Assembly: GCF_963576675.1 (NCBI RefSeq)
Contig: NC_088910.1
Coordinates: 109,830,807 to 109,894,806, forward strand
Source of the DNA: Euphorbia lathyris
Lineage: Eukaryota > Streptophyta > Magnoliopsida > Malpighiales > Euphorbiaceae
Length of the DNA stretch: 64,000 nucleotides
Direction: 5' to 3'
The notes beneath the pieces were generated by a model that saw only the letters and a program-made list of their open reading frames with translations, did no database searches and had not been told where the DNA came from. Positions 1 to 64,000 of this stretch are shown piece by piece (the stretch's first letter is position 1; the number at the start of each line of letters is the position of its first letter). Position numbers and translations under genes: made by a program.

Positions 1-674
1 ATATTAAACTTTTAAGTGTAACTAATGATAACAAATTAATTTAATTAGAACAAGAGTTATAGAGGAACTCTAGTATACCTTTCAAAGCAATCCTCAGTGG
101 AGACTTCTGAACTCTGCCTGACACCCTCTCATTATCATCATGGGTTATGGCTGTGTTCCAGCATCTCTACACACCTCTTGGAGTCGTCTGAAGGCTAACT
201 ATTGTTGCTTTATAACTCTGGATCTTTTTAAACTAATATGCTATACGGAAGTTAAACTTAAGTAGTTAACAACTATGGATGCTAAAAGGGGAAGTTTAGA
301 AAGCCATGGATATAGAGAGAAAGAAAGCTTTTATTGCTCAAAGCAAGTTATGTCTCATACATCATATGTCTTCTCCTTATATAGGTAGAAGATCAAAGGT
401 GAAATTACAAAAAAGGAGATTACATCATCACAAAAGTTAAAAGTACAAACTTTTAGGTTACACGTGTCGAATGCTTCTTATTTTGCTCTTCCACCTCAAG
501 CTTTACATCTTGCCACTAATCTCTAATGTTTCCACCTCATGCTTCTTCTTTGGACACATGTCTCTTCATATCTTCATGTCTTGCCACGTGTTGATCTTAT
601 TGCCACCTTTTCTTTAGGTATTGACACCTCGTTCTTATATTTCTTATTTTTCTTATCCATTTTTATCTCATTTT
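1..674 (-). promoter_or_regulatory. Caulimovirid intergenic region, copy A
   Basis: Non-coding viral region downstream of the transactivator on the minus strand. A TATA box lies at 376-383 (reverse complement TATATAAG) and a polyadenylation hexamer AATAAA at 330-335, 40-50 bases further along in the direction of transcription. This is the usual arrangement of a pararetroviral promoter followed closely by its own poly(A) signal. Two ACGT-core (CACGTG) motifs lie upstream, near 463 and 586. The same region recurs at 3301-3958, 8238-9030 and 16562-17348. Confidence 0.75.
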
Positions 675-1775
675 CTAAATAAATGGATCCTCCTCTTTTC
701 CTGGATGGGCTTCTTCTTTGGGCCTTATGGAGTCAATATTCATGGGCTCAGGTCTTATGGGCTCAATTCTAATTAAACATGATTTTCTTGGGCCATATAT
801 AGATTCATAATGGGCTAATGTATCTGAACTATGTTTATATTTCTTATCCATCAATTTCGTATGCATTTCTATCAAAATTTGTTGACTCGTTTCATCACCC
901 ATTTCCATTAAATAGTTGATAGTTATCATTTCTTCAACTTCTCCATGATTCGATCTGGCTATTATAGCCACCTTTTTATTTCTAATATAGTCTTCGAGTC
1001 TACATTTGATCGTATGGATTCCATGTGCTCGTTTTTCTCCTAACCAAGATTTAAAATTTTCTAATTTGCATGGAATGTCCCATTGATGGTCGGAATTATC
1101 TACATCAATCTTAGTGTTTCTACCAGTCTTAAAAATCTGAGCAATTATTATCGGTTTCCCTTCTAAGTCCATAGCAGCATCAAAAATTTGAACACAAAAT
1201 ATTCCTCTTCCAAATCTTAATCCAAGTTCGTCAATGGATCTAGGTATGATAGATGGGAGTTTTGAAACACTATTAAGGCTCTCATCAGTCATGACTTTGT
1301 CCAGAAATCCATATCGAAATAGTTTCTGAACAACATCTGGACTGCAGTCTTCTGAGCATATATACCTAGGGTATTTGGTCATCTTAATGGTTCTATATAC
1401 GGTTTGACTCTTCTTATATGTAAAAAATTTCATGATATTCTTATATGCTTCTGTCATTTCTGGAGGGAATTGTATAACCTGGGAGGTTGTGATTTCTGAT
1501 GAGTTCTGATTAATCAGCTTAGAATGGTTCAAGGTGGTGGCTCCTGAGAGTCCACTAGATGAAGTTGGCAGCTCAATTGGCTTCTTATGAAGATCTCCTA
1601 ACAACTCATAAGATGATCTAGGAGTCATGGTTCGTATATTCTGATTGTTCTGAGACTGGAGTTTCTTGAGTTCTTCCTCAAGGTTGTCTAGAAAGTTCTC
1701 ATGATTTCTGATCATTGCCAGCATCTGGCGGTTCTGATTTCTGATTTCTGATATTCGCTGGATCATTATCTCCAT
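675..1775 (-). CDS. Caulimovirid translational transactivator (TAV/inclusion-body protein), copy A
   Basis: Intact 366-codon ORF, identical in predicted protein to 3959-5059 and 15461-16561. Known role of the family: an inclusion-body matrix protein that lets ribosomes reinitiate on the polycistronic viral RNA. The N-terminal 40 residues are coiled-coil-like and Gln/Asn-rich. An LLGDLHKK motif follows at about residues 58-65, and the conserved TAV core (Phe-Gly-Arg-Gly-Ile-Phe-Cys and following strands) lies at about 185-300. The C-terminus is rich in Pro and Glu. The start overlaps the end of Pol by 77 bases in another frame. Family assignment is from position and core pattern. Confidence 0.85.
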   Translation of the reverse strand: MEIMIQRISEIRNQNRQMLAMIRNHENFLDNLEEELKKLQSQNNQNIRTMTPRSSYELLGDLHKKPIELPTSSSGLSGATTLNHSKLINQNSSEITTSQVIQFPPEMTEAYKNIMKFFTYKKSQTVYRTIKMTKYPRYICSEDCSPDVVQKLFRYGFLDKVMTDESLNSVSKLPSIIPRSIDELGLRFGRGIFCVQIFDAAMDLEGKPIIIAQIFKTGRNTKIDVDNSDHQWDIPCKLENFKSWLGEKRAHGIHTIKCRLEDYIRNKKVAIIARSNHGEVEEMITINYLMEMGDETSQQILIEMHTKLMDKKYKHSSDTLAHYESIYGPRKSCLIRIEPIRPEPMNIDSIRPKEEAHPGKEEDPFI

Positions 1776-3300
1776 TCCTGCTCAAAAAATCAGCTAAGAT
1801 ATTTCGTTTTCCAGAGATAGGTTTAACAACAAAATTATAGCAATTGAAAAAACTTTGCCAATGCCTTCTTTTGTTCAATTCTGGTAGGGGATCTATTTTA
1901 TTTCTGATAAATGCTCCTACTTGTGTATTATCTGTTCTTATGATAAATTCTATGGGTAACAAATGATACCTAAATCCTTTAATTCCATTTTTAACAGCTA
2001 GTAATTCTTTTTCATTGATATGATAATTTTTCTCTGAGGGTTTCCAAGTTCCTGATCTATAGCCACATATTAAAGGAGTTTCTTTGTCTATATCTTCTTT
2101 TCTATATGCGATGAGTACTGCTCCCCACCCGATATCACTAGCATCTGTATATAATTCTAATTGATCATTATCTTTAGGTAGTCTTAATTTTGGGAGAACT
2201 TTTACTGCTTCTTTTATTTTTCTTATAGTATCAGTGTGAGTTGTCGTCCATTCAAATACTTTATGTTTCTTAATTAGCTCTTGCAAGGGTTGTCGTAATT
2301 TTGGTAAGTCTTTTATATAATCTGATGCATAATTTATTATTCCTAGAAATTGTTGTACTTCTTTCTTAGTATCTAATTTTTCTTTAAAATTTTCGATTCT
2401 AGTTACGATATGATCTTGTAGTTGTAATCCTTCACTATCTATTATATATCCTAAATATTCTATTTTATTTTTAAAGATTTCTGATTTCTTTTCAGATAAA
2501 AGGATTCCATGTTGTCGTACTGTTTTTATAAATGCATCTAGGTGCTGTAAATGGTCTGCTATATTATTGCTATAGATTAATATATCATCGACATAAACTA
2601 CACAGAAGTCATTTAATTTTCTAAATATCGTATCCATTCATCGTTGAAATATCTGGGGTGCATTTTTCAAACCAAAAGGTAACACAATCCATTCATAATG
2701 TCCTTGTGGTGCACTAAATGCTGTTAAAGGTCTTGATTCTTTAGTAAGCTTAATTTGCCAAAAGCCACTTTTACAATCAAATTTACTAAACCACTTTTTT
2801 CCTGATAATCTATTAATTAAATTTCTCTTATAAGGTAAAAAATATCCATCAAAAATCATTTTCTTATTTAGTTCTCGATAATCTATTACCATTCTTGCTT
2901 TGCCTCTCTTTTGTTCGCTATGTTTTCTTACTAAGAATGCCGGGCTACTATGAGGGCTTTTACTTTCTTGAATTAATTTTAAGTCTAATAATTCTTTTAT
3001 TTGTATTTCAAATTCCTTTTGATCATCAGGACTATATCTTATTGGTCTAGTGCGAACAACATCATTAGGGTTTATGAGTTCTATCGTAGCATATATCTTT
3101 TCTTTTTCCCACAACGTTATAGGGTTTTCTCCAAAGTTGATCTTTAAATGGTCTAAATATTTTTGTTTTAAAAGTTCTAAATTAGTATCTCTGTTTGTTT
3201 TGATATTATGTATTGTGAGTGGATATAAAGGTAGGACGCGCTTAAGGATAATCCATTTATTACAAGGAGTTAAAAGACTTATGGTTTCAGGTTTGATTAG
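1699..3300 (-). pseudogene. Caulimovirid Pol (RT-RNase H), 5'-truncated with a nonsense codon, copy A
   Basis: Minus-strand polymerase remnant. It lacks the protease and the first ~106 codons because of the junction at 3300. One in-frame TGA at 2638-2640 replaces the CGA arginine codon that precedes Met-Asp-Thr-Ile in the other copies. A second difference near 2861 changes Thr to Met. Both are C-to-T on the coding strand at a CpG, as expected from deamination of methylated cytosine. The RT YVDD box and RNase H motifs lie downstream of the stop and are otherwise intact. Confidence 0.9.
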
Positions 3301-3958
3301 TGTAACTAATGATAACAAATTAATTTAATTAGAACAAGAGTTATAGAGGAACTCTAGTATACCTTTCAAAGCAATCCTCAGTGGAGACTTCTGAACTCTG
3401 CCTGACACCCTCTCATTATCATCATGGGTTATGGCTGTGTTCCAGCATCTCTACACACCTCTTGGAGTCGTCTGAAGGCTAACTATTGTTGCTTTATAAC
3501 TCTGGATCTTTTTAAACTAATATGCTATACGGAAGTTAAACTTAAGTAGTTAACAACTATGGATGCTAAAAGGGGAAGTTTAGAAAGCCATGGATATAGA
3601 GAGAAAGAAAGCTTTTATTGCTCAAAGCAAGTTATGTCTCATACATCATATGTCTTCTCCTTATATAGGTAGAAGATCAAAGGTGAAATTACCAAAAAGG
3701 AGATTACATCATCACAAAAGTTAAAAGTACAAACTTTTAGGTTACACGTGTCGAATGCTTCTTATTTTGCTCTTCCACCTCAAGCTTTACATCTTGCCAC
3801 TAATCTCTAATGTTTCCACCTCATGCTTCTTCTTTGGACACATGTCTCTTCATATCTTCATGTCTTGCCACGTGTTGATCTTATTGCCACCTTTTCTTTA
3901 GGTATTGACACCTCGTTCTTATATTTCTTATTTTTCTTATCCATTTTTATCTCATTTT
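3301..3958 (-). promoter_or_regulatory. Caulimovirid intergenic region, copy B
   Basis: Same region as at 1-674. TATA box at 3660-3667 and AATAAA at 3614-3619, both on the minus strand. It stops at 3301, before the leader end and primer-binding site, and is joined directly to mid-Pol sequence of copy A. Confidence 0.75.
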
Positions 3959-5059
3959 CTAAATAAATGGATCCTCCTCTTTTCCTGGATGGGCTTCTTC
4001 TTTGGGCCTTATGGAGTCAATATTCATGGGCTCAGGTCTTATGGGCTCAATTCTAATTAAACATGATTTTCTTGGGCCATATATAGATTCATAATGGGCT
4101 AATGTATCTGAACTATGTTTATATTTCTTATCCATCAATTTCGTATGCATTTCTATCAAAATTTGTTGACTCGTTTCATCACCCATTTCCATTAAATAGT
4201 TGATAGTTATCATTTCTTCAACTTCTCCATGATTCGATCTGGCTATTATAGCCACCTTTTTATTTCTAATATAGTCTTCGAGTCTACATTTGATCGTATG
4301 GATTCCATGTGCTCGTTTTTCTCCTAACCAAGATTTAAAATTTTCTAATTTGCATGGAATGTCCCATTGATGGTCGGAATTATCTACATCAATCTTAGTG
4401 TTTCTACCAGTCTTAAAAATCTGAGCAATTATTATCGGTTTCCCTTCTAAGTCCATAGCAGCATCAAAAATTTGAACACAAAATATTCCTCTTCCAAATC
4501 TTAATCCAAGTTCGTCAATGGATCTAGGTATGATAGATGGGAGTTTTGAAACACTATTAAGGCTCTCATCAGTCATGACTTTGTCCAGAAATCCATATCG
4601 AAATAGTTTCTGAACAACATCTGGACTGCAGTCTTCTGAGCATATATACCTAGGGTATTTGGTCATCTTAATGGTTCTATATACGGTTTGACTCTTCTTA
4701 TATGTAAAAAATTTCATGATATTCTTATATGCTTCTGTCATTTCTGGAGGGAATTGTATAACCTGGGAGGTTGTGATTTCTGATGAGTTCTGATTAATCA
4801 GCTTAGAATGGTTCAAGGTGGTGGCTCCTGAGAGTCCACTAGATGAAGTTGGCAGCTCAATTGGCTTCTTATGAAGATCTCCTAACAACTCATAAGATGA
4901 TCTAGGAGTCATGGTTCGTATATTCTGATTGTTCTGAGACTGGAGTTTCTTGAGTTCTTCCTCAAGGTTGTCTAGAAAGTTCTCATGATTTCTGATCATT
5001 GCCAGCATCTGGCGGTTCTGATTTCTGATTTCTGATATTCGCTGGATCATTATCTCCAT
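3959..5059 (-). CDS. Caulimovirid transactivator (TAV), copy B
   Basis: Intact 366-codon ORF, same predicted protein as 15461-16561. Expected to act in the cytoplasm as inclusion-body matrix and reinitiation factor. N-terminal coiled-coil-like segment, LLGDLHKK motif near residue 60, conserved core at about 185-300. It overlaps Pol (4983-6905) by 77 bases. No break seen. Confidence 0.86.
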   Translation of the reverse strand: MEIMIQRISEIRNQNRQMLAMIRNHENFLDNLEEELKKLQSQNNQNIRTMTPRSSYELLGDLHKKPIELPTSSSGLSGATTLNHSKLINQNSSEITTSQVIQFPPEMTEAYKNIMKFFTYKKSQTVYRTIKMTKYPRYICSEDCSPDVVQKLFRYGFLDKVMTDESLNSVSKLPSIIPRSIDELGLRFGRGIFCVQIFDAAMDLEGKPIIIAQIFKTGRNTKIDVDNSDHQWDIPCKLENFKSWLGEKRAHGIHTIKCRLEDYIRNKKVAIIARSNHGEVEEMITINYLMEMGDETSQQILIEMHTKLMDKKYKHSSDTLAHYESIYGPRKSCLIRIEPIRPEPMNIDSIRPKEEAHPGKEEDPFI

Positions 5060-6905
5060 TCCTGCTCAAAAAATCAGCTAAGATATTTCGTTTTCCAGAG
5101 ATAGGTTTAACAACAAAATTATAGCAATTGAAAAAACTTTGCCAATGCCTTCTTTTGTTCAATTCTGGTAGGGGATCTATTTTATTTCTGATAAATGCTC
5201 CTACTTGTGTATTATCTGTTCTTATGATAAATTCTATGGGTAACAAATGATACCTAAATCCTTTAATTCCATTTTTAACAGCTAGTAATTCTTTTTCATT
5301 GATATGATAATTTTTCTCTGAGGGTTTCCAAGTTCCTGATCTATAGCCACATATTAAAGGAGTTTCTTTGTCTATATCTTCTTTTCTATATGCGATGAGT
5401 ACTGCTCCCCACCCGATATCACTAGCATCTGTATATAATTCTAATTGATCATTATCTTTAGGTAGTCTTAATTTTGGGAGAACTTTTACTGCTTCTTTTA
5501 TTTTTCTTATAGTATCAGTGTGAGTTGTCGTCCATTCAAATACTTTATGTTTCTTAATTAGCTCTTGCAAGGGTTGTCGTAATTTTGGTAAGTCTTTTAT
5601 ATAATCTGATGCATAATTTATTATTCCTAGAAATTGTTGTACTTCTTTCTTAGTATCTAATTTTTCTTTAAAATTTTCGATTCTAGTTACGATATGATCT
5701 TGTAGTTGTAATCCTTCACTATCTATTATATATCCTAAATATTCTATTTTATTTTTAAAGATTTCTGATTTCTTTTCAGATAAAAGGATTCCATGTTGTC
5801 GTACTGTTTTTATAAATGCATCTAGGTGCTGTAAATGGTCTGCTATATTATTGCTATAGATTAATATATCATCGACATAAACTACACAGAAGTCATTTAA
5901 TTTTCTAAATATCGTATCCATTCGTCGTTGAAATATCTGGGGTGCATTTTTCAAACCAAAAGGTAACACAATCCATTCATAATGTCCTTGTGGTGCACTA
6001 AATGCTGTTAAAGGTCTTGATTCTTTAGTAAGCTTAATTTGCCAAAAGCCACTTTTACAATCAAATTTACTAAACCACTTTTTTCCTGATAATCTATTAA
6101 TTAAATTTCTCTTATAAGGTAAAAAATATCCATCAAAAATCGTTTTCTTATTTAGTTCTCGATAATCTATTACCATTCTTGCTTTGCCTCTCTTTTGTTC
6201 GCTATGTTTTCTTACTAAGAATGCCGGGCTACTATGAGGGCTTTTACTTTCTTGAATTAATTTTAAGTCTAATAATTCTTTTATTTGTATTTCAAATTCC
6301 TTTTGATCATCAGGACTATATCTTATTGGTCTAGTGCGAACAACATCATTAGGGTTTATGAGTTCTATCGTAGCATATATCTTTTCTTTTTCCCACAACG
6401 TTATAGGGTTTTCTCCAAAGTTGATCTTTAAATGGTCTAAATATTTTTGTTTTAAAAGTTCTAAATTAGTATCTCTGTTTGTTTTGATATTATGTATTGT
6501 GAGTGGATATAAAGGTAGGACGCGCTTAAGGATAATCCATTTATTACAAGGAGTTAAAAGACTTATGGTTTCAGGTTTGATTAGCTGGACTTTAAAGAAA
6601 TCAAGAAAATTATTTCCTAATAATATATGTTGTTTCATATTATTTTCTTGATAAATTATGGGTAATCGAAAGATTGTCTTGTTAAGTATTAATCTCATAT
6701 TTTCGGCTATAATATCTAATTCTTTCATTTGTTCATTAAATCCTGTAACTCTGACCTTATGTCCTTTAGATCTTTTCCATTTATGGGGAACTAGTACATC
6801 TTGCTTCGCTAAACATATATCAGCTCCACTATCTATAAATATGCGGCGTTTTATAATCTTATTAGGTTTATATTCTACCGGTGCTTCTACATATATGGCT
6901 ACCAT
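4983..6905 (-). CDS. Caulimovirid protease-reverse transcriptase-RNase H polyprotein, copy B
   Basis: Intact 640-codon ORF, the same as copy C at 13615-15537. Aspartic protease with Asp25-Ser-Gly near the N-terminus; RT with YVDD at residues 343-346; RNase H beginning at the Tyr-Thr-Asp-Ala motif (Asp493). It would copy pregenomic RNA into DNA. Its start codon overlaps the capsid stop codon by one base (TAATG). It has the CGA arginine codon that is mutated to stop in copy A. Confidence 0.93.
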   Translation of the reverse strand: MVAIYVEAPVEYKPNKIIKRRIFIDSGADICLAKQDVLVPHKWKRSKGHKVRVTGFNEQMKELDIIAENMRLILNKTIFRLPIIYQENNMKQHILLGNNFLDFFKVQLIKPETISLLTPCNKWIILKRVLPLYPLTIHNIKTNRDTNLELLKQKYLDHLKINFGENPITLWEKEKIYATIELINPNDVVRTRPIRYSPDDQKEFEIQIKELLDLKLIQESKSPHSSPAFLVRKHSEQKRGKARMVIDYRELNKKTIFDGYFLPYKRNLINRLSGKKWFSKFDCKSGFWQIKLTKESRPLTAFSAPQGHYEWIVLPFGLKNAPQIFQRRMDTIFRKLNDFCVVYVDDILIYSNNIADHLQHLDAFIKTVRQHGILLSEKKSEIFKNKIEYLGYIIDSEGLQLQDHIVTRIENFKEKLDTKKEVQQFLGIINYASDYIKDLPKLRQPLQELIKKHKVFEWTTTHTDTIRKIKEAVKVLPKLRLPKDNDQLELYTDASDIGWGAVLIAYRKEDIDKETPLICGYRSGTWKPSEKNYHINEKELLAVKNGIKGFRYHLLPIEFIIRTDNTQVGAFIRNKIDPLPELNKRRHWQSFFNCYNFVVKPISGKRNILADFLSRNGDNDPANIRNQKSEPPDAGNDQKS

Positions 6906-7980
6906 TAGTTATTAGTTTCACTATCTTCATATTCTATTGGTTCTAATTCTTCTGAGTTCTCACCTTCTGTTTCAGTAATATAAAATTCATCTTCTTTATG
7001 CCATTTATCATCGCTGGCTCTTATTTGTTCTAGACTCATTATAAATTCTGTTGTTCCTATATATTTGACACCTTTTTGTTTTAATTTAGGGCATTTATTA
7101 GCATAATGTCCTTTCTCATTACAATTCCAACATTTACATTCTGTAAGTTTAGTATTTTTATCCCTTAGTGGTCTTTCTCGTCTTTTCCTAAATTTTCGTT
7201 TATATCTAAATCTGTTCCGATTTTCGGGATTATTTTTATATCGTCTAAATCGTTTTCGTCGAAATCGTCCATTATCATACTTGTTAGTATAAGACTTCTT
7301 ATATGTCGGATTATGTCTATAAGTGCGATTAGGAGTATATCGTCTATATTTTCTCCTAATTTTATCATCACAACCAAAAACTAACCGTTTTTCCGTGAAT
7401 CCACATATTTCTCGTAACCCGAGTTTCTTATCCTTTTTAACCTTTTGTTGAACTCTATATTCTTCACATTTTCGCATAAGATAAGCTCGTAGTACTCTAA
7501 TTCTTTCTCCTAATGTATTTTCTTTTGGTTCTAATTGAGTATATTCTTTTGAAACTTCTACGTTGTATGGGTTTGGTAAGTGGTCATAATATAGTTGTTG
7601 GTATATCAATCCTTCTTGTGGTAAAAACCTAGCTTCATAAAAGAACTTAGTAAAACTGATAGTATATTCTGGTAATTTACTAATTTTACAACATTTCATG
7701 TTATTCAAATTCATTATTATTTCAGCTTTTCTTTCAGCAAATACTGTTTCTCTAGCCACTAACCATCTTTCTCCTAAAAATTCTCTTTTTAATACCATAT
7801 CGAATAATAATAACATTGATTTCCAATCATGAGCACAAGCTTCTATTTGTGGTCTTAACTGATGAGTTATAGATTCCATCCAAAATCCTACTTTTCCTAT
7901 CATTGTTTTAGAGATTAGGTCATACATATAATCTAAATTTTCAGTGTGAGATGAATTCATTAAGGCTATGTACATTCCTA
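6905..7980 (-). pseudogene. Caulimovirid capsid protein, N-terminally truncated, copy B
   Basis: C-terminal half of the capsid gene (about residues 312-667 of copy C at 11612-13615). The open frame runs a few codons into the inverted neighbour and finds a fortuitous ATG at 7996. The real N-terminal coiled-coil and acidic region is absent, cut off at the head-to-head junction. Retained parts: capsid core, Arg/Lys-rich nucleic-acid-binding region, CX2CX4HX4C zinc knuckle and acidic tail. Confidence 0.88.
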
Positions 7981-7982
7981 AA

Positions 7983-8237
7983 ATGATAACTATCAACTAT
8001 TTAATGGAAATGGGTGATGAAACGAGTCAACAAATTTTGATAGAAATGCATACGAAATTGATGGATAAGAAATATAAACATAGTTCAGATACATTAGCCT
8101 ATTATGAATCTATATATGGCCCAAGAAAATCATGTTTAATTAGAATTGAGCCCATAAGACCTGAGCCCATGAATATTGACTCCATAAGGCCCAAAGAAGA
8201 AGCCCATCCAGGAAAAGAGGAGGATCCATTTATTTAG
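7983..8237 (+). pseudogene. Transactivator 3' fragment at left end of copy C
   Basis: The last 84 codons of the transactivator, matching 16307-16561 except for a C-to-T change that turns His into Tyr (near 8108). Its 5' part is replaced by inverted copy B. An ATG at 7968 contributed by copy B opens the frame by chance. It is a terminal-redundancy fragment, not a gene. Confidence 0.9.
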
Positions 8238-9092
8238 AAAATGAGATAAAAATGGATAAGAAAAATAAGAAATATAAGAACGAGGTGTCAATACCTAAAG
8301 AAAAGGTGGCAATAAGATCAACACGTGGCAAGACATGAAGATATGAAGAGACATGTGTCCAAAGAAGAAGCATGAGGTGGAAACATTAGAGATTAGTGGC
8401 AAGATGTAAAGCTTGAGGTGGAAGAGCAAAATAAGAAGCATTCGACACGTGTAACCTAAAAGTTTGTACTTTTAACTTTTGTGATGATGTAATCTCCTTT
8501 TTGGTAATTTCACCTTTGATCTTCTACCTATATAAGGAGAAGACATATGATGTATGAGACATAACTTGCTTTGAGCAATAAAAGCTTTCTTTCTCTCTAT
8601 ATCCATGGCTTTCTAAACTTCCCCTTTTAGCATCCATAGTTGTTAACTACTTAAGTTTAACTTCCGTATAGCATATTAGTTTAAAAAGATCCAGAGTTAT
8701 AAAGCAACAATAGTTAGCCTTCAGACGACTCCAAGAGGTGTGTAGAGATGCTGGAACACAGCCATAACCCATGATGATAATGAGAGGGTGTCAGGCAGAG
8801 TTCAGAAGTCTCCACTGAGGATTGCTTTGAAAGGTATACTAGAGTTCCTCTATAACTCTTGTTCTAATTAAATTAATTTGTTATCATTAGTTACACTTAA
8901 AAGTTTAATATATTGTGGATGTTAAATTTCATTTAACAATGTTTACTTCAGCAGTCGTTTGTCTTCCTACCCTTTTTAGGGTCATAAGAGCGATCCTGCA
9001 CACATTATACACATCAGAAAAAACGGTCCACATAAAATGGTATCAGAGCTTTCAAAGGATCTCACAAATAGTTAGAACTTTTTGAAATCACT
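8238..9092 (+). promoter_or_regulatory. Caulimovirid promoter and leader, 5' copy of C
   Basis: Intergenic region upstream of all eight ORFs. TATA box (TATATAAG) at 8529-8536; AATAAA at 8577-8582; CACGTG-core motifs near 8324 and 8446. Transcription would start shortly after the TATA box, giving a leader of about 530 bases that includes the primer-binding site at 9038-9050. No start site was mapped. A second copy of promoter and poly(A) signal sits at 16847-16900. Confidence 0.75.
9038..9050 (+). other. Primer-binding site for initiator tRNA-Met (minus-strand start)
   Basis: TGGTATCAGAGCT matches the complement of the 3' end of plant initiator tRNA-Met over its first 12 bases. In caulimovirids this primes reverse transcription and marks the minus-strand discontinuity. 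It lies 43 bases upstream of the first ORF. It is absent at the right end of copy C, where viral sequence stops just short of it. Confidence 0.9.
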
Positions 9093-9371
9093 ATGTCATC
9101 TTCATATACCAGTATGTTTGCATCACAGCTTAATATTCATAGGAAAGCAGTTGATAAAATTACAAGCGGCATAATTGAATTAGATTTAAGCAATAGTTTA
9201 GAAATTTCTATTCTATTAGGCAAATTAATTATATTATTAGAATATTACCAACATCTCCTTAATATAGGAACTAGTGATCTAAATAGGCATATAATGTTAA
9301 TAAGAAAAGTAGAAATGATTAAATGTCTAATTAATTTCACAATCGTGATTTTTCAGAATTATACACACTAG
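9093..9371 (+). CDS. Small caulimovirid ORF of unknown function (92 aa)
   Basis: First ORF after the primer-binding site, 92 codons. It is Ser/Ile/Leu-rich and mostly helical in appearance, with no motif I recognise. By position it corresponds to the small leader-proximal ORF (ORF VII-like) of caulimoviruses, whose function is generally unclear. It ends three bases before the next ATG at 9375, the tight spacing expected under reinitiation. It could be a non-conserved ORF, but the compact neighbourhood argues for a real gene. Confidence 0.6.
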   Translation: MSSSYTSMFASQLNIHRKAVDKITSGIIELDLSNSLEISILLGKLIILLEYYQHLLNIGTSDLNRHIMLIRKVEMIKCLINFTIVIFQNYTH

Positions 9372-9374
9372 ATA

Positions 9375-9698
9375 ATGGATATACCAGTTGAAAGTCTTAG
9401 GATTATTGCTGAAGAACCATTAATTTATAATCAGGATATCAATCAACATATTATAAGTTGTAGAAGAGCATTACAAATTATGGAATTAAAAGATAGACAA
9501 TTAGAAGTAGCACAAGGTGCTTTAGATGCTAAGCGTATTGAAAAGATAAAATTACAAAAAAGAGTTTTTGACTTAGAAGATGAAGTAAAACGATTAGAAG
9601 AAAAACATAGAGAGCAAGAAGAGACAATAGAAATTCAAAAACAAATAATTACTGAAAGTTACAGACATATTCAAGCTTTAATCAATGGAAGAGAATAA
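9375..9698 (+). CDS. Small caulimovirid coiled-coil ORF (107 aa)
   Basis: 107 codons. Residues ~35-95 are a strong heptad-like coiled coil rich in Lys, Glu, Gln and Leu. Its last 14 bases overlap the movement-protein start at 9685. No enzyme motif. Position upstream of the movement protein is not where caulimoviruses place their aphid-transmission or virion-associated proteins, so I do not name it. A role in multimerisation or virion association is only a guess from the coiled coil. Confidence 0.65.
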   Translation: MDIPVESLRIIAEEPLIYNQDINQHIISCRRALQIMELKDRQLEVAQGALDAKRIEKIKLQKRVFDLEDEVKRLEEKHREQEETIEIQKQIITESYRHIQALINGRE

Positions 9699-10956
9699 AG
9701 AAATAACAGAACAAACCCATACAGAAAATACTAATATCTACTATCAAATGGATACTTATGAAGGTGGTATAACTCAAACTTTAAGTTTTAAACCAGATAT
9801 TTATCAGAAAATACAAGATGAAACTGAAGAGCTATCTGTAAATAAGATATTTAAAACAAAATGGTTTGAGAGAAATAAAAATATACGATATATTGTTCAG
9901 AAGCATGAGAATATTATAGATACAACTACTATAAATGGTAGAGCAAGGATAAATTTAATAACAAATGACGTAATAAAAAGAGAATTATCCAAATTATCAC
10001 ATAAAGAAGCAAAGAAATATAGGAATATTTACTTTGGAGGAATAGAATTCACTATAAAAGCATATTTTCAGAAAAATATCGATACTCCTATTCAAATATA
10101 TGTATTAGATGATAGAATATTAGATAATATCCAAGATGCCTTAATAGCAGTAGTAAGAGGAAACTTAATTTATCAGAAACTTAAATTCACAATTCAACCA
10201 GATTTTAGTATCTCATTAGAAGATAAACATAAAGATCTAGCTTTAACACTCTATTATAAATTAGAAGGAATAAGAATGCCCCCAGGAAGTAAAGTAATTA
10301 GTATAGAAACAAAAATGATATATGCCCTTACAGGTAATCATCATATCAGAAAACAAAATGATAGGGATATATTAGTACCAAAATTATATCAGGAAATATT
10401 AGAACCACTAGAACATAAGGAAAATTCCATCATAACAATACCAGACGAAATATGTATAGATTTTAATTCTAGAAAACTACAACCAATCCAGAAATTATTA
10501 CCTAGGATAGAAGGAGGAAGGTTAAGTTTTAAGAAAGAAATAATAAGACAACCGAGAACATTAGATTTATTACATACATATTATGAAGATAAGTTACGAA
10601 TAAAAGTAATATTATTTAATGAGCTACGAGCAACTGACTGTATAGCTGAAATTAATACAGGAACCAAAAGTTTAGTACATATTAGCCAAATAAATGAGAA
10701 TAAATGTGAACTAATCGAACCACAAACTTATAACTGTCCAAATAGTACAAGAGAAATAATCATAACTAAAAGCATAAGAATTAGATTTAAAATTCAAGAT
10801 CTAGAATATGAGATAATTGTAGGAGTAACAGAATATGATAGTACATATGCACTATTATTAGGATACGACTTTTTAAATAAAATAAAATATAAGATAAATA
10901 ATGAAGGAATTACGATAGAGGACCAAAACAAAATACGGTATATAAATAAAATATGA
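9685..10956 (+). CDS. Caulimovirid movement protein with C-terminal retropepsin-like domain (423 aa)
   Basis: Residues ~50-235 fit the 30K-type movement protein core; an Ile-Tyr-Val-Leu-Asp-Asp stretch carries the characteristic aspartate. Family role: forming tubules or modifying plasmodesmata so that virus moves between cells. Residues ~300-420 look like an aspartic-protease fold: an Ile-Asn324-Thr-Gly pattern where a protease has Asp-Thr/Ser-Gly, and a Leu-Leu-Leu-Gly-Tyr-Asp stretch (about 390-395) like the second conserved strand of retropepsins. Replacement of the catalytic Asp by Asn suggests an inactive, structural domain. The stop overlaps the next start (ATGA at 10953). Confidence 0.82.
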   Translation: MEENKEITEQTHTENTNIYYQMDTYEGGITQTLSFKPDIYQKIQDETEELSVNKIFKTKWFERNKNIRYIVQKHENIIDTTTINGRARINLITNDVIKRELSKLSHKEAKKYRNIYFGGIEFTIKAYFQKNIDTPIQIYVLDDRILDNIQDALIAVVRGNLIYQKLKFTIQPDFSISLEDKHKDLALTLYYKLEGIRMPPGSKVISIETKMIYALTGNHHIRKQNDRDILVPKLYQEILEPLEHKENSIITIPDEICIDFNSRKLQPIQKLLPRIEGGRLSFKKEIIRQPRTLDLLHTYYEDKLRIKVILFNELRATDCIAEINTGTKSLVHISQINENKCELIEPQTYNCPNSTREIIITKSIRIRFKIQDLEYEIIVGVTEYDSTYALLLGYDFLNKIKYKINNEGITIEDQNKIRYINKI

Positions 10957-11180
10957 ACATACGACAACAACTTGATAAAAAAGAGAAAAAATTACAAATA
11001 ATAAAAACTATTATGGCAGAGACAATCATAGAATCTCAAATAAAATATTTAGAAATTGAATCTAAACAACAGAGACTAGAATGTGAAATCAAACAATTAA
11101 ACTCTTTATTAGAACCACCTAAGAAAGAATGGATCAAACTTGAAGACGGATGGATAAAAAGAATCTACAAAGATGAGTGA
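10953..11180 (+). CDS. Small caulimovirid coiled-coil ORF (75 aa)
   Basis: 75 codons, beginning in an ATGA overlap with the movement-protein stop and overlapping the next ORF start (11173) by 8 bases. Residues ~5-55 form a Lys/Glu/Gln/Ile-rich helix of coiled-coil type; the C-terminus has Trp-Ile-Lys repeats. By position it sits where caulimoviruses have ORF II (aphid transmission factor), but it is much shorter than that protein and shows no recognisable motif, so the function is unknown. Confidence 0.65.
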   Translation: MNIRQQLDKKEKKLQIIKTIMAETIIESQIKYLEIESKQQRLECEIKQLNSLLEPPKKEWIKLEDGWIKRIYKDE

Positions 11181-11607
11181 TCCTAACCAAAAATTGGACC
11201 AAATATGGATAGAGATTGTAGCAAAAGAACAATTAAAGAATACTCTTAGTTTAATACAAGAAAACCATATTCAAATCCAAGAAATGATAACACATGAATT
11301 AACAAAACTGTGGAATACATCGGAAATACCAACGTTTAAGATAATTTTGGAAAAATTAAACATGTTAGTAGCTAATATAGACAAAAGAAAAAGACCCATA
11401 GAAGAAAGCTGTAGCATTACCTCAGGAGAAAATCTAAACATTACTATAACACAAACTAAAACTCCAGAAATAGTACCCATAGATGCTTGGAGACGAAGCA
11501 AGGACCCAATAATGATGGATATAAGTGAAATAAAACCTAAAATCCCTACAACCGTAAATAAAACCTTAGATCTGTTAACCGATTTACACAAAAAAGGACA
11601 ATTCTAA
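11173..11607 (+). CDS. Putative virion-associated-type protein (ORF III position, 144 aa)
   Basis: 144 codons directly upstream of the capsid gene, the usual place of the virion-associated protein in caulimoviruses. That protein is a coiled-coil protein of about this size which binds capsids and the movement protein. The N-terminal ~70 residues look helical. The C-terminus contains Pro-rich stretches and ends in Leu-Leu-Thr-Asp-Leu-His-Lys-Lys, strikingly like the LLGDLHKK motif in the transactivator of the same virus. Stop at 11605-11607 is four bases before the capsid ATG. Naming rests on position, length and coiled coil. Confidence 0.6.
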   Translation: MSDPNQKLDQIWIEIVAKEQLKNTLSLIQENHIQIQEMITHELTKLWNTSEIPTFKIILEKLNMLVANIDKRKRPIEESCSITSGENLNITITQTKTPEIVPIDAWRRSKDPIMMDISEIKPKIPTTVNKTLDLLTDLHKKGQF

Positions 11608-11611
11608 TCTA

Positions 11612-13615
11612 ATGGCCGAACAAGAACATAGTGTAATAACATTTCTTAAAAATCACGCCCAAGAAATTATTGAAAAGGAAAAATACAAATATGAACCGCT
11701 AAAAAACAGCAAACTCAAAGACAATGATGCTAAACCATCCAATGTAGACGTAAGCACCGAAGCCGAATACCTTCAACTAAAAATCGAAAAACAACATAAA
11801 GAAATCAAAGACCTACAAAAAGAAAACATAAAATTAGTCATAAATTCGAGTACAGAATGGGTCGAAAAATATAAAAAATATAAACACAAATTTAAAAATA
11901 CTAAAAAAGAATTAAAAGAAACAAAGCTAGAATTAAAACAAACAAAAACAGAGCTAATCCACATTACAGATGAATTAAAAGAATTAAAGGAAGAAGTAAG
12001 AGTCTTAAGAACAATGGTTAAAGAAGTAAAAGGGAAAACTATTCACATCAGTAACAGTAGTAGTGATAGTTCAGATAGTTCAGATATTCAAAGTGAAAAT
12101 AAACTAAAAATCATTGGGTATATAGAAGAAGAAAATAAAGATGAAACAAAATTAATAGAAGAAAATCATCAAATAATGAAAGCATTAGAACAAATGAAGA
12201 ACATTAATGCAATAATAGAAGAAGAACCAGAAAGTGATATAGAAAACAACGAATACAACAACAAATACACTAGGTATGAAGAATCAGATATAGGATCAGA
12301 AAATATAGTAAACGAAGATGCCGATAATTATCCAGAAGAAGAAATGATAGACCCCAATTTAGACGTAGTAACTAAAAGAGTACCTACGATTCCACAACAT
12401 ATACCTATAGGCCAACAAGGAGACTTTAAAGAATTTATAGGATCTATGTCTCAAGGATTAAATCCAAATGGATATTTTTTAGACTTGGATAATGTCTATG
12501 ATGAACAAGAAATAAGTAGACGAATAAATGATTGGAATTTAGGAATGTACATAGCCTTAATGAATTCATCTCACACTGAAAATTTAGATTATATGTATGA
12601 CCTAATCTCTAAAACAATGATAGGAAAAGTAGGATTTTGGATGGAATCTATAACTCATCAGTTAAGACCACAAATAGAAGCTTGTGCTCATGATTGGAAA
12701 TCAATGTTATTATTATTCGATATGGTATTAAAAAGAGAATTTTTAGGAGAAAGATGGTTAGTGGCTAGAGAAACAGTATTTGCTGAAAGAAAAGCTGAAA
12801 TAATAATGAATTTGAATAACATGAAATGTTGTAAAATTAGTAAATTACCAGAATATACTATCAGTTTTACTAAGTTCTTTTATGAAGCTAGGTTTTTACC
12901 ACAAGAAGGATTGATATACCAACAACTATATTATGACCACTTACCAAACCCATACAACGTAGAAGTTTCAAAAGAATATACTCAATTAGAACCAAAAGAA
13001 AATACATTAGGAGAAAGAATTAGAGTACTACGAGCTTATCTTATGCGAAAATGTGAAGAATATAGAGTTCAACAAAAGGTTAAAAAGGATAAGAAACTCG
13101 GGTTACGAGAAATATGTGGATTCACGGAAAAACGGTTAGTTTTTGGTTGTGATGATAAAATTAGGAGAAAATATAGACGATATACTCCTAATCGCACTTA
13201 TAGACATAATCCGACATATAAGAAGTCTTATACTAACAAGTATGATAATGGACGATTTCGACGAAAACGATTTAGACGATATAAAAATAATCCCGAAAAT
13301 CGGAACAGATTTAGATATAAACGAAAATTTAGGAAAAGACGAGAAAGACCACTAAGGGATAAAAATACTAAACTTACAGAATGTAAATGTTGGAATTGTA
13401 ATGAGAAAGGACATTATGCTAATAAATGCCCTAAATTAAAACAAAAAGGTGTCAAATATATAGGAACAACAGAATTTATAATGAGTCTAGAACAAATAAG
13501 AGCCAGCGATGATAAATGGCATAAAGAAGATGAATTTTATATTACTGAAACAGAAGGTGAGAACTCAGAAGAATTAGAACCAATAGAATATGAAGATAGT
13601 GAAACTAATAACTAA
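11612..13615 (+). CDS. Caulimovirid capsid protein (667 aa)
   Basis: Structural protein packaging viral DNA and binding pregenomic RNA. Domains by eye: coiled coil at ~50-138; Ser/Asp-rich acidic stretch at ~147-158; long acidic region to ~255; conserved capsid core at ~270-500; Arg/Lys/Tyr-rich basic region at ~510-585; zinc knuckle CX2CX4HX4C at ~593-606; acidic tail. Acidic ends flanking a basic, zinc-knuckle region are typical of caulimovirid capsid precursors, which are processed and phosphorylated. It is longer than many relatives, chiefly through the N-terminal coiled coil. The stop overlaps the Pol start by one base. Confidence 0.9.
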   Translation: MAEQEHSVITFLKNHAQEIIEKEKYKYEPLKNSKLKDNDAKPSNVDVSTEAEYLQLKIEKQHKEIKDLQKENIKLVINSSTEWVEKYKKYKHKFKNTKKELKETKLELKQTKTELIHITDELKELKEEVRVLRTMVKEVKGKTIHISNSSSDSSDSSDIQSENKLKIIGYIEEENKDETKLIEENHQIMKALEQMKNINAIIEEEPESDIENNEYNNKYTRYEESDIGSENIVNEDADNYPEEEMIDPNLDVVTKRVPTIPQHIPIGQQGDFKEFIGSMSQGLNPNGYFLDLDNVYDEQEISRRINDWNLGMYIALMNSSHTENLDYMYDLISKTMIGKVGFWMESITHQLRPQIEACAHDWKSMLLLFDMVLKREFLGERWLVARETVFAERKAEIIMNLNNMKCCKISKLPEYTISFTKFFYEARFLPQEGLIYQQLYYDHLPNPYNVEVSKEYTQLEPKENTLGERIRVLRAYLMRKCEEYRVQQKVKKDKKLGLREICGFTEKRLVFGCDDKIRRKYRRYTPNRTYRHNPTYKKSYTNKYDNGRFRRKRFRRYKNNPENRNRFRYKRKFRKRRERPLRDKNTKLTECKCWNCNEKGHYANKCPKLKQKGVKYIGTTEFIMSLEQIRASDDKWHKEDEFYITETEGENSEELEPIEYEDSETNN

Positions 13616-15537
13616 TGGTAGCCATATATGTAGAAGCACCGGTAGAATATAAACCTAATAAGATTATAAAACGCCGCATATTTATAGATAGTGGAGCTGA
13701 TATATGTTTAGCGAAGCAAGATGTACTAGTTCCCCATAAATGGAAAAGATCTAAAGGACATAAGGTCAGAGTTACAGGATTTAATGAACAAATGAAAGAA
13801 TTAGATATTATAGCCGAAAATATGAGATTAATACTTAACAAGACAATCTTTCGATTACCCATAATTTATCAAGAAAATAATATGAAACAACATATATTAT
13901 TAGGAAATAATTTTCTTGATTTCTTTAAAGTCCAGCTAATCAAACCTGAAACCATAAGTCTTTTAACTCCTTGTAATAAATGGATTATCCTTAAGCGCGT
14001 CCTACCTTTATATCCACTCACAATACATAATATCAAAACAAACAGAGATACTAATTTAGAACTTTTAAAACAAAAATATTTAGACCATTTAAAGATCAAC
14101 TTTGGAGAAAACCCTATAACGTTGTGGGAAAAAGAAAAGATATATGCTACGATAGAACTCATAAACCCTAATGATGTTGTTCGCACTAGACCAATAAGAT
14201 ATAGTCCTGATGATCAAAAGGAATTTGAAATACAAATAAAAGAATTATTAGACTTAAAATTAATTCAAGAAAGTAAAAGCCCTCATAGTAGCCCGGCATT
14301 CTTAGTAAGAAAACATAGCGAACAAAAGAGAGGCAAAGCAAGAATGGTAATAGATTATCGAGAACTAAATAAGAAAACGATTTTTGATGGATATTTTTTA
14401 CCTTATAAGAGAAATTTAATTAATAGATTATCAGGAAAAAAGTGGTTTAGTAAATTTGATTGTAAAAGTGGCTTTTGGCAAATTAAGCTTACTAAAGAAT
14501 CAAGACCTTTAACAGCATTTAGTGCACCACAAGGACATTATGAATGGATTGTGTTACCTTTTGGTTTGAAAAATGCACCCCAGATATTTCAACGACGAAT
14601 GGATACGATATTTAGAAAATTAAATGACTTCTGTGTAGTTTATGTCGATGATATATTAATCTATAGCAATAATATAGCAGACCATTTACAGCACCTAGAT
14701 GCATTTATAAAAACAGTACGACAACATGGAATCCTTTTATCTGAAAAGAAATCAGAAATCTTTAAAAATAAAATAGAATATTTAGGATATATAATAGATA
14801 GTGAAGGATTACAACTACAAGATCATATCGTAACTAGAATCGAAAATTTTAAAGAAAAATTAGATACTAAGAAAGAAGTACAACAATTTCTAGGAATAAT
14901 AAATTATGCATCAGATTATATAAAAGACTTACCAAAATTACGACAACCCTTGCAAGAGCTAATTAAGAAACATAAAGTATTTGAATGGACGACAACTCAC
15001 ACTGATACTATAAGAAAAATAAAAGAAGCAGTAAAAGTTCTCCCAAAATTAAGACTACCTAAAGATAATGATCAATTAGAATTATATACAGATGCTAGTG
15101 ATATCGGGTGGGGAGCAGTACTCATCGCATATAGAAAAGAAGATATAGACAAAGAAACTCCTTTAATATGTGGCTATAGATCAGGAACTTGGAAACCCTC
15201 AGAGAAAAATTATCATATCAATGAAAAAGAATTACTAGCTGTTAAAAATGGAATTAAAGGATTTAGGTATCATTTGTTACCCATAGAATTTATCATAAGA
15301 ACAGATAATACACAAGTAGGAGCATTTATCAGAAATAAAATAGATCCCCTACCAGAATTGAACAAAAGAAGGCATTGGCAAAGTTTTTTCAATTGCTATA
15401 ATTTTGTTGTTAAACCTATCTCTGGAAAACGAAATATCTTAGCTGATTTTTTGAGCAGGAATGGAGATAATGATCCAGCGAATATCAGAAATCAGAAATC
15501 AGAACCGCCAGATGCTGGCAATGATCAGAAATCATGA
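13615..15537 (+). CDS. Caulimovirid protease-reverse transcriptase-RNase H polyprotein (640 aa)
   Basis: Replication polyprotein. Aspartic protease at ~15-110 with catalytic Asp25-Ser-Gly. RT at ~180-400 with the Phe-Asp-Cys-Lys-Ser-Gly-Phe-Trp motif and the catalytic YVDD at 343-346. RNase H at ~485-620 with Asp493 in Tyr-Thr-Asp-Ala, a Glu in the Glu-Lys-Glu-Leu-Leu helix, and a later Arg-Thr-Asp. There is no integrase, as usual for caulimovirids. Start chosen from the TAATG overlap with the capsid stop, which copy B also has. The last 77 bases overlap the transactivator. Confidence 0.95.
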   Translation: MVAIYVEAPVEYKPNKIIKRRIFIDSGADICLAKQDVLVPHKWKRSKGHKVRVTGFNEQMKELDIIAENMRLILNKTIFRLPIIYQENNMKQHILLGNNFLDFFKVQLIKPETISLLTPCNKWIILKRVLPLYPLTIHNIKTNRDTNLELLKQKYLDHLKINFGENPITLWEKEKIYATIELINPNDVVRTRPIRYSPDDQKEFEIQIKELLDLKLIQESKSPHSSPAFLVRKHSEQKRGKARMVIDYRELNKKTIFDGYFLPYKRNLINRLSGKKWFSKFDCKSGFWQIKLTKESRPLTAFSAPQGHYEWIVLPFGLKNAPQIFQRRMDTIFRKLNDFCVVYVDDILIYSNNIADHLQHLDAFIKTVRQHGILLSEKKSEIFKNKIEYLGYIIDSEGLQLQDHIVTRIENFKEKLDTKKEVQQFLGIINYASDYIKDLPKLRQPLQELIKKHKVFEWTTTHTDTIRKIKEAVKVLPKLRLPKDNDQLELYTDASDIGWGAVLIAYRKEDIDKETPLICGYRSGTWKPSEKNYHINEKELLAVKNGIKGFRYHLLPIEFIIRTDNTQVGAFIRNKIDPLPELNKRRHWQSFFNCYNFVVKPISGKRNILADFLSRNGDNDPANIRNQKSEPPDAGNDQKS

Positions 15538-16561
15538 GAACTTTCTAGACAACCTTGAGGAAGAACTCAAGAAACTCCAGTCTCAGAACAATCAGAATAT
15601 ACGAACCATGACTCCTAGATCATCTTATGAGTTGTTAGGAGATCTTCATAAGAAGCCAATTGAGCTGCCAACTTCATCTAGTGGACTCTCAGGAGCCACC
15701 ACCTTGAACCATTCTAAGCTGATTAATCAGAACTCATCAGAAATCACAACCTCCCAGGTTATACAATTCCCTCCAGAAATGACAGAAGCATATAAGAATA
15801 TCATGAAATTTTTTACATATAAGAAGAGTCAAACCGTATATAGAACCATTAAGATGACCAAATACCCTAGGTATATATGCTCAGAAGACTGCAGTCCAGA
15901 TGTTGTTCAGAAACTATTTCGATATGGATTTCTGGACAAAGTCATGACTGATGAGAGCCTTAATAGTGTTTCAAAACTCCCATCTATCATACCTAGATCC
16001 ATTGACGAACTTGGATTAAGATTTGGAAGAGGAATATTTTGTGTTCAAATTTTTGATGCTGCTATGGACTTAGAAGGGAAACCGATAATAATTGCTCAGA
16101 TTTTTAAGACTGGTAGAAACACTAAGATTGATGTAGATAATTCCGACCATCAATGGGACATTCCATGCAAATTAGAAAATTTTAAATCTTGGTTAGGAGA
16201 AAAACGAGCACATGGAATCCATACGATCAAATGTAGACTCGAAGACTATATTAGAAATAAAAAGGTGGCTATAATAGCCAGATCGAATCATGGAGAAGTT
16301 GAAGAAATGATAACTATCAACTATTTAATGGAAATGGGTGATGAAACGAGTCAACAAATTTTGATAGAAATGCATACGAAATTGATGGATAAGAAATATA
16401 AACATAGTTCAGATACATTAGCCCATTATGAATCTATATATGGCCCAAGAAAATCATGTTTAATTAGAATTGAGCCCATAAGACCTGAGCCCATGAATAT
16501 TGACTCCATAAGGCCCAAAGAAGAAGCCCATCCAGGAAAAGAGGAGGATCCATTTATTTAG
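15461..16561 (+). CDS. Caulimovirid translational transactivator / inclusion-body protein (366 aa)
   Basis: Last viral ORF, starting inside the Pol 3' end. Its predicted function is to allow translation of the overlapping upstream ORFs from one RNA and to form viroplasm. Residues 1-45 are Gln/Asn-rich and coiled-coil-like; LLGDLHKK at ~58-65; central TAV core at ~185-300 with Gly-Arg-Gly-Ile-Phe and several beta strands; Pro/Glu-rich C-terminus ending Asp-Pro-Phe-Ile. It is shorter than some family members. Followed by the intergenic region with its own TATA box and poly(A) signal. Confidence 0.87.
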   Translation: MEIMIQRISEIRNQNRQMLAMIRNHENFLDNLEEELKKLQSQNNQNIRTMTPRSSYELLGDLHKKPIELPTSSSGLSGATTLNHSKLINQNSSEITTSQVIQFPPEMTEAYKNIMKFFTYKKSQTVYRTIKMTKYPRYICSEDCSPDVVQKLFRYGFLDKVMTDESLNSVSKLPSIIPRSIDELGLRFGRGIFCVQIFDAAMDLEGKPIIIAQIFKTGRNTKIDVDNSDHQWDIPCKLENFKSWLGEKRAHGIHTIKCRLEDYIRNKKVAIIARSNHGEVEEMITINYLMEMGDETSQQILIEMHTKLMDKKYKHSSDTLAHYESIYGPRKSCLIRIEPIRPEPMNIDSIRPKEEAHPGKEEDPFI

Positions 16562-17348
16562 AAAATGAGATAAAAATGGATAAGAAAAATAAGAAATATA
16601 AGAACGAGGTGTCAATACCTAAAGAAAAGGTGGCAATAAGATCAACACGTGGCAAGACATATGAAGAGACATGTGTCCAAAGAAGAAGCATGAGGTGGAA
16701 ACATTAGAGATTAGTGGCAAGATGTAAAGCTTGAGGTGGAAGAGCAAAATAAGAAGCATTCGACACGTGTAACCTAAAAGTTTGTACTTTTAACTTTTGT
16801 GATGATGTAATCTCCTTTTTGGTAATTTCACCTTTGATCTTCTACCTATATAAGGAGAAGACATATGATGTATGAGACATAACTTGCTTTGAGCAATAAA
16901 AGCTTTCTTTCTCTCTATATCCATGGCTTTCTAAACTTCCCCTTTTAGCATCCATAGTTGTTAACTACTTAAGTTTAACTTCCGTATAGCATATTAGTTT
17001 AAAAAGATCCAGAGTTATAAAGCAACAATAGTTAGCCTTCAGACGACTCCAAGAGGTGTGTAGAGATGCTGGAACACAGCCATAACCCATGATGATAATG
17101 AGAGGGTGTCAGGCAGAGTTCAGAAGTCTCCACTGAGGATTGCTTTGAAAGGTATACTAGAGTTCCTCTATAACTCTTGTTCTAATTAAATTAATTTGTT
17201 ATCATTAGTTACACTTAAAAGTTTAATATATTATGGATGTTAAATTTCATTTAACAATGTTTACTTCAGCAGTCGTTTGTCTTCCTACCCTTTTTAGGGT
17301 CATAAGAGCGATCCTGCACACATTATACACATCAGAAAAAACGGTCCA
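16562..17348 (+). promoter_or_regulatory. Caulimovirid intergenic region, 3' copy of C
   Basis: Repeat of 8238-9030 with a 6-base deletion near 16655. TATA box at 16847-16854, AATAAA at 16895-16900. Here it lies downstream of all ORFs, so a transcript starting at the 5' copy could be polyadenylated here with terminal redundancy, as in the pregenomic RNA of the family. The last viral base is at about 17348-17349, where the match to 9030 ends and unrelated sequence starts. Confidence 0.78.
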
Positions 17349-18866
17349 CCGAAGAAATTTATTCATTAGACGAGGTTATTCATTTATCGAACATTCATTT
17401 ATCGAGGTTCTACTGTAATCAAAATGATATTATTAGAGACCCACCCATATACTTGCGGAGATATTTTGGGTTTTAAATTAATGAATTTTTAGCAAGTAAA
17501 ACATCCACAATTAGACAAAAATATGATGGTTATAGTCAGAATAAATACATAAGGGCCCACTTGTTTATTTAGGGCAAATATTGCCAGAACTTATAAAAAA
17601 AATTGAGCGGTCTGTTGAATCTTCAAAGTGTTTCGATAATCCTTTTAACTGATATAAAATATTTAGTTAGTTTCCCGAATTTATATAAAATATAATCAAT
17701 TAATCATTTAATTTATATAATTAATTAATCATTTAATTATAAAAAAAAGTAAGTTAAATGTGAAAGATGTATTGCACGCGTCTTAAAAAAAATAAAACGA
17801 CCAAAGTCGGATATACAATTCTAATATTAGAGAATACAACTTTTATAGTTCAATAAGTAAAAACTTTTTTTTAAATCTATTTTATGTAATAGCAATATAA
17901 GATATATGAAATATATTTTTCGTATGCAACTTACTTTTTTTTTTTGTAATCAAATTATTATTTGATTATATTTTATATAAATTTATAAAATTAACTAAAT
18001 ATTTTATGCAAATTCACTGAGATATAAGAATACTTTGAAAATTCAGCGACGAATCAAATTTTTTTAGACAAAGTTTAAAATTCATATTAAGCATTTCTTT
18101 AGTTCATGATATTTTACATTGGCCAATCAGAAGCCACTTTAATGTTGATGGTGTCTTGTTTTGGTTTCCAATAATTGAGGGCAAAGTTCTATTCACTTGA
18201 AGTCATTAAATGGAGTCGATCATAACTCAGGTAGGTCTTTTATGTTATGAGTAACCAAAATCATCACTCAATTCAATCATTCATAACTATATAAGATCAA
18301 ATTAAATGAATACAACAATGACTATGAAATAAATTAACCTAAATTATAGTTTAGATTCAATTATATATCATTATTTTGTTACCATGCATATTTTGAAAGA
18401 TGGATTTGCAATTTTTTTTGGGACGAGATGCATGGATTTGATGTAAGAAACACTATAGGAGTGAATAGACACCCGAGACTTGTTACAAGGGTTGTTCTCA
18501 GATCTTCCAATCTTTAGTAGTAGCCCCCTATTACTACTGACGGAGCATTCTGGATGTATAATTGGTGTCTTTATATTAATAGAAACATTAGTGCATTATC
18601 ACATATTTGGTTACTTTCTATGTTGTATGTTGCTTGTCTCTATGTGTGATTGTTGTGGATTGCTTCTATGTTATGAATGTGAATGCTTGCCTCTATTTAG
18701 CCCGATTATGGCCTATTTCTAACCCATATATGTGACTATTACAGATATTATGAGTTATAATCCTTGGCTAGCTTACCTCTAGAGGGAAAGTAAGCACCAC
18801 ACGGTATAAACGAGTTGGCCCTGTGACACCATGCATATCCCAATTTTTTCTTGTAAATAAAATATA
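17349..18866. other. Unassigned AT-rich flank
   Basis: Host sequence right of the viral integration. I see no coding region I can support: the open frames at 17233-17418 and 18480-18722 have no recognisable content. AT-rich, with runs of A and T; possible decayed transposon pieces (for example the repeated CATTCATTTATCGA at 17380-17408), none assignable. Confidence 0.5.
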
Positions 18867-19430
18867 GGCCTAATACATCACCAGCTCCCTGAACTTGTCC
18901 AAAATAATAGATTGACTCCCTGAACTTTACAAGTGTATCACCAGTTCCCTAAACTTGCTTATTTCGTATCACCAGCTCCCTAAACTTGTCCATAAAAGTA
19001 AATTAGCTCTCTGAACTTTGCAAGTATCTCACCAACTCCCCAAACTTGCTTATTCTGTAACAACTAAATACAAAAACTATAATACTAACTCTCGATCCTC
19101 ATCCATTCAATCTCTCAAACCTGCAACACTAACTCTTATAATAGGTTGAAAGGTATGACAAGCGAATAAATCACCTCTCGAATAGAATGAGACGTATTTT
19201 TAGAATTTTGGTTTAATAAGTTTTTATATTTAGTTGTTACATAATAAACAAGTTTAAGGAGTTGGTGAGATACTTGCAAAGTTCAGGGAGCTAATATACT
19301 TTTATGGGCAAGTTTAGGGAGCTGGTGATACAAAATAAACAAGTTTAGGAAGCTGGTTAAACACTTATAAAGTTCAGGGAGCCAATCTACTATTTTGGAC
19401 AAGTTCAGGGAACTAGTAATATATTAGGCC
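18867..19430. mobile_element. Long-TIR MITE (foldback, Mutator-like size duplication)
   Basis: Begins GGCCTAATAC and ends with the reverse complement, giving terminal inverted repeats of about 200 bases around a unique core (about 19076-19214). Each arm contains several degenerate copies of a CACCAGCTCCCTGAACTTG-like unit. Flanking 10-mers (18857-18866 and 19431-19440) match at 9 of 10 positions, consistent with the 9-11-base target duplication of Mutator-like elements. No coding capacity. Confidence 0.75.
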
Positions 19431-19912
19431 AAAAAATATATAAGTTCAATTCTATCCCAATGTCCCAATTTTTTTTAATAAAAAAATAGGTTTGATTTTA
19501 GTTGTTGACAATGTTGTATTCGAAGCGTCCTCGGAACCCGTCTTCAAATAACCTACAAAAAAATAGACAGTCAGAAAGGGCCCTTCATCCGACGAACCTG
19601 CTTCGATGCCTAAGTAAGCAATGGTTTAGAAGGGTTTAAAGCGATTGAATACCACACAAGAGTGATGTTAACGTACCTTTAGAGTTTTACTATACCTGTC
19701 TATTTATAGTGCTTAATGAATGCTTCTTCTTCTAGACAACATTCTTCTATTAGGAAATATCATTCTTTTAATGATGGACAGTTTTTCTTTAATGACTCTT
19801 AAATGGCAAACAAGGCTCTTAATAACTCTTAGTGGCATGTAGTTTCTGGAAGCTGTTGGGTCCGAAGGCTCTTAATGCCCAACATGGTCACTTGATCTGA
19901 AGGCTCTTAATG
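19431..19912 (-). mobile_element. Probable LTR remnant, left part
   Basis: From about 19505 the sequence resembles an LTR read on the minus strand: a TATA box (reverse complement CTATAAATAG near 19699), followed in that direction by an A-rich R/U5-like stretch. It is cut at 19912 by the CACTA element and continues at 33504. No internal retrotransposon genes remain next to it. The family is uncertain. Confidence 0.4.
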
Positions 19913-20339
19913 CACTATGTCATTTTCCCTTTCACATGACACAAGATACATGACATACATTTGTTTTCATGTCGTCTGATATTTTTTCGTGACAGTATTT
20001 TAAAATTCTGTCATCTGAAGGCTTAGTTAAAAACGCGTTCGATTCTCATGTGACGCTACTATGATAGTCTTCTGTCATCGCAAAGAAACGCGATTTTGAC
20101 AAAAAATGTTTATCGCTTTCAGGTGACATTTATTAAATTGCACTGTCATTGTTGTAAAAGATAAAAAATCCAAAATTTTATACTTAGGCGCGCAGAGAAA
20201 AAAAGAGCAAAAAATTTAACGCGCGCCTAAAACTCAAAACCTAAATTCGATTCCCCCCTTTCTCTTTTCTAATTTCATCTTCTCTTTTTTATCTCTACAT
20301 CTTTTTTCCTCAAACTAAAGATCTCGAGGTAGTTTGTCT

Positions 20340-21100
20340 CTTCCCTCCTCTCAACAAAGCTTTGATGGCATCAGAGCTTAGAGCAGCCATGGTCTCCTTT
20401 TTCTGCTCTGCTTTCTATTCGTTCCTCATTTTTCTTCCGCTCTTAGAGAATCGATTTTAAAGGAGGTAAGGTTTTCCACATTTTGAATCCATTTTAAACT
20501 CTTTTCAAACCCTAAATCTTTTATGTTCTTCTTTTTCTTCTGAAAACCTAATCTTTTTCTTTTTCATCATGGTCTCCTACCAGCGACAACATCGCTCTTC
20601 TATCTTGAGACGGTGGTGACTAGAAGGATACCTGGAAATGGTGCCAACAACTCCCCAGTAAGTAGATTTAGTAGCTTCAACAGGTTAGGTTAGTTAATTA
20701 TATCTCAGTTTCTCAATTCAGCGATGGTGCGAATCAGCTGCATTTGTCTGTGCTATTATGCTTTTAATTATGAGTTTCACAATTGATAGCTTGCATAAAC
20801 CTGTGTTTTGGGATCCAGGTTTATGGAAATTGTGTTTATTGATATTTACAATCATCTGCAATAGATTGATTTCTCAACTCTTTACAATGTTTATATTATT
20901 GCTCATTTGGAGGTTTTAGGTTTATGAAAGAGCTCTTTATTTTGGGTATGGAATAAGGAAAAGTGTTCTGTTGTAGGGGTGGAATGTAAATTGATGAATG
21001 TTGTACTTATTGGTTGCAGAGATCTTCCCTTTCAGTGATTAAAGGTCCGCGCTTTGTGCTGGAAGAGATTCAGGTGTGTTTCTGGTATTACACTTTTTGC
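20340..21100 (+). pseudogene. Possible 5' exons of a chimeric captured gene
   Basis: Pyrimidine-rich leader-like sequence followed by an open stretch from an ATG near 20365, then a well-formed exon-like block at 21021-21073 bounded by TTGCAG and GTGTGT (reading Arg-Ser-Ser-Leu-Ser-Val-Ile-Lys-Gly-Pro). I do not recognise its source gene. It lies upstream of, and in the same orientation as, the V-ATPase exons, so it could be another captured fragment. Expression is unknown. Confidence 0.35.
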
Positions 21101-21485
21101 AGAAACCTGACATGTGAACTCTAGCTACAAGACATGAAAAGTTGATATTCAGTTTGTATTTGTAATTCATGATCTTTCTAACTTCTAAAGCCTGGCAAAG
21201 AGAGTAGTAGTTTCCCTTTGTATTTTCTTACACGTATACTATTTGCTCTCTAGAGTTTCAAGTTGATTGAACTTTTCCAAATATTTTTTTTCCTGAGTTG
21301 GTGTTTAGATTTTGGTAGAACCTGCCTTGGATTTTTTATGCGCTTGAATGGGAATGTGCTTGAGATGATTACTGTTGGACACTAGTATTGTTACTTTGAT
21401 TTATGCCAAATAAAGTGTAGACTATGTGGTAGATGCTACATTTCTATTTACCAGTGCAGAATGAAGATATGTTAATTTTTATGAA

Positions 21486-22112
<627 letters not shown>

Positions 22113-22796
22113 GTAGGTGTCCCATTCCAAAATTTCTTTTATTGTGTGTTTGCCCAAGGTTCTCAAATTATTATAATCTGGAATTGCATCAAACTATTGA
22201 AGGTATGATATGGATGGAGATTATGAGATATATGAGATCGTTGTTGTTTAATGATATTTTTTGGATCTCAGTCTTCTCTACAAATAGCATTTTCTCAGTC
22301 TTCAACTGTACATAATCCCTTGATACCATTAGAATTGAAACTTCAAGTCTTTTATTTTCAAATCTCATTAAGGGATCTCTTAAGACCCAAAATTTCATTT
22401 TCAAGATGGACATCTCTTACTAGCACAACCACTTGACTACCCATCACAGTAAACTCCAATCCACTACTCTTTTGACTAGCATCAAATTAGAGCTTCATTA
22501 TCACTGCATTATTAAAGGTTAAAGAAAATAACTAGAACCAAACATGATATGAGATTAGGTTTCTTATATAGTTAAATGTTAGTTTTGTAATGAGAAACCT
22601 TTGGTTAGGATTGTGATCTTCATATATGCACACGTTTATTGTTATATATAAAGGTTATTTGCACATTATTTGCAATCTACTTTGGTCCTATATACAGGTT
22701 CATAGAAGAGGTAAAAACCAAAAAAACAATGACAAGATTCTTATAAGAAAATGTCATCTTACTTTCTATCTAACAATACAGAACTGATAACAAACT
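22113..22796. other. CACTA interior without recognisable gene
   Basis: Follows the last V-ATPase exon: probable remains of the next intron, then AT-rich sequence up to the Sirevirus insertion. Short open frames here (22189-22436 region) overlap on both strands and show no known domain. Confidence 0.5.
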
Positions 22797-24144
22797 TGTT
22801 GGTCCCTTGTTTAGTTGCAAGTATAGTTCCAAGGGGGGGTTAGGAACTATTTAAACTTTTTTCGCAATTTAGGCAGACTTCTTTTTCTAAAGAAAAAGGT
22901 TTGAACAGCGGCGCAGAGTAAACAGCAAGATACTGGCTTAGTCAACAGGTGACTAGGTCAGTTCCTCAGCTTGAGTCAGGAGATAGCACTTGGAGTCTAT
23001 TCCTGAACTCAGACGTTCAACGCGCACAACTCAACTTGACCTCTTTACTTGGTCAGTTTTGATTATTTAAAGCAAGCAATATAAATTAGGAGTTAAGGTT
23101 TAGAAATACTTCACTCAGCAGATTTATCCAGGTTCGGCTTCTTCTAAGCCTACGTCCTGTCCCCGGAACACTTCCGAGATTTCGAATTCTCTACTGAGCT
23201 CTTTAAAGGTAGAGCCTCAAACCTTTTACAATATCAGCAATTGAGTATGACAAGAGTACCTTCCTCTATACTTCTACTCAATCCTAATCTCTCCGCTGAG
23301 TACTTAAAACCGAGTACCCAGCCTCTCCTTTCTACTTCTAGAAATGATAAAGATTTGTCCTAAACAACAATTGCTAGAACACCTTAGATGATTGAAGATC
23401 AATCACTCTAGACTTTTACACAAATGAATAAACTTGTAGTGTAAGAATTTGCTTTGCTTTTGATGGAGAACTTTTATATACGTTTGGTCAGCGCAACGGC
23501 TTTTGCTCAAAGTTCTCTGAAGAATGTGGATTCTGAATGCTCTATTTATAGAGAGCTATGAGAGCTTCTGGTTATTTCGAATTTCGAAATAACCGTTGGA
23601 GGGAAACGGCTACAAGTCGCTTTCACTGAGTCTGCCAGCAGTTCTCTTTAGCCAATCAGATTCCAGCGTCTTCTGTTCTTCGGTCAGTGAGTCAGTATGT
23701 TCCACCATTTTGGGTAATGTCAACCAGACAGCTTGTTGTGTCTTCTGACCTTTACCTAATGAGGAAATACTTTGTCTGGAAGCTGTCTTATGGTCAGTAG
23801 CTGTCCTGCACGTTTTGTCGAGACAGCTCAGCAGCTTCATACCGAAGTTGTCTACGTGGATCTTCTTGATCCTTCTTTACTCAGCATGCGTTTCATCACT
23901 TTAACGGCGACGTTTTGGAGATACGCGGGCTGAGTGATCTTTGGCTTGTTTGACTTGGGCCTTGATTTCCATATAGGGCTTGAGCCTTATGATCTTTATG
24001 TCTTATGATAAATTATAAACTCAACATTGAACAAACACATTAGTAACACTAAATCAAAGCATTTAAACTTAGTGTGTTATAGAATATTTACTTTCACTTA
24101 ATTAATTTTGTCAAATCAAAATCCTGTGGAAAGGTGTTTCAACA
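22797..24144 (-). repeat. 3' LTR of Sirevirus 1
   Basis: 1348 bases, starting TGTTGAAACACC and ending GGGACCAACA on the minus strand, with a 5-base inverted TGTTG/CAACA end. It pairs with 31774-33119. A 76-codon frame occurs at the same place in both LTRs but has no support as a gene. Confidence 0.95.
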
Positions 24145-24680
24145 AACTCCCCCATTTTGATGTTGGCAAAACTAATCAGCAAGGAACTCAGTATGAGCTC
24201 CTCCATGATAGTTGAGCTTTTTAATTAAGTGAACTCCCCCGTAAGGATAGAACTACTGACTTAGTTTTATTCTAAACATTCTAAGGTTTAGCTGAATAAG
24301 CCTAAGATCAGTTTTCAGTTATAGGTCAACTTATGGGTCATATTCTATTTTACTCGGTATTCAGCGGAAGTGATGTATAGTGACGGAGCGCTGAGTAAAT
24401 CATTTGTTCAATGGTTTATATTTGACAAGTTCAAACATTTATATGCAGCATGCATTTATATAATACTTGGCATTTGATGGATGAATAATCAATAATTTAA
24501 ATTCGAATGCAAGTATTTCAGAAGAAGTTAGGCATATTGTTTAAAACAAAACAACAAACAAGAAAAACATTACAAAACAAGATAACAAAATAAACTTCTT
24601 CTTCCTAACTTCTAACACTCTAGTTTCTTTCACTTAGAGTTCCTTCTCCTTAGTTGCCACTTTTCTCCCCCGTTTTGCCA
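24145..24680 (-). other. Polypurine tract region of Sirevirus 1
   Basis: The true polypurine tract (AAAATGGGGGAGTT on the minus strand) lies at about 24145-24158, directly against the 3' LTR. Similar G5-containing purine tracts recur near 24232 and 24664, the last inside the end of ORF3. Repeated tracts of this kind are a known Sirevirus trait. The rest of the stretch is non-coding. Confidence 0.75.
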
Positions 24681-26275
24681 GCATCAGCAGTAGGCAAATC
24701 AACGGTAGGGGCAGGAGAATTGGCCTGATCCTGCAGCACACGTATTTGACCCTCCAAGGAATTCATGTGACTGACCATAGTCAGCATGAGTTCGGTCATT
24801 TTGGTCAGTTGAGCATGTGGTGGTGGCTGCGGCTGGACAGAGGAGAAGTGATTGATCAAATCATGGATTTCACGCAGAATATGGTGAGTGACAGGTGGAT
24901 GAGAGGACTGAGCATGAGTTGGTGGAGGATGGGCTTGTTTTTGAAGCAGAGTGTTAGCTGAGGCGATGACACGCCGTCCTGACTCAGTGGCACCTAGATG
25001 TGCATATTTGGCAGGAGTGGGCTCACACTGAGTGCCTTGTGTAGTGACAGGACTACAAGGCTTGTTGACCTTAGGTGCTGAGTTGCTTTGAGCTTGAGGT
25101 GGGAGTGGAGCTTCTTTTGGACTCGCAGGGGTTTTGGCTTGTTTCTCACTTGGAGGAACAGAGGCTTGTTTTTGTGGAGACCCCTCTTGGGTAATGTGGG
25201 GCTCAAGAACAGATTCTGCTTCTGTTCTCAGTTTCTTCTTAGCTGACTCAGCTGGGTCCTGATCAGCTTTCCTCTTGTTTCTTTCCATCAGCCTTACCTT
25301 TCTCGGGACAGTACGAATATCCTTCGAGCAGGCTCCCTTTTTCTTCTTCTTCTCAGCTTCAGCAATCTCAGATGGCATAGTAGAAGGATTCTCAGTTTGA
25401 GGTTCATTGGTTGGTTCTGTACCCTCAGCAGTGTGTGCAGCTTCAGCCATAACATCATCTATAATGGCATCCAGGTTTGTCAGATTTTCCATTTCTCCAA
25501 TGGGTTGCTCACCCTCAGCCATAGGATCCTCCTCCTCAGAGGTTTCATTCTCATCATACCCTTTCAGGGGTTGGCTGTGTGATAGTCCATTCAGTAGACG
25601 TGCTGTGATAGCAGTTCCTGTTGAACTTATTTCATCAACAGTTTCTATGTTCTGGTCTTGTATTATCCGGGTGATGAGAGAACCTAAACGTAGCTTCCTT
25701 CCACTTCGTTGAAAGGCTCCTACCAGAAATACAGGTAGATTGAATGGAGTGCTGGTCAGCATATGCCAGATGAAACACTGTTCAAAGTTAGAGGCAAATG
25801 AGGGAGAGCTGAGTTTAGGGAAGATAAAGTTGGTCAGCAAGAAGTGGGCCATCTTCTGATTTTTGCCCATGCAGGTGCTGGGTACTTCTCCCTTGTAGTT
25901 TCTGGGTTTACAGAACCCCTTCATCTTTTCTGTGATGGCTTTTGGTATCGGCTCCTTTGTTGTCCTGAACTGAATCCCTGTATTTGGTATCTCTAGCAAT
26001 GTGGCTAGATATTCAGGGGTTATCACTATCTTTTGACCCTTGACTGTGGTCTCTAGGTAGTCAGAGTTATCTGTATCAACATGCAGGTTGGAGTAGAACT
26101 CTCTCACCATTGTGGGATAGGTTTGACCGGAAAGAGAGAAGAGACCTGTCCATTTGTTGTTTTTGATCCATTCACAGAATGGAGTCTCTGAAGAGATGAA
26201 ATCAGGATGGAAGAATCGACTCCTTAGTACCTCTTGATTCTTGGCCCAAGAGTGTACTTTGAACATTTTTCTCAT
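24650..26275 (-). CDS. Sirevirus ORF3 (extra ORF between pol and 3' LTR), 541 aa
   Basis: Sense-oriented third ORF. Residues ~1-220 form a conserved globular domain, closely matched by the N-terminal part of the ORF at 57271-60210 (shared stretches such as Phe-Cys-Glu-Trp-Ile and Leu-Phe-Ser-Leu-Ser-Gly). It resembles the domain annotated in plants as a putative transposon protein. Residues ~235-430 are low-complexity, acidic then Lys/Pro-rich. Residues ~475-515 are helical. The C-terminus ends in a Gly-Lys-Thr-Gly-Glu motif shared with the other copies. No transmembrane segments of an envelope protein are evident. Function unknown. Confidence 0.8.
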   Translation of the reverse strand: MRKMFKVHSWAKNQEVLRSRFFHPDFISSETPFCEWIKNNKWTGLFSLSGQTYPTMVREFYSNLHVDTDNSDYLETTVKGQKIVITPEYLATLLEIPNTGIQFRTTKEPIPKAITEKMKGFCKPRNYKGEVPSTCMGKNQKMAHFLLTNFIFPKLSSPSFASNFEQCFIWHMLTSTPFNLPVFLVGAFQRSGRKLRLGSLITRIIQDQNIETVDEISSTGTAITARLLNGLSHSQPLKGYDENETSEEEDPMAEGEQPIGEMENLTNLDAIIDDVMAEAAHTAEGTEPTNEPQTENPSTMPSEIAEAEKKKKKGACSKDIRTVPRKVRLMERNKRKADQDPAESAKKKLRTEAESVLEPHITQEGSPQKQASVPPSEKQAKTPASPKEAPLPPQAQSNSAPKVNKPCSPVTTQGTQCEPTPAKYAHLGATESGRRVIASANTLLQKQAHPPPTHAQSSHPPVTHHILREIHDLINHFSSVQPQPPPHAQLTKMTELMLTMVSHMNSLEGQIRVLQDQANSPAPTVDLPTADAGKTGEKSGN

Positions 26276-26820
26276 TAGGCTAGTTGAAGGACCAGCCTGG
26301 TCAGAGGATTTGAGAGTTGGAGAGAAATAACTTTCGTTTCTAAGACATTTTTGAAGTTTTGACGCTCTTTGGAAAATTTAGAAGCTTTCTTAGGGTTCAA
26401 TGTATATGTGACGAGGGTAGTGGGTTAGTATTTACTATTTATAGATTTTATGGTTTAGGGTTCCGTTTGAATTTTATCCAGTTTTGCTCTGGGTTGTCCA
26501 ATCGGCAGAAACCCTGACACTTATGACACTATTAAGACGTTATTCGGCGCATGCGCAGTACAGGTGTCACTTCGCGTGTAGTGACATTAAATGCTAATAA
26601 GTGCTTTTACTTAGCGTTTGTTGATATAAACGTTTCATATTCTAAGTAGTCAGTGCATTCTTTAAGGATGGTTTTTAGTTCAAGTTCGAAAACTAATTTA
26701 CTCAGTGTGCAAGATTACTCAGTATTGTATATTCAGTCAGTTTCAATGACATACTCAGCAAACAATAAATCATTCAGCATGTAATTCATTCAGCATTCAA
26801 TATTCATTTAGCACAGGAAT
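26276..26820 (-). other. Pol-ORF3 spacer of Sirevirus 1
   Basis: About 545 non-coding bases with many CTCAGT/ACTCAGCA-type short repeats, between the pol stop and the ORF3 start. A corresponding spacer lies at 60211-60813 in Sirevirus 2. It could hold a promoter or splice acceptor for ORF3; none can be identified by eye. Confidence 0.45.
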
Positions 26821-29800
26821 TTACTGAAGAGGATTAAACATACCAATTGCTTTTCTCAGTATGCTAAATTGCTCTCGTGCTAGAGGCTTTGTAAAGATAT
26901 CAGCAAGCTGCTCGTCTGTTGGCACATAAGTCAGCTTGATTTCTTTCTTGAGTACATGATCTCTGATGAAGTGATGTCTTATGCTGACATGTTTCATCCT
27001 GCTGTGTTGAACTGGGTTCTTTGAGAGGTCAATTGCACTTTTGTTGTCGCATTTGACTTCAATTGTCTTTGTTTGAACACCATAATCTTCAAGCTGTTGC
27101 TTAATCCAAAGGACCTGAGAAACACAGCTTCCAGCAGCAATATACTCAGCTTCAGTTGTGGACAGGGCTACTGACGCCTGCTTCTTGCTGAACTAAGATA
27201 CAAGACAGCTTCCTAGGAATTGGCATCCTCCAGAGGTGCTTTTTCTTTCCAGCTTGTCTCGTCCATAGTCAGCGTCAGTGTATCCGATGAGTGTAAAGTC
27301 ATGAGTGTTTGGATACCACAGACCTGCATTTACTGAGCTTTGCAAATATCTAAGGATCCTTTTTACGGCTATGTAATGGGATTCCTTAGGGTTAGCTTGA
27401 TATCTAGCACAATAACATACTGAGAATTGAATGTCCGGTCTACTTGCTGTTAAGTAAAGTAAAGAGCCAATCATACCTCGGTATAACTTGCTGTCTACTG
27501 ACTTACCATTCTCATCAGCACAAAGGACAGTGTCAGTGCCCATAGGAGTGGATATTGGCTTACAATGTTCTAGTTCATATTTCTTCAATATCTCCTTGGC
27601 ATATTTAGCTTGACTTATGAATATGCCATTCTTTCCTTGCTTGATTTGAAGTCCGAGGAAGAAGTTGAGTTCTCCCATCATTGACATTTCGAATTCAGTC
27701 TGCATTTGTTTGCTAAATTCCTTGCACATAGATTCATTAGTAGCACCGAATATAATATCATCTACATATATTTGTGCCAGCAGGGTATCTTTACCCTTTC
27801 TCTTAATGAATAAGGTTGTATCAGCTTGACCCCTGACGTAACCTCTAGTCAGTAAAAAGTTGGTCAGCCTCTCATACCAAGCACGTGGTGCTTGCTTGAG
27901 TCCATACAGAGCCTTTTTGAGTTTGTAAACGTGGTTTGGGAACTTAGAATCCTCAAACCCTGGAGGCTGATTTACATAGACCTCCTCGTCTATTACTCCA
28001 TTAAGAAAGGCACTTTTGACATCCATTTGAAACAGTTTAAAGTTCATGTAAGATGCATATGCACATAAAATCCTAATAGCTTCTAGCCTTGCCACTGGGG
28101 CAAAGGTCTCACCATAGTCAATACCTTCTTGCTGACTGTAGCCCTGAGCTACAAGTCTTGCCTTGTTTCTGACTACGTTTCCTTGCTCATCTAGCTTGTT
28201 CCTGAAGACCCATCTCGTTCCAATGGTCTTTTGGCTCCTAGGATGTGGCACTAGCTCCCATACATTATTTCTCCTGAACTGATTGAGTTCCTCTTGCATG
28301 GCATTCATCCAGAATTCGTCATCCTCAGCTTCGGCAAAGTTCTTCGGCTCAAGTACTGAGATAAAAGCTACATTGCCGAGATACTTCCTTAGTTGATTTC
28401 TTGTCATCAGCGTATTTCCAGCTGAGTCAAGAATTGCATTTTCTGAATGCCCTCTTGGGACTCTTATCTCCTTTGATAGACTTGTGTCTTGTTCTATCTG
28501 TGTTTCAACATTCTCTGCAGAAGTAGATAGGTCAGTGAAAGTAATTTTAGGTTCACTCTTACTCTTGGTCAGCCGTTTTATGAAGGACTCAGTAGCTGGT
28601 TCTTGATCAGCAGGTGCTGAGTTTGGTTCATCTTCTGTCAGCGGCTGGTATCTTCCTGCAGGGTTAGTTTCATCGAATTGCACATGTATAGATTCTTCTA
28701 ATACTTGAGTTCTCTTATTAAAAACTCTGTATGCTTTACTGTTTGTTGAGTAGCCTAGAAAGATAGCCTCATCAGCTTTTGAATCAAATTTGGCTAAGCT
28801 ATCTTTGGTATTTAAAATAAAACACCTACAGCCAAAGGCACGAAAGTATCCAATGTTGGGCTTTCGTCCTTTCCAAAGTTCATATGGGGTTTTCTTAAGT
28901 ATAGGTCTAACTAAAGCCCTATTCAGAATATAGCATGCTGTGTTGACAGCTTCTCCCCAAAAATACTTTGGAAGCCTATGCTCATCCAGCATTGTCCTGG
29001 CAATCTCAACCAGAGTTCTGTTCTTCCTTTCAACAACCCCATTTTGCTGAGGCGTTCTAGGAGCAGAGAAATTGTGGTCAATGCCGCTGGCTTCATAGAA
29101 TTCAACAAACTTTTGGTTCTTGAATTCTCCACCATTATCACTACGGATATGAGCTAATTTTAGGTCTTTCTCATTTTCAATTTTTCTAACCAAGTTTGAA
29201 AATGTCTCAAAAGTCTCATCCTTACTGGTCAGCAGGATAACCCATGTGTACCGAGAGAAATCATCTACAATAACCAAGGAAAACCTTCTTCCACCCAGAC
29301 TCAGCGGCTGGACTGGACCAAAGAGATCCAAGTGTAGCATTTCTAACGGACGCTTAGTTGAGACAATGTTTTTACTTTGAAAAGATTGCTTGGTTTGTTT
29401 TCCAGCTTGGCAGGCATGGCATAATTGATCTTTTTGAAATTTAAGTTCAGGCAGTCCCTCAACCAATTGCTTTCTTGCTAATTTGGCCAGGAGGTCCATG
29501 CTTACATGACCAAGTCTCCTGTGCCATAGCCAGGAATTTTCTTCCTTTGTGACTAAGCATACAGTTTTTGAAAACTTCTTTTCGAGGTTTAGCATAAAGA
29601 CATTGTCTATCCGAGGGGCAGTTAAGATTAACTCATTAGTTTTACCCTCGTATATTTTACATCCAGTAGCATCAAATATAACTTTTCTCCCATTGTCACA
29701 TAGCTGAGCTACGCTGAGTAAGTTATATTTGAGTCCGCTGACTAGGGAGACAGATTCAATAGTAGGGTTACCTCCGACGGTTCCTGAGCCTACTATCTTA

Positions 29801-29913
29801 CCCTTCTTGTTGTCTCCAAAACTTACACTCCCTCCTCGTTTACGTTCAAACGTGATGAATTGAGTTTCATCACCCGTCATATGCCTTGAGCATGCGCTGT
29901 CAATATACCACAT
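26821..29913 (-). pseudogene. pol: Copia pol (protease-integrase-RT-RNase H), one nonsense codon
   Basis: One reading frame of 1031 codons broken only by a TAG at 27193-27195, where the motif Leu-Val-Ser-Trp requires TGG. Order: protease remnant at the N-terminus (Asp5-Ser-Ala, close to the Copia Asp-Ser-Gly/Ala-Cys pattern); GAG-pre-integrase HH-CC region; integrase with Asp, Asp and Glu residues (Arg-Ser-Asp-Asn-Gly-Gly-Glu-Phe); RT with YVDD at 716-719; RNase H with Tyr-Thr-Asp-Ala-Asp. Domain order integrase before RT defines Copia. The stop removes the last third of RNase H. Gag lies upstream in another frame. Confidence 0.93.
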
Positions 29914-29972
29914 TTTTTACTTCTCGGCACATCTCAGGCTTACCTGCATTGTAATCAGTTTCCTTTAGGTAC

Positions 29973-31709
29973 CTAATTCTTTTTGGGTCCTGACTTGTTA
30001 GGTTCAACAGGTAAAGCATCATATTTTATTTTGTGGCGACATACATTAATAGTGTGGCCACTTTTTCCACAGAAGTCACAACTGACTTTCTGTTTAGGAC
30101 TCTTTACTGACTTGTCAGCACCCCAGTGCTGAGCGTGCCAGCACACCTTAGTGGTGTGTCCTAACTTCCCACAAAAGTCACACTGGACTCTTCGCTGGGG
30201 ATTTCGTCTCTGCTGAGTACCTTGGTACTGAGTACCTTGATACTTAGTTCTCAGAGGAAAATTATTTTTGTTTGGAACCTTTAGTTGGTTCTGAATGGTT
30301 GTGACATCCTTCCTCAGTTTCTTGGAAACTGACTGGACTTCAACTACAGACTCATGAATGGTTTTCATATTTTCATGCAAAACTGAGTTGTCTTGAAGAA
30401 GGTATCTGAGGTCACTCAGTTTGACCTCTTCCACTTCGTCACAGCGCCTGCTGAGTGCTCTAACCTTTTTATTACACTTCTTAACAAGTGTATAGAGATC
30501 ACTCAGGGCATTAACCATATCGTTTCTGAGCTGGGGAAGAGAAATTACCTCATTTGATTGCTCGTCATCATCTGATGCGATGGATGGGTTAGCATGCTCA
30601 GAGACGCATGGCTCAGCAAGTTCGTCAGCCATAAAGCATATCTTCGCTGACTCGGTGGCCTCAGTTTCTGTTGATGAAGATTCATCACTGTCACTCCAAG
30701 TAGCCACCATTGCCTTCTTCCCACTCTTCTTGTCTTTCCTCAGCGTGGGGCAGTTTGACTTAATATGGCCAGCTTGATGGCACTCAAAGCATGTAATGGG
30801 CTTTGAGCTGTCCTTTCTGTATTTGCTGTCGCTTGAGTCAGCCTTATACTTATCAAACTTTTTGTAAGGCTTTTTAGAATATTTGTCGTTCTTCCTGAAC
30901 AGCCTCTTCATCTTTCTTGTGAACATGGCCATCTCCTCATCATCAGTTGAACTCCCGTCAGTGGAGTCAGCCTTCATGACAAGTGACTTCTGCTTCTTGT
31001 CATCAGATTTTTCCTTCACCTCAAAGTTTTTTATGGATATCTCATGGGTCAGCAATGAACCGATGAGTTCGTCATATTTGTAGGTGGTTAAATCCTGAGC
31101 TTCCTCAACTGCTGTCTTCTTTGCTTGCCAGTCTTTTGGAAGACTCCTGAGTATCTTTTTGACTTGTTCTTCCTCAGTGAAGATTTTCCCAAGTCTCTTG
31201 AGCTCATTAATGATGTTGGTGAATCTTGCGTTCATGTCTGAAATGCCCTCATCATTGTTCATCTCGAACAGCTCGTACAGTCTCATCTGCTGATTCACCT
31301 TGGATTCTTTTACTTTGTTTGTTCCCTCGTAGGTGACTTCCAGCTTCTTCCAGATCTCTTGTGCCGACTCACAACCTAAGATTTTGTTATATTCTGCAGC
31401 ATCGAGCGCACAGTGAAGCATATTGATAGCCGAAGCATGGTTTTGAAGCTTCTTAAGATCATCCTCTGTCCATTTGGCCTCAGCTTTTATAACTGTTTGG
31501 CCAGCCACATCCTCAACAGGTACAAACGGCCCTTGGACTATAGATAGCCAGGCACTCATGTTTGTAGCCTGAATGAAGTTTTTCATCCTATTCTTCCAGA
31601 AGGTATAGTTTGACCCGAAGAATAGGGGAGGCCTAATAATGGACAGCCCCTCAGGCAGTATTTGAGTTGTTTGGTTTCCAGGGAGAAACCGAGTGCTGTT
31701 TTCGCCCAT
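29973..31709 (-). CDS. gag: Copia gag polyprotein, 578 aa
   Basis: Nucleocapsid/capsid protein forming the virus-like particle. Residues ~50-230 match the UBN2/retrotransposon gag capsid domain pattern. There are three CX2CX4HX4C zinc knuckles, at about 307-320, 510-523 and 544-557; two extra C-terminal knuckles are more than most Copia gags have. An acidic Ser/Glu region and a coiled-coil-like region (about 400-470) lie between. It ends 60 bases before the pol frame and in a different frame, so the gag-pol connection is broken or needs a shift. Confidence 0.92.
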   Translation of the reverse strand: MGENSTRFLPGNQTTQILPEGLSIIRPPLFFGSNYTFWKNRMKNFIQATNMSAWLSIVQGPFVPVEDVAGQTVIKAEAKWTEDDLKKLQNHASAINMLHCALDAAEYNKILGCESAQEIWKKLEVTYEGTNKVKESKVNQQMRLYELFEMNNDEGISDMNARFTNIINELKRLGKIFTEEEQVKKILRSLPKDWQAKKTAVEEAQDLTTYKYDELIGSLLTHEISIKNFEVKEKSDDKKQKSLVMKADSTDGSSTDDEEMAMFTRKMKRLFRKNDKYSKKPYKKFDKYKADSSDSKYRKDSSKPITCFECHQAGHIKSNCPTLRKDKKSGKKAMVATWSDSDESSSTETEATESAKICFMADELAEPCVSEHANPSIASDDDEQSNEVISLPQLRNDMVNALSDLYTLVKKCNKKVRALSRRCDEVEEVKLSDLRYLLQDNSVLHENMKTIHESVVEVQSVSKKLRKDVTTIQNQLKVPNKNNFPLRTKYQGTQYQGTQQRRNPQRRVQCDFCGKLGHTTKVCWHAQHWGADKSVKSPKQKVSCDFCGKSGHTINVCRHKIKYDALPVEPNKSGPKKN

Positions 31710-31758
31710 GGTAGGGATCAGCTTAAGGTTGTTAGACCTTTTAAAGTGAGCTTTTAGG

Positions 31759-31771
31759 CTCTGATACCACT
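31759..31771 (-). other. Primer-binding site of Sirevirus 1
   Basis: TGGTATCAGAGCC on the minus strand, two bases inside the 5' LTR; complementary to the 3' end of initiator tRNA-Met. Confidence 0.93.
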
Positions 31772-31773
31772 TG

Positions 31774-33119
31774 TTGGTCCCTTGTTTAGTTGCAAGTATA
31801 GTTTCAAGGGGGGGTTAGGAACTATTTAAACTTTTTTCGCAATTTAGGCAGACTTCTTTTTCTAAAGAAAAAGGTTTGAACAGCGGCGCAGAGTAAACAG
31901 CAAGATACTGGCTTAGTCAACAGGTGACTAGGTCAGTTCCTCAGCTTGAGTCAGGAGATAGCACTTGGAGTCTATTCCTGAACTCAGACGTTCAACGCGC
32001 ACAACTCAACTTGACCTCTTTACTTGGTCAGTTTTGATTATTTAAAGCAAGCAATATAAATTAAGAGTTAAGGTTTAGAAATACTTCACTCAGCAGATTT
32101 ATCTAGGTTCGGCTTCTTCTAAGCCTACGTCCTGTCCCCGGAACACTTCCGAGATTTCGAATTCTCTACTGAGCTCTTTAAAGGTAGAGCCTCAAACCTT
32201 TTACAATATCAGCAATTGAGTATGACAAGAGTACCTTTCTCTATACTTCTACTCAATCCTAATCTCTCCGCTGAGTACTTAAAACCGAGTACCCAGCCTC
32301 TCCTTTCTACTTCTAGAAATGATAAAGATTTGTCCTAAACAACAATTGCTAGAACACCTTAGATGATTGAAGATCAATCACTCTAGACTTTTACACAAAT
32401 GAATAAACTTGTAGTGTAAGAATTTGCTTTGCTTTTGATGGAGAACTTTTATATACGTTTGGTCAGCGCAACGGCTTTTGCTCAAAGTTCTCTGAAGAAT
32501 GTGGATTCTGAATGCTCTATTTATAGAGAGCTGTGAGAGCTTCTGGTTATTTCGAATTTCGAAATAACCGTTGGAGGGAAACGGCTACAAGTCGCTTTCA
32601 CTGAGTCTGCCAGCAGTTCTCTTTAGCCAATCAGATTCCAGCGTCTTCTGTTCTTCGGTCAGTGAGTCAGTATGTTCCACCATTTTGGGTAATGTCAACC
32701 AGACAGCTTGTTGTGTCTTTTGACCTTTACCTAATGAGGAAATACTTTGTCTGGAAGCTGTCTTATGGTCAGTAGCTGTCCTGCACGTTTTGTCGAGACA
32801 GCTCAGCAGCTTCATACCGAAGTTGTCTACGTGGATCTTCTCGATCCTTCTTTACTCAGCATGCGTTTCATCACTTTAACGGCGACGTTTTGGAGATACG
32901 CGGGCTGAGTGATCTTTGGCTTGTTTGACTTGGGCCTTGATTTCCATATAGGGCTTGAGCCTTATGATCTTTATGTCTTATGATAAATTATAAACTCAAC
33001 ATTGAACAAACACATTAGTAACACTAAATCAAAGCATTTAAACTTAGTGTGTTATAGAATATTTACTTTCACTTAATTAATTTTGTCAAATCAAAATCCT
33101 GTGGAAAGGTGTTTCAACA
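31774..33119 (-). repeat. 5' LTR of Sirevirus 1
   Basis: 1346 bases, TGTTG...CAACA ends. Two bases shorter than the 3' LTR (a TA deletion near 31800), with about seven substitutions. A TATAAA-type promoter is plausible (TCTATAAATAGAGC near 32518 in reverse complement). Confidence 0.95.
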
Positions 33120-33503
33120 AAACTGTCATACTGTAATTATGTTCCAACGACAGAATTTAATACAAATTATATCAAGTGAATTACGTTATGATGACAGTCG
33201 AGAAAACAAAAACTGTCATAACATTAACATAACACCTCCATTTTAACTTAATATTTTGACAGATTATTTAAAAATGGTGTCATGAGAACATATATTCCGT
33301 GACAGTTGTTATTAGATAATCCGTATATAAGTAGTGGTCAGATGACATGTCGCTATTTGGTCGCTGTCATGTGAGGCTATTACGGATGACAGAACGTGAC
33401 CATCATCTGAAGCATCAACAAACAGCAGTGAGCCCCGTGACAGTTTTATATCTTGCGGGATGATGGTTTTTAACCGTCATCTGAAGGGGTTTTTGGCATA
33501 GTG

Positions 33504-33740
33504 ATGCTCCACGTGTCATTATTTATTTCCTACGGTATCAGTTGTGCTTTCAATTTTTACTATTTGTTTGTTTTGGGGTTTTTTAAAGTAAGTTGTTGGG
33601 TCCGAAGGCTCTTAATGCCCAACATGGCCACTTGATCTGAAGGCTCTTAATGCTGCACGTGTCATTATTTATTTCCTACGGTATCAGTTGTGCTTTCAAT
33701 TTTTACTATTTGTTTGTTTTGGGGTTTTTTTAAAGTAAGG
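33504..33740. repeat. Tandem duplication (~147 bp) of the CACTA target
   Basis: The block from about 33594 (GTTGGGTCCGAAGGCTC...) to 33740 repeats the target sequence of the CACTA element: its left half equals 19855-19912 and its right half equals 33504-33593. So two tandem copies existed, and the CACTA transposon inserted into the first. Differences are few (for example GGTCA/GGCCA and GCTCC/GCTGC). Confidence 0.85.
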
Positions 33741-34454
33741 TAAAGTAACTGTATGTGTTTGTTTGTTTTGAGTTACAAGGGGAATTGTAAGTGATGGAGC
33801 TATGATTATCAACTTTACTTTCCTATCAACTTCTTATTTTATTTCCATCACTCCATGTTTAATATAAATACTTTATTTTAAGAGTATAAAAGTAATTTAT
33901 AATTACCCTTATCTTACTTTCCCTTCAAACCAAATACAACAACATTATCAAACCATCACTTATCTATATTGTTTCCAAACACATCAAGATATTTCATAGA
34001 CCGTTACCATAGTTTACTCTTTTTATCTTGCCTTATCATATCTTATTAACACTCAATCTAAATAAAAAAATATTTAAATATCAAATAATAAAATATATTT
34101 AAAATGTTTGATTGTCTTACTCAACAAATAGTGGCGATACATTTATACAAAACTTCTACCCCGAGCACTTTTTTCTAGATGGATTGACATTGCCTTTTCA
34201 TGGCCCTTTATTACTGTTAATAGTTTGAACAATAAAAAGATTTTTTCACCTCTGACCATCAAATGAAATGTGAATAACACGTCCTTCCCACCGCTTAGAA
34301 AGAAAAGAACTTAAATCAAAATACTAAATAGCATGCAAAATTCTATTTGACCAAATTTGGAATTAATCAACCAAATTTGGATCCAATTCAGGATTTTTCT
34401 TGGAAACTAAACATGAGGGTTGCACTTGTTGTGGGACTTAACTTGAGGAGCAAA
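33741..34454. other. Unassigned AT-rich sequence
   Basis: About 700 bases without a supportable gene. TTTGTTTGTTTTGAG near 33755 and a reverse-like CCAAACACATC near 33980 might be the ends of a small decayed DNA transposon, but the match is too weak to call. Confidence 0.4.
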
Positions 34455-34474
34455 ATGAGGAATCCACCCGAGAA

Positions 34475-34624
34475 ATGGCTCGAACTATTTATTCGATCGC
34501 AAACATTTCTGGAACACCTCTAACAGAGGGACAAATAATCAATTTTGAAAGAACTTATTATCAATCTCTTTCAGATATGAATCTATTTGATTCAGAAGGG
34601 AAGAACTTGCATCAGTACCATTGA
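34475..34624 (+). pseudogene. ycf2: Plastid ycf2 fragment in the nucleus (NUPT)
   Basis: A 49-codon open stretch with [10 protein letters not shown] and Ser-Asp-Met-Asn-Leu followed by [10 protein letters not shown], recognisable as part of the large plastid protein Ycf2. The rest of the 2000-residue gene is absent, and the frame stops right after Gln-Tyr-His. A non-functional nuclear insertion of plastid DNA. Confidence 0.8.
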
Positions 34625-34638
34625 TAAATTAAGTGAAG

Positions 34639-34683
34639 GTACGGAAAAAGAGGGACTCGAACCCTCGGTAAACAAAAGCCTAC
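34639..34683 (-). pseudogene. trnS-GGA: 3' half of plastid tRNA-Ser (probably GGA) in the nucleus
   Basis: On the minus strand it reads GTAGGCTTTTGTTTACCGAG, then GGTTCGAGTCCC and CTCTTTTTCCGTACC: variable arm, T loop (TTCGAGTC) and acceptor 3' strand of plastid trnS-GGA. The D arm and anticodon half are missing, so it cannot fold. It lies 15 bases from the ycf2 fragment, whereas the two are far apart in plastid genomes. Confidence 0.75.
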
Positions 34684-34731
34684 AGAGATTGCAAAGGGGT
34701 TTTCTTTTTCTTTTTTACTCCTTAATATATT

Positions 34732-34867
34732 TTGAAGATTGCTACTAGATTCTGCGAACTAATCTATGTCATTCTTAAAGAGTGAAAGCCATTTTCGATT
34801 TGAAGATTGCTACTAGATTCTGCGAACTAATCTATGTCTTTCTTAAAGAGTGAAAGCCGTTTTCGAT
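34732..34867. repeat. Two-copy 68-bp tandem repeat
   Basis: Two adjacent copies (34732-34799 and 34800-34867) beginning TTGAAGATTGCTACTAGATT, differing at two or three bases. Immediately right of the plastid insertion. Confidence 0.9.
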
Positions 34868-34899
34868 AGATAAAATGGAACATTGTATTGTTGATGGAT

Positions 34900-36235
34900 A
34901 ATCTTATCCTCTAATGAGAATAGTCTTATTATGTTGATGAGTTGGATAATCTTATTTTCTAAAAGAGGTGGCAGCAGTTTCTGCCCTAATAATGTCATGG
35001 CATCATTTATTGGTTGTTTGCCTTCTTTTGATAGTAAAATCTGTACTGTGAAGTTCTCTCTATTCTTAGATAATTGGGTATCTACTGAAACATGTTGAAT
35101 ATTATTTACTTTTCTTTTTTTTTTTAGTATTAGATTTTGCTTAACTGTCCTTAAGAGTTTTCAGTCTAGCAAGACTTATTTTTATTTAAATTTTATTTTA
35201 TTTTTACATTGTTAGTCATATTCATGTAGGCGAATAATCTCAACTCTTTAACCATTTTCTTCTTTGATTATTAACATTTTTCTTGTTAAGACCTTTTTCT
35301 TATCGTGAGAAGAAATATAAGAATTTCACCAGTCTAACCTGATAGTAAAGCTTGTACTACTCTAACACCCAAGAAATCTTTGTAATTGTTTCTTATCTTA
35401 TTTCATCTGGAAACTAATTAGTAAATTTTCAACTTCTATTAATCGGTTTTATCGTTCCATGGTCAATATCATACCATAGGAATTTAACTTTAGTTTGGAA
35501 AGACTGCATTTTTAGTGGAAGATACTACTAATCCATTGGTTGCTAACATTATAGAATTTCTTTAAATGACTTTCGTGATGATTAATCAAAGTTGAGAATA
35601 TTAGTACATCATCGATATAAACTATTGAAAATTTGGTCAAAAGTTTCAGAATGTCATTCATAATATTTTGAAATTCTGAGGAAGCATTCTTCAAACCAAA
35701 AGATACATTAAATCATATTTTAGATCTTTCTTTTTCTTCATTTTGAATCAATCAAAATCCTGGTTTCATGTCGAACTTTGAATTTTTTTTCATTATAAAG
35801 CTCTTTAGTAAATCTCTTTTATTAGGTACCATCTTTTATTAGCTTGCACAATTTGCTTGCATGACACCTTATGCGCATCTCTCTTTCTTAATTTAATGTT
35901 GGCTTAGTGGTAAGTTGTTTTAGTGTAAAAAAGAATTCTTTAGTGACTGTACTAAAAAACCCGTGCGGTGGAGGTTTGCTAAAAAAATTTGATTTGGCTA
36001 GAAGAGAAGGGACATGATTTCTAATCCATTGAAATACTTTGTTTAAGAGTTTATAAATAATGACTAATCTCAAAGTACCTCTTTCTATTTCTAAAAAAAA
36101 GTAGAATATGACCATATATAGACTTGAAATCTTTAGTTAAAGTTTCATCTTTTAAATTTTCAATCACTTTTCTGCTAATTTTCTCTAAATCTTTTGACAT
36201 GTCAATAGCTCTAGATCTAATAGGAATTTTCTTTG
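34900..36235 (-). pseudogene. Decayed polymerase of a second, older caulimovirid
   Basis: Minus-strand RT fragments broken by stops and frameshifts. Reading 5' to 3': a pre-RT segment with Ala-Ile-Asp-Met-Ser-Lys (about 36200); Glu-Arg-Gly-Thr-Leu-Arg-Leu-Val-Ile and Asn-Lys-Val-Phe-Gln-Trp-Ile-Arg (36115-35990); then Ser-Glu-Phe-Gln-Asn-Ile-Met-Asn-Asp-Ile and the catalytic Tyr-Ile-Asp-Asp (about 35600). These wordings are typical of petuvirus/florendovirus-type caulimovirids and differ from copies A-C. Downstream to ~34900 only weak traces remain. A Gypsy origin is less likely. Confidence 0.65.
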
Positions 36236-36239
36236 AGGT

Positions 36240-36625
36240 TGTTTAAAGAAGGTGGAATTCCTTTGCCTGGTCCATTAGTGTATAGAAGGCCCATTAGGAG
36301 GTTAATTTACTTAACCAATACCGGACCAGATATCACTTGTTCGGTGAATACATTGAGCCAGTTACTATCAAAGCCTACTAACATACACCTTCAGGCAGTA
36401 AAAAGGGTTTTACAATATATCAAAGGAGATCCAGGGAAGGTTTTTCTCTATTCTACCAAATCAACAATAGCTTTGAAGGCTTTTTTAGATGCTGATTGGG
36501 AAACCTTTGTAGACACCAGGAGATCTATAACTCGTTTCTGTGTTTTATTAGGAAATTCATTAGTGTATCAGAGGAGCAAAAAACAAGCCACAATATCTAG
36601 ATCCTCTACAAGAGCAGAGTATTGA
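36240..36625 (+). pseudogene. Copia RT/RNase H fragment
   Basis: About 125 codons of the Copia RT-RNase H junction: Leu-Ile-Tyr-Leu-Thr-Asn, Pro-Asp-Ile, Ala-Val-Lys-Arg-Val-Leu-Gln-Tyr-Ile-Lys, Ala-Asp-Trp and Lys-Lys-Gln-Ala-Thr. It breaks off at the RNase H Ala-Glu-Tyr at 36625, exactly where the LTR-like repeat begins. Different lineage from the Sireviruses. Confidence 0.85.
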
Positions 36626-36626
36626 T

Positions 36627-37770
36627 GCGAGACCCAACTAGCGGATCTCGGCAACTAAGGGATAAGTGTACCCCGTCATATAAAGTAATAAATCTGGTTA
36701 AGTCCAGGTATCGAATCCACGGGATTTATACCCATAAGTATTAAACTACTCAGTTCTATCTGTTATCTAGGCGGTGAATACTTTAGATTTGATTTGGGTA
36801 ACAACTATAAACTACTCCTAAATTATGGGTGAGACAATTTTCATGTATTTCAAGCCATTATGGAATGATATGGATGGTTTTAAGTTACAACACGTGATAA
36901 ACAATATTTTAGAATATATACGAGTAACAATTTACTCTTGCAAAGACGACTACATGCAAACTGACCAACTCTATGAGGTTCTTAGATCACGGTTCCTTCT
37001 TAAGGCCACTTTAATTCATAGGTTCAGAAAATAGGACCCGTAAGTTCCGTGGCTTGTCAATTCCTACGGTTTCCGGTTTGCCAATTTCGGTAAGGCAACA
37101 CCTATATGAATCCTAATTTAATTCGGAGTTCGTAATCAACCTACACAGTAATCAATTATGAGAATCAAAGCAAGAAATAAACATTAACAAGTATAGTGAA
37201 ACTGAAAACCGTAAACCATATATTATAACTGTGAAGAATGTAAAACGAAATACAACCAAGTCTAGCATATAGGAAGAGTACAAACTAATTAACAAGTAAA
37301 AAGGGAAGAAGAATCAGCTCTTTGAACTAGCTAACCAGACTCAAGGCCGTCGCTTCGGACTTGGAGGTGGAACTCTCGAGCTTGGGGAATGCGGATGGAA
37401 CATAACTTCGACAGAGTAAGGAGAGGATTACACAAGCTCTCAAGGTGTAAGGAACTTTATTACATGGAAATTTAATTTCTAATTGAGTGGTAAAACTTCT
37501 ATTTATGCAAAAAAATCAAGCTCCGGTCATAATTGTAATTACATTAAGTAAGAAGACTTTGAATGTGGAAAGAAGACTTTGAATTTGAAGGAAGACTTTG
37601 AATGTGTGTAAAGGTGGTAAGAAGACTTCGAATTTGATGTAGAAGATGGGCCCCACACGAAATAATGAAGCATATGATGCTTCATTATTTGCTTATTTCT
37701 CCCTTGCAGATTTCACACCCGTGAAAAATTTCCTAGGCTTCAATATGTTTATCAACGTAGATTAATTATT
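36627..37770 (-). repeat. LTR-like interspersed repeat, copy 1
   Basis: Shares several blocks, in reverse orientation, with 43780-44850: the GGTATCGAATCCACGGGATT block, GTAAGTTCCGTGGCTTGTCA, TTGCCAATTTCGGTAAGGCA-type sequence, and a GTCGTCTTTGCA block. A TATA-like box (reverse complement CATAAATAGA near 37500) suggests an LTR. Non-coding apart from chance frames. It abuts the truncated Copia fragment on the left and a Sirevirus fragment on the right. Confidence 0.6.
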
Positions 37771-37789
37771 TGAGTCTGTTACACTTTCA

Positions 37790-38369
37790 ACAGATGACCA
37801 CTGAGCTCTCTAAGGCTCAGAATTCTATCACGTCTTCATCTGAGTGCACAATTGAACAAGTTGCTGAAGACGTCCGGTTACTCAGCATCAACCGTGAGTC
37901 GATAGAGACAGAAGAAAAGAAGACCTATGCCATCTATAAATTTTCCAAAGATATCTATGGGCATGTCAAATATCAAACCCAGCAACGTCATATTTACGAT
38001 GCCTCCATGCTGAAATTACACTATCAATCCTTTGCCAAGATTACTGACTCCATCACTTGGCTAGGAAAGGCACTCGAGTTCATGCTTAGCTGCATGGGTG
38101 TAATTGGCAGTGTTCCAGCATCAAATATGGACGGCGGATTGAAGGTCTTCAAAGTCCTAAAGGAAAGTATGAGTAGTCTTCAAATGTTTTCATCTCGACT
38201 CTCTCATGCTGTTACAGCTTGTCAGTTTCTTGCTCCCGCTCCTGGACCGAGTTCTGATGCTGGCAAAAAGGGGGAGAAAGAACAGAAGGAAAAGGGTAAG
38301 CAAACGGAAGAACAAGGAACTCAACAACAAACGATTAACTCCTCTCCCACTGCCCCAAAACCACCTTAG
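37790..38369 (+). pseudogene. Sirevirus ORF3 C-terminal fragment
   Basis: About 190 codons homologous to the last ~200 residues of the ORF3 at 57271-60210: Ser-Ser-Glu-Cys-Thr-Ile-Glu-Gln, Val-Arg-Leu-Leu, Tyr-Asp-Ala-Ser-Met-Leu-Lys-Leu, and Gly-Lys-Lys-Gly-Glu near the end, over an AAAAAGGGGGAGAAAG purine tract. The N-terminal domain and the rest of the element are missing. It shows that this C-terminal part is a conserved component of the ORF3 family. The sequence to ~38650 is probably the 3' untranslated part of the same element. Confidence 0.75.
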
Positions 38370-38958
38370 CAACAAGGAACCACACAACACTAACAAAAAT
38401 CCAAACAAGTTCAATTCAACACAAAGTATATAGACCTTTTAGTCTAGCGACTTAGCTCTTCTAGCTTTCTGTGCTGAATCATATCTTTTGTTGTGCCTAC
38501 TTGTCTAGTATGTTATATACATGAGAACTTATCTTTCACATATCAAATGTTGACTCAATACTCCGTCTATATTTTATAGCTTATATCTCTAAATGCCATG
38601 TTGAACTTATATTGATCATTCTTATAATGTCTATCACTTTAAAAATCATTGAAAAAATCTTAATTAAAAAATTACTAACAGAAAACCAACATGATATTAG
38701 TAGGTTAATAGTTTAATAATAGATTTATGGTCAAACTTTTGATTTGTCCAGGTTAAAATGTTAATCCAAAAAGGACATAAAGTTTTTCAAGCCATAGTAA
38801 CAGCATTACCTAATTCAGTAATGTATAAATAGATCTAATTCACTTATGAACAAATGAAAATAAAATGTTTTATTAAGATACAATTGTAGATATATTTACA
38901 TCATAAGAATCTTAGAAAGCCCTAATCCTAAGAGAGATATATACAAGTCTCTTTAATT

Positions 38959-41191
38959 TTAATATCCGGCTGGTAAGACAGTCCCTGTAAATTTGGGTTT
39001 GATATTGACACATTCTGCTATTGCACGACTCGGTGTTTTACCAACGTATCGTAGATTAATGCCACCTAAGTCCACTTCTTCACATGGATATTGTTTGCTA
39101 CAAATTAGTTGAATAGCTTTAGGAGTAAAAGAAGTGCCTCTTATATTTTTAAAGGAAATTTTTGAGAGCTTGACATTGGATTGAGTCTGGCAAAATCATC
39201 AAAAAAACACATAAAAAGTTAAATGTTATGAAATAATACAATAAAATTTGTATTAGAAGTATTGTGGTTAAAAAGAAAATTATTCTTATTTTATTTGAGT
39301 AAGTTGTTATACTCTTAATACTTATTAAGGGTGCAACAATACTTTCTTTCTTTTTTCTCTTAATAGATATGATTATAATTATAATTACCTGTTTATTGCA
39401 ATGATTGCTAGGGCAATACATTTGATCAATGAGGATAGGATTGGAGACATTGTTCATGGTAATATCTTCAAACACCATATTAGATGCAATGCTTTTATAC
39501 ATTCCTGGCCAAGTTTTGATCCTAACACCATTATCTGCATTATTGATAACGCATCTCTTAATTGATACCCCGCTCACAGGTTCTTCATTCTGATACTTCC
39601 CTAAACTTCCAATACTAATGCCATGTCCAGGTCCACATGATACGTCAACAATGTTAATTCTTGAGCTACCATCCCCGATTGAAATACAATCATCGCCGGT
39701 ACCAATTTTAGTACTCTCAATGTTTATTCCTTCAGAACGTCCCATATGAATTCCATCGGTATTAGGACTCATTGCGGGTGCTTGTATTATAACGCGTCTG
39801 ATAGTTATGTTACGACACTCTAATAGATTGAAATGGAAATTCTTACTATCCATGGATTTTATGTTCTCCACTATGCCATTCTCAACGTAATCCAGCCTAA
39901 GATTCTGAAAAGAAAAAATATTTTTAGAAATACTTATAATGATTTTAGTTACGTTATTGTTAAAAAAATTATCAATATAAAAATAAGAAAAAGAAGAGGA
40001 AAAAATCATACCATGGGAAGATTCTTGCAATTAGGGTTCTTTTGACAAACGTTGTGTTGCCATGCACGAGATCCATCACCATTTAATATGCCACCTCCTG
40101 TAATTTTGACATTATTAACATGACTCACCCTAATCCAATAGTCTCATGTATGAGCTGCAAGGCTATTTGGTGCTTTTAGATTTCCTTTAATAACAAGAAC
40201 TATTGGAGCTTTGCAAGGACCATTCAAAGATATTTCCCCTAATAAATAATTCCCATTCGGAATAAGAATTTCGCTATATGATGGGCTTCCACAAGCTTCT
40301 TTCCAAGCATTCAACAATGCCTATAAATAAAGTTATCAATCAATTATTTGAATTTATCAAAGTATATGCTTTTATTGTATAGTATAAACAAAGTTAAACA
40401 TAGCAAATTCCAACAATGTCTTCATAAAATGATATATTGTCCTTCTATTAGTTTTTTTTTTAAATCCTGATTTTTTTTTTGTCAAAATTGAAAAAATTAC
40501 ACACTCAAAATATCATTCATGAACCTTTTTAATACTAATAGAAACAAGAGAAAATTCAAAAGGCTTGTTTATCTTCTTCGGTAAAAGAATTACTCAAGAA
40601 AGGATGATCTTCACATATTACGTATCAAACTGATTTGAAATTCTAGACAATTCGATAGGATCCTACGTGGACATCAAATTTTAAGGTTTCAATTTTTTTA
40701 CTTTTTAATGTGTAACAATCATGTTACTTCATTTTTAATAAAGTACTAATTACTTTGCAAATAATTACTGTCGGATGGTTCCGATAATAATGACAAAGTC
40801 ACATTGCTCTATAAAAATAAAGACAAGTTTATAAGTAAATAAAAATTGTAACATATTTTTGGAGAAATAATTAAGAAAAACTATAACTTAATATACATAC
40901 TATAAGGATAATTAATATCTATAAATCATACTTACCAAAAACAAATATCTATAAATCATAAAGCGCAAATGAAAAAAAAGTTATATATATATCATTTTAA
41001 TTAGTTTGATGGAAGATTTTAGTTGAAATAAAGATAATATTGATGTATAAACACAAATTAATAACCTGATTGATATTTGAGGTTTGGCTAGCTTTACCAC
41101 CATATTTTGTAATATCGAAGATAGCTGCCTCTACAATTGAACCTAACAATAATAAGAAGGGAATTGTAAAATAATTGATGATTGGACTCAT
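38959..41191 (-). pseudogene. Polygalacturonase (GH28) pseudogene, copy 1
   Basis: Four exons on the minus strand: 41191-41066, 40320-40012, 39904-39389 and 39186-38959, same structure as the copy at 46535-48718. A TGA at 40144-40146 replaces a Gly codon in exon 2, truncating the protein before all catalytic motifs. The final Cys codon TGT is also changed to TAT. Otherwise exon 3 still encodes Asn-Thr-Asp-Gly, Gly-Asp-Asp-Cys, Gly-His-Gly and Arg-Ile-Lys. Recently inactivated. Confidence 0.88.
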
Positions 41192-42483
41192 CTTTAATGA
41201 TTTTCCAATTCCCTTAATTTTCTACTTACTCTACTAGATATATTTATACTTGTAATTTATCATTCAATTTGCGGTAATTTCTATAAGCATGCTATTTTTT
41301 ATAATTTTAGTCGTTTATTGTTTAGAATTAATGGTAAGATTTTAGTTAAGAACAAGTCAAGCATGTTTGTTTTAATTTTCTACCAATTTTCTGTTTTCAT
41401 TTCCTTCATATATATCATTCGTGGAATGTATGTCTAAATTAAGATTCATTTCCTAATAATTTTATAATATTTTATTATAATTATTTCATTATATTATTTT
41501 TACCATCTTTTTTAAGAATTAGTTATTATTCGATTTGAGGAAATAAATAGAAGAGTTTGACTAATTTAAATCTAACTTTGATATCAGGGTTGTGTGGCTT
41601 GTCACTTGGCTCGATAAATGCTCAATCGTGTTCAGCTCGATTTTCAAAACGAACCGAACTAGAGCATGACAAAGTTCAGCTCAAAACTTCGAAAGCAGAT
41701 TTGATTACATGTTCATAAATAAGTTCATAAATAAGTTCGATTATAATGTTCATAAAAGACTCAAGAGCAAACTAGGTTCGATTATATTTTTTAATAATAT
41801 CATAATTATTATTTTAAAAAGAGGGAGATAATAAAGAACATGTCCTTATGGTCGTGGTCGTTAACCTACCTCGGGCTACACCGTAATCCTCTTCTATCGA
41901 TAAACCGATGGGAATCACCTATTCTTTCCTAAAAGCCACGAACCTTACCCTTAAACTAGGAAAACTAATGTTGGACGAACTCGCCACATAATTTCATCTA
42001 AAATTTTTTATGATGGATCGGGACCAGTATTGGTTCCAGCTATTCAAATGTTGACATGTCAGCTAAACCGCTGACGTGTAAGCATTTGGGTTCTCGGATC
42101 AATACTAGCCTTGGTCCACCAAATAATTTCTCAAAAAATAAATGAGAAGTAATTAATAATTAGACTATAATATTTATTGGTTGGATCACCACTAGAAATA
42201 CGTTGGAAAAATATTTTTATTATTGACTATGATTTATTAGACTTTGTAAGTTTTTTATTTACACATATCATTTTTCAATAAAAGGTTACATCTCAATTTT
42301 CATTCATTCAATTCATTACCCCCTATACAATGAAATTAATTTCTCACATATTGAGTTAATTGTTTAATTGATTTTTAGTATAATTGTAATTACATTATAA
42401 TTATCCATAAATTAATTAAACTAATTAGAATATAAATTGGAAATATAAATATTTATTCTATAAGTATTTATATTATAACCTGA
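41192..42483. other. Upstream region of polygalacturonase copy 1
   Basis: About 1.3 kb of AT-rich 5' flank shared with 48719-50022. A TATA-like TATATTTATA lies at about 41238-41247 on the coding side. A GTTCATAAATAAGTTCATAAATAAG direct repeat occurs near 41710. No other gene seen. Confidence 0.5.
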
Positions 42484-42484
42484 C

Positions 42485-42530
<46 letters not shown>
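42484..42530. repeat. (AT)n microsatellite
   Basis: About 43 bases of AT repeats at the boundary between the duplicated segment and a Mutator-like element. Similar, shorter AT runs sit at 50023-50042 and 52519-52546, each exactly at an element end, suggesting AT-rich target preference. Confidence 0.95.
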
Positions 42531-42532
<2 letters not shown>

Positions 42533-43620
42533 GAGAGATCAGGTGTGACACATTTCTTATGGTGTGACAATGACCAATTTTGTAATTAACCAGGAGAATG
42601 TGACAAATTTGTAAATTAAAGGAAAGAGAAAATTGTTTTATTTCTTTTCTTTAAAATGCATTTTCTCGACTTTTCCAACTTCGTTTTTCAAAAACTTTTA
42701 TACCGTTGGACTTGTCTTAATTAGACGATCATTTTAAGATCCCAGAACCTCAGGTAAAAAAAATTCCGATGAATAGAATCTTGCGATTTGTTTTTTTGTG
42801 AGAAAAAAAATATCCAGAAAATTTTCAAAAAATTCCTGAAAATGTAGAACATCATTCTGAGAACTTAATTGTTGACTCAAAGTGAGATTCCTTACGGTTT
42901 AGTCCCAAATCAACGGAATCCGGCGATTAGGTGGGCGTTTTCCAGCGAGAAAACAGAAAGTACCCATAAAATTCACAAAAAAATTCAGAAAATAATATAT
43001 TGGGTCAAAACCGTAAGAAATCTCGTTTTGAGCCAAAAATTAAAGTTCCATAAATGATGTTTTACATATTTTAGAATTTTTAGATAATTTTCTGGGCACT
43101 TTTTGGTCTTACCTTTCAGCACTATGTGTTGCAATATTTTGTTGGAACAATATAAGTATTCTGTTGGAACAATATAACTATTCTGTTGGAACAATATAAT
43201 TATTCTGTTGGAAGAATATAAGAATTAGAATTATTTTCTAAATAATATAACTAATATAAATTTGAAGATACTATATTAAATACTAAGAAACAAAAATGAA
43301 ATTGAAGACATAGATAATAAAATTGATTTGGAATAATTGGTAAACTGATTTATTATGTTGGAACAATATAAGTATTATGCTGAAATAATAGAACTATTTT
43401 GTTGAAAAAATTGGTACGCTGATTTATTCTGTTGGACGAGTCTAATAGTATAAAAAATTTCGAAAAACGAGGTTAGAAATGTCGGGAAAATGTATTTTAA
43501 AGAAAAGAAATAAAACAATTTTCTCTATCATCTTTTTCCTTTTATTTACAAATTTTCCACCTTGCCCTTTTCAATTATCATCAAAACTGACATGAAATGA
43601 GCTTATGGTGTACATATTTT
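42531..43620. mobile_element. Non-autonomous Mutator-like element (long TIRs), copy 1
   Basis: Begins GAGAGATCAGGTGTGACA. The left arm, including GAAAATTGTTTTATTTCTTTTC and TATACCGTTGGACTTGTC, is repeated inverted at 43435-43590, so arms are several hundred bases long. The interior includes inverted TTACGGTTTAGTCCCAA / CAAAACCGTAAGAAATC units and the repeated GTTGGAACAATATAA motif (43140-43215, 43354-43436). No coding capacity. Related to 50040-52525 and to the element that starts at 52545. Confidence 0.7.
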
Positions 43621-43779
43621 AAGTTCAAGAGGCTTTCTTGTGCACGAGTATTGCAGAAATTAATATAAACACTATTATTAGACTTTGGTTCCTCAACTAC
43701 AGTATTATAGGATCCTTCCATCGTGCATTGTTAAGCCTTTGAATGTTGTTAATTCGTCTCTTAGCCATAGCTTTAACAT

Positions 43780-44850
43780 GAAATTAGTCCACATGCAAGA
43801 GATTTCTGACGGAATGGGCATTTACGCGGGGCGTAGACAACCTTACGCGGGGCGTGTCATGGGATTTCTGCACCAAATAATGTTGCTCCATACTTGTTCC
43901 TTGTGAAGTTACAACTTTGCCCTTTGCTTGATGTTTATAAATAGGAAGCTCTTGAACCCTATTCAACATACACAACTAGAGAGAGCAAAAACTATACTTG
44001 TTTTTATTATTGTAGTTTAGGTTTGTTTTAGGCTTTGTGTAACTAAACTCTTCCATCTCGAGAGCTTGTCCGTTGTTACCGGCATTTCACCAAAGTTCTG
44101 CTCCATCTTCGCACACCAAGCTCGAGAGCTCCATCATTCAATACCTTAGAGACGGTTTTTGAGTCCGGTTAGCTAGTTCCGAGGGTGGATTCTTCCCTTT
44201 ACACTTGCTAATTAGCTTGATCTCATCCTATGTACTAGGCTTGTTTGTAATTCATATTTACACTTTCCATATTTATAATTTATGATTCATAATCTTCTTT
44301 TCTATATATGTGTTGATGTTTGTTACTTGTTTTGACATTCATAATTGACTATTGTGTAGGAGAACACGATTTCCGACGCCATTCGGGCTATCCTTAGGGA
44401 TTCATATAGGTGTTGCCTTACCGGAAGTGACAAATCGGAAACCGTAGGAATTGACAAGCCACGGAACTTACGGGCCCTAATTTCTGGTCCCAAGCATTAG
44501 ACACGCCTTGACTAGGAACCACGTAGTCTAAGTACTTCACAGGTCAGTTATACTACACGTAGTCGTCTTTGCACGAGCAAAACTTCAACCGTATAAACAT
44601 CAGAAGTTATTATTTGTCATAGTTATAACTTATCGCATTCACATCACTCCATAGAGTTTCGTTATATAAATTCGCCTCACACATAGTTAGTAGTAGCTTG
44701 TAGTTGTGTCTCACACCAACCTTAAAGTATTCACCGCTTAAATAACGTATAAAACCGAGTCGTTTAATACTTGTAGTTATAAATCCCGTGGATTCGATAC
44801 CCGGTCTTAACCGGATTATTACTTGATGCGTGCCACCTAGTAGCATCGTT
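43780..44850 (+). repeat. LTR-like interspersed repeat, copy 2
   Basis: Counterpart of 36627-37770 in the opposite orientation. TATA box (TTTATAAATAGG) near 43928, followed by a transcript-like leader with an ACACAACTAGAGAGAGC stretch, as in LTR U3/R junctions. Duplicated ACGCGGGGCGT at about 43826 and 43848. The conserved block with GGTATCGAATCCACGGG (reverse) is near 44790. I find no gag or pol beside it, so it could be a solo LTR or the LTR of a non-autonomous element. Confidence 0.55.
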
Positions 44851-44918
44851 TTCTACGATGAAATATGTATATTGCGATGATTGTGCTATGATTATGGATA
44901 TGGTATGTTACTAATGAT

Positions 44919-45497
44919 TTGTTTCATGGTATGATGCTTCAAAGTCGTCATCGGTGGGACGACCGCATGGATGACGAATGCCCACACTCAACCTCACAAT
45001 TCGATGTGATAAACTCTATGCTTAAAGATATTCATGAAGGATTATCTAACACTGAGACATATTTCAGGGAATTGGGAAATCTATGGGCCAGATTGAAGTC
45101 TCCTCGTGATTCCGCCGCGGACGAATCAATTCGAGAATCCAATTCGGTTTGTCAAAACGGGAAGCTCGAGTTAATCGAGTTTTCTCAAAAGGATTCCCCA
45201 AAGAATAAAAGTCGTCTCAGTTGTGAGGAAACGGACATCAATGAGCCGGTTGTGTGCGGATCCATGGAAATAAATCCAAAGCTAGAAGAGTCGGAGGTTC
45301 CTTCTACATCGGAACACTTTGCTCCTTTTGAACTACCAAAGGAGTCAAAAAGGGAGCAAACTAAACTCTTCGATAAATTCTGTACATATAGTTTTTGGTT
45401 TTTGTTAAATTCTTTCGAAGCGAACAATCCGTTTTGCAGGTACGGGTTGTTTATTCAAGAATTTGAATTCCTAACGCGAATGGAAGCATACACCTAG
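44919..45497 (+). CDS. Hypothetical protein, 192 aa
   Basis: Open frame directly after the LTR-like repeat. Residues ~20-60 are acidic and helical, the middle is Ser/Glu-rich, and the C-terminus is hydrophobic and Phe-rich (about 145-185). I recognise no domain. Its place right behind an LTR-like repeat suggests an internal ORF, or a fragment of one, of that element rather than a host gene. The end coincides with the start of the truncated Sirevirus LTR at about 45500, so it may be truncated there. Confidence 0.4.
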   Translation: MFHGMMLQSRHRWDDRMDDECPHSTSQFDVINSMLKDIHEGLSNTETYFRELGNLWARLKSPRDSAADESIRESNSVCQNGKLELIEFSQKDSPKNKSRLSCEETDINEPVVCGSMEINPKLEESEVPSTSEHFAPFELPKESKREQTKLFDKFCTYSFWFLLNSFEANNPFCRYGLFIQEFEFLTRMEAYT

Positions 45498-45499
45498 GA

Positions 45500-46165
45500 G
45501 ATCTTAAACCAAACTTCCATATCTGTGTAAATGCTAGAGTGATTTTTTTGTAATCATCCAAAGTGTTCTTTGTCTGAGAAAGAACAATTTTGTATCAATT
45601 GTTGAATTGAGAGAGTGTGCTGAGTACTCGGTGTTAAGTACTCAGTGGTAGAGAAATCTAGGTGTTCGATTATAGCACTTAGTAGGAGTTGAGTAGACGA
45701 ATAGAGGACGGTACTCTTGCATATTCAACTGCCTTGTAAACGGTTTGTGCTCTACCTTTAAAGAGCTCAGTATTGGATTTAAAAAGCCCGGAGGGATTCT
45801 AGGGACTGGACGTAGGCGAAGAGGCCGAACCAAGATAAGTCTTGCTGAGTAATCTCTAACTCTCTTTCAAATATATATTTGTATGTGTTGCTTGTTACAT
45901 TTACTCAGTATATAAATTGCTTAAGCTGACACTGAGTAAATCAGAGTGCTGAGTTGGAAGCTGACCACAAAAGCGTCATTTCCCAACCCACAAGTAAAAC
46001 AGTTCTAGTCAGTATCTGACTGAAGCCGTCTTACGCCTCACTCGGCCGCGCTGCCCAAAGCGGAGTTGTGAAACTCAAAGAATTGAATTAAGTCAGCATA
46101 ATTAAAGCGAAAAAGTTATATTAGTTCCTAACCCCCCCCTTGGAACTAATCAAACCGGACCAACA
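45500..46165 (+). mobile_element. Truncated Sirevirus LTR (3' end)
   Basis: Plus-strand LTR piece resembling the reverse complement of the left half of 55460-56866: shared GCTGAGTAC, AAAGAGCTCAGTATTGGATT, GGACGTAGGC and the terminal CCCCCCCTTGGAACTAA...GGACCAACA. It lacks the TGTTG start and any internal region. May belong to the same element as the ORF3 fragment at 37790-38369, also plus strand. Confidence 0.8.
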
Positions 46166-46534
46166 ATACGTCTCAAACATACCTTTATCGGCCAAGAATT
46201 TGTCCACAACGTTTTTATGCTCGTACATTTCATCTTAATTAAAAAAATTACTAACAGAAAACCAACATGATATTAGTAGGTTAATAGTTTATTAATAGAT
46301 TTGTGGTCTAACTTTTGAATTGTCCAGGTTAAAATGTTAATCCAAAAAGGACATAAAGTTTTTCAAGCCATAGTAACACCATTACCTAATTCAGTAATGT
46401 ATAAATAGATCTAATTCACTTATGAACAAATGAAAATAAAATGTTTTATTAAGATACAATTGTAGATATATTTACATCATAAGAATCTTAGAAAGCCCTA
46501 ATCCTAAGAGAGATATATACAAGTCTCTTTAATT

Positions 46535-48718
46535 TTAACATCCGGCTGGTAAGACAGTCCCTGTAAATTTGGGTTTGATATTGACACATTCTGCTATTGC
46601 ACGACTCGGTGTTTTACCAACGTATCGTAGATTAATTCCACCCAAGTCCACTTCTTCACATGGATATTGTTTGCTACAAATTAGTTGAATAGCTTTAGGA
46701 GTAAAAGAAGTGCCTCTTATATTTTTAAAGGAAATTTTGGAGAGCTTGACATTGGATTGAGTCTGGAAAAATCATCAAAAAATACATAAAAAGTTAAATG
46801 TTATGAAATAATACAATAAAATTTATATTAGAAGTATTGTGGTTAAAAAGAAAATTATTCTTATTTTATTTGAGTAAGTTGTTATACTCTTAATACTTAT
46901 TAAGGGTGCAACAATACTTTCTTTCTTTTTTCTCTTAATAGATATGATTATAATTATAATTACCTGTTTATTGCAATGATTGCTGGGGCAATACATTTGA
47001 TCAATGAGGATAGGATTGGAGACATTGTTCATGGTAATATCTTCAAACACCATATTAGATGCAATGCTTTTATACATTCCTGGCCAAGTTTTGATCCTAA
47101 CACCATTATCTGCATTATTGATAACGCATCTCTTAATTGATACCCCGCTCACAGGTTCTTCATTCTGATACTTCCCTAAACTTCCAATACTAATGCCATG
47201 GCCAGGACCACATGATACGTCAACAATGTTAATTCTTGAGCTACCATCCCCGATTGAAATACAATCATCGCCGGTACCAATTTTAGTACTCTCAATGTTT
47301 ATTCCTTCAGAACGTCCCATATGAATTCCATCGGTATTAGGACTCATTGCGGGTGCTTGTACTATAACGCGTCTGATAGTTATGTTACGACACTCTAATA
47401 GATTGAAATGGAAATTCTTACTATCCATGGATTTTATGTTCTCCACTATGCCATTCTCAACGTAATCCAGCCTAAGATTCTGAAAAGAAAAAATATTTTT
47501 AGAAATACTTATAATGATTTTAGTTACGTTATTGTTAAAAAAATTATCAATATAAAAATAAGAAAAAGAAGAGGAAAAAATCATACCATGGGAAGATTCT
47601 TGCAATTAGGGTTCTTTTGACAAACGTTGTGTTGCCATGCACGAGATCCATCACCATTTAATATGCCACCTCCTGTAATTTTGACATTATTAACATGACT
47701 CACCCTAATCCAATAGTCTCCTGTATGAGCTGCAAGGCTATTTGGTGCTTTTAGATTTCCTTTAATAACAAGAACTATTGGAGCTTTGCAAGGACCATTC
47801 AAAGATATTTCCCCTAATAAATAATTCCCATTCGGAATAAGAATTTCGCTATATGATGGGCTTCCACAAGCTTCTTTCCAAGCATTCAACAACGCCTATA
47901 AATAAAGTTATCAATCAATTATTTGAATTTATCAAAGTATATGATTTTATTGTATAGTATAAACAAAGTTAAGCATAGCAAATTCCAAAAATGTCTTCAT
48001 AAAATGATATATTGTCCTTCTATTAGTTTTTTTTTTCAAATCCTGATTTTTTTTTTGTCAAAATGGAAAAAATTACATATTCAAAATATCATTCATGAAC
48101 CTTTTTAATACTAACAGAAACAAGAGAAAATTCAAAAGACATGTTTATCTCCTTCGGTAAAAGAATTACTCAAAAAAGGATGATCTTCACATATTACATA
48201 TCAAACTGATTTGAAATTCTAGACAATTCGATGGGATCCTACGTTGATATCAAATTTTAAGGTTTCAATTTTTTTACTTTTTAATGTGTAACAATCATGT
48301 TACTTCATTTTTAATAAAGTACTAATTACTTTGCAAATAATTACTGTCGGATGGTTCCGATAATAATGACAAAGTCACATTGCTCTATAAAAATAAAGAC
48401 AAGTTTATAAGTAAATAAAAATTGTAACATATTTTTGGAGAAATAATTAAGAAAAACTATAACTTAATATACATACTATAAATCATAAAGCGCAAATGAA
48501 AAAAAAGTTATATATATAGCATTTTAATTAGATTGATGGAAGATTTTAGTTGAAATAAAGATAATATTGATGTATAAACACAAATTAATAACCTGATTGA
48601 TATTTGAGGTTTGGCTAGCTTTACCACCATATTTTGTAATATCGAAGATAGCTGCCTCTACAATTGAACCTAACAATAATAAGAAGGGAATTGTAACATA
48701 ATTGATGATTGGACTCAT
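46535..48718 (-). CDS. Polygalacturonase (GH28, exo/pollen type), 392 aa, four exons
   Basis: Exons 48718-48593, 47895-47587, 47479-46964 and 46762-46535, all lengths divisible by three (1179 bases), with GT...AG introns. Hydrolyses alpha-1,4-galacturonan of pectin in the cell wall. Residues 1-22 form a signal peptide (hydrophobic Leu-rich core). GH28 motifs in exon 3: Ser-Pro-Asn-Thr-Asp-Gly, Gly-Asp-Asp-Cys, Gly-His-Gly and Arg-Ile-Lys, which supply the catalytic aspartates, histidine and substrate-binding basic residues. Length and the lack of a long propeptide fit the pollen/exopolygalacturonase clade. No stop or frameshift seen; the best candidate for a functional host gene here. Confidence 0.9.
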
Positions 48719-50022
48719 CTTTAATGATTTTCTAATTCCCTTAATTTTCTACTTATTCTATTAGATATATTTATACTTGTAATTTATCATTCAATTTGCG
48801 GTAATTTCTACAAGCATGCTATTTTTATAAATTTAGTCGTTTATTGTTTAGAATTAATGGTAAGATTTTGGTTAAGAACAAGTCAAGCATGTTTGTTTCA
48901 ATTTTCTACCAATTTTATGTTTTCATCTCCTTCATATATATCGTTCGTGGAATGTATGTCTAAATTAAGATTCATTTCCTAATAATTTTATAATATTTTA
49001 TTATAATTATTTCATTATATTATTTTTACCATCTTTTTTAAGAATTAGTTATTATTCGATTTGAGGAAATAAATAGAAGAGTTTGACTAATTTAAATCTA
49101 ACTTTGATATCAAGGTTGTGCGGCTTGTCGCTTGGTCGATAAATGCTCAATCGTGTTCAACTCGATTTATAAAACGAACCAAACTAGAGCATGACAAAGT
49201 TCAGCTCGAAAGCAGATTTGATTACAGGTTCATAAATAAGTTCATAAATAAGTTCGATTATAATGTTCATAAAAGACTCAAGAGCAAACTAGGTTCGATT
49301 ATATTTTTTAATAATATCATAATTATTATTTTTAAAAGAGGGAGATAATAAAGAACATGTCCTTATGGTCGTGGTCGTTAACCTACCTCAGGCTACACCG
49401 ATTGCCACGGCTACAACGTAATCCTCTTCTATCGATAAACCAATGGGAATCACCTATTCTTTCCTAAAAGCCACGAACCTTACCCTTAAACTAGGAAAAC
49501 TAATGTTGGACGAACTCGCCACATAATTTCATCTAAAAATATTTATGATGGATAGGGACCACTATTGGTTCCAGCTATCCAAATGTTGACATGTCAGCTA
49601 AACCGCTGACGTGTAAGCATTTGGGTTCTCAGATCAGTACTAGCCTTGGTCCACCAAATAATTTCTCAAAAAATAAATGAGAAGTAATTACTAATTAATA
49701 ATTAGACAATAATATTTATTGGTTGGATCACCACTAGAAATACGTTGGAAAAATATTTTTGTTATTGACTATGATGTATTGGAGTTTGTAAGGTTTTTCT
49801 TTATACGTATCATTTTTCAATAAAAGGTTACATCTCAATTTTCATTCATCCAATTCATTACTCCCTATACAATGAAATTAATTTCTCACGTATTGGGTTA
49901 ATTGTTTAATTGATTTTTAGTGTAATTGTAATTACATTATAATTATCCATAAATTAATTAAACTAATTAGAATAAAAATTGGAAATATAAATATCTATTC
50001 TATAAGTATTTATATTATAACC
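48719..50022. other. Upstream region of the polygalacturonase gene
   Basis: About 1.3 kb 5' flank, near-identical to 41192-42483. TATA-like TATATTTATA at about 48765-48774. Indels against copy 1 include an extra GATTGCCACGGCTACAAC near 49400. The open frame at 49118-49348 shows no known domain. Confidence 0.5.
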
Positions 50023-50039
50023 TCTATATATATATATAT

Positions 50040-52516
50040 ATAGGAGAGATCAGGTGTGATAAGAAAATGCATTTTCCCAGAGATCAGGTGTGACACATAT
50101 ATATAGGATTATGATAGAAAGAGAAAATTGTTTTATTTTTTTTCTTTAAAATGCATTTTCCCAACTTTTCCAACATTTTTTTTCAAAAAATTTTATACCG
50201 TTGGACTCGTCTTAATTAGACGGTCATTTTAAGATCCCAGAAGCTCGGGTAAAAAAAATTCCGGTGAATGGAATCCGACGATCTGTTTTTTTGTGCGAAA
50301 AAAATGTCCAAAAAATTCTCAAAAAATGTAAAACATTATTCTGAGAAACTTTAATTCTTGACTGAAAATGAGATTTCTTACGGTTTAGTCCCAAATCAAC
50401 GGAATCTGGCGGTCAGATGGACGTTTTTCGATAAAAAAACCCGAAAGTGACCAGAAAATGCTCAAACAATTCCAGAAAATGTAAAACATTATTTGGAGAA
50501 ACTTTAATTCTTGAGTCGAAGTAGGATTTCTTACGGTTTAGTCCCAATAAAACTTATTCCTTAATTTTATCCATTTTACATCCTTCAACAATTTATTGGG
50601 TCAAAACCGTAAGAAATCCTGCTTCGGCTCAATAATTAAAGTTTCTTAGAATAATGTTTTACATTTTCTGGAATTGTTTGAAAATTTTCTGGGCACTTTG
50701 TTTCTCGCCAAAAAACGTCCACCCGGATTCCGTTCACCGGAATTTTTTTTACTTGAGCTTCAGAGATCTTAAAATGACCGTCTAATTTAGACGAGTCTAA
50801 TAGTATAAAATTTTTCGAAAAATGAGATTAGAAATATTGAAAAAATGTATTTTAAAAAAAAAGAAATAAAACATTTTTCTATTGGAACAATATAAGTATT
50901 ATGTTGGCACAAATGATACACTGATTTGGAACAATGTAAGTAGGACAAAAAATATGCCCAGAAAATTATCAAAAAATTCTAAAATATGTAAAACATCATT
51001 TTAAGAAACTTTAATTCTTGGCTCAAAGCGAGAGTCCTTATAGTTTTGACCCAATAAACTGTTGACGCATGTAAAATGGATAAAATTAAGGAACAAGTTT
51101 TATTTGGATTAAACCGTAAGAAATCCTGCTTCGACCCAAGAATTAAAATTTCTTAGAATAATGTTTTACATTTTTTGGAATTTTTTGAGAATTTTCTGGG
51201 CACTTTTTTTCTCGCCAGAAAACGGCCACCCGGATTCCGTTCACCGGAATTTTTTTTACTTGAACTTCAGGGATCTTAAAATGACCGTCTAATAGTATAA
51301 AAATTTTCGAAAAATGAGATTAGAAATGTCGGAAAAATGTATTTTAAAGAAAAGAAATAAAACAATTTTCTGTTGGAACAATATAAGTATTATGTTGGAA
51401 CAAATGGTACACTGATTTGGAACAATGTAAGTAGGACAAAAAAATGTGTCCAAAAAATTATCAAAAAATTCCAAAACATTTAAAACATCATTTTAAGAAA
51501 CTTTATTTCTTGGCTCAAAGCGAAATTCCTTACAGTTTTGACCCAACAAATTATTGAAGCATGTAAAATGGATAAAATTAAGAAAAAAGTTTTATTGGGA
51601 CTAAACCGTAAGAAATCCCACTTCGACCCAAGAATTAAAGTTTCTTAGAATAATGTTTTACATTTTCTCGAATTTTTTGAGAATTTTCTGGGCACTTTTT
51701 TTCTCGCCAGAAAACGGCCACCCGGATTCCGTTCACCGGAATTTTTTTTACTTGAACTTCAGGGATCTTAAAATGACCGTCTAATTTAGACGAGTCTAAT
51801 AGTATAAAAATTTTCGAAAAATGAGATTAGAAATGTCGGAAAAATGTATTTTAAAGAAAAGAAATAAAACAATTTTCTGTTGGAACAATATAAGTATTAT
51901 GTTGGAACAAATGGTACACTGATTTAGAACAATATAAGTAGGACAAAAAAATGTGCCCATAAAATTATCAAAAAATTTCAAAACATTTAAACATCATTTT
52001 AAGAAACTTTAATTCTTGGCTCAAAGCGAAATTCCTTACAGTTTTGACCCAACAAATTATTGAAGCATGTAAAATGGATAAAATTAAGGAAAAAGTTTTA
52101 TTGGGACTAAACCGTAAGAAATCCCGCTTCGACCCAAAAATTAAAGTTTCTTAGAATAATGTTTTACATTTTCTGAATTTTTTTGAGAATTTTCTGGGCA
52201 CTTTTTTTCTCGCCGGAAAACGTCTACCTGGATTCCGTCTACCGGAAATTTTTTACTTGAGCTTCAGGGATCTTAAAATGACCGTCTAATTTAGACAAGT
52301 TTAATAGTATAAAATTTTTCGAAAAACGATGTTAGAGATGTCGGAAAAATGTATTTTAAAGAAAAGAAATAAAACAATTTTCTATATCATCTCTTTCCTT
52401 TTATTTACAAATTTGCCACCTTGTCTTTTTAATTATCATCAAAACTATGTAGTTTTGTTATGTCGCACAATAAGCTACTTATCACACCCTAACCCTTGTC
52501 ACACTGGATCTCACCT

Positions 52517-52525
<9 letters not shown>
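50040..52525. mobile_element. Non-autonomous Mutator-like element with expanded internal array
   Basis: Same family as 42531-43620: left end GAGAGATCAGGTGTGA, right end the inverse of GGTGAGATCCAGTGTGACAAGG at about 52497-52518, followed by an AT run. Interior expanded to about 2.5 kb by tandem units. Short minus-strand frames recurring at 50787, 51289 and 51796 are by-products of the array. Confidence 0.72.
50795..52310. repeat. Tandem array of three ~505-bp units
   Basis: Units start with TCTAATAGTATAAAA at about 50796, 51289, 51796 (and a partial at 52299), periods 493, 507 and 504. The short one lacks the TTTAGACGAG stretch at its end. Each unit contains TTCTGTTGGAACAATATAAG, CCTTACAGTTTTGACCCAA and a CGCCAGAAAACGGCCACCCG block. 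Sequence left of the array (50100-50790) holds further partial units, some inverted. Confidence 0.88.
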
Positions 52526-52551
<26 letters not shown>

Positions 52552-52692
52552 GAGATCCAGTGCGATAAGGGATCTAGGTGTGGTAAGGAGTTTATTGTGT
52601 GACATAACAAAACTACGTAGTTTTGGTAAGAAAATATAATTCAAAAACACGCGTCCTTCCTCCTTTCCTCAGACAAAAAATGCGTGAAATCA

Positions 52693-52925
52693 AGTTCATT
52701 CTTCACCATTGTTGATCGATTTTCTGCTCCTAACCATTATCGATCGATTTGTAATCTGTATTGAGATTAAGCTCTGATTTCCTTCTCCTCACCATTAACG
52801 ATCGATTTTCTTCTGCTCACCATTATCTATCGATTTTCTTCTCCTCTGAATTATGTATCAATTTTCTTCTCTCACCATTACTGATCGATTCTCTTGGCCT
52901 CACCATTATCAATCGATTTCTGATC
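52693..52925. repeat. Degenerate ~30-bp tandem repeats
   Basis: About seven imperfect copies of TCACCATTATCGATCGATTT plus a TTCTTCTCC tail, just inside the left end of the Mutator-like element. Unit lengths vary and there are no conserved spacers. Confidence 0.8.
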
Positions 52926-53486
52926 TGTATTCACATTAAATATGGAATCCAAACACGAAGATATGGAATCTGAAGACCATAATCAGTACAATATGACACA
53001 AAGAACAACATCATCTTCTAGTATTTTGCTTATATCTGCAAGTCGAAATTAATCTGATATATATTGAAAATATTGCATCTGTTCACATTAATAATAGTTG
53101 TTCTAAATTTATTCTCTGTCTTGATAATAGATTTCTTACACTAATTATTTAAAAACGATGTACTTTGAATTCTAACAAAGTGTACGACTTGTTCCATGTA
53201 ACTATCATTTGTTCCAACTGAATGTATGGTTTGTTCCAACTAAATGTATGATTTGTTCCGAGTGAATTATATCTAGAAATCGAAATTAATCTGATATATA
53301 TTGAAAATATTAAGATCCGTTTACATTAATAGTAGTTGTTCTAAATTTATTTTCTGTCTTGATAATAGATTTCTTAATTAATTATTCAAAAAGGTCGTAG
53401 TCTGATTTGTGACAAATTGTACGACTTGTTCCATGTAACTATATCATTTGTTCCAACTGAATGTATAATTTGTTCCAACTAAATGT

Positions 53487-55459
53487 ATGATTTGTTCCGA
53501 CTTAATGTACCATTTGTTTCAAGCACATGTTTGTCCTAATCTCAATTCTCTTACCTGTTTTGTAGATTTCCTTTCGCCTAGTTGCTCTTCTACTGTAATA
53601 GTAACTTACACACCAGAAGTAATTACAAGACTCAGTCCTAATGGAATAAAATTATGGTTGCCTACTTGTTCAAATGATTTAAAACCTGCTCTTGGAATGA
53701 CATTTAAGACTTATGATAAAGCTCAAGAATTCTACAAGTCATATGCATGTGCTGCTGGATTTAATAGTAGGGTATCAACATCCAGAAAGAAACAGGGTGT
53801 TATAAAAGAAAAATTCTTTGAATGCAATAAAGAAGGTTACAAATATCAAAGAAAAAAAGCGACATCCAGTGATATAAAATCCAGAAAAAGGACACTCAGT
53901 CGTGTAGGATGCAGTGCTAGAATGATTATCAAACTTTCTGACAATGGAATCTATGAAGTGACACAGTTTAAAGAAGAACATAATCATATTCTTTACACTC
54001 CAGGATGTATACAATATCAAAAGAAGCGCATGAAGATGAACCTTCTACTAAAAAAGATGGTAGTTAATAATACAAAGGTAAACCGTCTTCTTCGTAATAG
54101 TTATGCATTATAAATACTAAATTGTTTAGTTATAGAATATTATTCATTTCATCTAAAAAAAAGTGTTCTGATCTGATTGAATAGATGAATGTTGGTCCTC
54201 TGAAAACTTATAGACAAACAAAGGAACTTTATGGAGGATATGAAAATATTGGTGCATCAAAGATAGATTTTAAGAACTTCCAGAGAGACCTGAAAGCCTA
54301 TATTAAGGATTCAGATGCACAAATGTTCGTAGATAATTTTGAAAAAAAGGACTTATGGAGTGCATTATTTTTCGAATTTGAAGTAGATCAAGACGGAAGA
54401 CTATGTAGAGCTTTATGGGCAGACTCTGTATGTATCAAAAACTACGCTCTTTATGGTGATATGGTCTCATTTGACACCACATATAGCACAAATAGGTACT
54501 ATATAATAATCTTTGACTTAAAATTATTGGTTTCTGCCCTTCATATACTATTGTTCCAACAGAAAACTTATGTTGTTCCAACATAATAGTCATGTTGTTC
54601 CAACAGAAAACTTATTTTTATGCTACACTGAACAGGTATAATATGATATTTGGGCCATTTACTGGGGTTGACAACCACAAAAAATGTATTACATTTGCGG
54701 TTTGTTTCGTGGCTAAAGAAGATATTGCATCATTTGAGTGGGTTTTTAAAACGTTTCTCAAAGCAATGGACAACAATGAGCCAACATATTTGATAACAGA
54801 CCAAGATCCAGCAATGATAGTTGCAATAAAAATGTTTAAAAAAACAGAACACGGATTTTGCATGTGGCACATTATGAAGAAGATGTCAGACAAAATAGGT
54901 ACGAAAAATCATTCTATGCTCTTTATTTTCTATTATCTCATTCAATAAATAAATTTTTTCAACAGAATACATGTGTTGTTCCATAAGAATACATAAATTG
55001 TTCCAACAGAATACATGTGTTGTTCCATAAGTATACATTCAATTTCTTCTAAACTCTTTGTTACTAATACAGGACGACAAATAATGCAAGAAACAGATTT
55101 TATCACAAAGATAAATTCATGCGTGTGGAGTGTAGAATTGGAACCAAAAGAGTTTGAACAAAAATGGATGGGAATTATTTTGGAATTCAATTTAAAAGAA
55201 CATGGATGGCAAAAACACATGTATGATATCAGATCAACATGGATTCCTGCTTATTTAAGAGACTCATTCCTAGCAGGCTTAATGAGAACAACCTCAAAGT
55301 CAGAAAGTGAAAATCACTTCTTCACTTCTTTCACAAAAAGACATTTAACTCTTGTTGAATTCCTCCTTCGGTTTGAGGGTGCAATGGAAGCACAAAGACA
55401 TGCTCAAGGTAAAACTGACAGTGATTCCAAACACTCAATACCTGTGTGTCAAACACTAA
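53487..55459 (+). CDS. FAR1-type Mutator-like transposase, 3' end cut off
   Basis: Exons: up to 54077 (start uncertain, at or after 53487), 54185-54495, 54636-54898 and 55073-55459. All splice sites are GT...AG and phases agree. The first exon encodes a FAR1 DNA-binding domain (about codons 70-170: Met-Thr-Phe, a Tyr-Ala-Cys-Ala-Ala-Gly-Phe stretch, the zinc-binding Cys, and His-Asn-His). The middle exons encode the MULE transposase domain (Asp-Thr-Thr-Tyr, Phe-Gly-Pro-Phe-Thr-Gly-Val-Asp, Thr-Asp-Gln-Asp-Pro-Ala, Met-Trp-His). The fourth encodes the Trp-Ile-Pro-Ala-Tyr and Ser-Glu-Ser-Glu-Asn region. No disabling mutation before the Sirevirus LTR. Domesticated FAR1/FHY3-like proteins are similar, but the flanking repeat favours a transposon. 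Confidence 0.82.
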
Positions 55460-56866
55460 TGTTGGTCCCTGGTAATTAGTTCCAAAGGGGGGTTAGGAAC
55501 TAATATAACTTTTTCGAGGTTTTAATTAAGCTGACTGGATGTTATTTTGAGAGTTTATTAACTCAGCCTTTGGTCAGCTTGGTGAGATAGATCACAGGAC
55601 AGCTTTAGTCAGATGTTGACCAAAGTTGTTTCCTTGAGAGTTAGGGATTGACACTCTTGGAGGTCAGCTTCTAACTCAGCACCACTTGCTTACTCAGGAT
55701 CAGCTTAGGCAATTTATATGCTGAGTAAATAAAGCAAACAACACATGCAGTTATAAGAGAGAGTTTAGAAATTACTCAGTATATCTTATCCTGGTTCGGC
55801 CTCTCTGCCTACGTCCAGTCCCCAGAGTCCTCCGGGCTTTTTGAATCCAATACTGAGCTCTTTAAAGGTAGAGCACAAACCAGTTACAAGGCAGTTGAAT
55901 ATGCAAGAGTACCTTCCTCTATTCGTCTACTCAACTCCTACTAAGTGCTACAACCCAGCACCTAGATTTCTCTACCACTAAAATGCTTACAACCAAGAAC
56001 TCAGCTTTACACTCTCAATATTCCTATTGATCACAGACTTGTTCTTTTTGACTAAAGAACACTTTAGATGATTACAAATCAATCTAGCATTTACACATAG
56101 AATAGAAAAGTCGGTGTAAGATACTTTTTGTATTTGAGTGCTTTTGAAACTTTCTCTCTTGTATTTCTCTTACAATGCTTCAGTGAATATCCAAGTTTTT
56201 CGATTGTCCTTTTATAGAAGGAAATCTGTAGATTTGATCGTTTTGAAATGTCTTAACCGTTAACATCAAAACGGCACTTTTGGGGAACAATTTCTGGAAA
56301 GCTTCAGACTGCACCTCCATTCCCTTTCTCTGTTTTCTTCAGGCGTCAGGTTTGTCTTCTAGCGTCTGGTTTGTCTGTTTGCGTCAGTTGTCTTTTTCAA
56401 TAATCCATCATCCCATGACTCTTGGAATTAGTCTTTTAGGTGTCTTCGAGGTTCCAATTATTGGTGCAGAAGATTGACAGACTTTGTCTTTTAGTGAACG
56501 GATCCTTCATGCTGTCCTGACTGTTACTCAGCTTCGTTTGTTCTTTTCGAATGTTCAACGTTCATGCTGAGTTCCTTCTAGGTCAGCTCAGTTCTGCTTA
56601 ATCGCTTCTAAGGAAATCTTCAATTGTTAGCCAGCTTCGTTTTGCTTCTGATTTTTTTCTCCACTCAGCTTCCATTCAGTCATGCTGAGTTCCGTTCTGC
56701 TCAGCTTCGTTTGTGCTAACTTTTGTCCTGTCTTTACTTTATATATTTTTGCACTCAATATTAAACAAACATATTAGTACAATTAAATCAAAGCATCTAA
56801 ATTTAATTGCCTCTTAATCATGGATGATTTTGTCAAATCAAAATCTTGTGGAAAGGTGTTTCAACA
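55460..56866 (-). repeat. 3' LTR of Sirevirus 2
   Basis: 1407 bases, TGTTGAAACACC start and GGGACCAACA end on the minus strand, like Sirevirus 1. It interrupts the transposase at 55460; the 5 bases before it (55455-55459) are ACTAA, whose partner lies outside the window. Confidence 0.92.
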
Positions 56867-57270
56867 AACTCCCCCATTTTGATGTTGGCAAAATACATAA
56901 TTACGGAACTCATTTATAAGTTGCCCCATGATTGATATTTTTGATATGACTCCCCCGTAAGGGTTGCATTCATTTTGTCTTAATTTTATTCTAAACCTTC
57001 CAAGATCTAATTTAATTAGACTTGATACATTCGTGTGTACTGACTCAGTTTTGGAAAGATGTTGTCTCTCAGTTTAGTTTTAGTGTTAATGTGTTTAACA
57101 TTTTTGATTTGTTTGTTCAACCTTGATTAGTCAGATCAGGAAGAAAACTGATACTTGTGATATTGGATTTAAACAACAACAACAAAACAAAACATATTAA
57201 CCTAAACAGTAGACAACAAAAACAGGTAGCAGGATATGGTGCCAAGTCTCTAGACACAGACTAGCTAGAT
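56867..57270 (-). other. Polypurine tract region of Sirevirus 2
   Basis: Polypurine tract AAAATGGGGGAGTT (minus strand) at about 56867-56880 against the LTR, with a second G5 tract near 56952. A third lies near 57388 inside ORF3. Otherwise non-coding. Confidence 0.75.
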
Positions 57271-60210
57271 TTACTTCTTCTTTCTTTGAGCTGAGGGATC
57301 AACATGAGCAATGCATTTTCCTTTGCTTCCAGACACAGACACAGTTCCTAAAGGATGAGGCTGAGTTCCTCCTTTACTTGTCTCCCCCGTTTTTCCATCA
57401 TCGGGTTTGTAGAGGAAAGTTTCATTCCGTGCAGCGGAGGAGAGATACTGAGAGTAGCGCTGGAGCCTTTTGGTGCTTTCACCTAAGCCGTCAATGACTG
57501 GCACACTGTCGTCCTGGATATGCCGAGGAATCCTAAGGGAGCTGCTGATCATACTGAGGAGGCATTCATGAGATTTGCTCAGGCAGGTGAGGGAGCTTGT
57601 GATCTGACCAAAAACTTGATGGAACAGCTTGAGCAGAGCAGAATCATAAAACATGCGCTGGCCATTGTTGATTCTCATTGCCTTCATGATAGCTTGTGAA
57701 AAGCTCATGAGTTCTGTGTTGGAGATGGAATCAACATCCATTTGGGCTCGATCAATGTTGAGTAGTCTGACTGCCTCACTCAATTGGTCAATAGTACACT
57801 GGGAAGAGGAGGATACTAGATCACGTTTACTGGTCAGCTCAGTATGAAGTTGGGTAAAACATTTTTGAAGTTCGGCAGAGGTGGCAAACTCAGTATTGCC
57901 GGGTGGACTTAATTTGGTCAGCTCAGTATTCAATTTGGTAAAACAGTCTTGTAATTCAGCAGACGTAACATATTCAGGATTGGCAGGTGTTCTCGAGGTG
58001 GCCAGTTCCGCTGCTAGCTTAACAAAGTAGCTTTGAAGCTCAGTGGAAGTGACATACCCGGGATTGATTTCTGACAGTTGGTGAATTTTGCCTTCAAGCG
58101 AATTCATATGAGTGGCCATTGTAAGCACTAGTTCAGTCAGTTTTGCAATTTGCTCTTGATTTGGTTGCTGAGTTTGAACCGCTGTGATAACGCTAACCAG
58201 ATCCTTAAGCCCTCGAAGTTCATTCAGAAGCTGAGTAATACCTGACAGGTGAGAGGACTCAGCTTGAGTAGATTGGTGACCATCAGCTTGAGTAGGATGG
58301 AAATCTTGAAGCAAGGACTGAGCAGAAGCAATGACCCGTCGGCCAGACTCAGTAGCATTCAAGTATGCAAACTTAGCAGCATTGGACTCAGTGGCTGGTA
58401 CAGAATTTGATGGTGGTGGAGGAGTTGGTTCTCTGCCAGATTGAGTACCTTGATTGGTACCTGGACTTTGATTGATTGGATGAGCTGAATCATCAACATG
58501 TTGTGTTGGAGGTGGAACTTGATTCGATAAGTTACTCTTCTCAGCTTGAAGAGGTGAAGTGGAAACAGGAAGTGTGTCACTTTGAGCAGCTTGAGTTGGA
58601 TTTACAGGGTTTTTGGCTTGTTCCTCATCCTGAGTAACAGAGGCTTGCTTTTCCACTGGATTCTCTGGTGGTGACTCAGTTTCATGGGAGAAGTACTGGA
58701 AATGGATTGTAGAGAGGTCTGTTTCAGGCTCATCAATGGGAAAGTCGTCCATGAGATCAATTTGCTTTTGCGCTTTCTTTTTGAGTCTTCGTCGTGTCTC
58801 AGCTCTTGGTGGTGAATGGGCAGTTCGAATACCGTCACTGGACTCAGTAGCAACTGTCTCCTCTTCTACAGGTTGCTCAACAGGACCCTCAACAACATTA
58901 CTTTCTTTCTTTCTCTGCTCAGCATCATCCTGAGATGCTTCAATATTGGGGTTTTCTTCCTGCTCAGTATTAACTTCTTGGTGCTCAACATGTTGCTCAG
59001 TCTCTTCCACAGCTTCCTTTTCTTGGTCAGTTCCATGACCTTCAGGTTGATTAGAGGCTAGTGGGACAACTTCTACTATCTTTAAGGAGTTACCCTTTTT
59101 CTTTTTCTTTAAAGGGGTTTCTGGAGTTTCTTCGTTCTCATCCTCAGGCTCTTCTTGCCTCTTTCTTTTCTCAGCTTGCTCCTTAGCCTTGTCAGCTTTA
59201 GCTTTCTCTCTTGATGAAAGCCTTACTTTCTTTGGGACAGCATGAATGTCTTTGGAGCAGGTTTCTACAGCCTTCCTCTTCTTTCTTCTCTCAGGCTGAG
59301 CTGTCTCTGGTGACTCAGCACGAGCCTCAACATCTTTTGCAGGCTCAGCTTCAGGCTCAATTTCTTGTTGCTCATCTTCTTCATCTTCCTCAGCCTCTCC
59401 ATCTCCTTCATAACCCTTCAAGGGTTGATTATACAATAGTCCATCCAGCAGGACTGCAGTGATTTCACTTCCCAATGTGCTTGTCTTATTCACCGTCTCT
59501 ATTTGCTTGTCCTGTATAATTTTTGTAATGATTGAGCCCAAGCGGAGTTTCTTACCACTTCGTTGAAACACTCCAACTAGAAAGACAGGAAGATTGAACG
59601 GAGTGCAGGTCAACATGTGCCAGATGAAGCACTGTTCGAAGTTTGATGCGGATGAAGCTGAGCTGAGTTTGGGAAAGATAAAGTTGGTCAGCATGAAGTG
59701 GACCATCTTTTGTGCGTTACCCATACAGGTGCTGGGTATTTCCCCCTTATGATCTTTGGGTTTACAGAACCCCTTTAGCTTATCAGATGTGGCTTTTGGT
59801 ATTTTCTCTTTTGTCGTTCTAAATTGAATTCCTTCGTCTGGTAAGTCTAGCAATGTGGCTAGATAGGCAGGGGTTACGACAACTTTTTGACCTTTAATAG
59901 TGGTCTCCAGATAGTCAGAGTCATATGCATCAACATGTAGATTCGAGTAGAATTCCCGTACTAACCTGGGATAGGTTGTTCCTGAAAGAGAGAAGAGACC
60001 TTTCCATTTGTTCTTCTCGATCCATTCGCAGAATGGTTTCTCAGACGAGACGAAACTTGGAGAAAACCATCGGCACTTTAAAACCTCCAGATTATTGACC
60101 TTGGAGTGTACCTTGATCATTTTCCTTTCTATTTCCGTTGAAGGACCCGCGAGGTCAGTGGGTTTATCTGTGGTTTGAGTTTTAGGAGTTTTGTTTTTGC
60201 CGGGAGCCAT
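57271..60210 (-). CDS. Sirevirus ORF3, 979 aa
   Basis: Intact extra ORF between pol and 3' LTR. Residues ~30-265 match the conserved N-terminal domain of the ORF at 24650-26275. Residues ~270-480 are Glu/Lys-rich with Arg-Lys-Lys clusters that could be nuclear signals; ~480-660 is Pro/Gln/Ser-rich. Residues ~715-798 are three tandem repeats of about 28 residues, each with Thr-Ser-x-Glu-Leu-Gln-x-Cys/Tyr-Phe. A C-terminal helical domain (~800-940) is shared with the fragment at 37790-38369. It ends near a Gly-Lys-Thr-Gly-Glu motif. No signal peptide or transmembrane helix, so not an obvious envelope protein. Function unknown. Confidence 0.83.
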   Translation of the reverse strand: MAPGKNKTPKTQTTDKPTDLAGPSTEIERKMIKVHSKVNNLEVLKCRWFSPSFVSSEKPFCEWIEKNKWKGLFSLSGTTYPRLVREFYSNLHVDAYDSDYLETTIKGQKVVVTPAYLATLLDLPDEGIQFRTTKEKIPKATSDKLKGFCKPKDHKGEIPSTCMGNAQKMVHFMLTNFIFPKLSSASSASNFEQCFIWHMLTCTPFNLPVFLVGVFQRSGKKLRLGSIITKIIQDKQIETVNKTSTLGSEITAVLLDGLLYNQPLKGYEGDGEAEEDEEDEQQEIEPEAEPAKDVEARAESPETAQPERRKKRKAVETCSKDIHAVPKKVRLSSREKAKADKAKEQAEKRKRQEEPEDENEETPETPLKKKKKGNSLKIVEVVPLASNQPEGHGTDQEKEAVEETEQHVEHQEVNTEQEENPNIEASQDDAEQRKKESNVVEGPVEQPVEEETVATESSDGIRTAHSPPRAETRRRLKKKAQKQIDLMDDFPIDEPETDLSTIHFQYFSHETESPPENPVEKQASVTQDEEQAKNPVNPTQAAQSDTLPVSTSPLQAEKSNLSNQVPPPTQHVDDSAHPINQSPGTNQGTQSGREPTPPPPSNSVPATESNAAKFAYLNATESGRRVIASAQSLLQDFHPTQADGHQSTQAESSHLSGITQLLNELRGLKDLVSVITAVQTQQPNQEQIAKLTELVLTMATHMNSLEGKIHQLSEINPGYVTSTELQSYFVKLAAELATSRTPANPEYVTSAELQDCFTKLNTELTKLSPPGNTEFATSAELQKCFTQLHTELTSKRDLVSSSSQCTIDQLSEAVRLLNIDRAQMDVDSISNTELMSFSQAIMKAMRINNGQRMFYDSALLKLFHQVFGQITSSLTCLSKSHECLLSMISSSLRIPRHIQDDSVPVIDGLGESTKRLQRYSQYLSSAARNETFLYKPDDGKTGETSKGGTQPHPLGTVSVSGSKGKCIAHVDPSAQRKKK

Positions 60211-60813
60211 TTTTGAAGATTTTGAAGTTCTTAGAGAGAAAGAAATTCGATTTCAGGAGATTACAGTCATAGTGAATGAAGAGTGGGGATTCTTCCACTT
60301 TATATAAATCTACGACGGCCCTTAATCATTAACTAGCCGTTTTTACCTAGGGACGTTCAACCGACAAAAATTCTGTCAATTATGACATCTTCGGCGCATG
60401 AGATTTGTAATTAATGTGCGTCTTCCCAAGGTGCCAGAGGTTACACGTGTAGGTTCTCTTTACGCGAGTGGGTTTTTTCTAGGTTTTGCTAGAATTCGAA
60501 GCATCCACGATATTTATTGCCTAACTTTTCAGAAATAATTTGCTTATCACTAATTGACTCAACATACATTACTCACTCAGTATGTGTATTTACTCAGCAT
60601 GGGGTGATTACTCAATATGTTTATCTACTCAGCATAGGATGTTTACTCAGCTTTTATGTCTACTCAGTATCATTACTCAATATATATGTTAATCCAGCAT
60701 AGTGTGGCTTTTTCATTTTCAAGCTTAGTAAGGAGTAGATATTTTACTCAACATGACATTTGCACAATTATTCAAAGTTCCACTTAAATGGCAATTGTTC
60801 AATACAGATTCAG
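60211..60813 (-). other. Pol-ORF3 spacer of Sirevirus 2
   Basis: About 600 bases with dense ACTCAGCAT/ACTCAGTAT short repeats between pol and ORF3, paralleling 26276-26820. A TATATAAA-like box (reverse complement, near 60300) lies about 90 bases upstream of the ORF3 ATG and could be a dedicated ORF3 promoter. Confidence 0.5.
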
Positions 60814-63585
60814 TTAGAGTGGATTTGACATACCAATTGCTTCCCTTAGTGTGTTGAATTGTTCTCATACCAAGGGCTTTATGAAGATATCTGCAAGCTG
60901 ATCATTTGTTGGTACGTAGGTCAGCTTAATCTCATCTTTTAGTACATGGTCTCTGATGAAGTGATGCCTTATGCTAACATGCTTCATCCTGCTGTGTTGG
61001 ACTGGATTCTTAGATAGATCAATGGCACTTTTGTTGTCACATTTGATCTCTATTGTCTTTGATTTGACTCCGTAATCCTCAAGTTGTTGCTTTATCCATA
61101 GGACTTGTGCAACACAGCTTCCAGCAGCCACGTACTCAGCTTCAGTTGTAGACAAAGCTACGGATGATTGCTTCTTGCTGAACCAAGATACTAGGCAGCT
61201 TCCAAGGAAGTGACATCCTCCTGAAGTACTCTTCCGTTCTAGCTTGTCTCGTCCATAGTCAGCATCAGTATATCCAATGAGTGTGAAGTCATTTGAGGTT
61301 GGATACCATAGACCTGCATCAACTGAGCTTTGCAAGTATCTAAAAATTATTTTTACAGCAGTTAGATGAGATTCCCTGGGGTCAGCTTGATATCTAGCAC
61401 AATAGCATACTGAGTATTGAATGTCTGGTCTACCGGCAGTGAGATAGAGTAAAGAACCTATCATACCTCGATAGAGTTTACTATCAACTAACTTACTCTT
61501 CTCATCTTTGCATAGGACCGTATCAGTACCCATGGGGGTTGATATCGGTTTGCAATCTACCATGCTGAATTTCTTTAACATTTCCTTGGTGTACTTAGAC
61601 TGACTTATGAACATGCCATTCGTTCCTTGCTTGATTTGAAGTCCAAGGAAGAAGTTGAGTTCACCCATCATGGACATTTCGAACTCAGTTTGCATTTGTT
61701 GGCTAAATTCTTTGCACAAGGATTCGTCAGTAGCACCAAAAATTATATCATCAACATATATTTGTGCAAGTAGGGTATGTTTACCCTTTTTCTTAATGAA
61801 CAAGGTTGTGTCAGCTTTTCCCCTGACATAGTTCCTGGTCAGTAGAAAGTTTGTCAACCTCTCATACCAAGCTCTTGGAGCTTGCTTTAGGCCGTACAGG
61901 GCCTTTTTGAGTTTATAAACGTGATTTGGAAATTTTGGATCTTCAAATCCAGGAGGTTAATTAACATATACCTCTTCGTTTATAAGGCCATTAAGAAACA
62001 CACTTTTTACATCCATTTGGTATAGTTTAAAATTCATGTAACTAGCATAGGCACACAATATACGTATAGCTTCTAATCTAGCAACAGGAGCAAATGTTTC
62101 TCCATAGTCTATACCCTCTTGCTGACTATAGCCTTGGGCTACAAGTTGAGCTTTGTTTCTAATCACATTTCCATGCTCATCTAGCTTATTTCTAAAGACC
62201 CATTTAGTACATATGGGCTTTTGATTCCTAGGTTTAGGTACTAAATCCCATACCTCATTTCTGGTGAATTGGTCAAGCTCTTCTTGCATAGCATTGATCC
62301 AATACTCATCTTGCTCAGCATCAGCAAAGTTCTTTGGCTCATGTATTGAGACGAATGCAACATTGCTGAGGTATTTTCTAAGTTGATCTCTGGTCATTAA
62401 TTTGTTGTTGGCGGCATCAAGAATGGCTTGTTCTGTATGTCCTCTTGGGATCTTTATTTCCTTGGGTAGTGTTGAGTCGTTTGGAAGAGGTGTTTCTACA
62501 ATCTCTACAGGAATAGATTGGTCAGCAAATGATATTTCAATTTCTTGCTTACCTTGAGTCAGCTCCTGTATAGATGACACAGAGGCTTCTGGTTGATCAG
62601 CGGAAGCTGAGCCTGGTTCATCTTCTTCAGGCTGAGCTGACTTACCTGTAGGGTCAGTTTCATCGAACTCAACGTGTACAGACTCTTCTACAACCTGAGT
62701 TCTTTTATTAAATACTCTATATGTTTTACTGTTTGTTGAGTACCCTAAAAAGATCGCCTCGTCAGCTTTAGCATCAAATTTAGCAAGGTTGTCTTTTGTA
62801 TTGAGTATAAAACATTTACACCCAAAGGCACGAAAGTATCCAATGTTGGGCTTTCGACCTTTCCAAAGTTCGTATGGGGTTTTCTTAAGTACAGGTCTAA
62901 CTAGAGCCCTATTCAGTATGTAACATGCCGTATGAACAGTTTCACCCCAGAAGTACTTTGGAAGCCTATTTTCACTCAGCATTGTCCTAGCTATTTCGAC
63001 AATGGTTCTGTTTTTCCTTTTAACGACCCCATTTTGTTGAGGTGTTCTAGGAGCAGAGAAGTTGTGGTCAATACCACTGGTTTCACAGAATTCATCAAAC
63101 TGTTGGTTTTTGAATTCTCCACCATTGTCGCTTCTAATGTGAGCTACTCTTAGGTCTTTGTCATTTTCAAGCTTTTTAATCAGTGTGGTAAACATCTCAA
63201 AAGTTTCATCCTTGCTGTTCAGCAAGATGATCCAAGTGTACCGAGAGAAATCATCTACAATAACCAAGGAGAATTTCTTACCTCCCAAGCTGAGTGGCTG
63301 GATGGGTCCGAAAAGATCCAAGTGTAGTAATTCCAATGGTCTTTTGGTTGAGACAATATTTTTGCTATGAAATGACTTTTTAGTTTGTTTGCCTTGCTGA
63401 CAAGCTTTACACAGTTGATCTTTTTCAAACTTTAATTTGGGTAATCCCTCAACTAATTGCTTTCTAGCTAATTTGGCAAGAAGGTCCATGCTGACATGCC
63501 CAAGTCTTCTATGCCATAGCCAGGAGTTGTCCTCTTTAAACACTAAGCATATGTTTTTAGAAAACTGTTTTTCTAAGTTTAACAT
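60814..63585 (-). pseudogene. pol: Copia pol (integrase-RT-RNase H), 5'-interrupted with two nonsense codons
   Basis: One frame from the insertion at 63585 to TAA at 60814, interrupted by TAA at 61957-61959 (in Tyr-Val-Asn-Gln-Pro-Pro-Gly of RT) and TGA at 60865-60867 (after Lys-Pro-Leu at the RNase H end; CGA to TGA fits CpG deamination). It starts at Met-Leu-Asn-Leu, just before the GAG-pre-integrase region; protease and gag are displaced. Integrase (Ser-Asp-Asn-Gly-Gly-Glu-Phe), RT YVDD and RNase H (Tyr-Thr-Asp-Ala-Asp, Ser-Thr-Thr-Glu-Ala-Glu-Tyr) are recognisable. Confidence 0.92.
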
Positions 63586-64000
63586 TGATAACTTGCCGGA
63601 TCCGATTTGATATTCTCTGCCAGAGTTACCTGCAAAACAGAACCGGAGACAGGATCTCCGGGAAAACTCTCCGACGATCAAGTCAGTTTTTGTAAGAAGG
63701 TTGGTAATTTGACAATAGTATTGCGGGGAAAATTGTGAGCGTACCTTTTTCCCTCGTTCTTAAGGCCTTTTATAGGTTTTTTTTTAGGTAACCGCCGAGG
63801 GCGGTTACTCCTTAGTGGGCCACGTTCTGAGGGCGGTTCCCCCTTTTTAGGCCATGTCCCTTTCGTGGCTTTCATGGCAACGAACGTGGTTCTGAGTGGG
63901 AGTCTTGATGCTCCGTTTAGGAATTCGGGGCGGTTACTCGCTTCACCCGTTTCCGCTTATTCGGGTCCCATTCGGGGCGGTTACTCGCTGCGCCCGCTTC
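63586..64000 (-). mobile_element. LTR of another retrotransposon (3' or solo LTR), running off the window
   Basis: At 63586 homology to Copia pol stops and a sequence beginning TGATAACTTGCC (LTR end ...GGCAAGTTATCA on the minus strand) starts. It has a TATAAAAGG box (reverse complement, near 63766) with a transcript-like region towards 63586, and a GC-rich upstream part with repeated GGGCGGTTACTC units (about 63801, 63928, 63975). Its 3' end abuts pol with no primer site, so it is a 3' LTR or solo LTR. Probably Gypsy-type. Confidence 0.65.

What the first reader, a model, noticed from the sequence alone, without database searches (positions are those of the whole stretch)
7983..17348. Complete, terminally redundant endogenous caulimovirid with eight intact ORFs
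The copy spans about 1.1 genomes, has open frames for every expected protein, a primer-binding site, and promoter plus poly(A) signal at both ends. The internal repeat defines an ~8.32-kb unit. Most endogenous caulimovirids are broken; an intact, terminally redundant one could be transcribed as full-length RNA, as known for endogenous petunia vein clearing virus and banana streak virus. It may be an undescribed species or genus.
Basis: partly seen in the sequence, partly recalled or inferred. Interest (0 to 1): 0.88.

Follow-up and report, generated by a model that had tools for sequence, protein, structure and literature searches.

The report
Recently captured plant virus in spurge
The genome of caper spurge carries many nearly identical, very young copies of an unnamed plant virus, and the edges of those copies suggest how the viral DNA got in: as a reverse-transcription product caught during the repair of staggered chromosome breaks.

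Summary
Window 7983-17349 (+) is 1.13 units of an 8,318-bp caulimovirid with eight open frames, one tRNA-Met primer site, and TATA plus AATAAA at both ends. The host matches Euphorbia lathyris. By RT it groups with four unnamed relatives (73-79%), outside the named genera that could be compared.

It is no stand-alone provirus: it is the right edge of a 42-kb multi-copy array. The closed primer-site junction occurs exactly 117 times genome-wide; the 100 places listed form 55 loci.

New are the edges. Of 29 virus-host junctions read at 17 loci, 8 fall within 11 nt around the minus-strand start (here D1), all on its 5' side; four keep 2-3 nt opposite the tRNA's CCA end. The window copy's 1,045-bp redundancy ends there too; 94, 104 and 454 bp occur elsewhere. 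Five of 12 loci read at both ends have exact 32-66-bp target duplications, the window's array included (32 bp).

Best reading: linear reverse-transcription products with a fixed D1 end were captured by end joining at staggered breaks, recently (at most about 10^5 generations). A new genus is likely, not proven. Expression and replication are untested.

The parts
7983..17349 (+). Terminally redundant caulimovirid copy, 1.13 units of 8,318 bp
7983..9031 (+). 5' redundancy (end of ORF8, promoter, leader up to D1)
16305..17349 (+). 3' redundancy; ends 6 nt before where the primer site would begin
8529..8535 (+). TATATAA, upstream promoter copy
8577..8582 (+). AATAAA, upstream copy
8562..9092 (+). 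Presumed RNA leader, one large hairpin (z -4.9; 0 of 100 shuffles as stable)
   Evidence: transcript start inferred from TATA
9038..9049 (+). tRNA-Met primer site (minus-strand start, D1)
9093..9371 (+). ORF1, 92 aa, no Pfam match
9375..9698 (+). ORF2, 107 aa, no Pfam match above cut-off
9685..10956 (+). ORF3, movement protein, 423 aa
   Evidence: PF01107 E 8e-34
10953..11180 (+). ORF4, 75 aa, no Pfam match
11173..11607 (+). ORF5, 144 aa, no Pfam match
11612..13615 (+). ORF6, coat protein, 667 aa, with a zinc knuckle just under cut-off
   Evidence: PF22909 E 3e-10
13615..15537 (+). ORF7, protease-RT-RNase H, 640 aa
15461..16561 (+). ORF8, probable transactivator/viroplasmin, 366 aa
   Evidence: (fold)
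16847..16853 (+). TATATAA, downstream copy
16895..16900 (+). AATAAA, downstream copy
3300..7982 (-). Inverted segment of the same virus, adjoining the element
1..3299 (-). Second inverted segment; runs off the window
17350..17381 (+). Right copy of the 32-bp target duplication; the left copy is at L029:5184-5215, next to the array's left edge at L029:5210

Best explanation
Shown: a young, high-copy endogenous caulimovirid in Euphorbia lathyris whose virus-host junctions concentrate at the minus-strand DNA start (called D1 here, next to the tRNA primer site), and whose insertions carry 32-66-bp target duplications at 5 of 12 loci read at both ends. Inferred: during infection, reverse transcriptase started minus strands at D1, went once round and ran on past the start by strand displacement (94 to over 1,000 nt). 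This left linear or open double-stranded products with one fixed end (D1, sometimes with part of the tRNA CCA copied in) and one variable end. Such products, alone or already joined head to tail and head to head into arrays, were captured by host end joining at breaks whose two nicks lay some 30-70 bp apart; filling in the overhangs duplicated the target. The window copy's 1,045-bp redundancy is such an overshoot, and its 42-kb array probably entered as one event. No integrase is needed.
For: 8 of 29 host junctions end at unit positions 9030-9040; expected by chance 0.04, binomial P 4e-17 by junction, 2e-14 as 7 of 17 loci. All 8 lie on the upstream side and none of the 29 starts at the primer site, as expected if the other end is a variable overshoot. 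Four of the 8 keep TG or TGG of the site. Redundancies of 104, 454, 94 and 1,045 bp end at D1. Target duplications: 61 and 66 bp, 32 bp, 41 and 47 bp. One insertion (C7:80.4 Mb) is a single circle opened with 8 bp lost and a 61-bp duplication. ICTV's profile (PMC7660458, whole text) says discontinuities arise when the oncoming strand displaces the existing one. No rve or other integrase match in the eight frames.
Against: 21 of 29 host junctions are not at D1, so other ways of opening the circle also feed integration. 7 of 12 loci show no duplication in the fetched flanks. ICTV calls the displacement short; 1,045 nt is long. At C7:19.78 Mb the flank behind the 41-bp duplication also matches other stretches of the left flank, so that region is repetitive. 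Some arrays may have grown after insertion: C1:52.7 Mb repeats spacings 8321/6247, C1:132.76 Mb has 8652 twice. Loci were chosen by an internal 900-bp piece of near-100% identity, so older or truncated copies are unsampled. The middle 22 kb of the window's array was not read. One assembly, no reads.
Confidence: 0.72

Rival explanations
1. The copies come from random breakage of closed circular or concatemeric viral DNA, joined by end joining; the D1 ends reflect only a fragile nick in the circle.
For: 21 of 29 host junctions are scattered; two circles were opened elsewhere, at 16852/16861 and at 12798.
Against: A break at a nick should leave ends on both sides of D1; 8 of 8 are on one side only, and redundancies of four lengths end at D1.
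Confidence: 0.2
2. The copies spread after one or few insertions, by host duplication or by movement together with a retrotransposon.
For: Clusters with repeated spacings; review literature proposes retrotransposon help (PMC10377300, section 3.1).
Against: 55 loci on eight chromosomes; each of the 17 loci read has its own breakpoints, apart from D1; no constant 4-6-bp duplication seen.
Confidence: 0.05
3. The structure is an assembly artefact from an infected plant's viral reads.
For: High identity and many copies.
Against: Exact 32-66-bp target duplications flank the virus at five loci, which misassembly would not make; private variants and broken frames differ between loci.
Confidence: 0.03

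Closest known systems
Genus Caulimovirus (CaMV, DMV, SVBV and others)
   Same: Separate MP, CP, PR-RT-RH and transactivator frames in this order; primer site in the leader ahead of ORF1 (genus layout partly recalled)
   Different: RT at most 41% to the named members listed; outside their 43-row clade (support 100); eight frames instead of seven
Four unnamed RT relatives P0001-P0004
   Same: RT 73-79%; P0001 shares its contig length, 18,740, with the MP relative P0122 (68%)
   Different: Source species not shown; P0004 is only 388 aa
Endogenous cotton pararetroviral elements (PMC10458927; abstract and section 3.3 read)
   Same: Recent endogenous copies, head to head, putative new genus
   Different: A few loci, against at least 55 here; sequences not compared
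Recent endogenous pararetrovirus bursts in 19 genomes (PMC9794742, passages read)
   Same: Ten or more identical copies in one genome
   Different: Told there for RT domains; Euphorbia is not mentioned in that main text
ERTBV of rice (PMC526188, passages read)
   Same: Junctions concentrated in the intergenic region and at discontinuities; integration after reverse transcription proposed there, citing Jakowitsch et al.
   Different: Rearranged copies with similarities told as above 80%; here single-nucleotide D1 ends and target duplications are visible
Hepatitis B virus double-stranded linear DNA integration (PMC5408681, passages read)
   Same: Works alike: a linear reverse-transcription product is joined to the chromosome by host end joining
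   Different: Another family; protein primer instead of tRNA; somatic

Membership tests
Caulimoviridae | Genome unit of 7.1-9.8 kbp (PMC7660458) | tested here: met
   8,318 bp
Caulimoviridae | tRNA-Met primer site | tested here: met
Caulimoviridae | MP, CP, retropepsin, RT and RNase H domains | tested here: met
Caulimoviridae | Virions; episomal circular DNA | not testable with these tools
   no reads or plants
Genus Caulimovirus | RT inside the genus clade | tested here: not met
   outside the 43-row clade that holds the named caulimoviruses (quick tree, SH-aLRT only)
Genus Soymovirus | Seven or eight ORFs | tested here: met
   eight
Genus Soymovirus | Primer site inside a small ORF (told for SbCMV, PCSV and WCSV-1 in PMC6482551, passages) | tested here: not met
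   9038-9049 lies ahead of ORF1, outside the eight frames
Genus Soymovirus | RT inside the genus clade | tested here: inconclusive
   no row named as a soymovirus among the 120 listed of 682 RT hits, so none in the tree
Genus Rosadnavirus | RT next to rose yellow vein virus | tested here: not met
   RYVV pairs with Viola yellow mottle virus, far off; the eight ORFs do fit
Genera Solendovirus and Cavemovirus | Four ORFs; RT with the TVCV-like rows or CsVMV | tested here: not met
Genus Ruflodivirus | RT with Rudbeckia flower distortion virus | tested here: inconclusive
   best fold match of ORF8, but no RUDV RT at hand
Infectious endogenous caulimovirids | Shown to give rise to infection | not tested
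   step referred

The most novel reading that the evidence does not exclude
Plant pararetroviruses enter chromosomes by a hepadnavirus-like route: over-run linear reverse-transcription products with a fixed minus-strand start are captured at staggered breaks 30-70 bp wide. The terminal redundancy of an endogenous copy is then a direct record of strand displacement, and long target duplications are a general signature that older, decayed copies have lost.
Probability: 0.55. Interest if true: 0.78.

Novelty: new member of a known kind. Interest (0 to 1): 0.62.

Why it matters
A 2023 review (PMC10377300, section 3.1 read) calls the way caulimovirid DNA is captured speculative, and many described copies are old and rearranged. 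Here dozens of insertions are young enough that exact viral ends and target duplications survive, so the question can be answered by counting junctions. It also adds a probable genus-level lineage. I saw no caulimovirid told from Euphorbia among the 20 papers listed of 178, which is not an exhaustive search.

Tried and rejected
Viral contig collection: 12 stretches matched a pattern, none encodes a relative of the RT. NCBIfam: one weak sub-cut-off RT match. A C-terminal retropepsin-like domain in the movement protein: profile probability 7.9%, E 0.0012 against solendo-/cavemovirus proteases; 0.8%, E 0.03 against caulimovirus ones; 0.05%, E 0.76 against its own group's protease; 30 column shuffles reached at most 1.4%. 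The MP model is poor (pLDDT 45) and its listed PDB matches are nearly all virus capsid proteins, so this stays a lead. Dating by the target duplications is too weak (247 bp in all). A soymovirus filing suggested by eight frames was dropped because of the primer-site position. From the junction list I dropped L003 (same junction as L009) and two edges of a 33-bp stray match 2.6 kb into one flank (L020). The first variant count (59 segments, 119,323 bases, 100 private variants) used overlapping loci and is replaced. A whole-genome count of D1-ended junctions was asked 13 times and never answered, so the D1 figures rest on the 29 junctions read.

Full report
WHERE IT IS. The window is G000:C1:109830807-109894806 of a 1.02-Gb genome in 33 contigs. 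A protein 98% identical to ORF8 is recorded as an uncharacterized protein of Euphorbia lathyris on a contig of 96,320,253 bases, exactly the length of contig C5 here. The host is therefore taken to be caper spurge (lineage).

WHAT IS THERE. The element runs from 7983 to 17349 on the + strand. A repeat of about 1.05 kb at its two ends (99.24%) sets a unit of 8,318 bp, or 8,324 on the other side of a 6-base indel. Eight frames are open. Pfam names MP, coat protein, protease, RT and RNase H and no integrase. ORF8 has no Pfam hit; its model is modest (pLDDT 56). Of its 15 best matches in the viral structure library, 13 are named caulimovirid transactivator, inclusion-body or ORF VI proteins, led by Rudbeckia flower distortion virus, and 2 have no name. 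The primer site is at 9038, TATA boxes at 8529 and 16847, AATAAA at 8577 and 16895. The presumed leader folds into one large hairpin (z -4.9, 0 of 100 shuffles as stable), as expected for ribosome shunting (recalled).

NOT ALONE. Window 1-7982 holds two inverted segments of the same virus. The array's left edge lies at C1:109806209, so the array is 41,947 bp long. Four further closed primer-site junctions lie in it, outside the window. Its middle 22 kb was not read. Genome-wide, the 32-base closed junction occurs exactly 117 times and the backwards control 0 times; the 100 places listed, on C1-C8, form 55 loci when places under 50 kb apart are joined. A 900-base piece had 278 candidates; 40 were scored, all printed as 100% identical, 34 of them at the top score.

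HOW YOUNG. In 76 aligned segments (154,034 bases; loci L009-L045 and the window's other copies) divergence from the window copy is 0.31%. There are 122 private variants in 162,352 scored bases (7.5e-4 per site) and 51 shared ones. If every private variant arose after integration, the age is at most about 107,000 generations at 7e-9 per site, or 58,000 at 1.3e-8 (rates recalled). It is probably less. Shared coding variants are 16 silent, 22 replacing and 0 stop; private ones are 34, 65 and 6, with 5 more in overlapping frames. Random change predicts 20.5% silent and 6.6% stop. So shared variants look selected, as in a replicating virus, and private ones are nearer to neutral. A>C changes (33) outnumber T>G (6); even with the strand's A-richness P is 0.002, a strand bias that points to reverse transcription rather than chromosomal mutation. 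Frames aligned over their full length at copies other than the window element were open in 8 of 8 (ORF1), 8 of 8 (ORF2), 7 of 8 (MP), 9 of 10 (ORF4), 10 of 10 (ORF5), 5 of 8 (CP), 1 of 2 (ORF7; most fetched stretches cut this frame) and 13 of 13 (ORF8) (loci L001-L028 and the window's inverted segments). Most copies seen in pieces are thus only lightly damaged.

THE EDGES. I read 29 virus-host junctions at 17 loci (list recounted). The loci were chosen by the internal 900-base piece, so not by their edges. Eight junctions, at seven loci, end between unit positions 9030 and 9040: C5:95.05, C4:41.4 (both ends), C1:109.8 (the window), C2:111.29, C1:115.6, C1:84.58 and C1:125.24 Mb. The primer site begins at 9038. 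Four of the eight include TG or TGG, the 2-3 bases opposite the tRNA's CCA end; the other four stop 5-7 bases short of the site. Chance would give 0.04; P is 4e-17 by junction and 2e-14 by locus. All eight are the end upstream of the primer site; none of the 29 begins at the site. Copies with a D1 end carry redundancies of 104 (C1:84.58), 454 (C1:125.24), 94 (C1:115.6, joined to a preceding copy that itself stops near D1), 1,045 (window) and at least 2,982 bases (C2:111.29). The plain reading is a minus strand begun at D1 that ran past its own start. ICTV's profile describes such displacement, though as short. The other 21 junctions are scattered. C7:80.4 Mb is one circle opened in the TATA region with 8 bases lost. 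C7:19.78 Mb contains one circle opened at 12798, joined to an inverted second molecule whose end lies near D1.

TARGET DUPLICATIONS. Twelve of the 17 loci were read at both ends. Five have exact direct duplications next to the virus: 61 bp (C7:80.4) and 66 bp with 7 filler bases (C4:41.4), 32 bp (C1:109.8, the window's array), 41 bp (C7:19.78) and 47 bp (C4:61.65). The C7:19.78 case is the least clean, because its flank also matches other stretches on the far side. Seven loci have none in the fetched flanks. Varied lengths of 32-66 bp speak against an integrase, which leaves short constant duplications (recalled), and for filled-in staggered breaks. That the window's array has one duplication at its outer edges suggests it went in as one piece.

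WHAT IT IS RELATED TO. Of 682 RT relatives the best 120 were listed, and 109 of these went into a tree of 110 rows. The window joins P0001-P0004 (support 100; P0001 is 79% identical over 605 columns), near other unnamed and Centaurea-derived rows with weaker support (84-92), outside the clade of named caulimoviruses and far from cavemo-, solendo- and rosadnavirus rows (quick method). MP has 8 relatives at E <= 1e-5 (57-69%). ORF8 has 7 at E <= 1e-3: the host's own copy and six at 32-41%. The 62% RT threshold used in PMC13308828 (one section and passages read) would keep the window with P0001-P0004 and apart from the other listed hits that cover most of the RT frame. Soymovirus, ruflodivirus and vaccinivirus RTs were not at hand, so 'new genus' is likely, not proven.

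WHAT IS KNOWN. Bursts of identical copies were reported in 19 genomes (PMC9794742, passages). Junction preference for the intergenic region and the discontinuities, and integration after reverse transcription, were proposed for rice and tobacco (PMC526188, passages). Cotton has head-to-head recent copies (PMC10458927, abstract and one section). In the searches made (listings only for most papers) and the passages read I found no report of long target duplications or of D1 ends at single-nucleotide resolution in caulimovirids; many subscription papers are not in that library.

Noticed in passing
window 9685-10956, C-terminal third: The movement protein group has an extension with EINTG(A/T) and LLLGxDFL motifs, like a retropepsin with its Asp changed to Asn; 8 of 9 aligned rows cover the first motif region well and one reads ISPG. 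Profile support is weak.
   Followed up: partly
G000:C1:52.66-52.78 Mb and C1:132.76-132.80 Mb: Clusters of 16 and 5 primer-site junctions with repeated spacings (8321/6247; 8652 twice), suggesting amplification during or after integration.
   Followed up: no
window 39149-40030 (-) and 46823-47605 (-): Two polygalacturonase-type (GH28) frames about 7 kb apart with near-equal scores, perhaps a tandem gene pair.
   Followed up: no
window 24650-31709 and 57271-63681: Two sets of a Transposase_32 frame next to copia-type gag/pol frames on the - strand, perhaps one composite element in two copies.
   Followed up: no
window 18877-19416: Two tandem pairs of 91-base repeats that look inverted to each other, 1.5 kb from the viral end; perhaps a MITE-like element.
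   Followed up: no
P0129, contig of C5's length: A public E. lathyris annotation lists a viral transactivator copy as an uncharacterized host protein.
   Followed up: partly
variants between copies: A>C changes outnumber T>G 33 to 6, a strand-biased signature that may mark the viral reverse transcriptase.
   Followed up: partly
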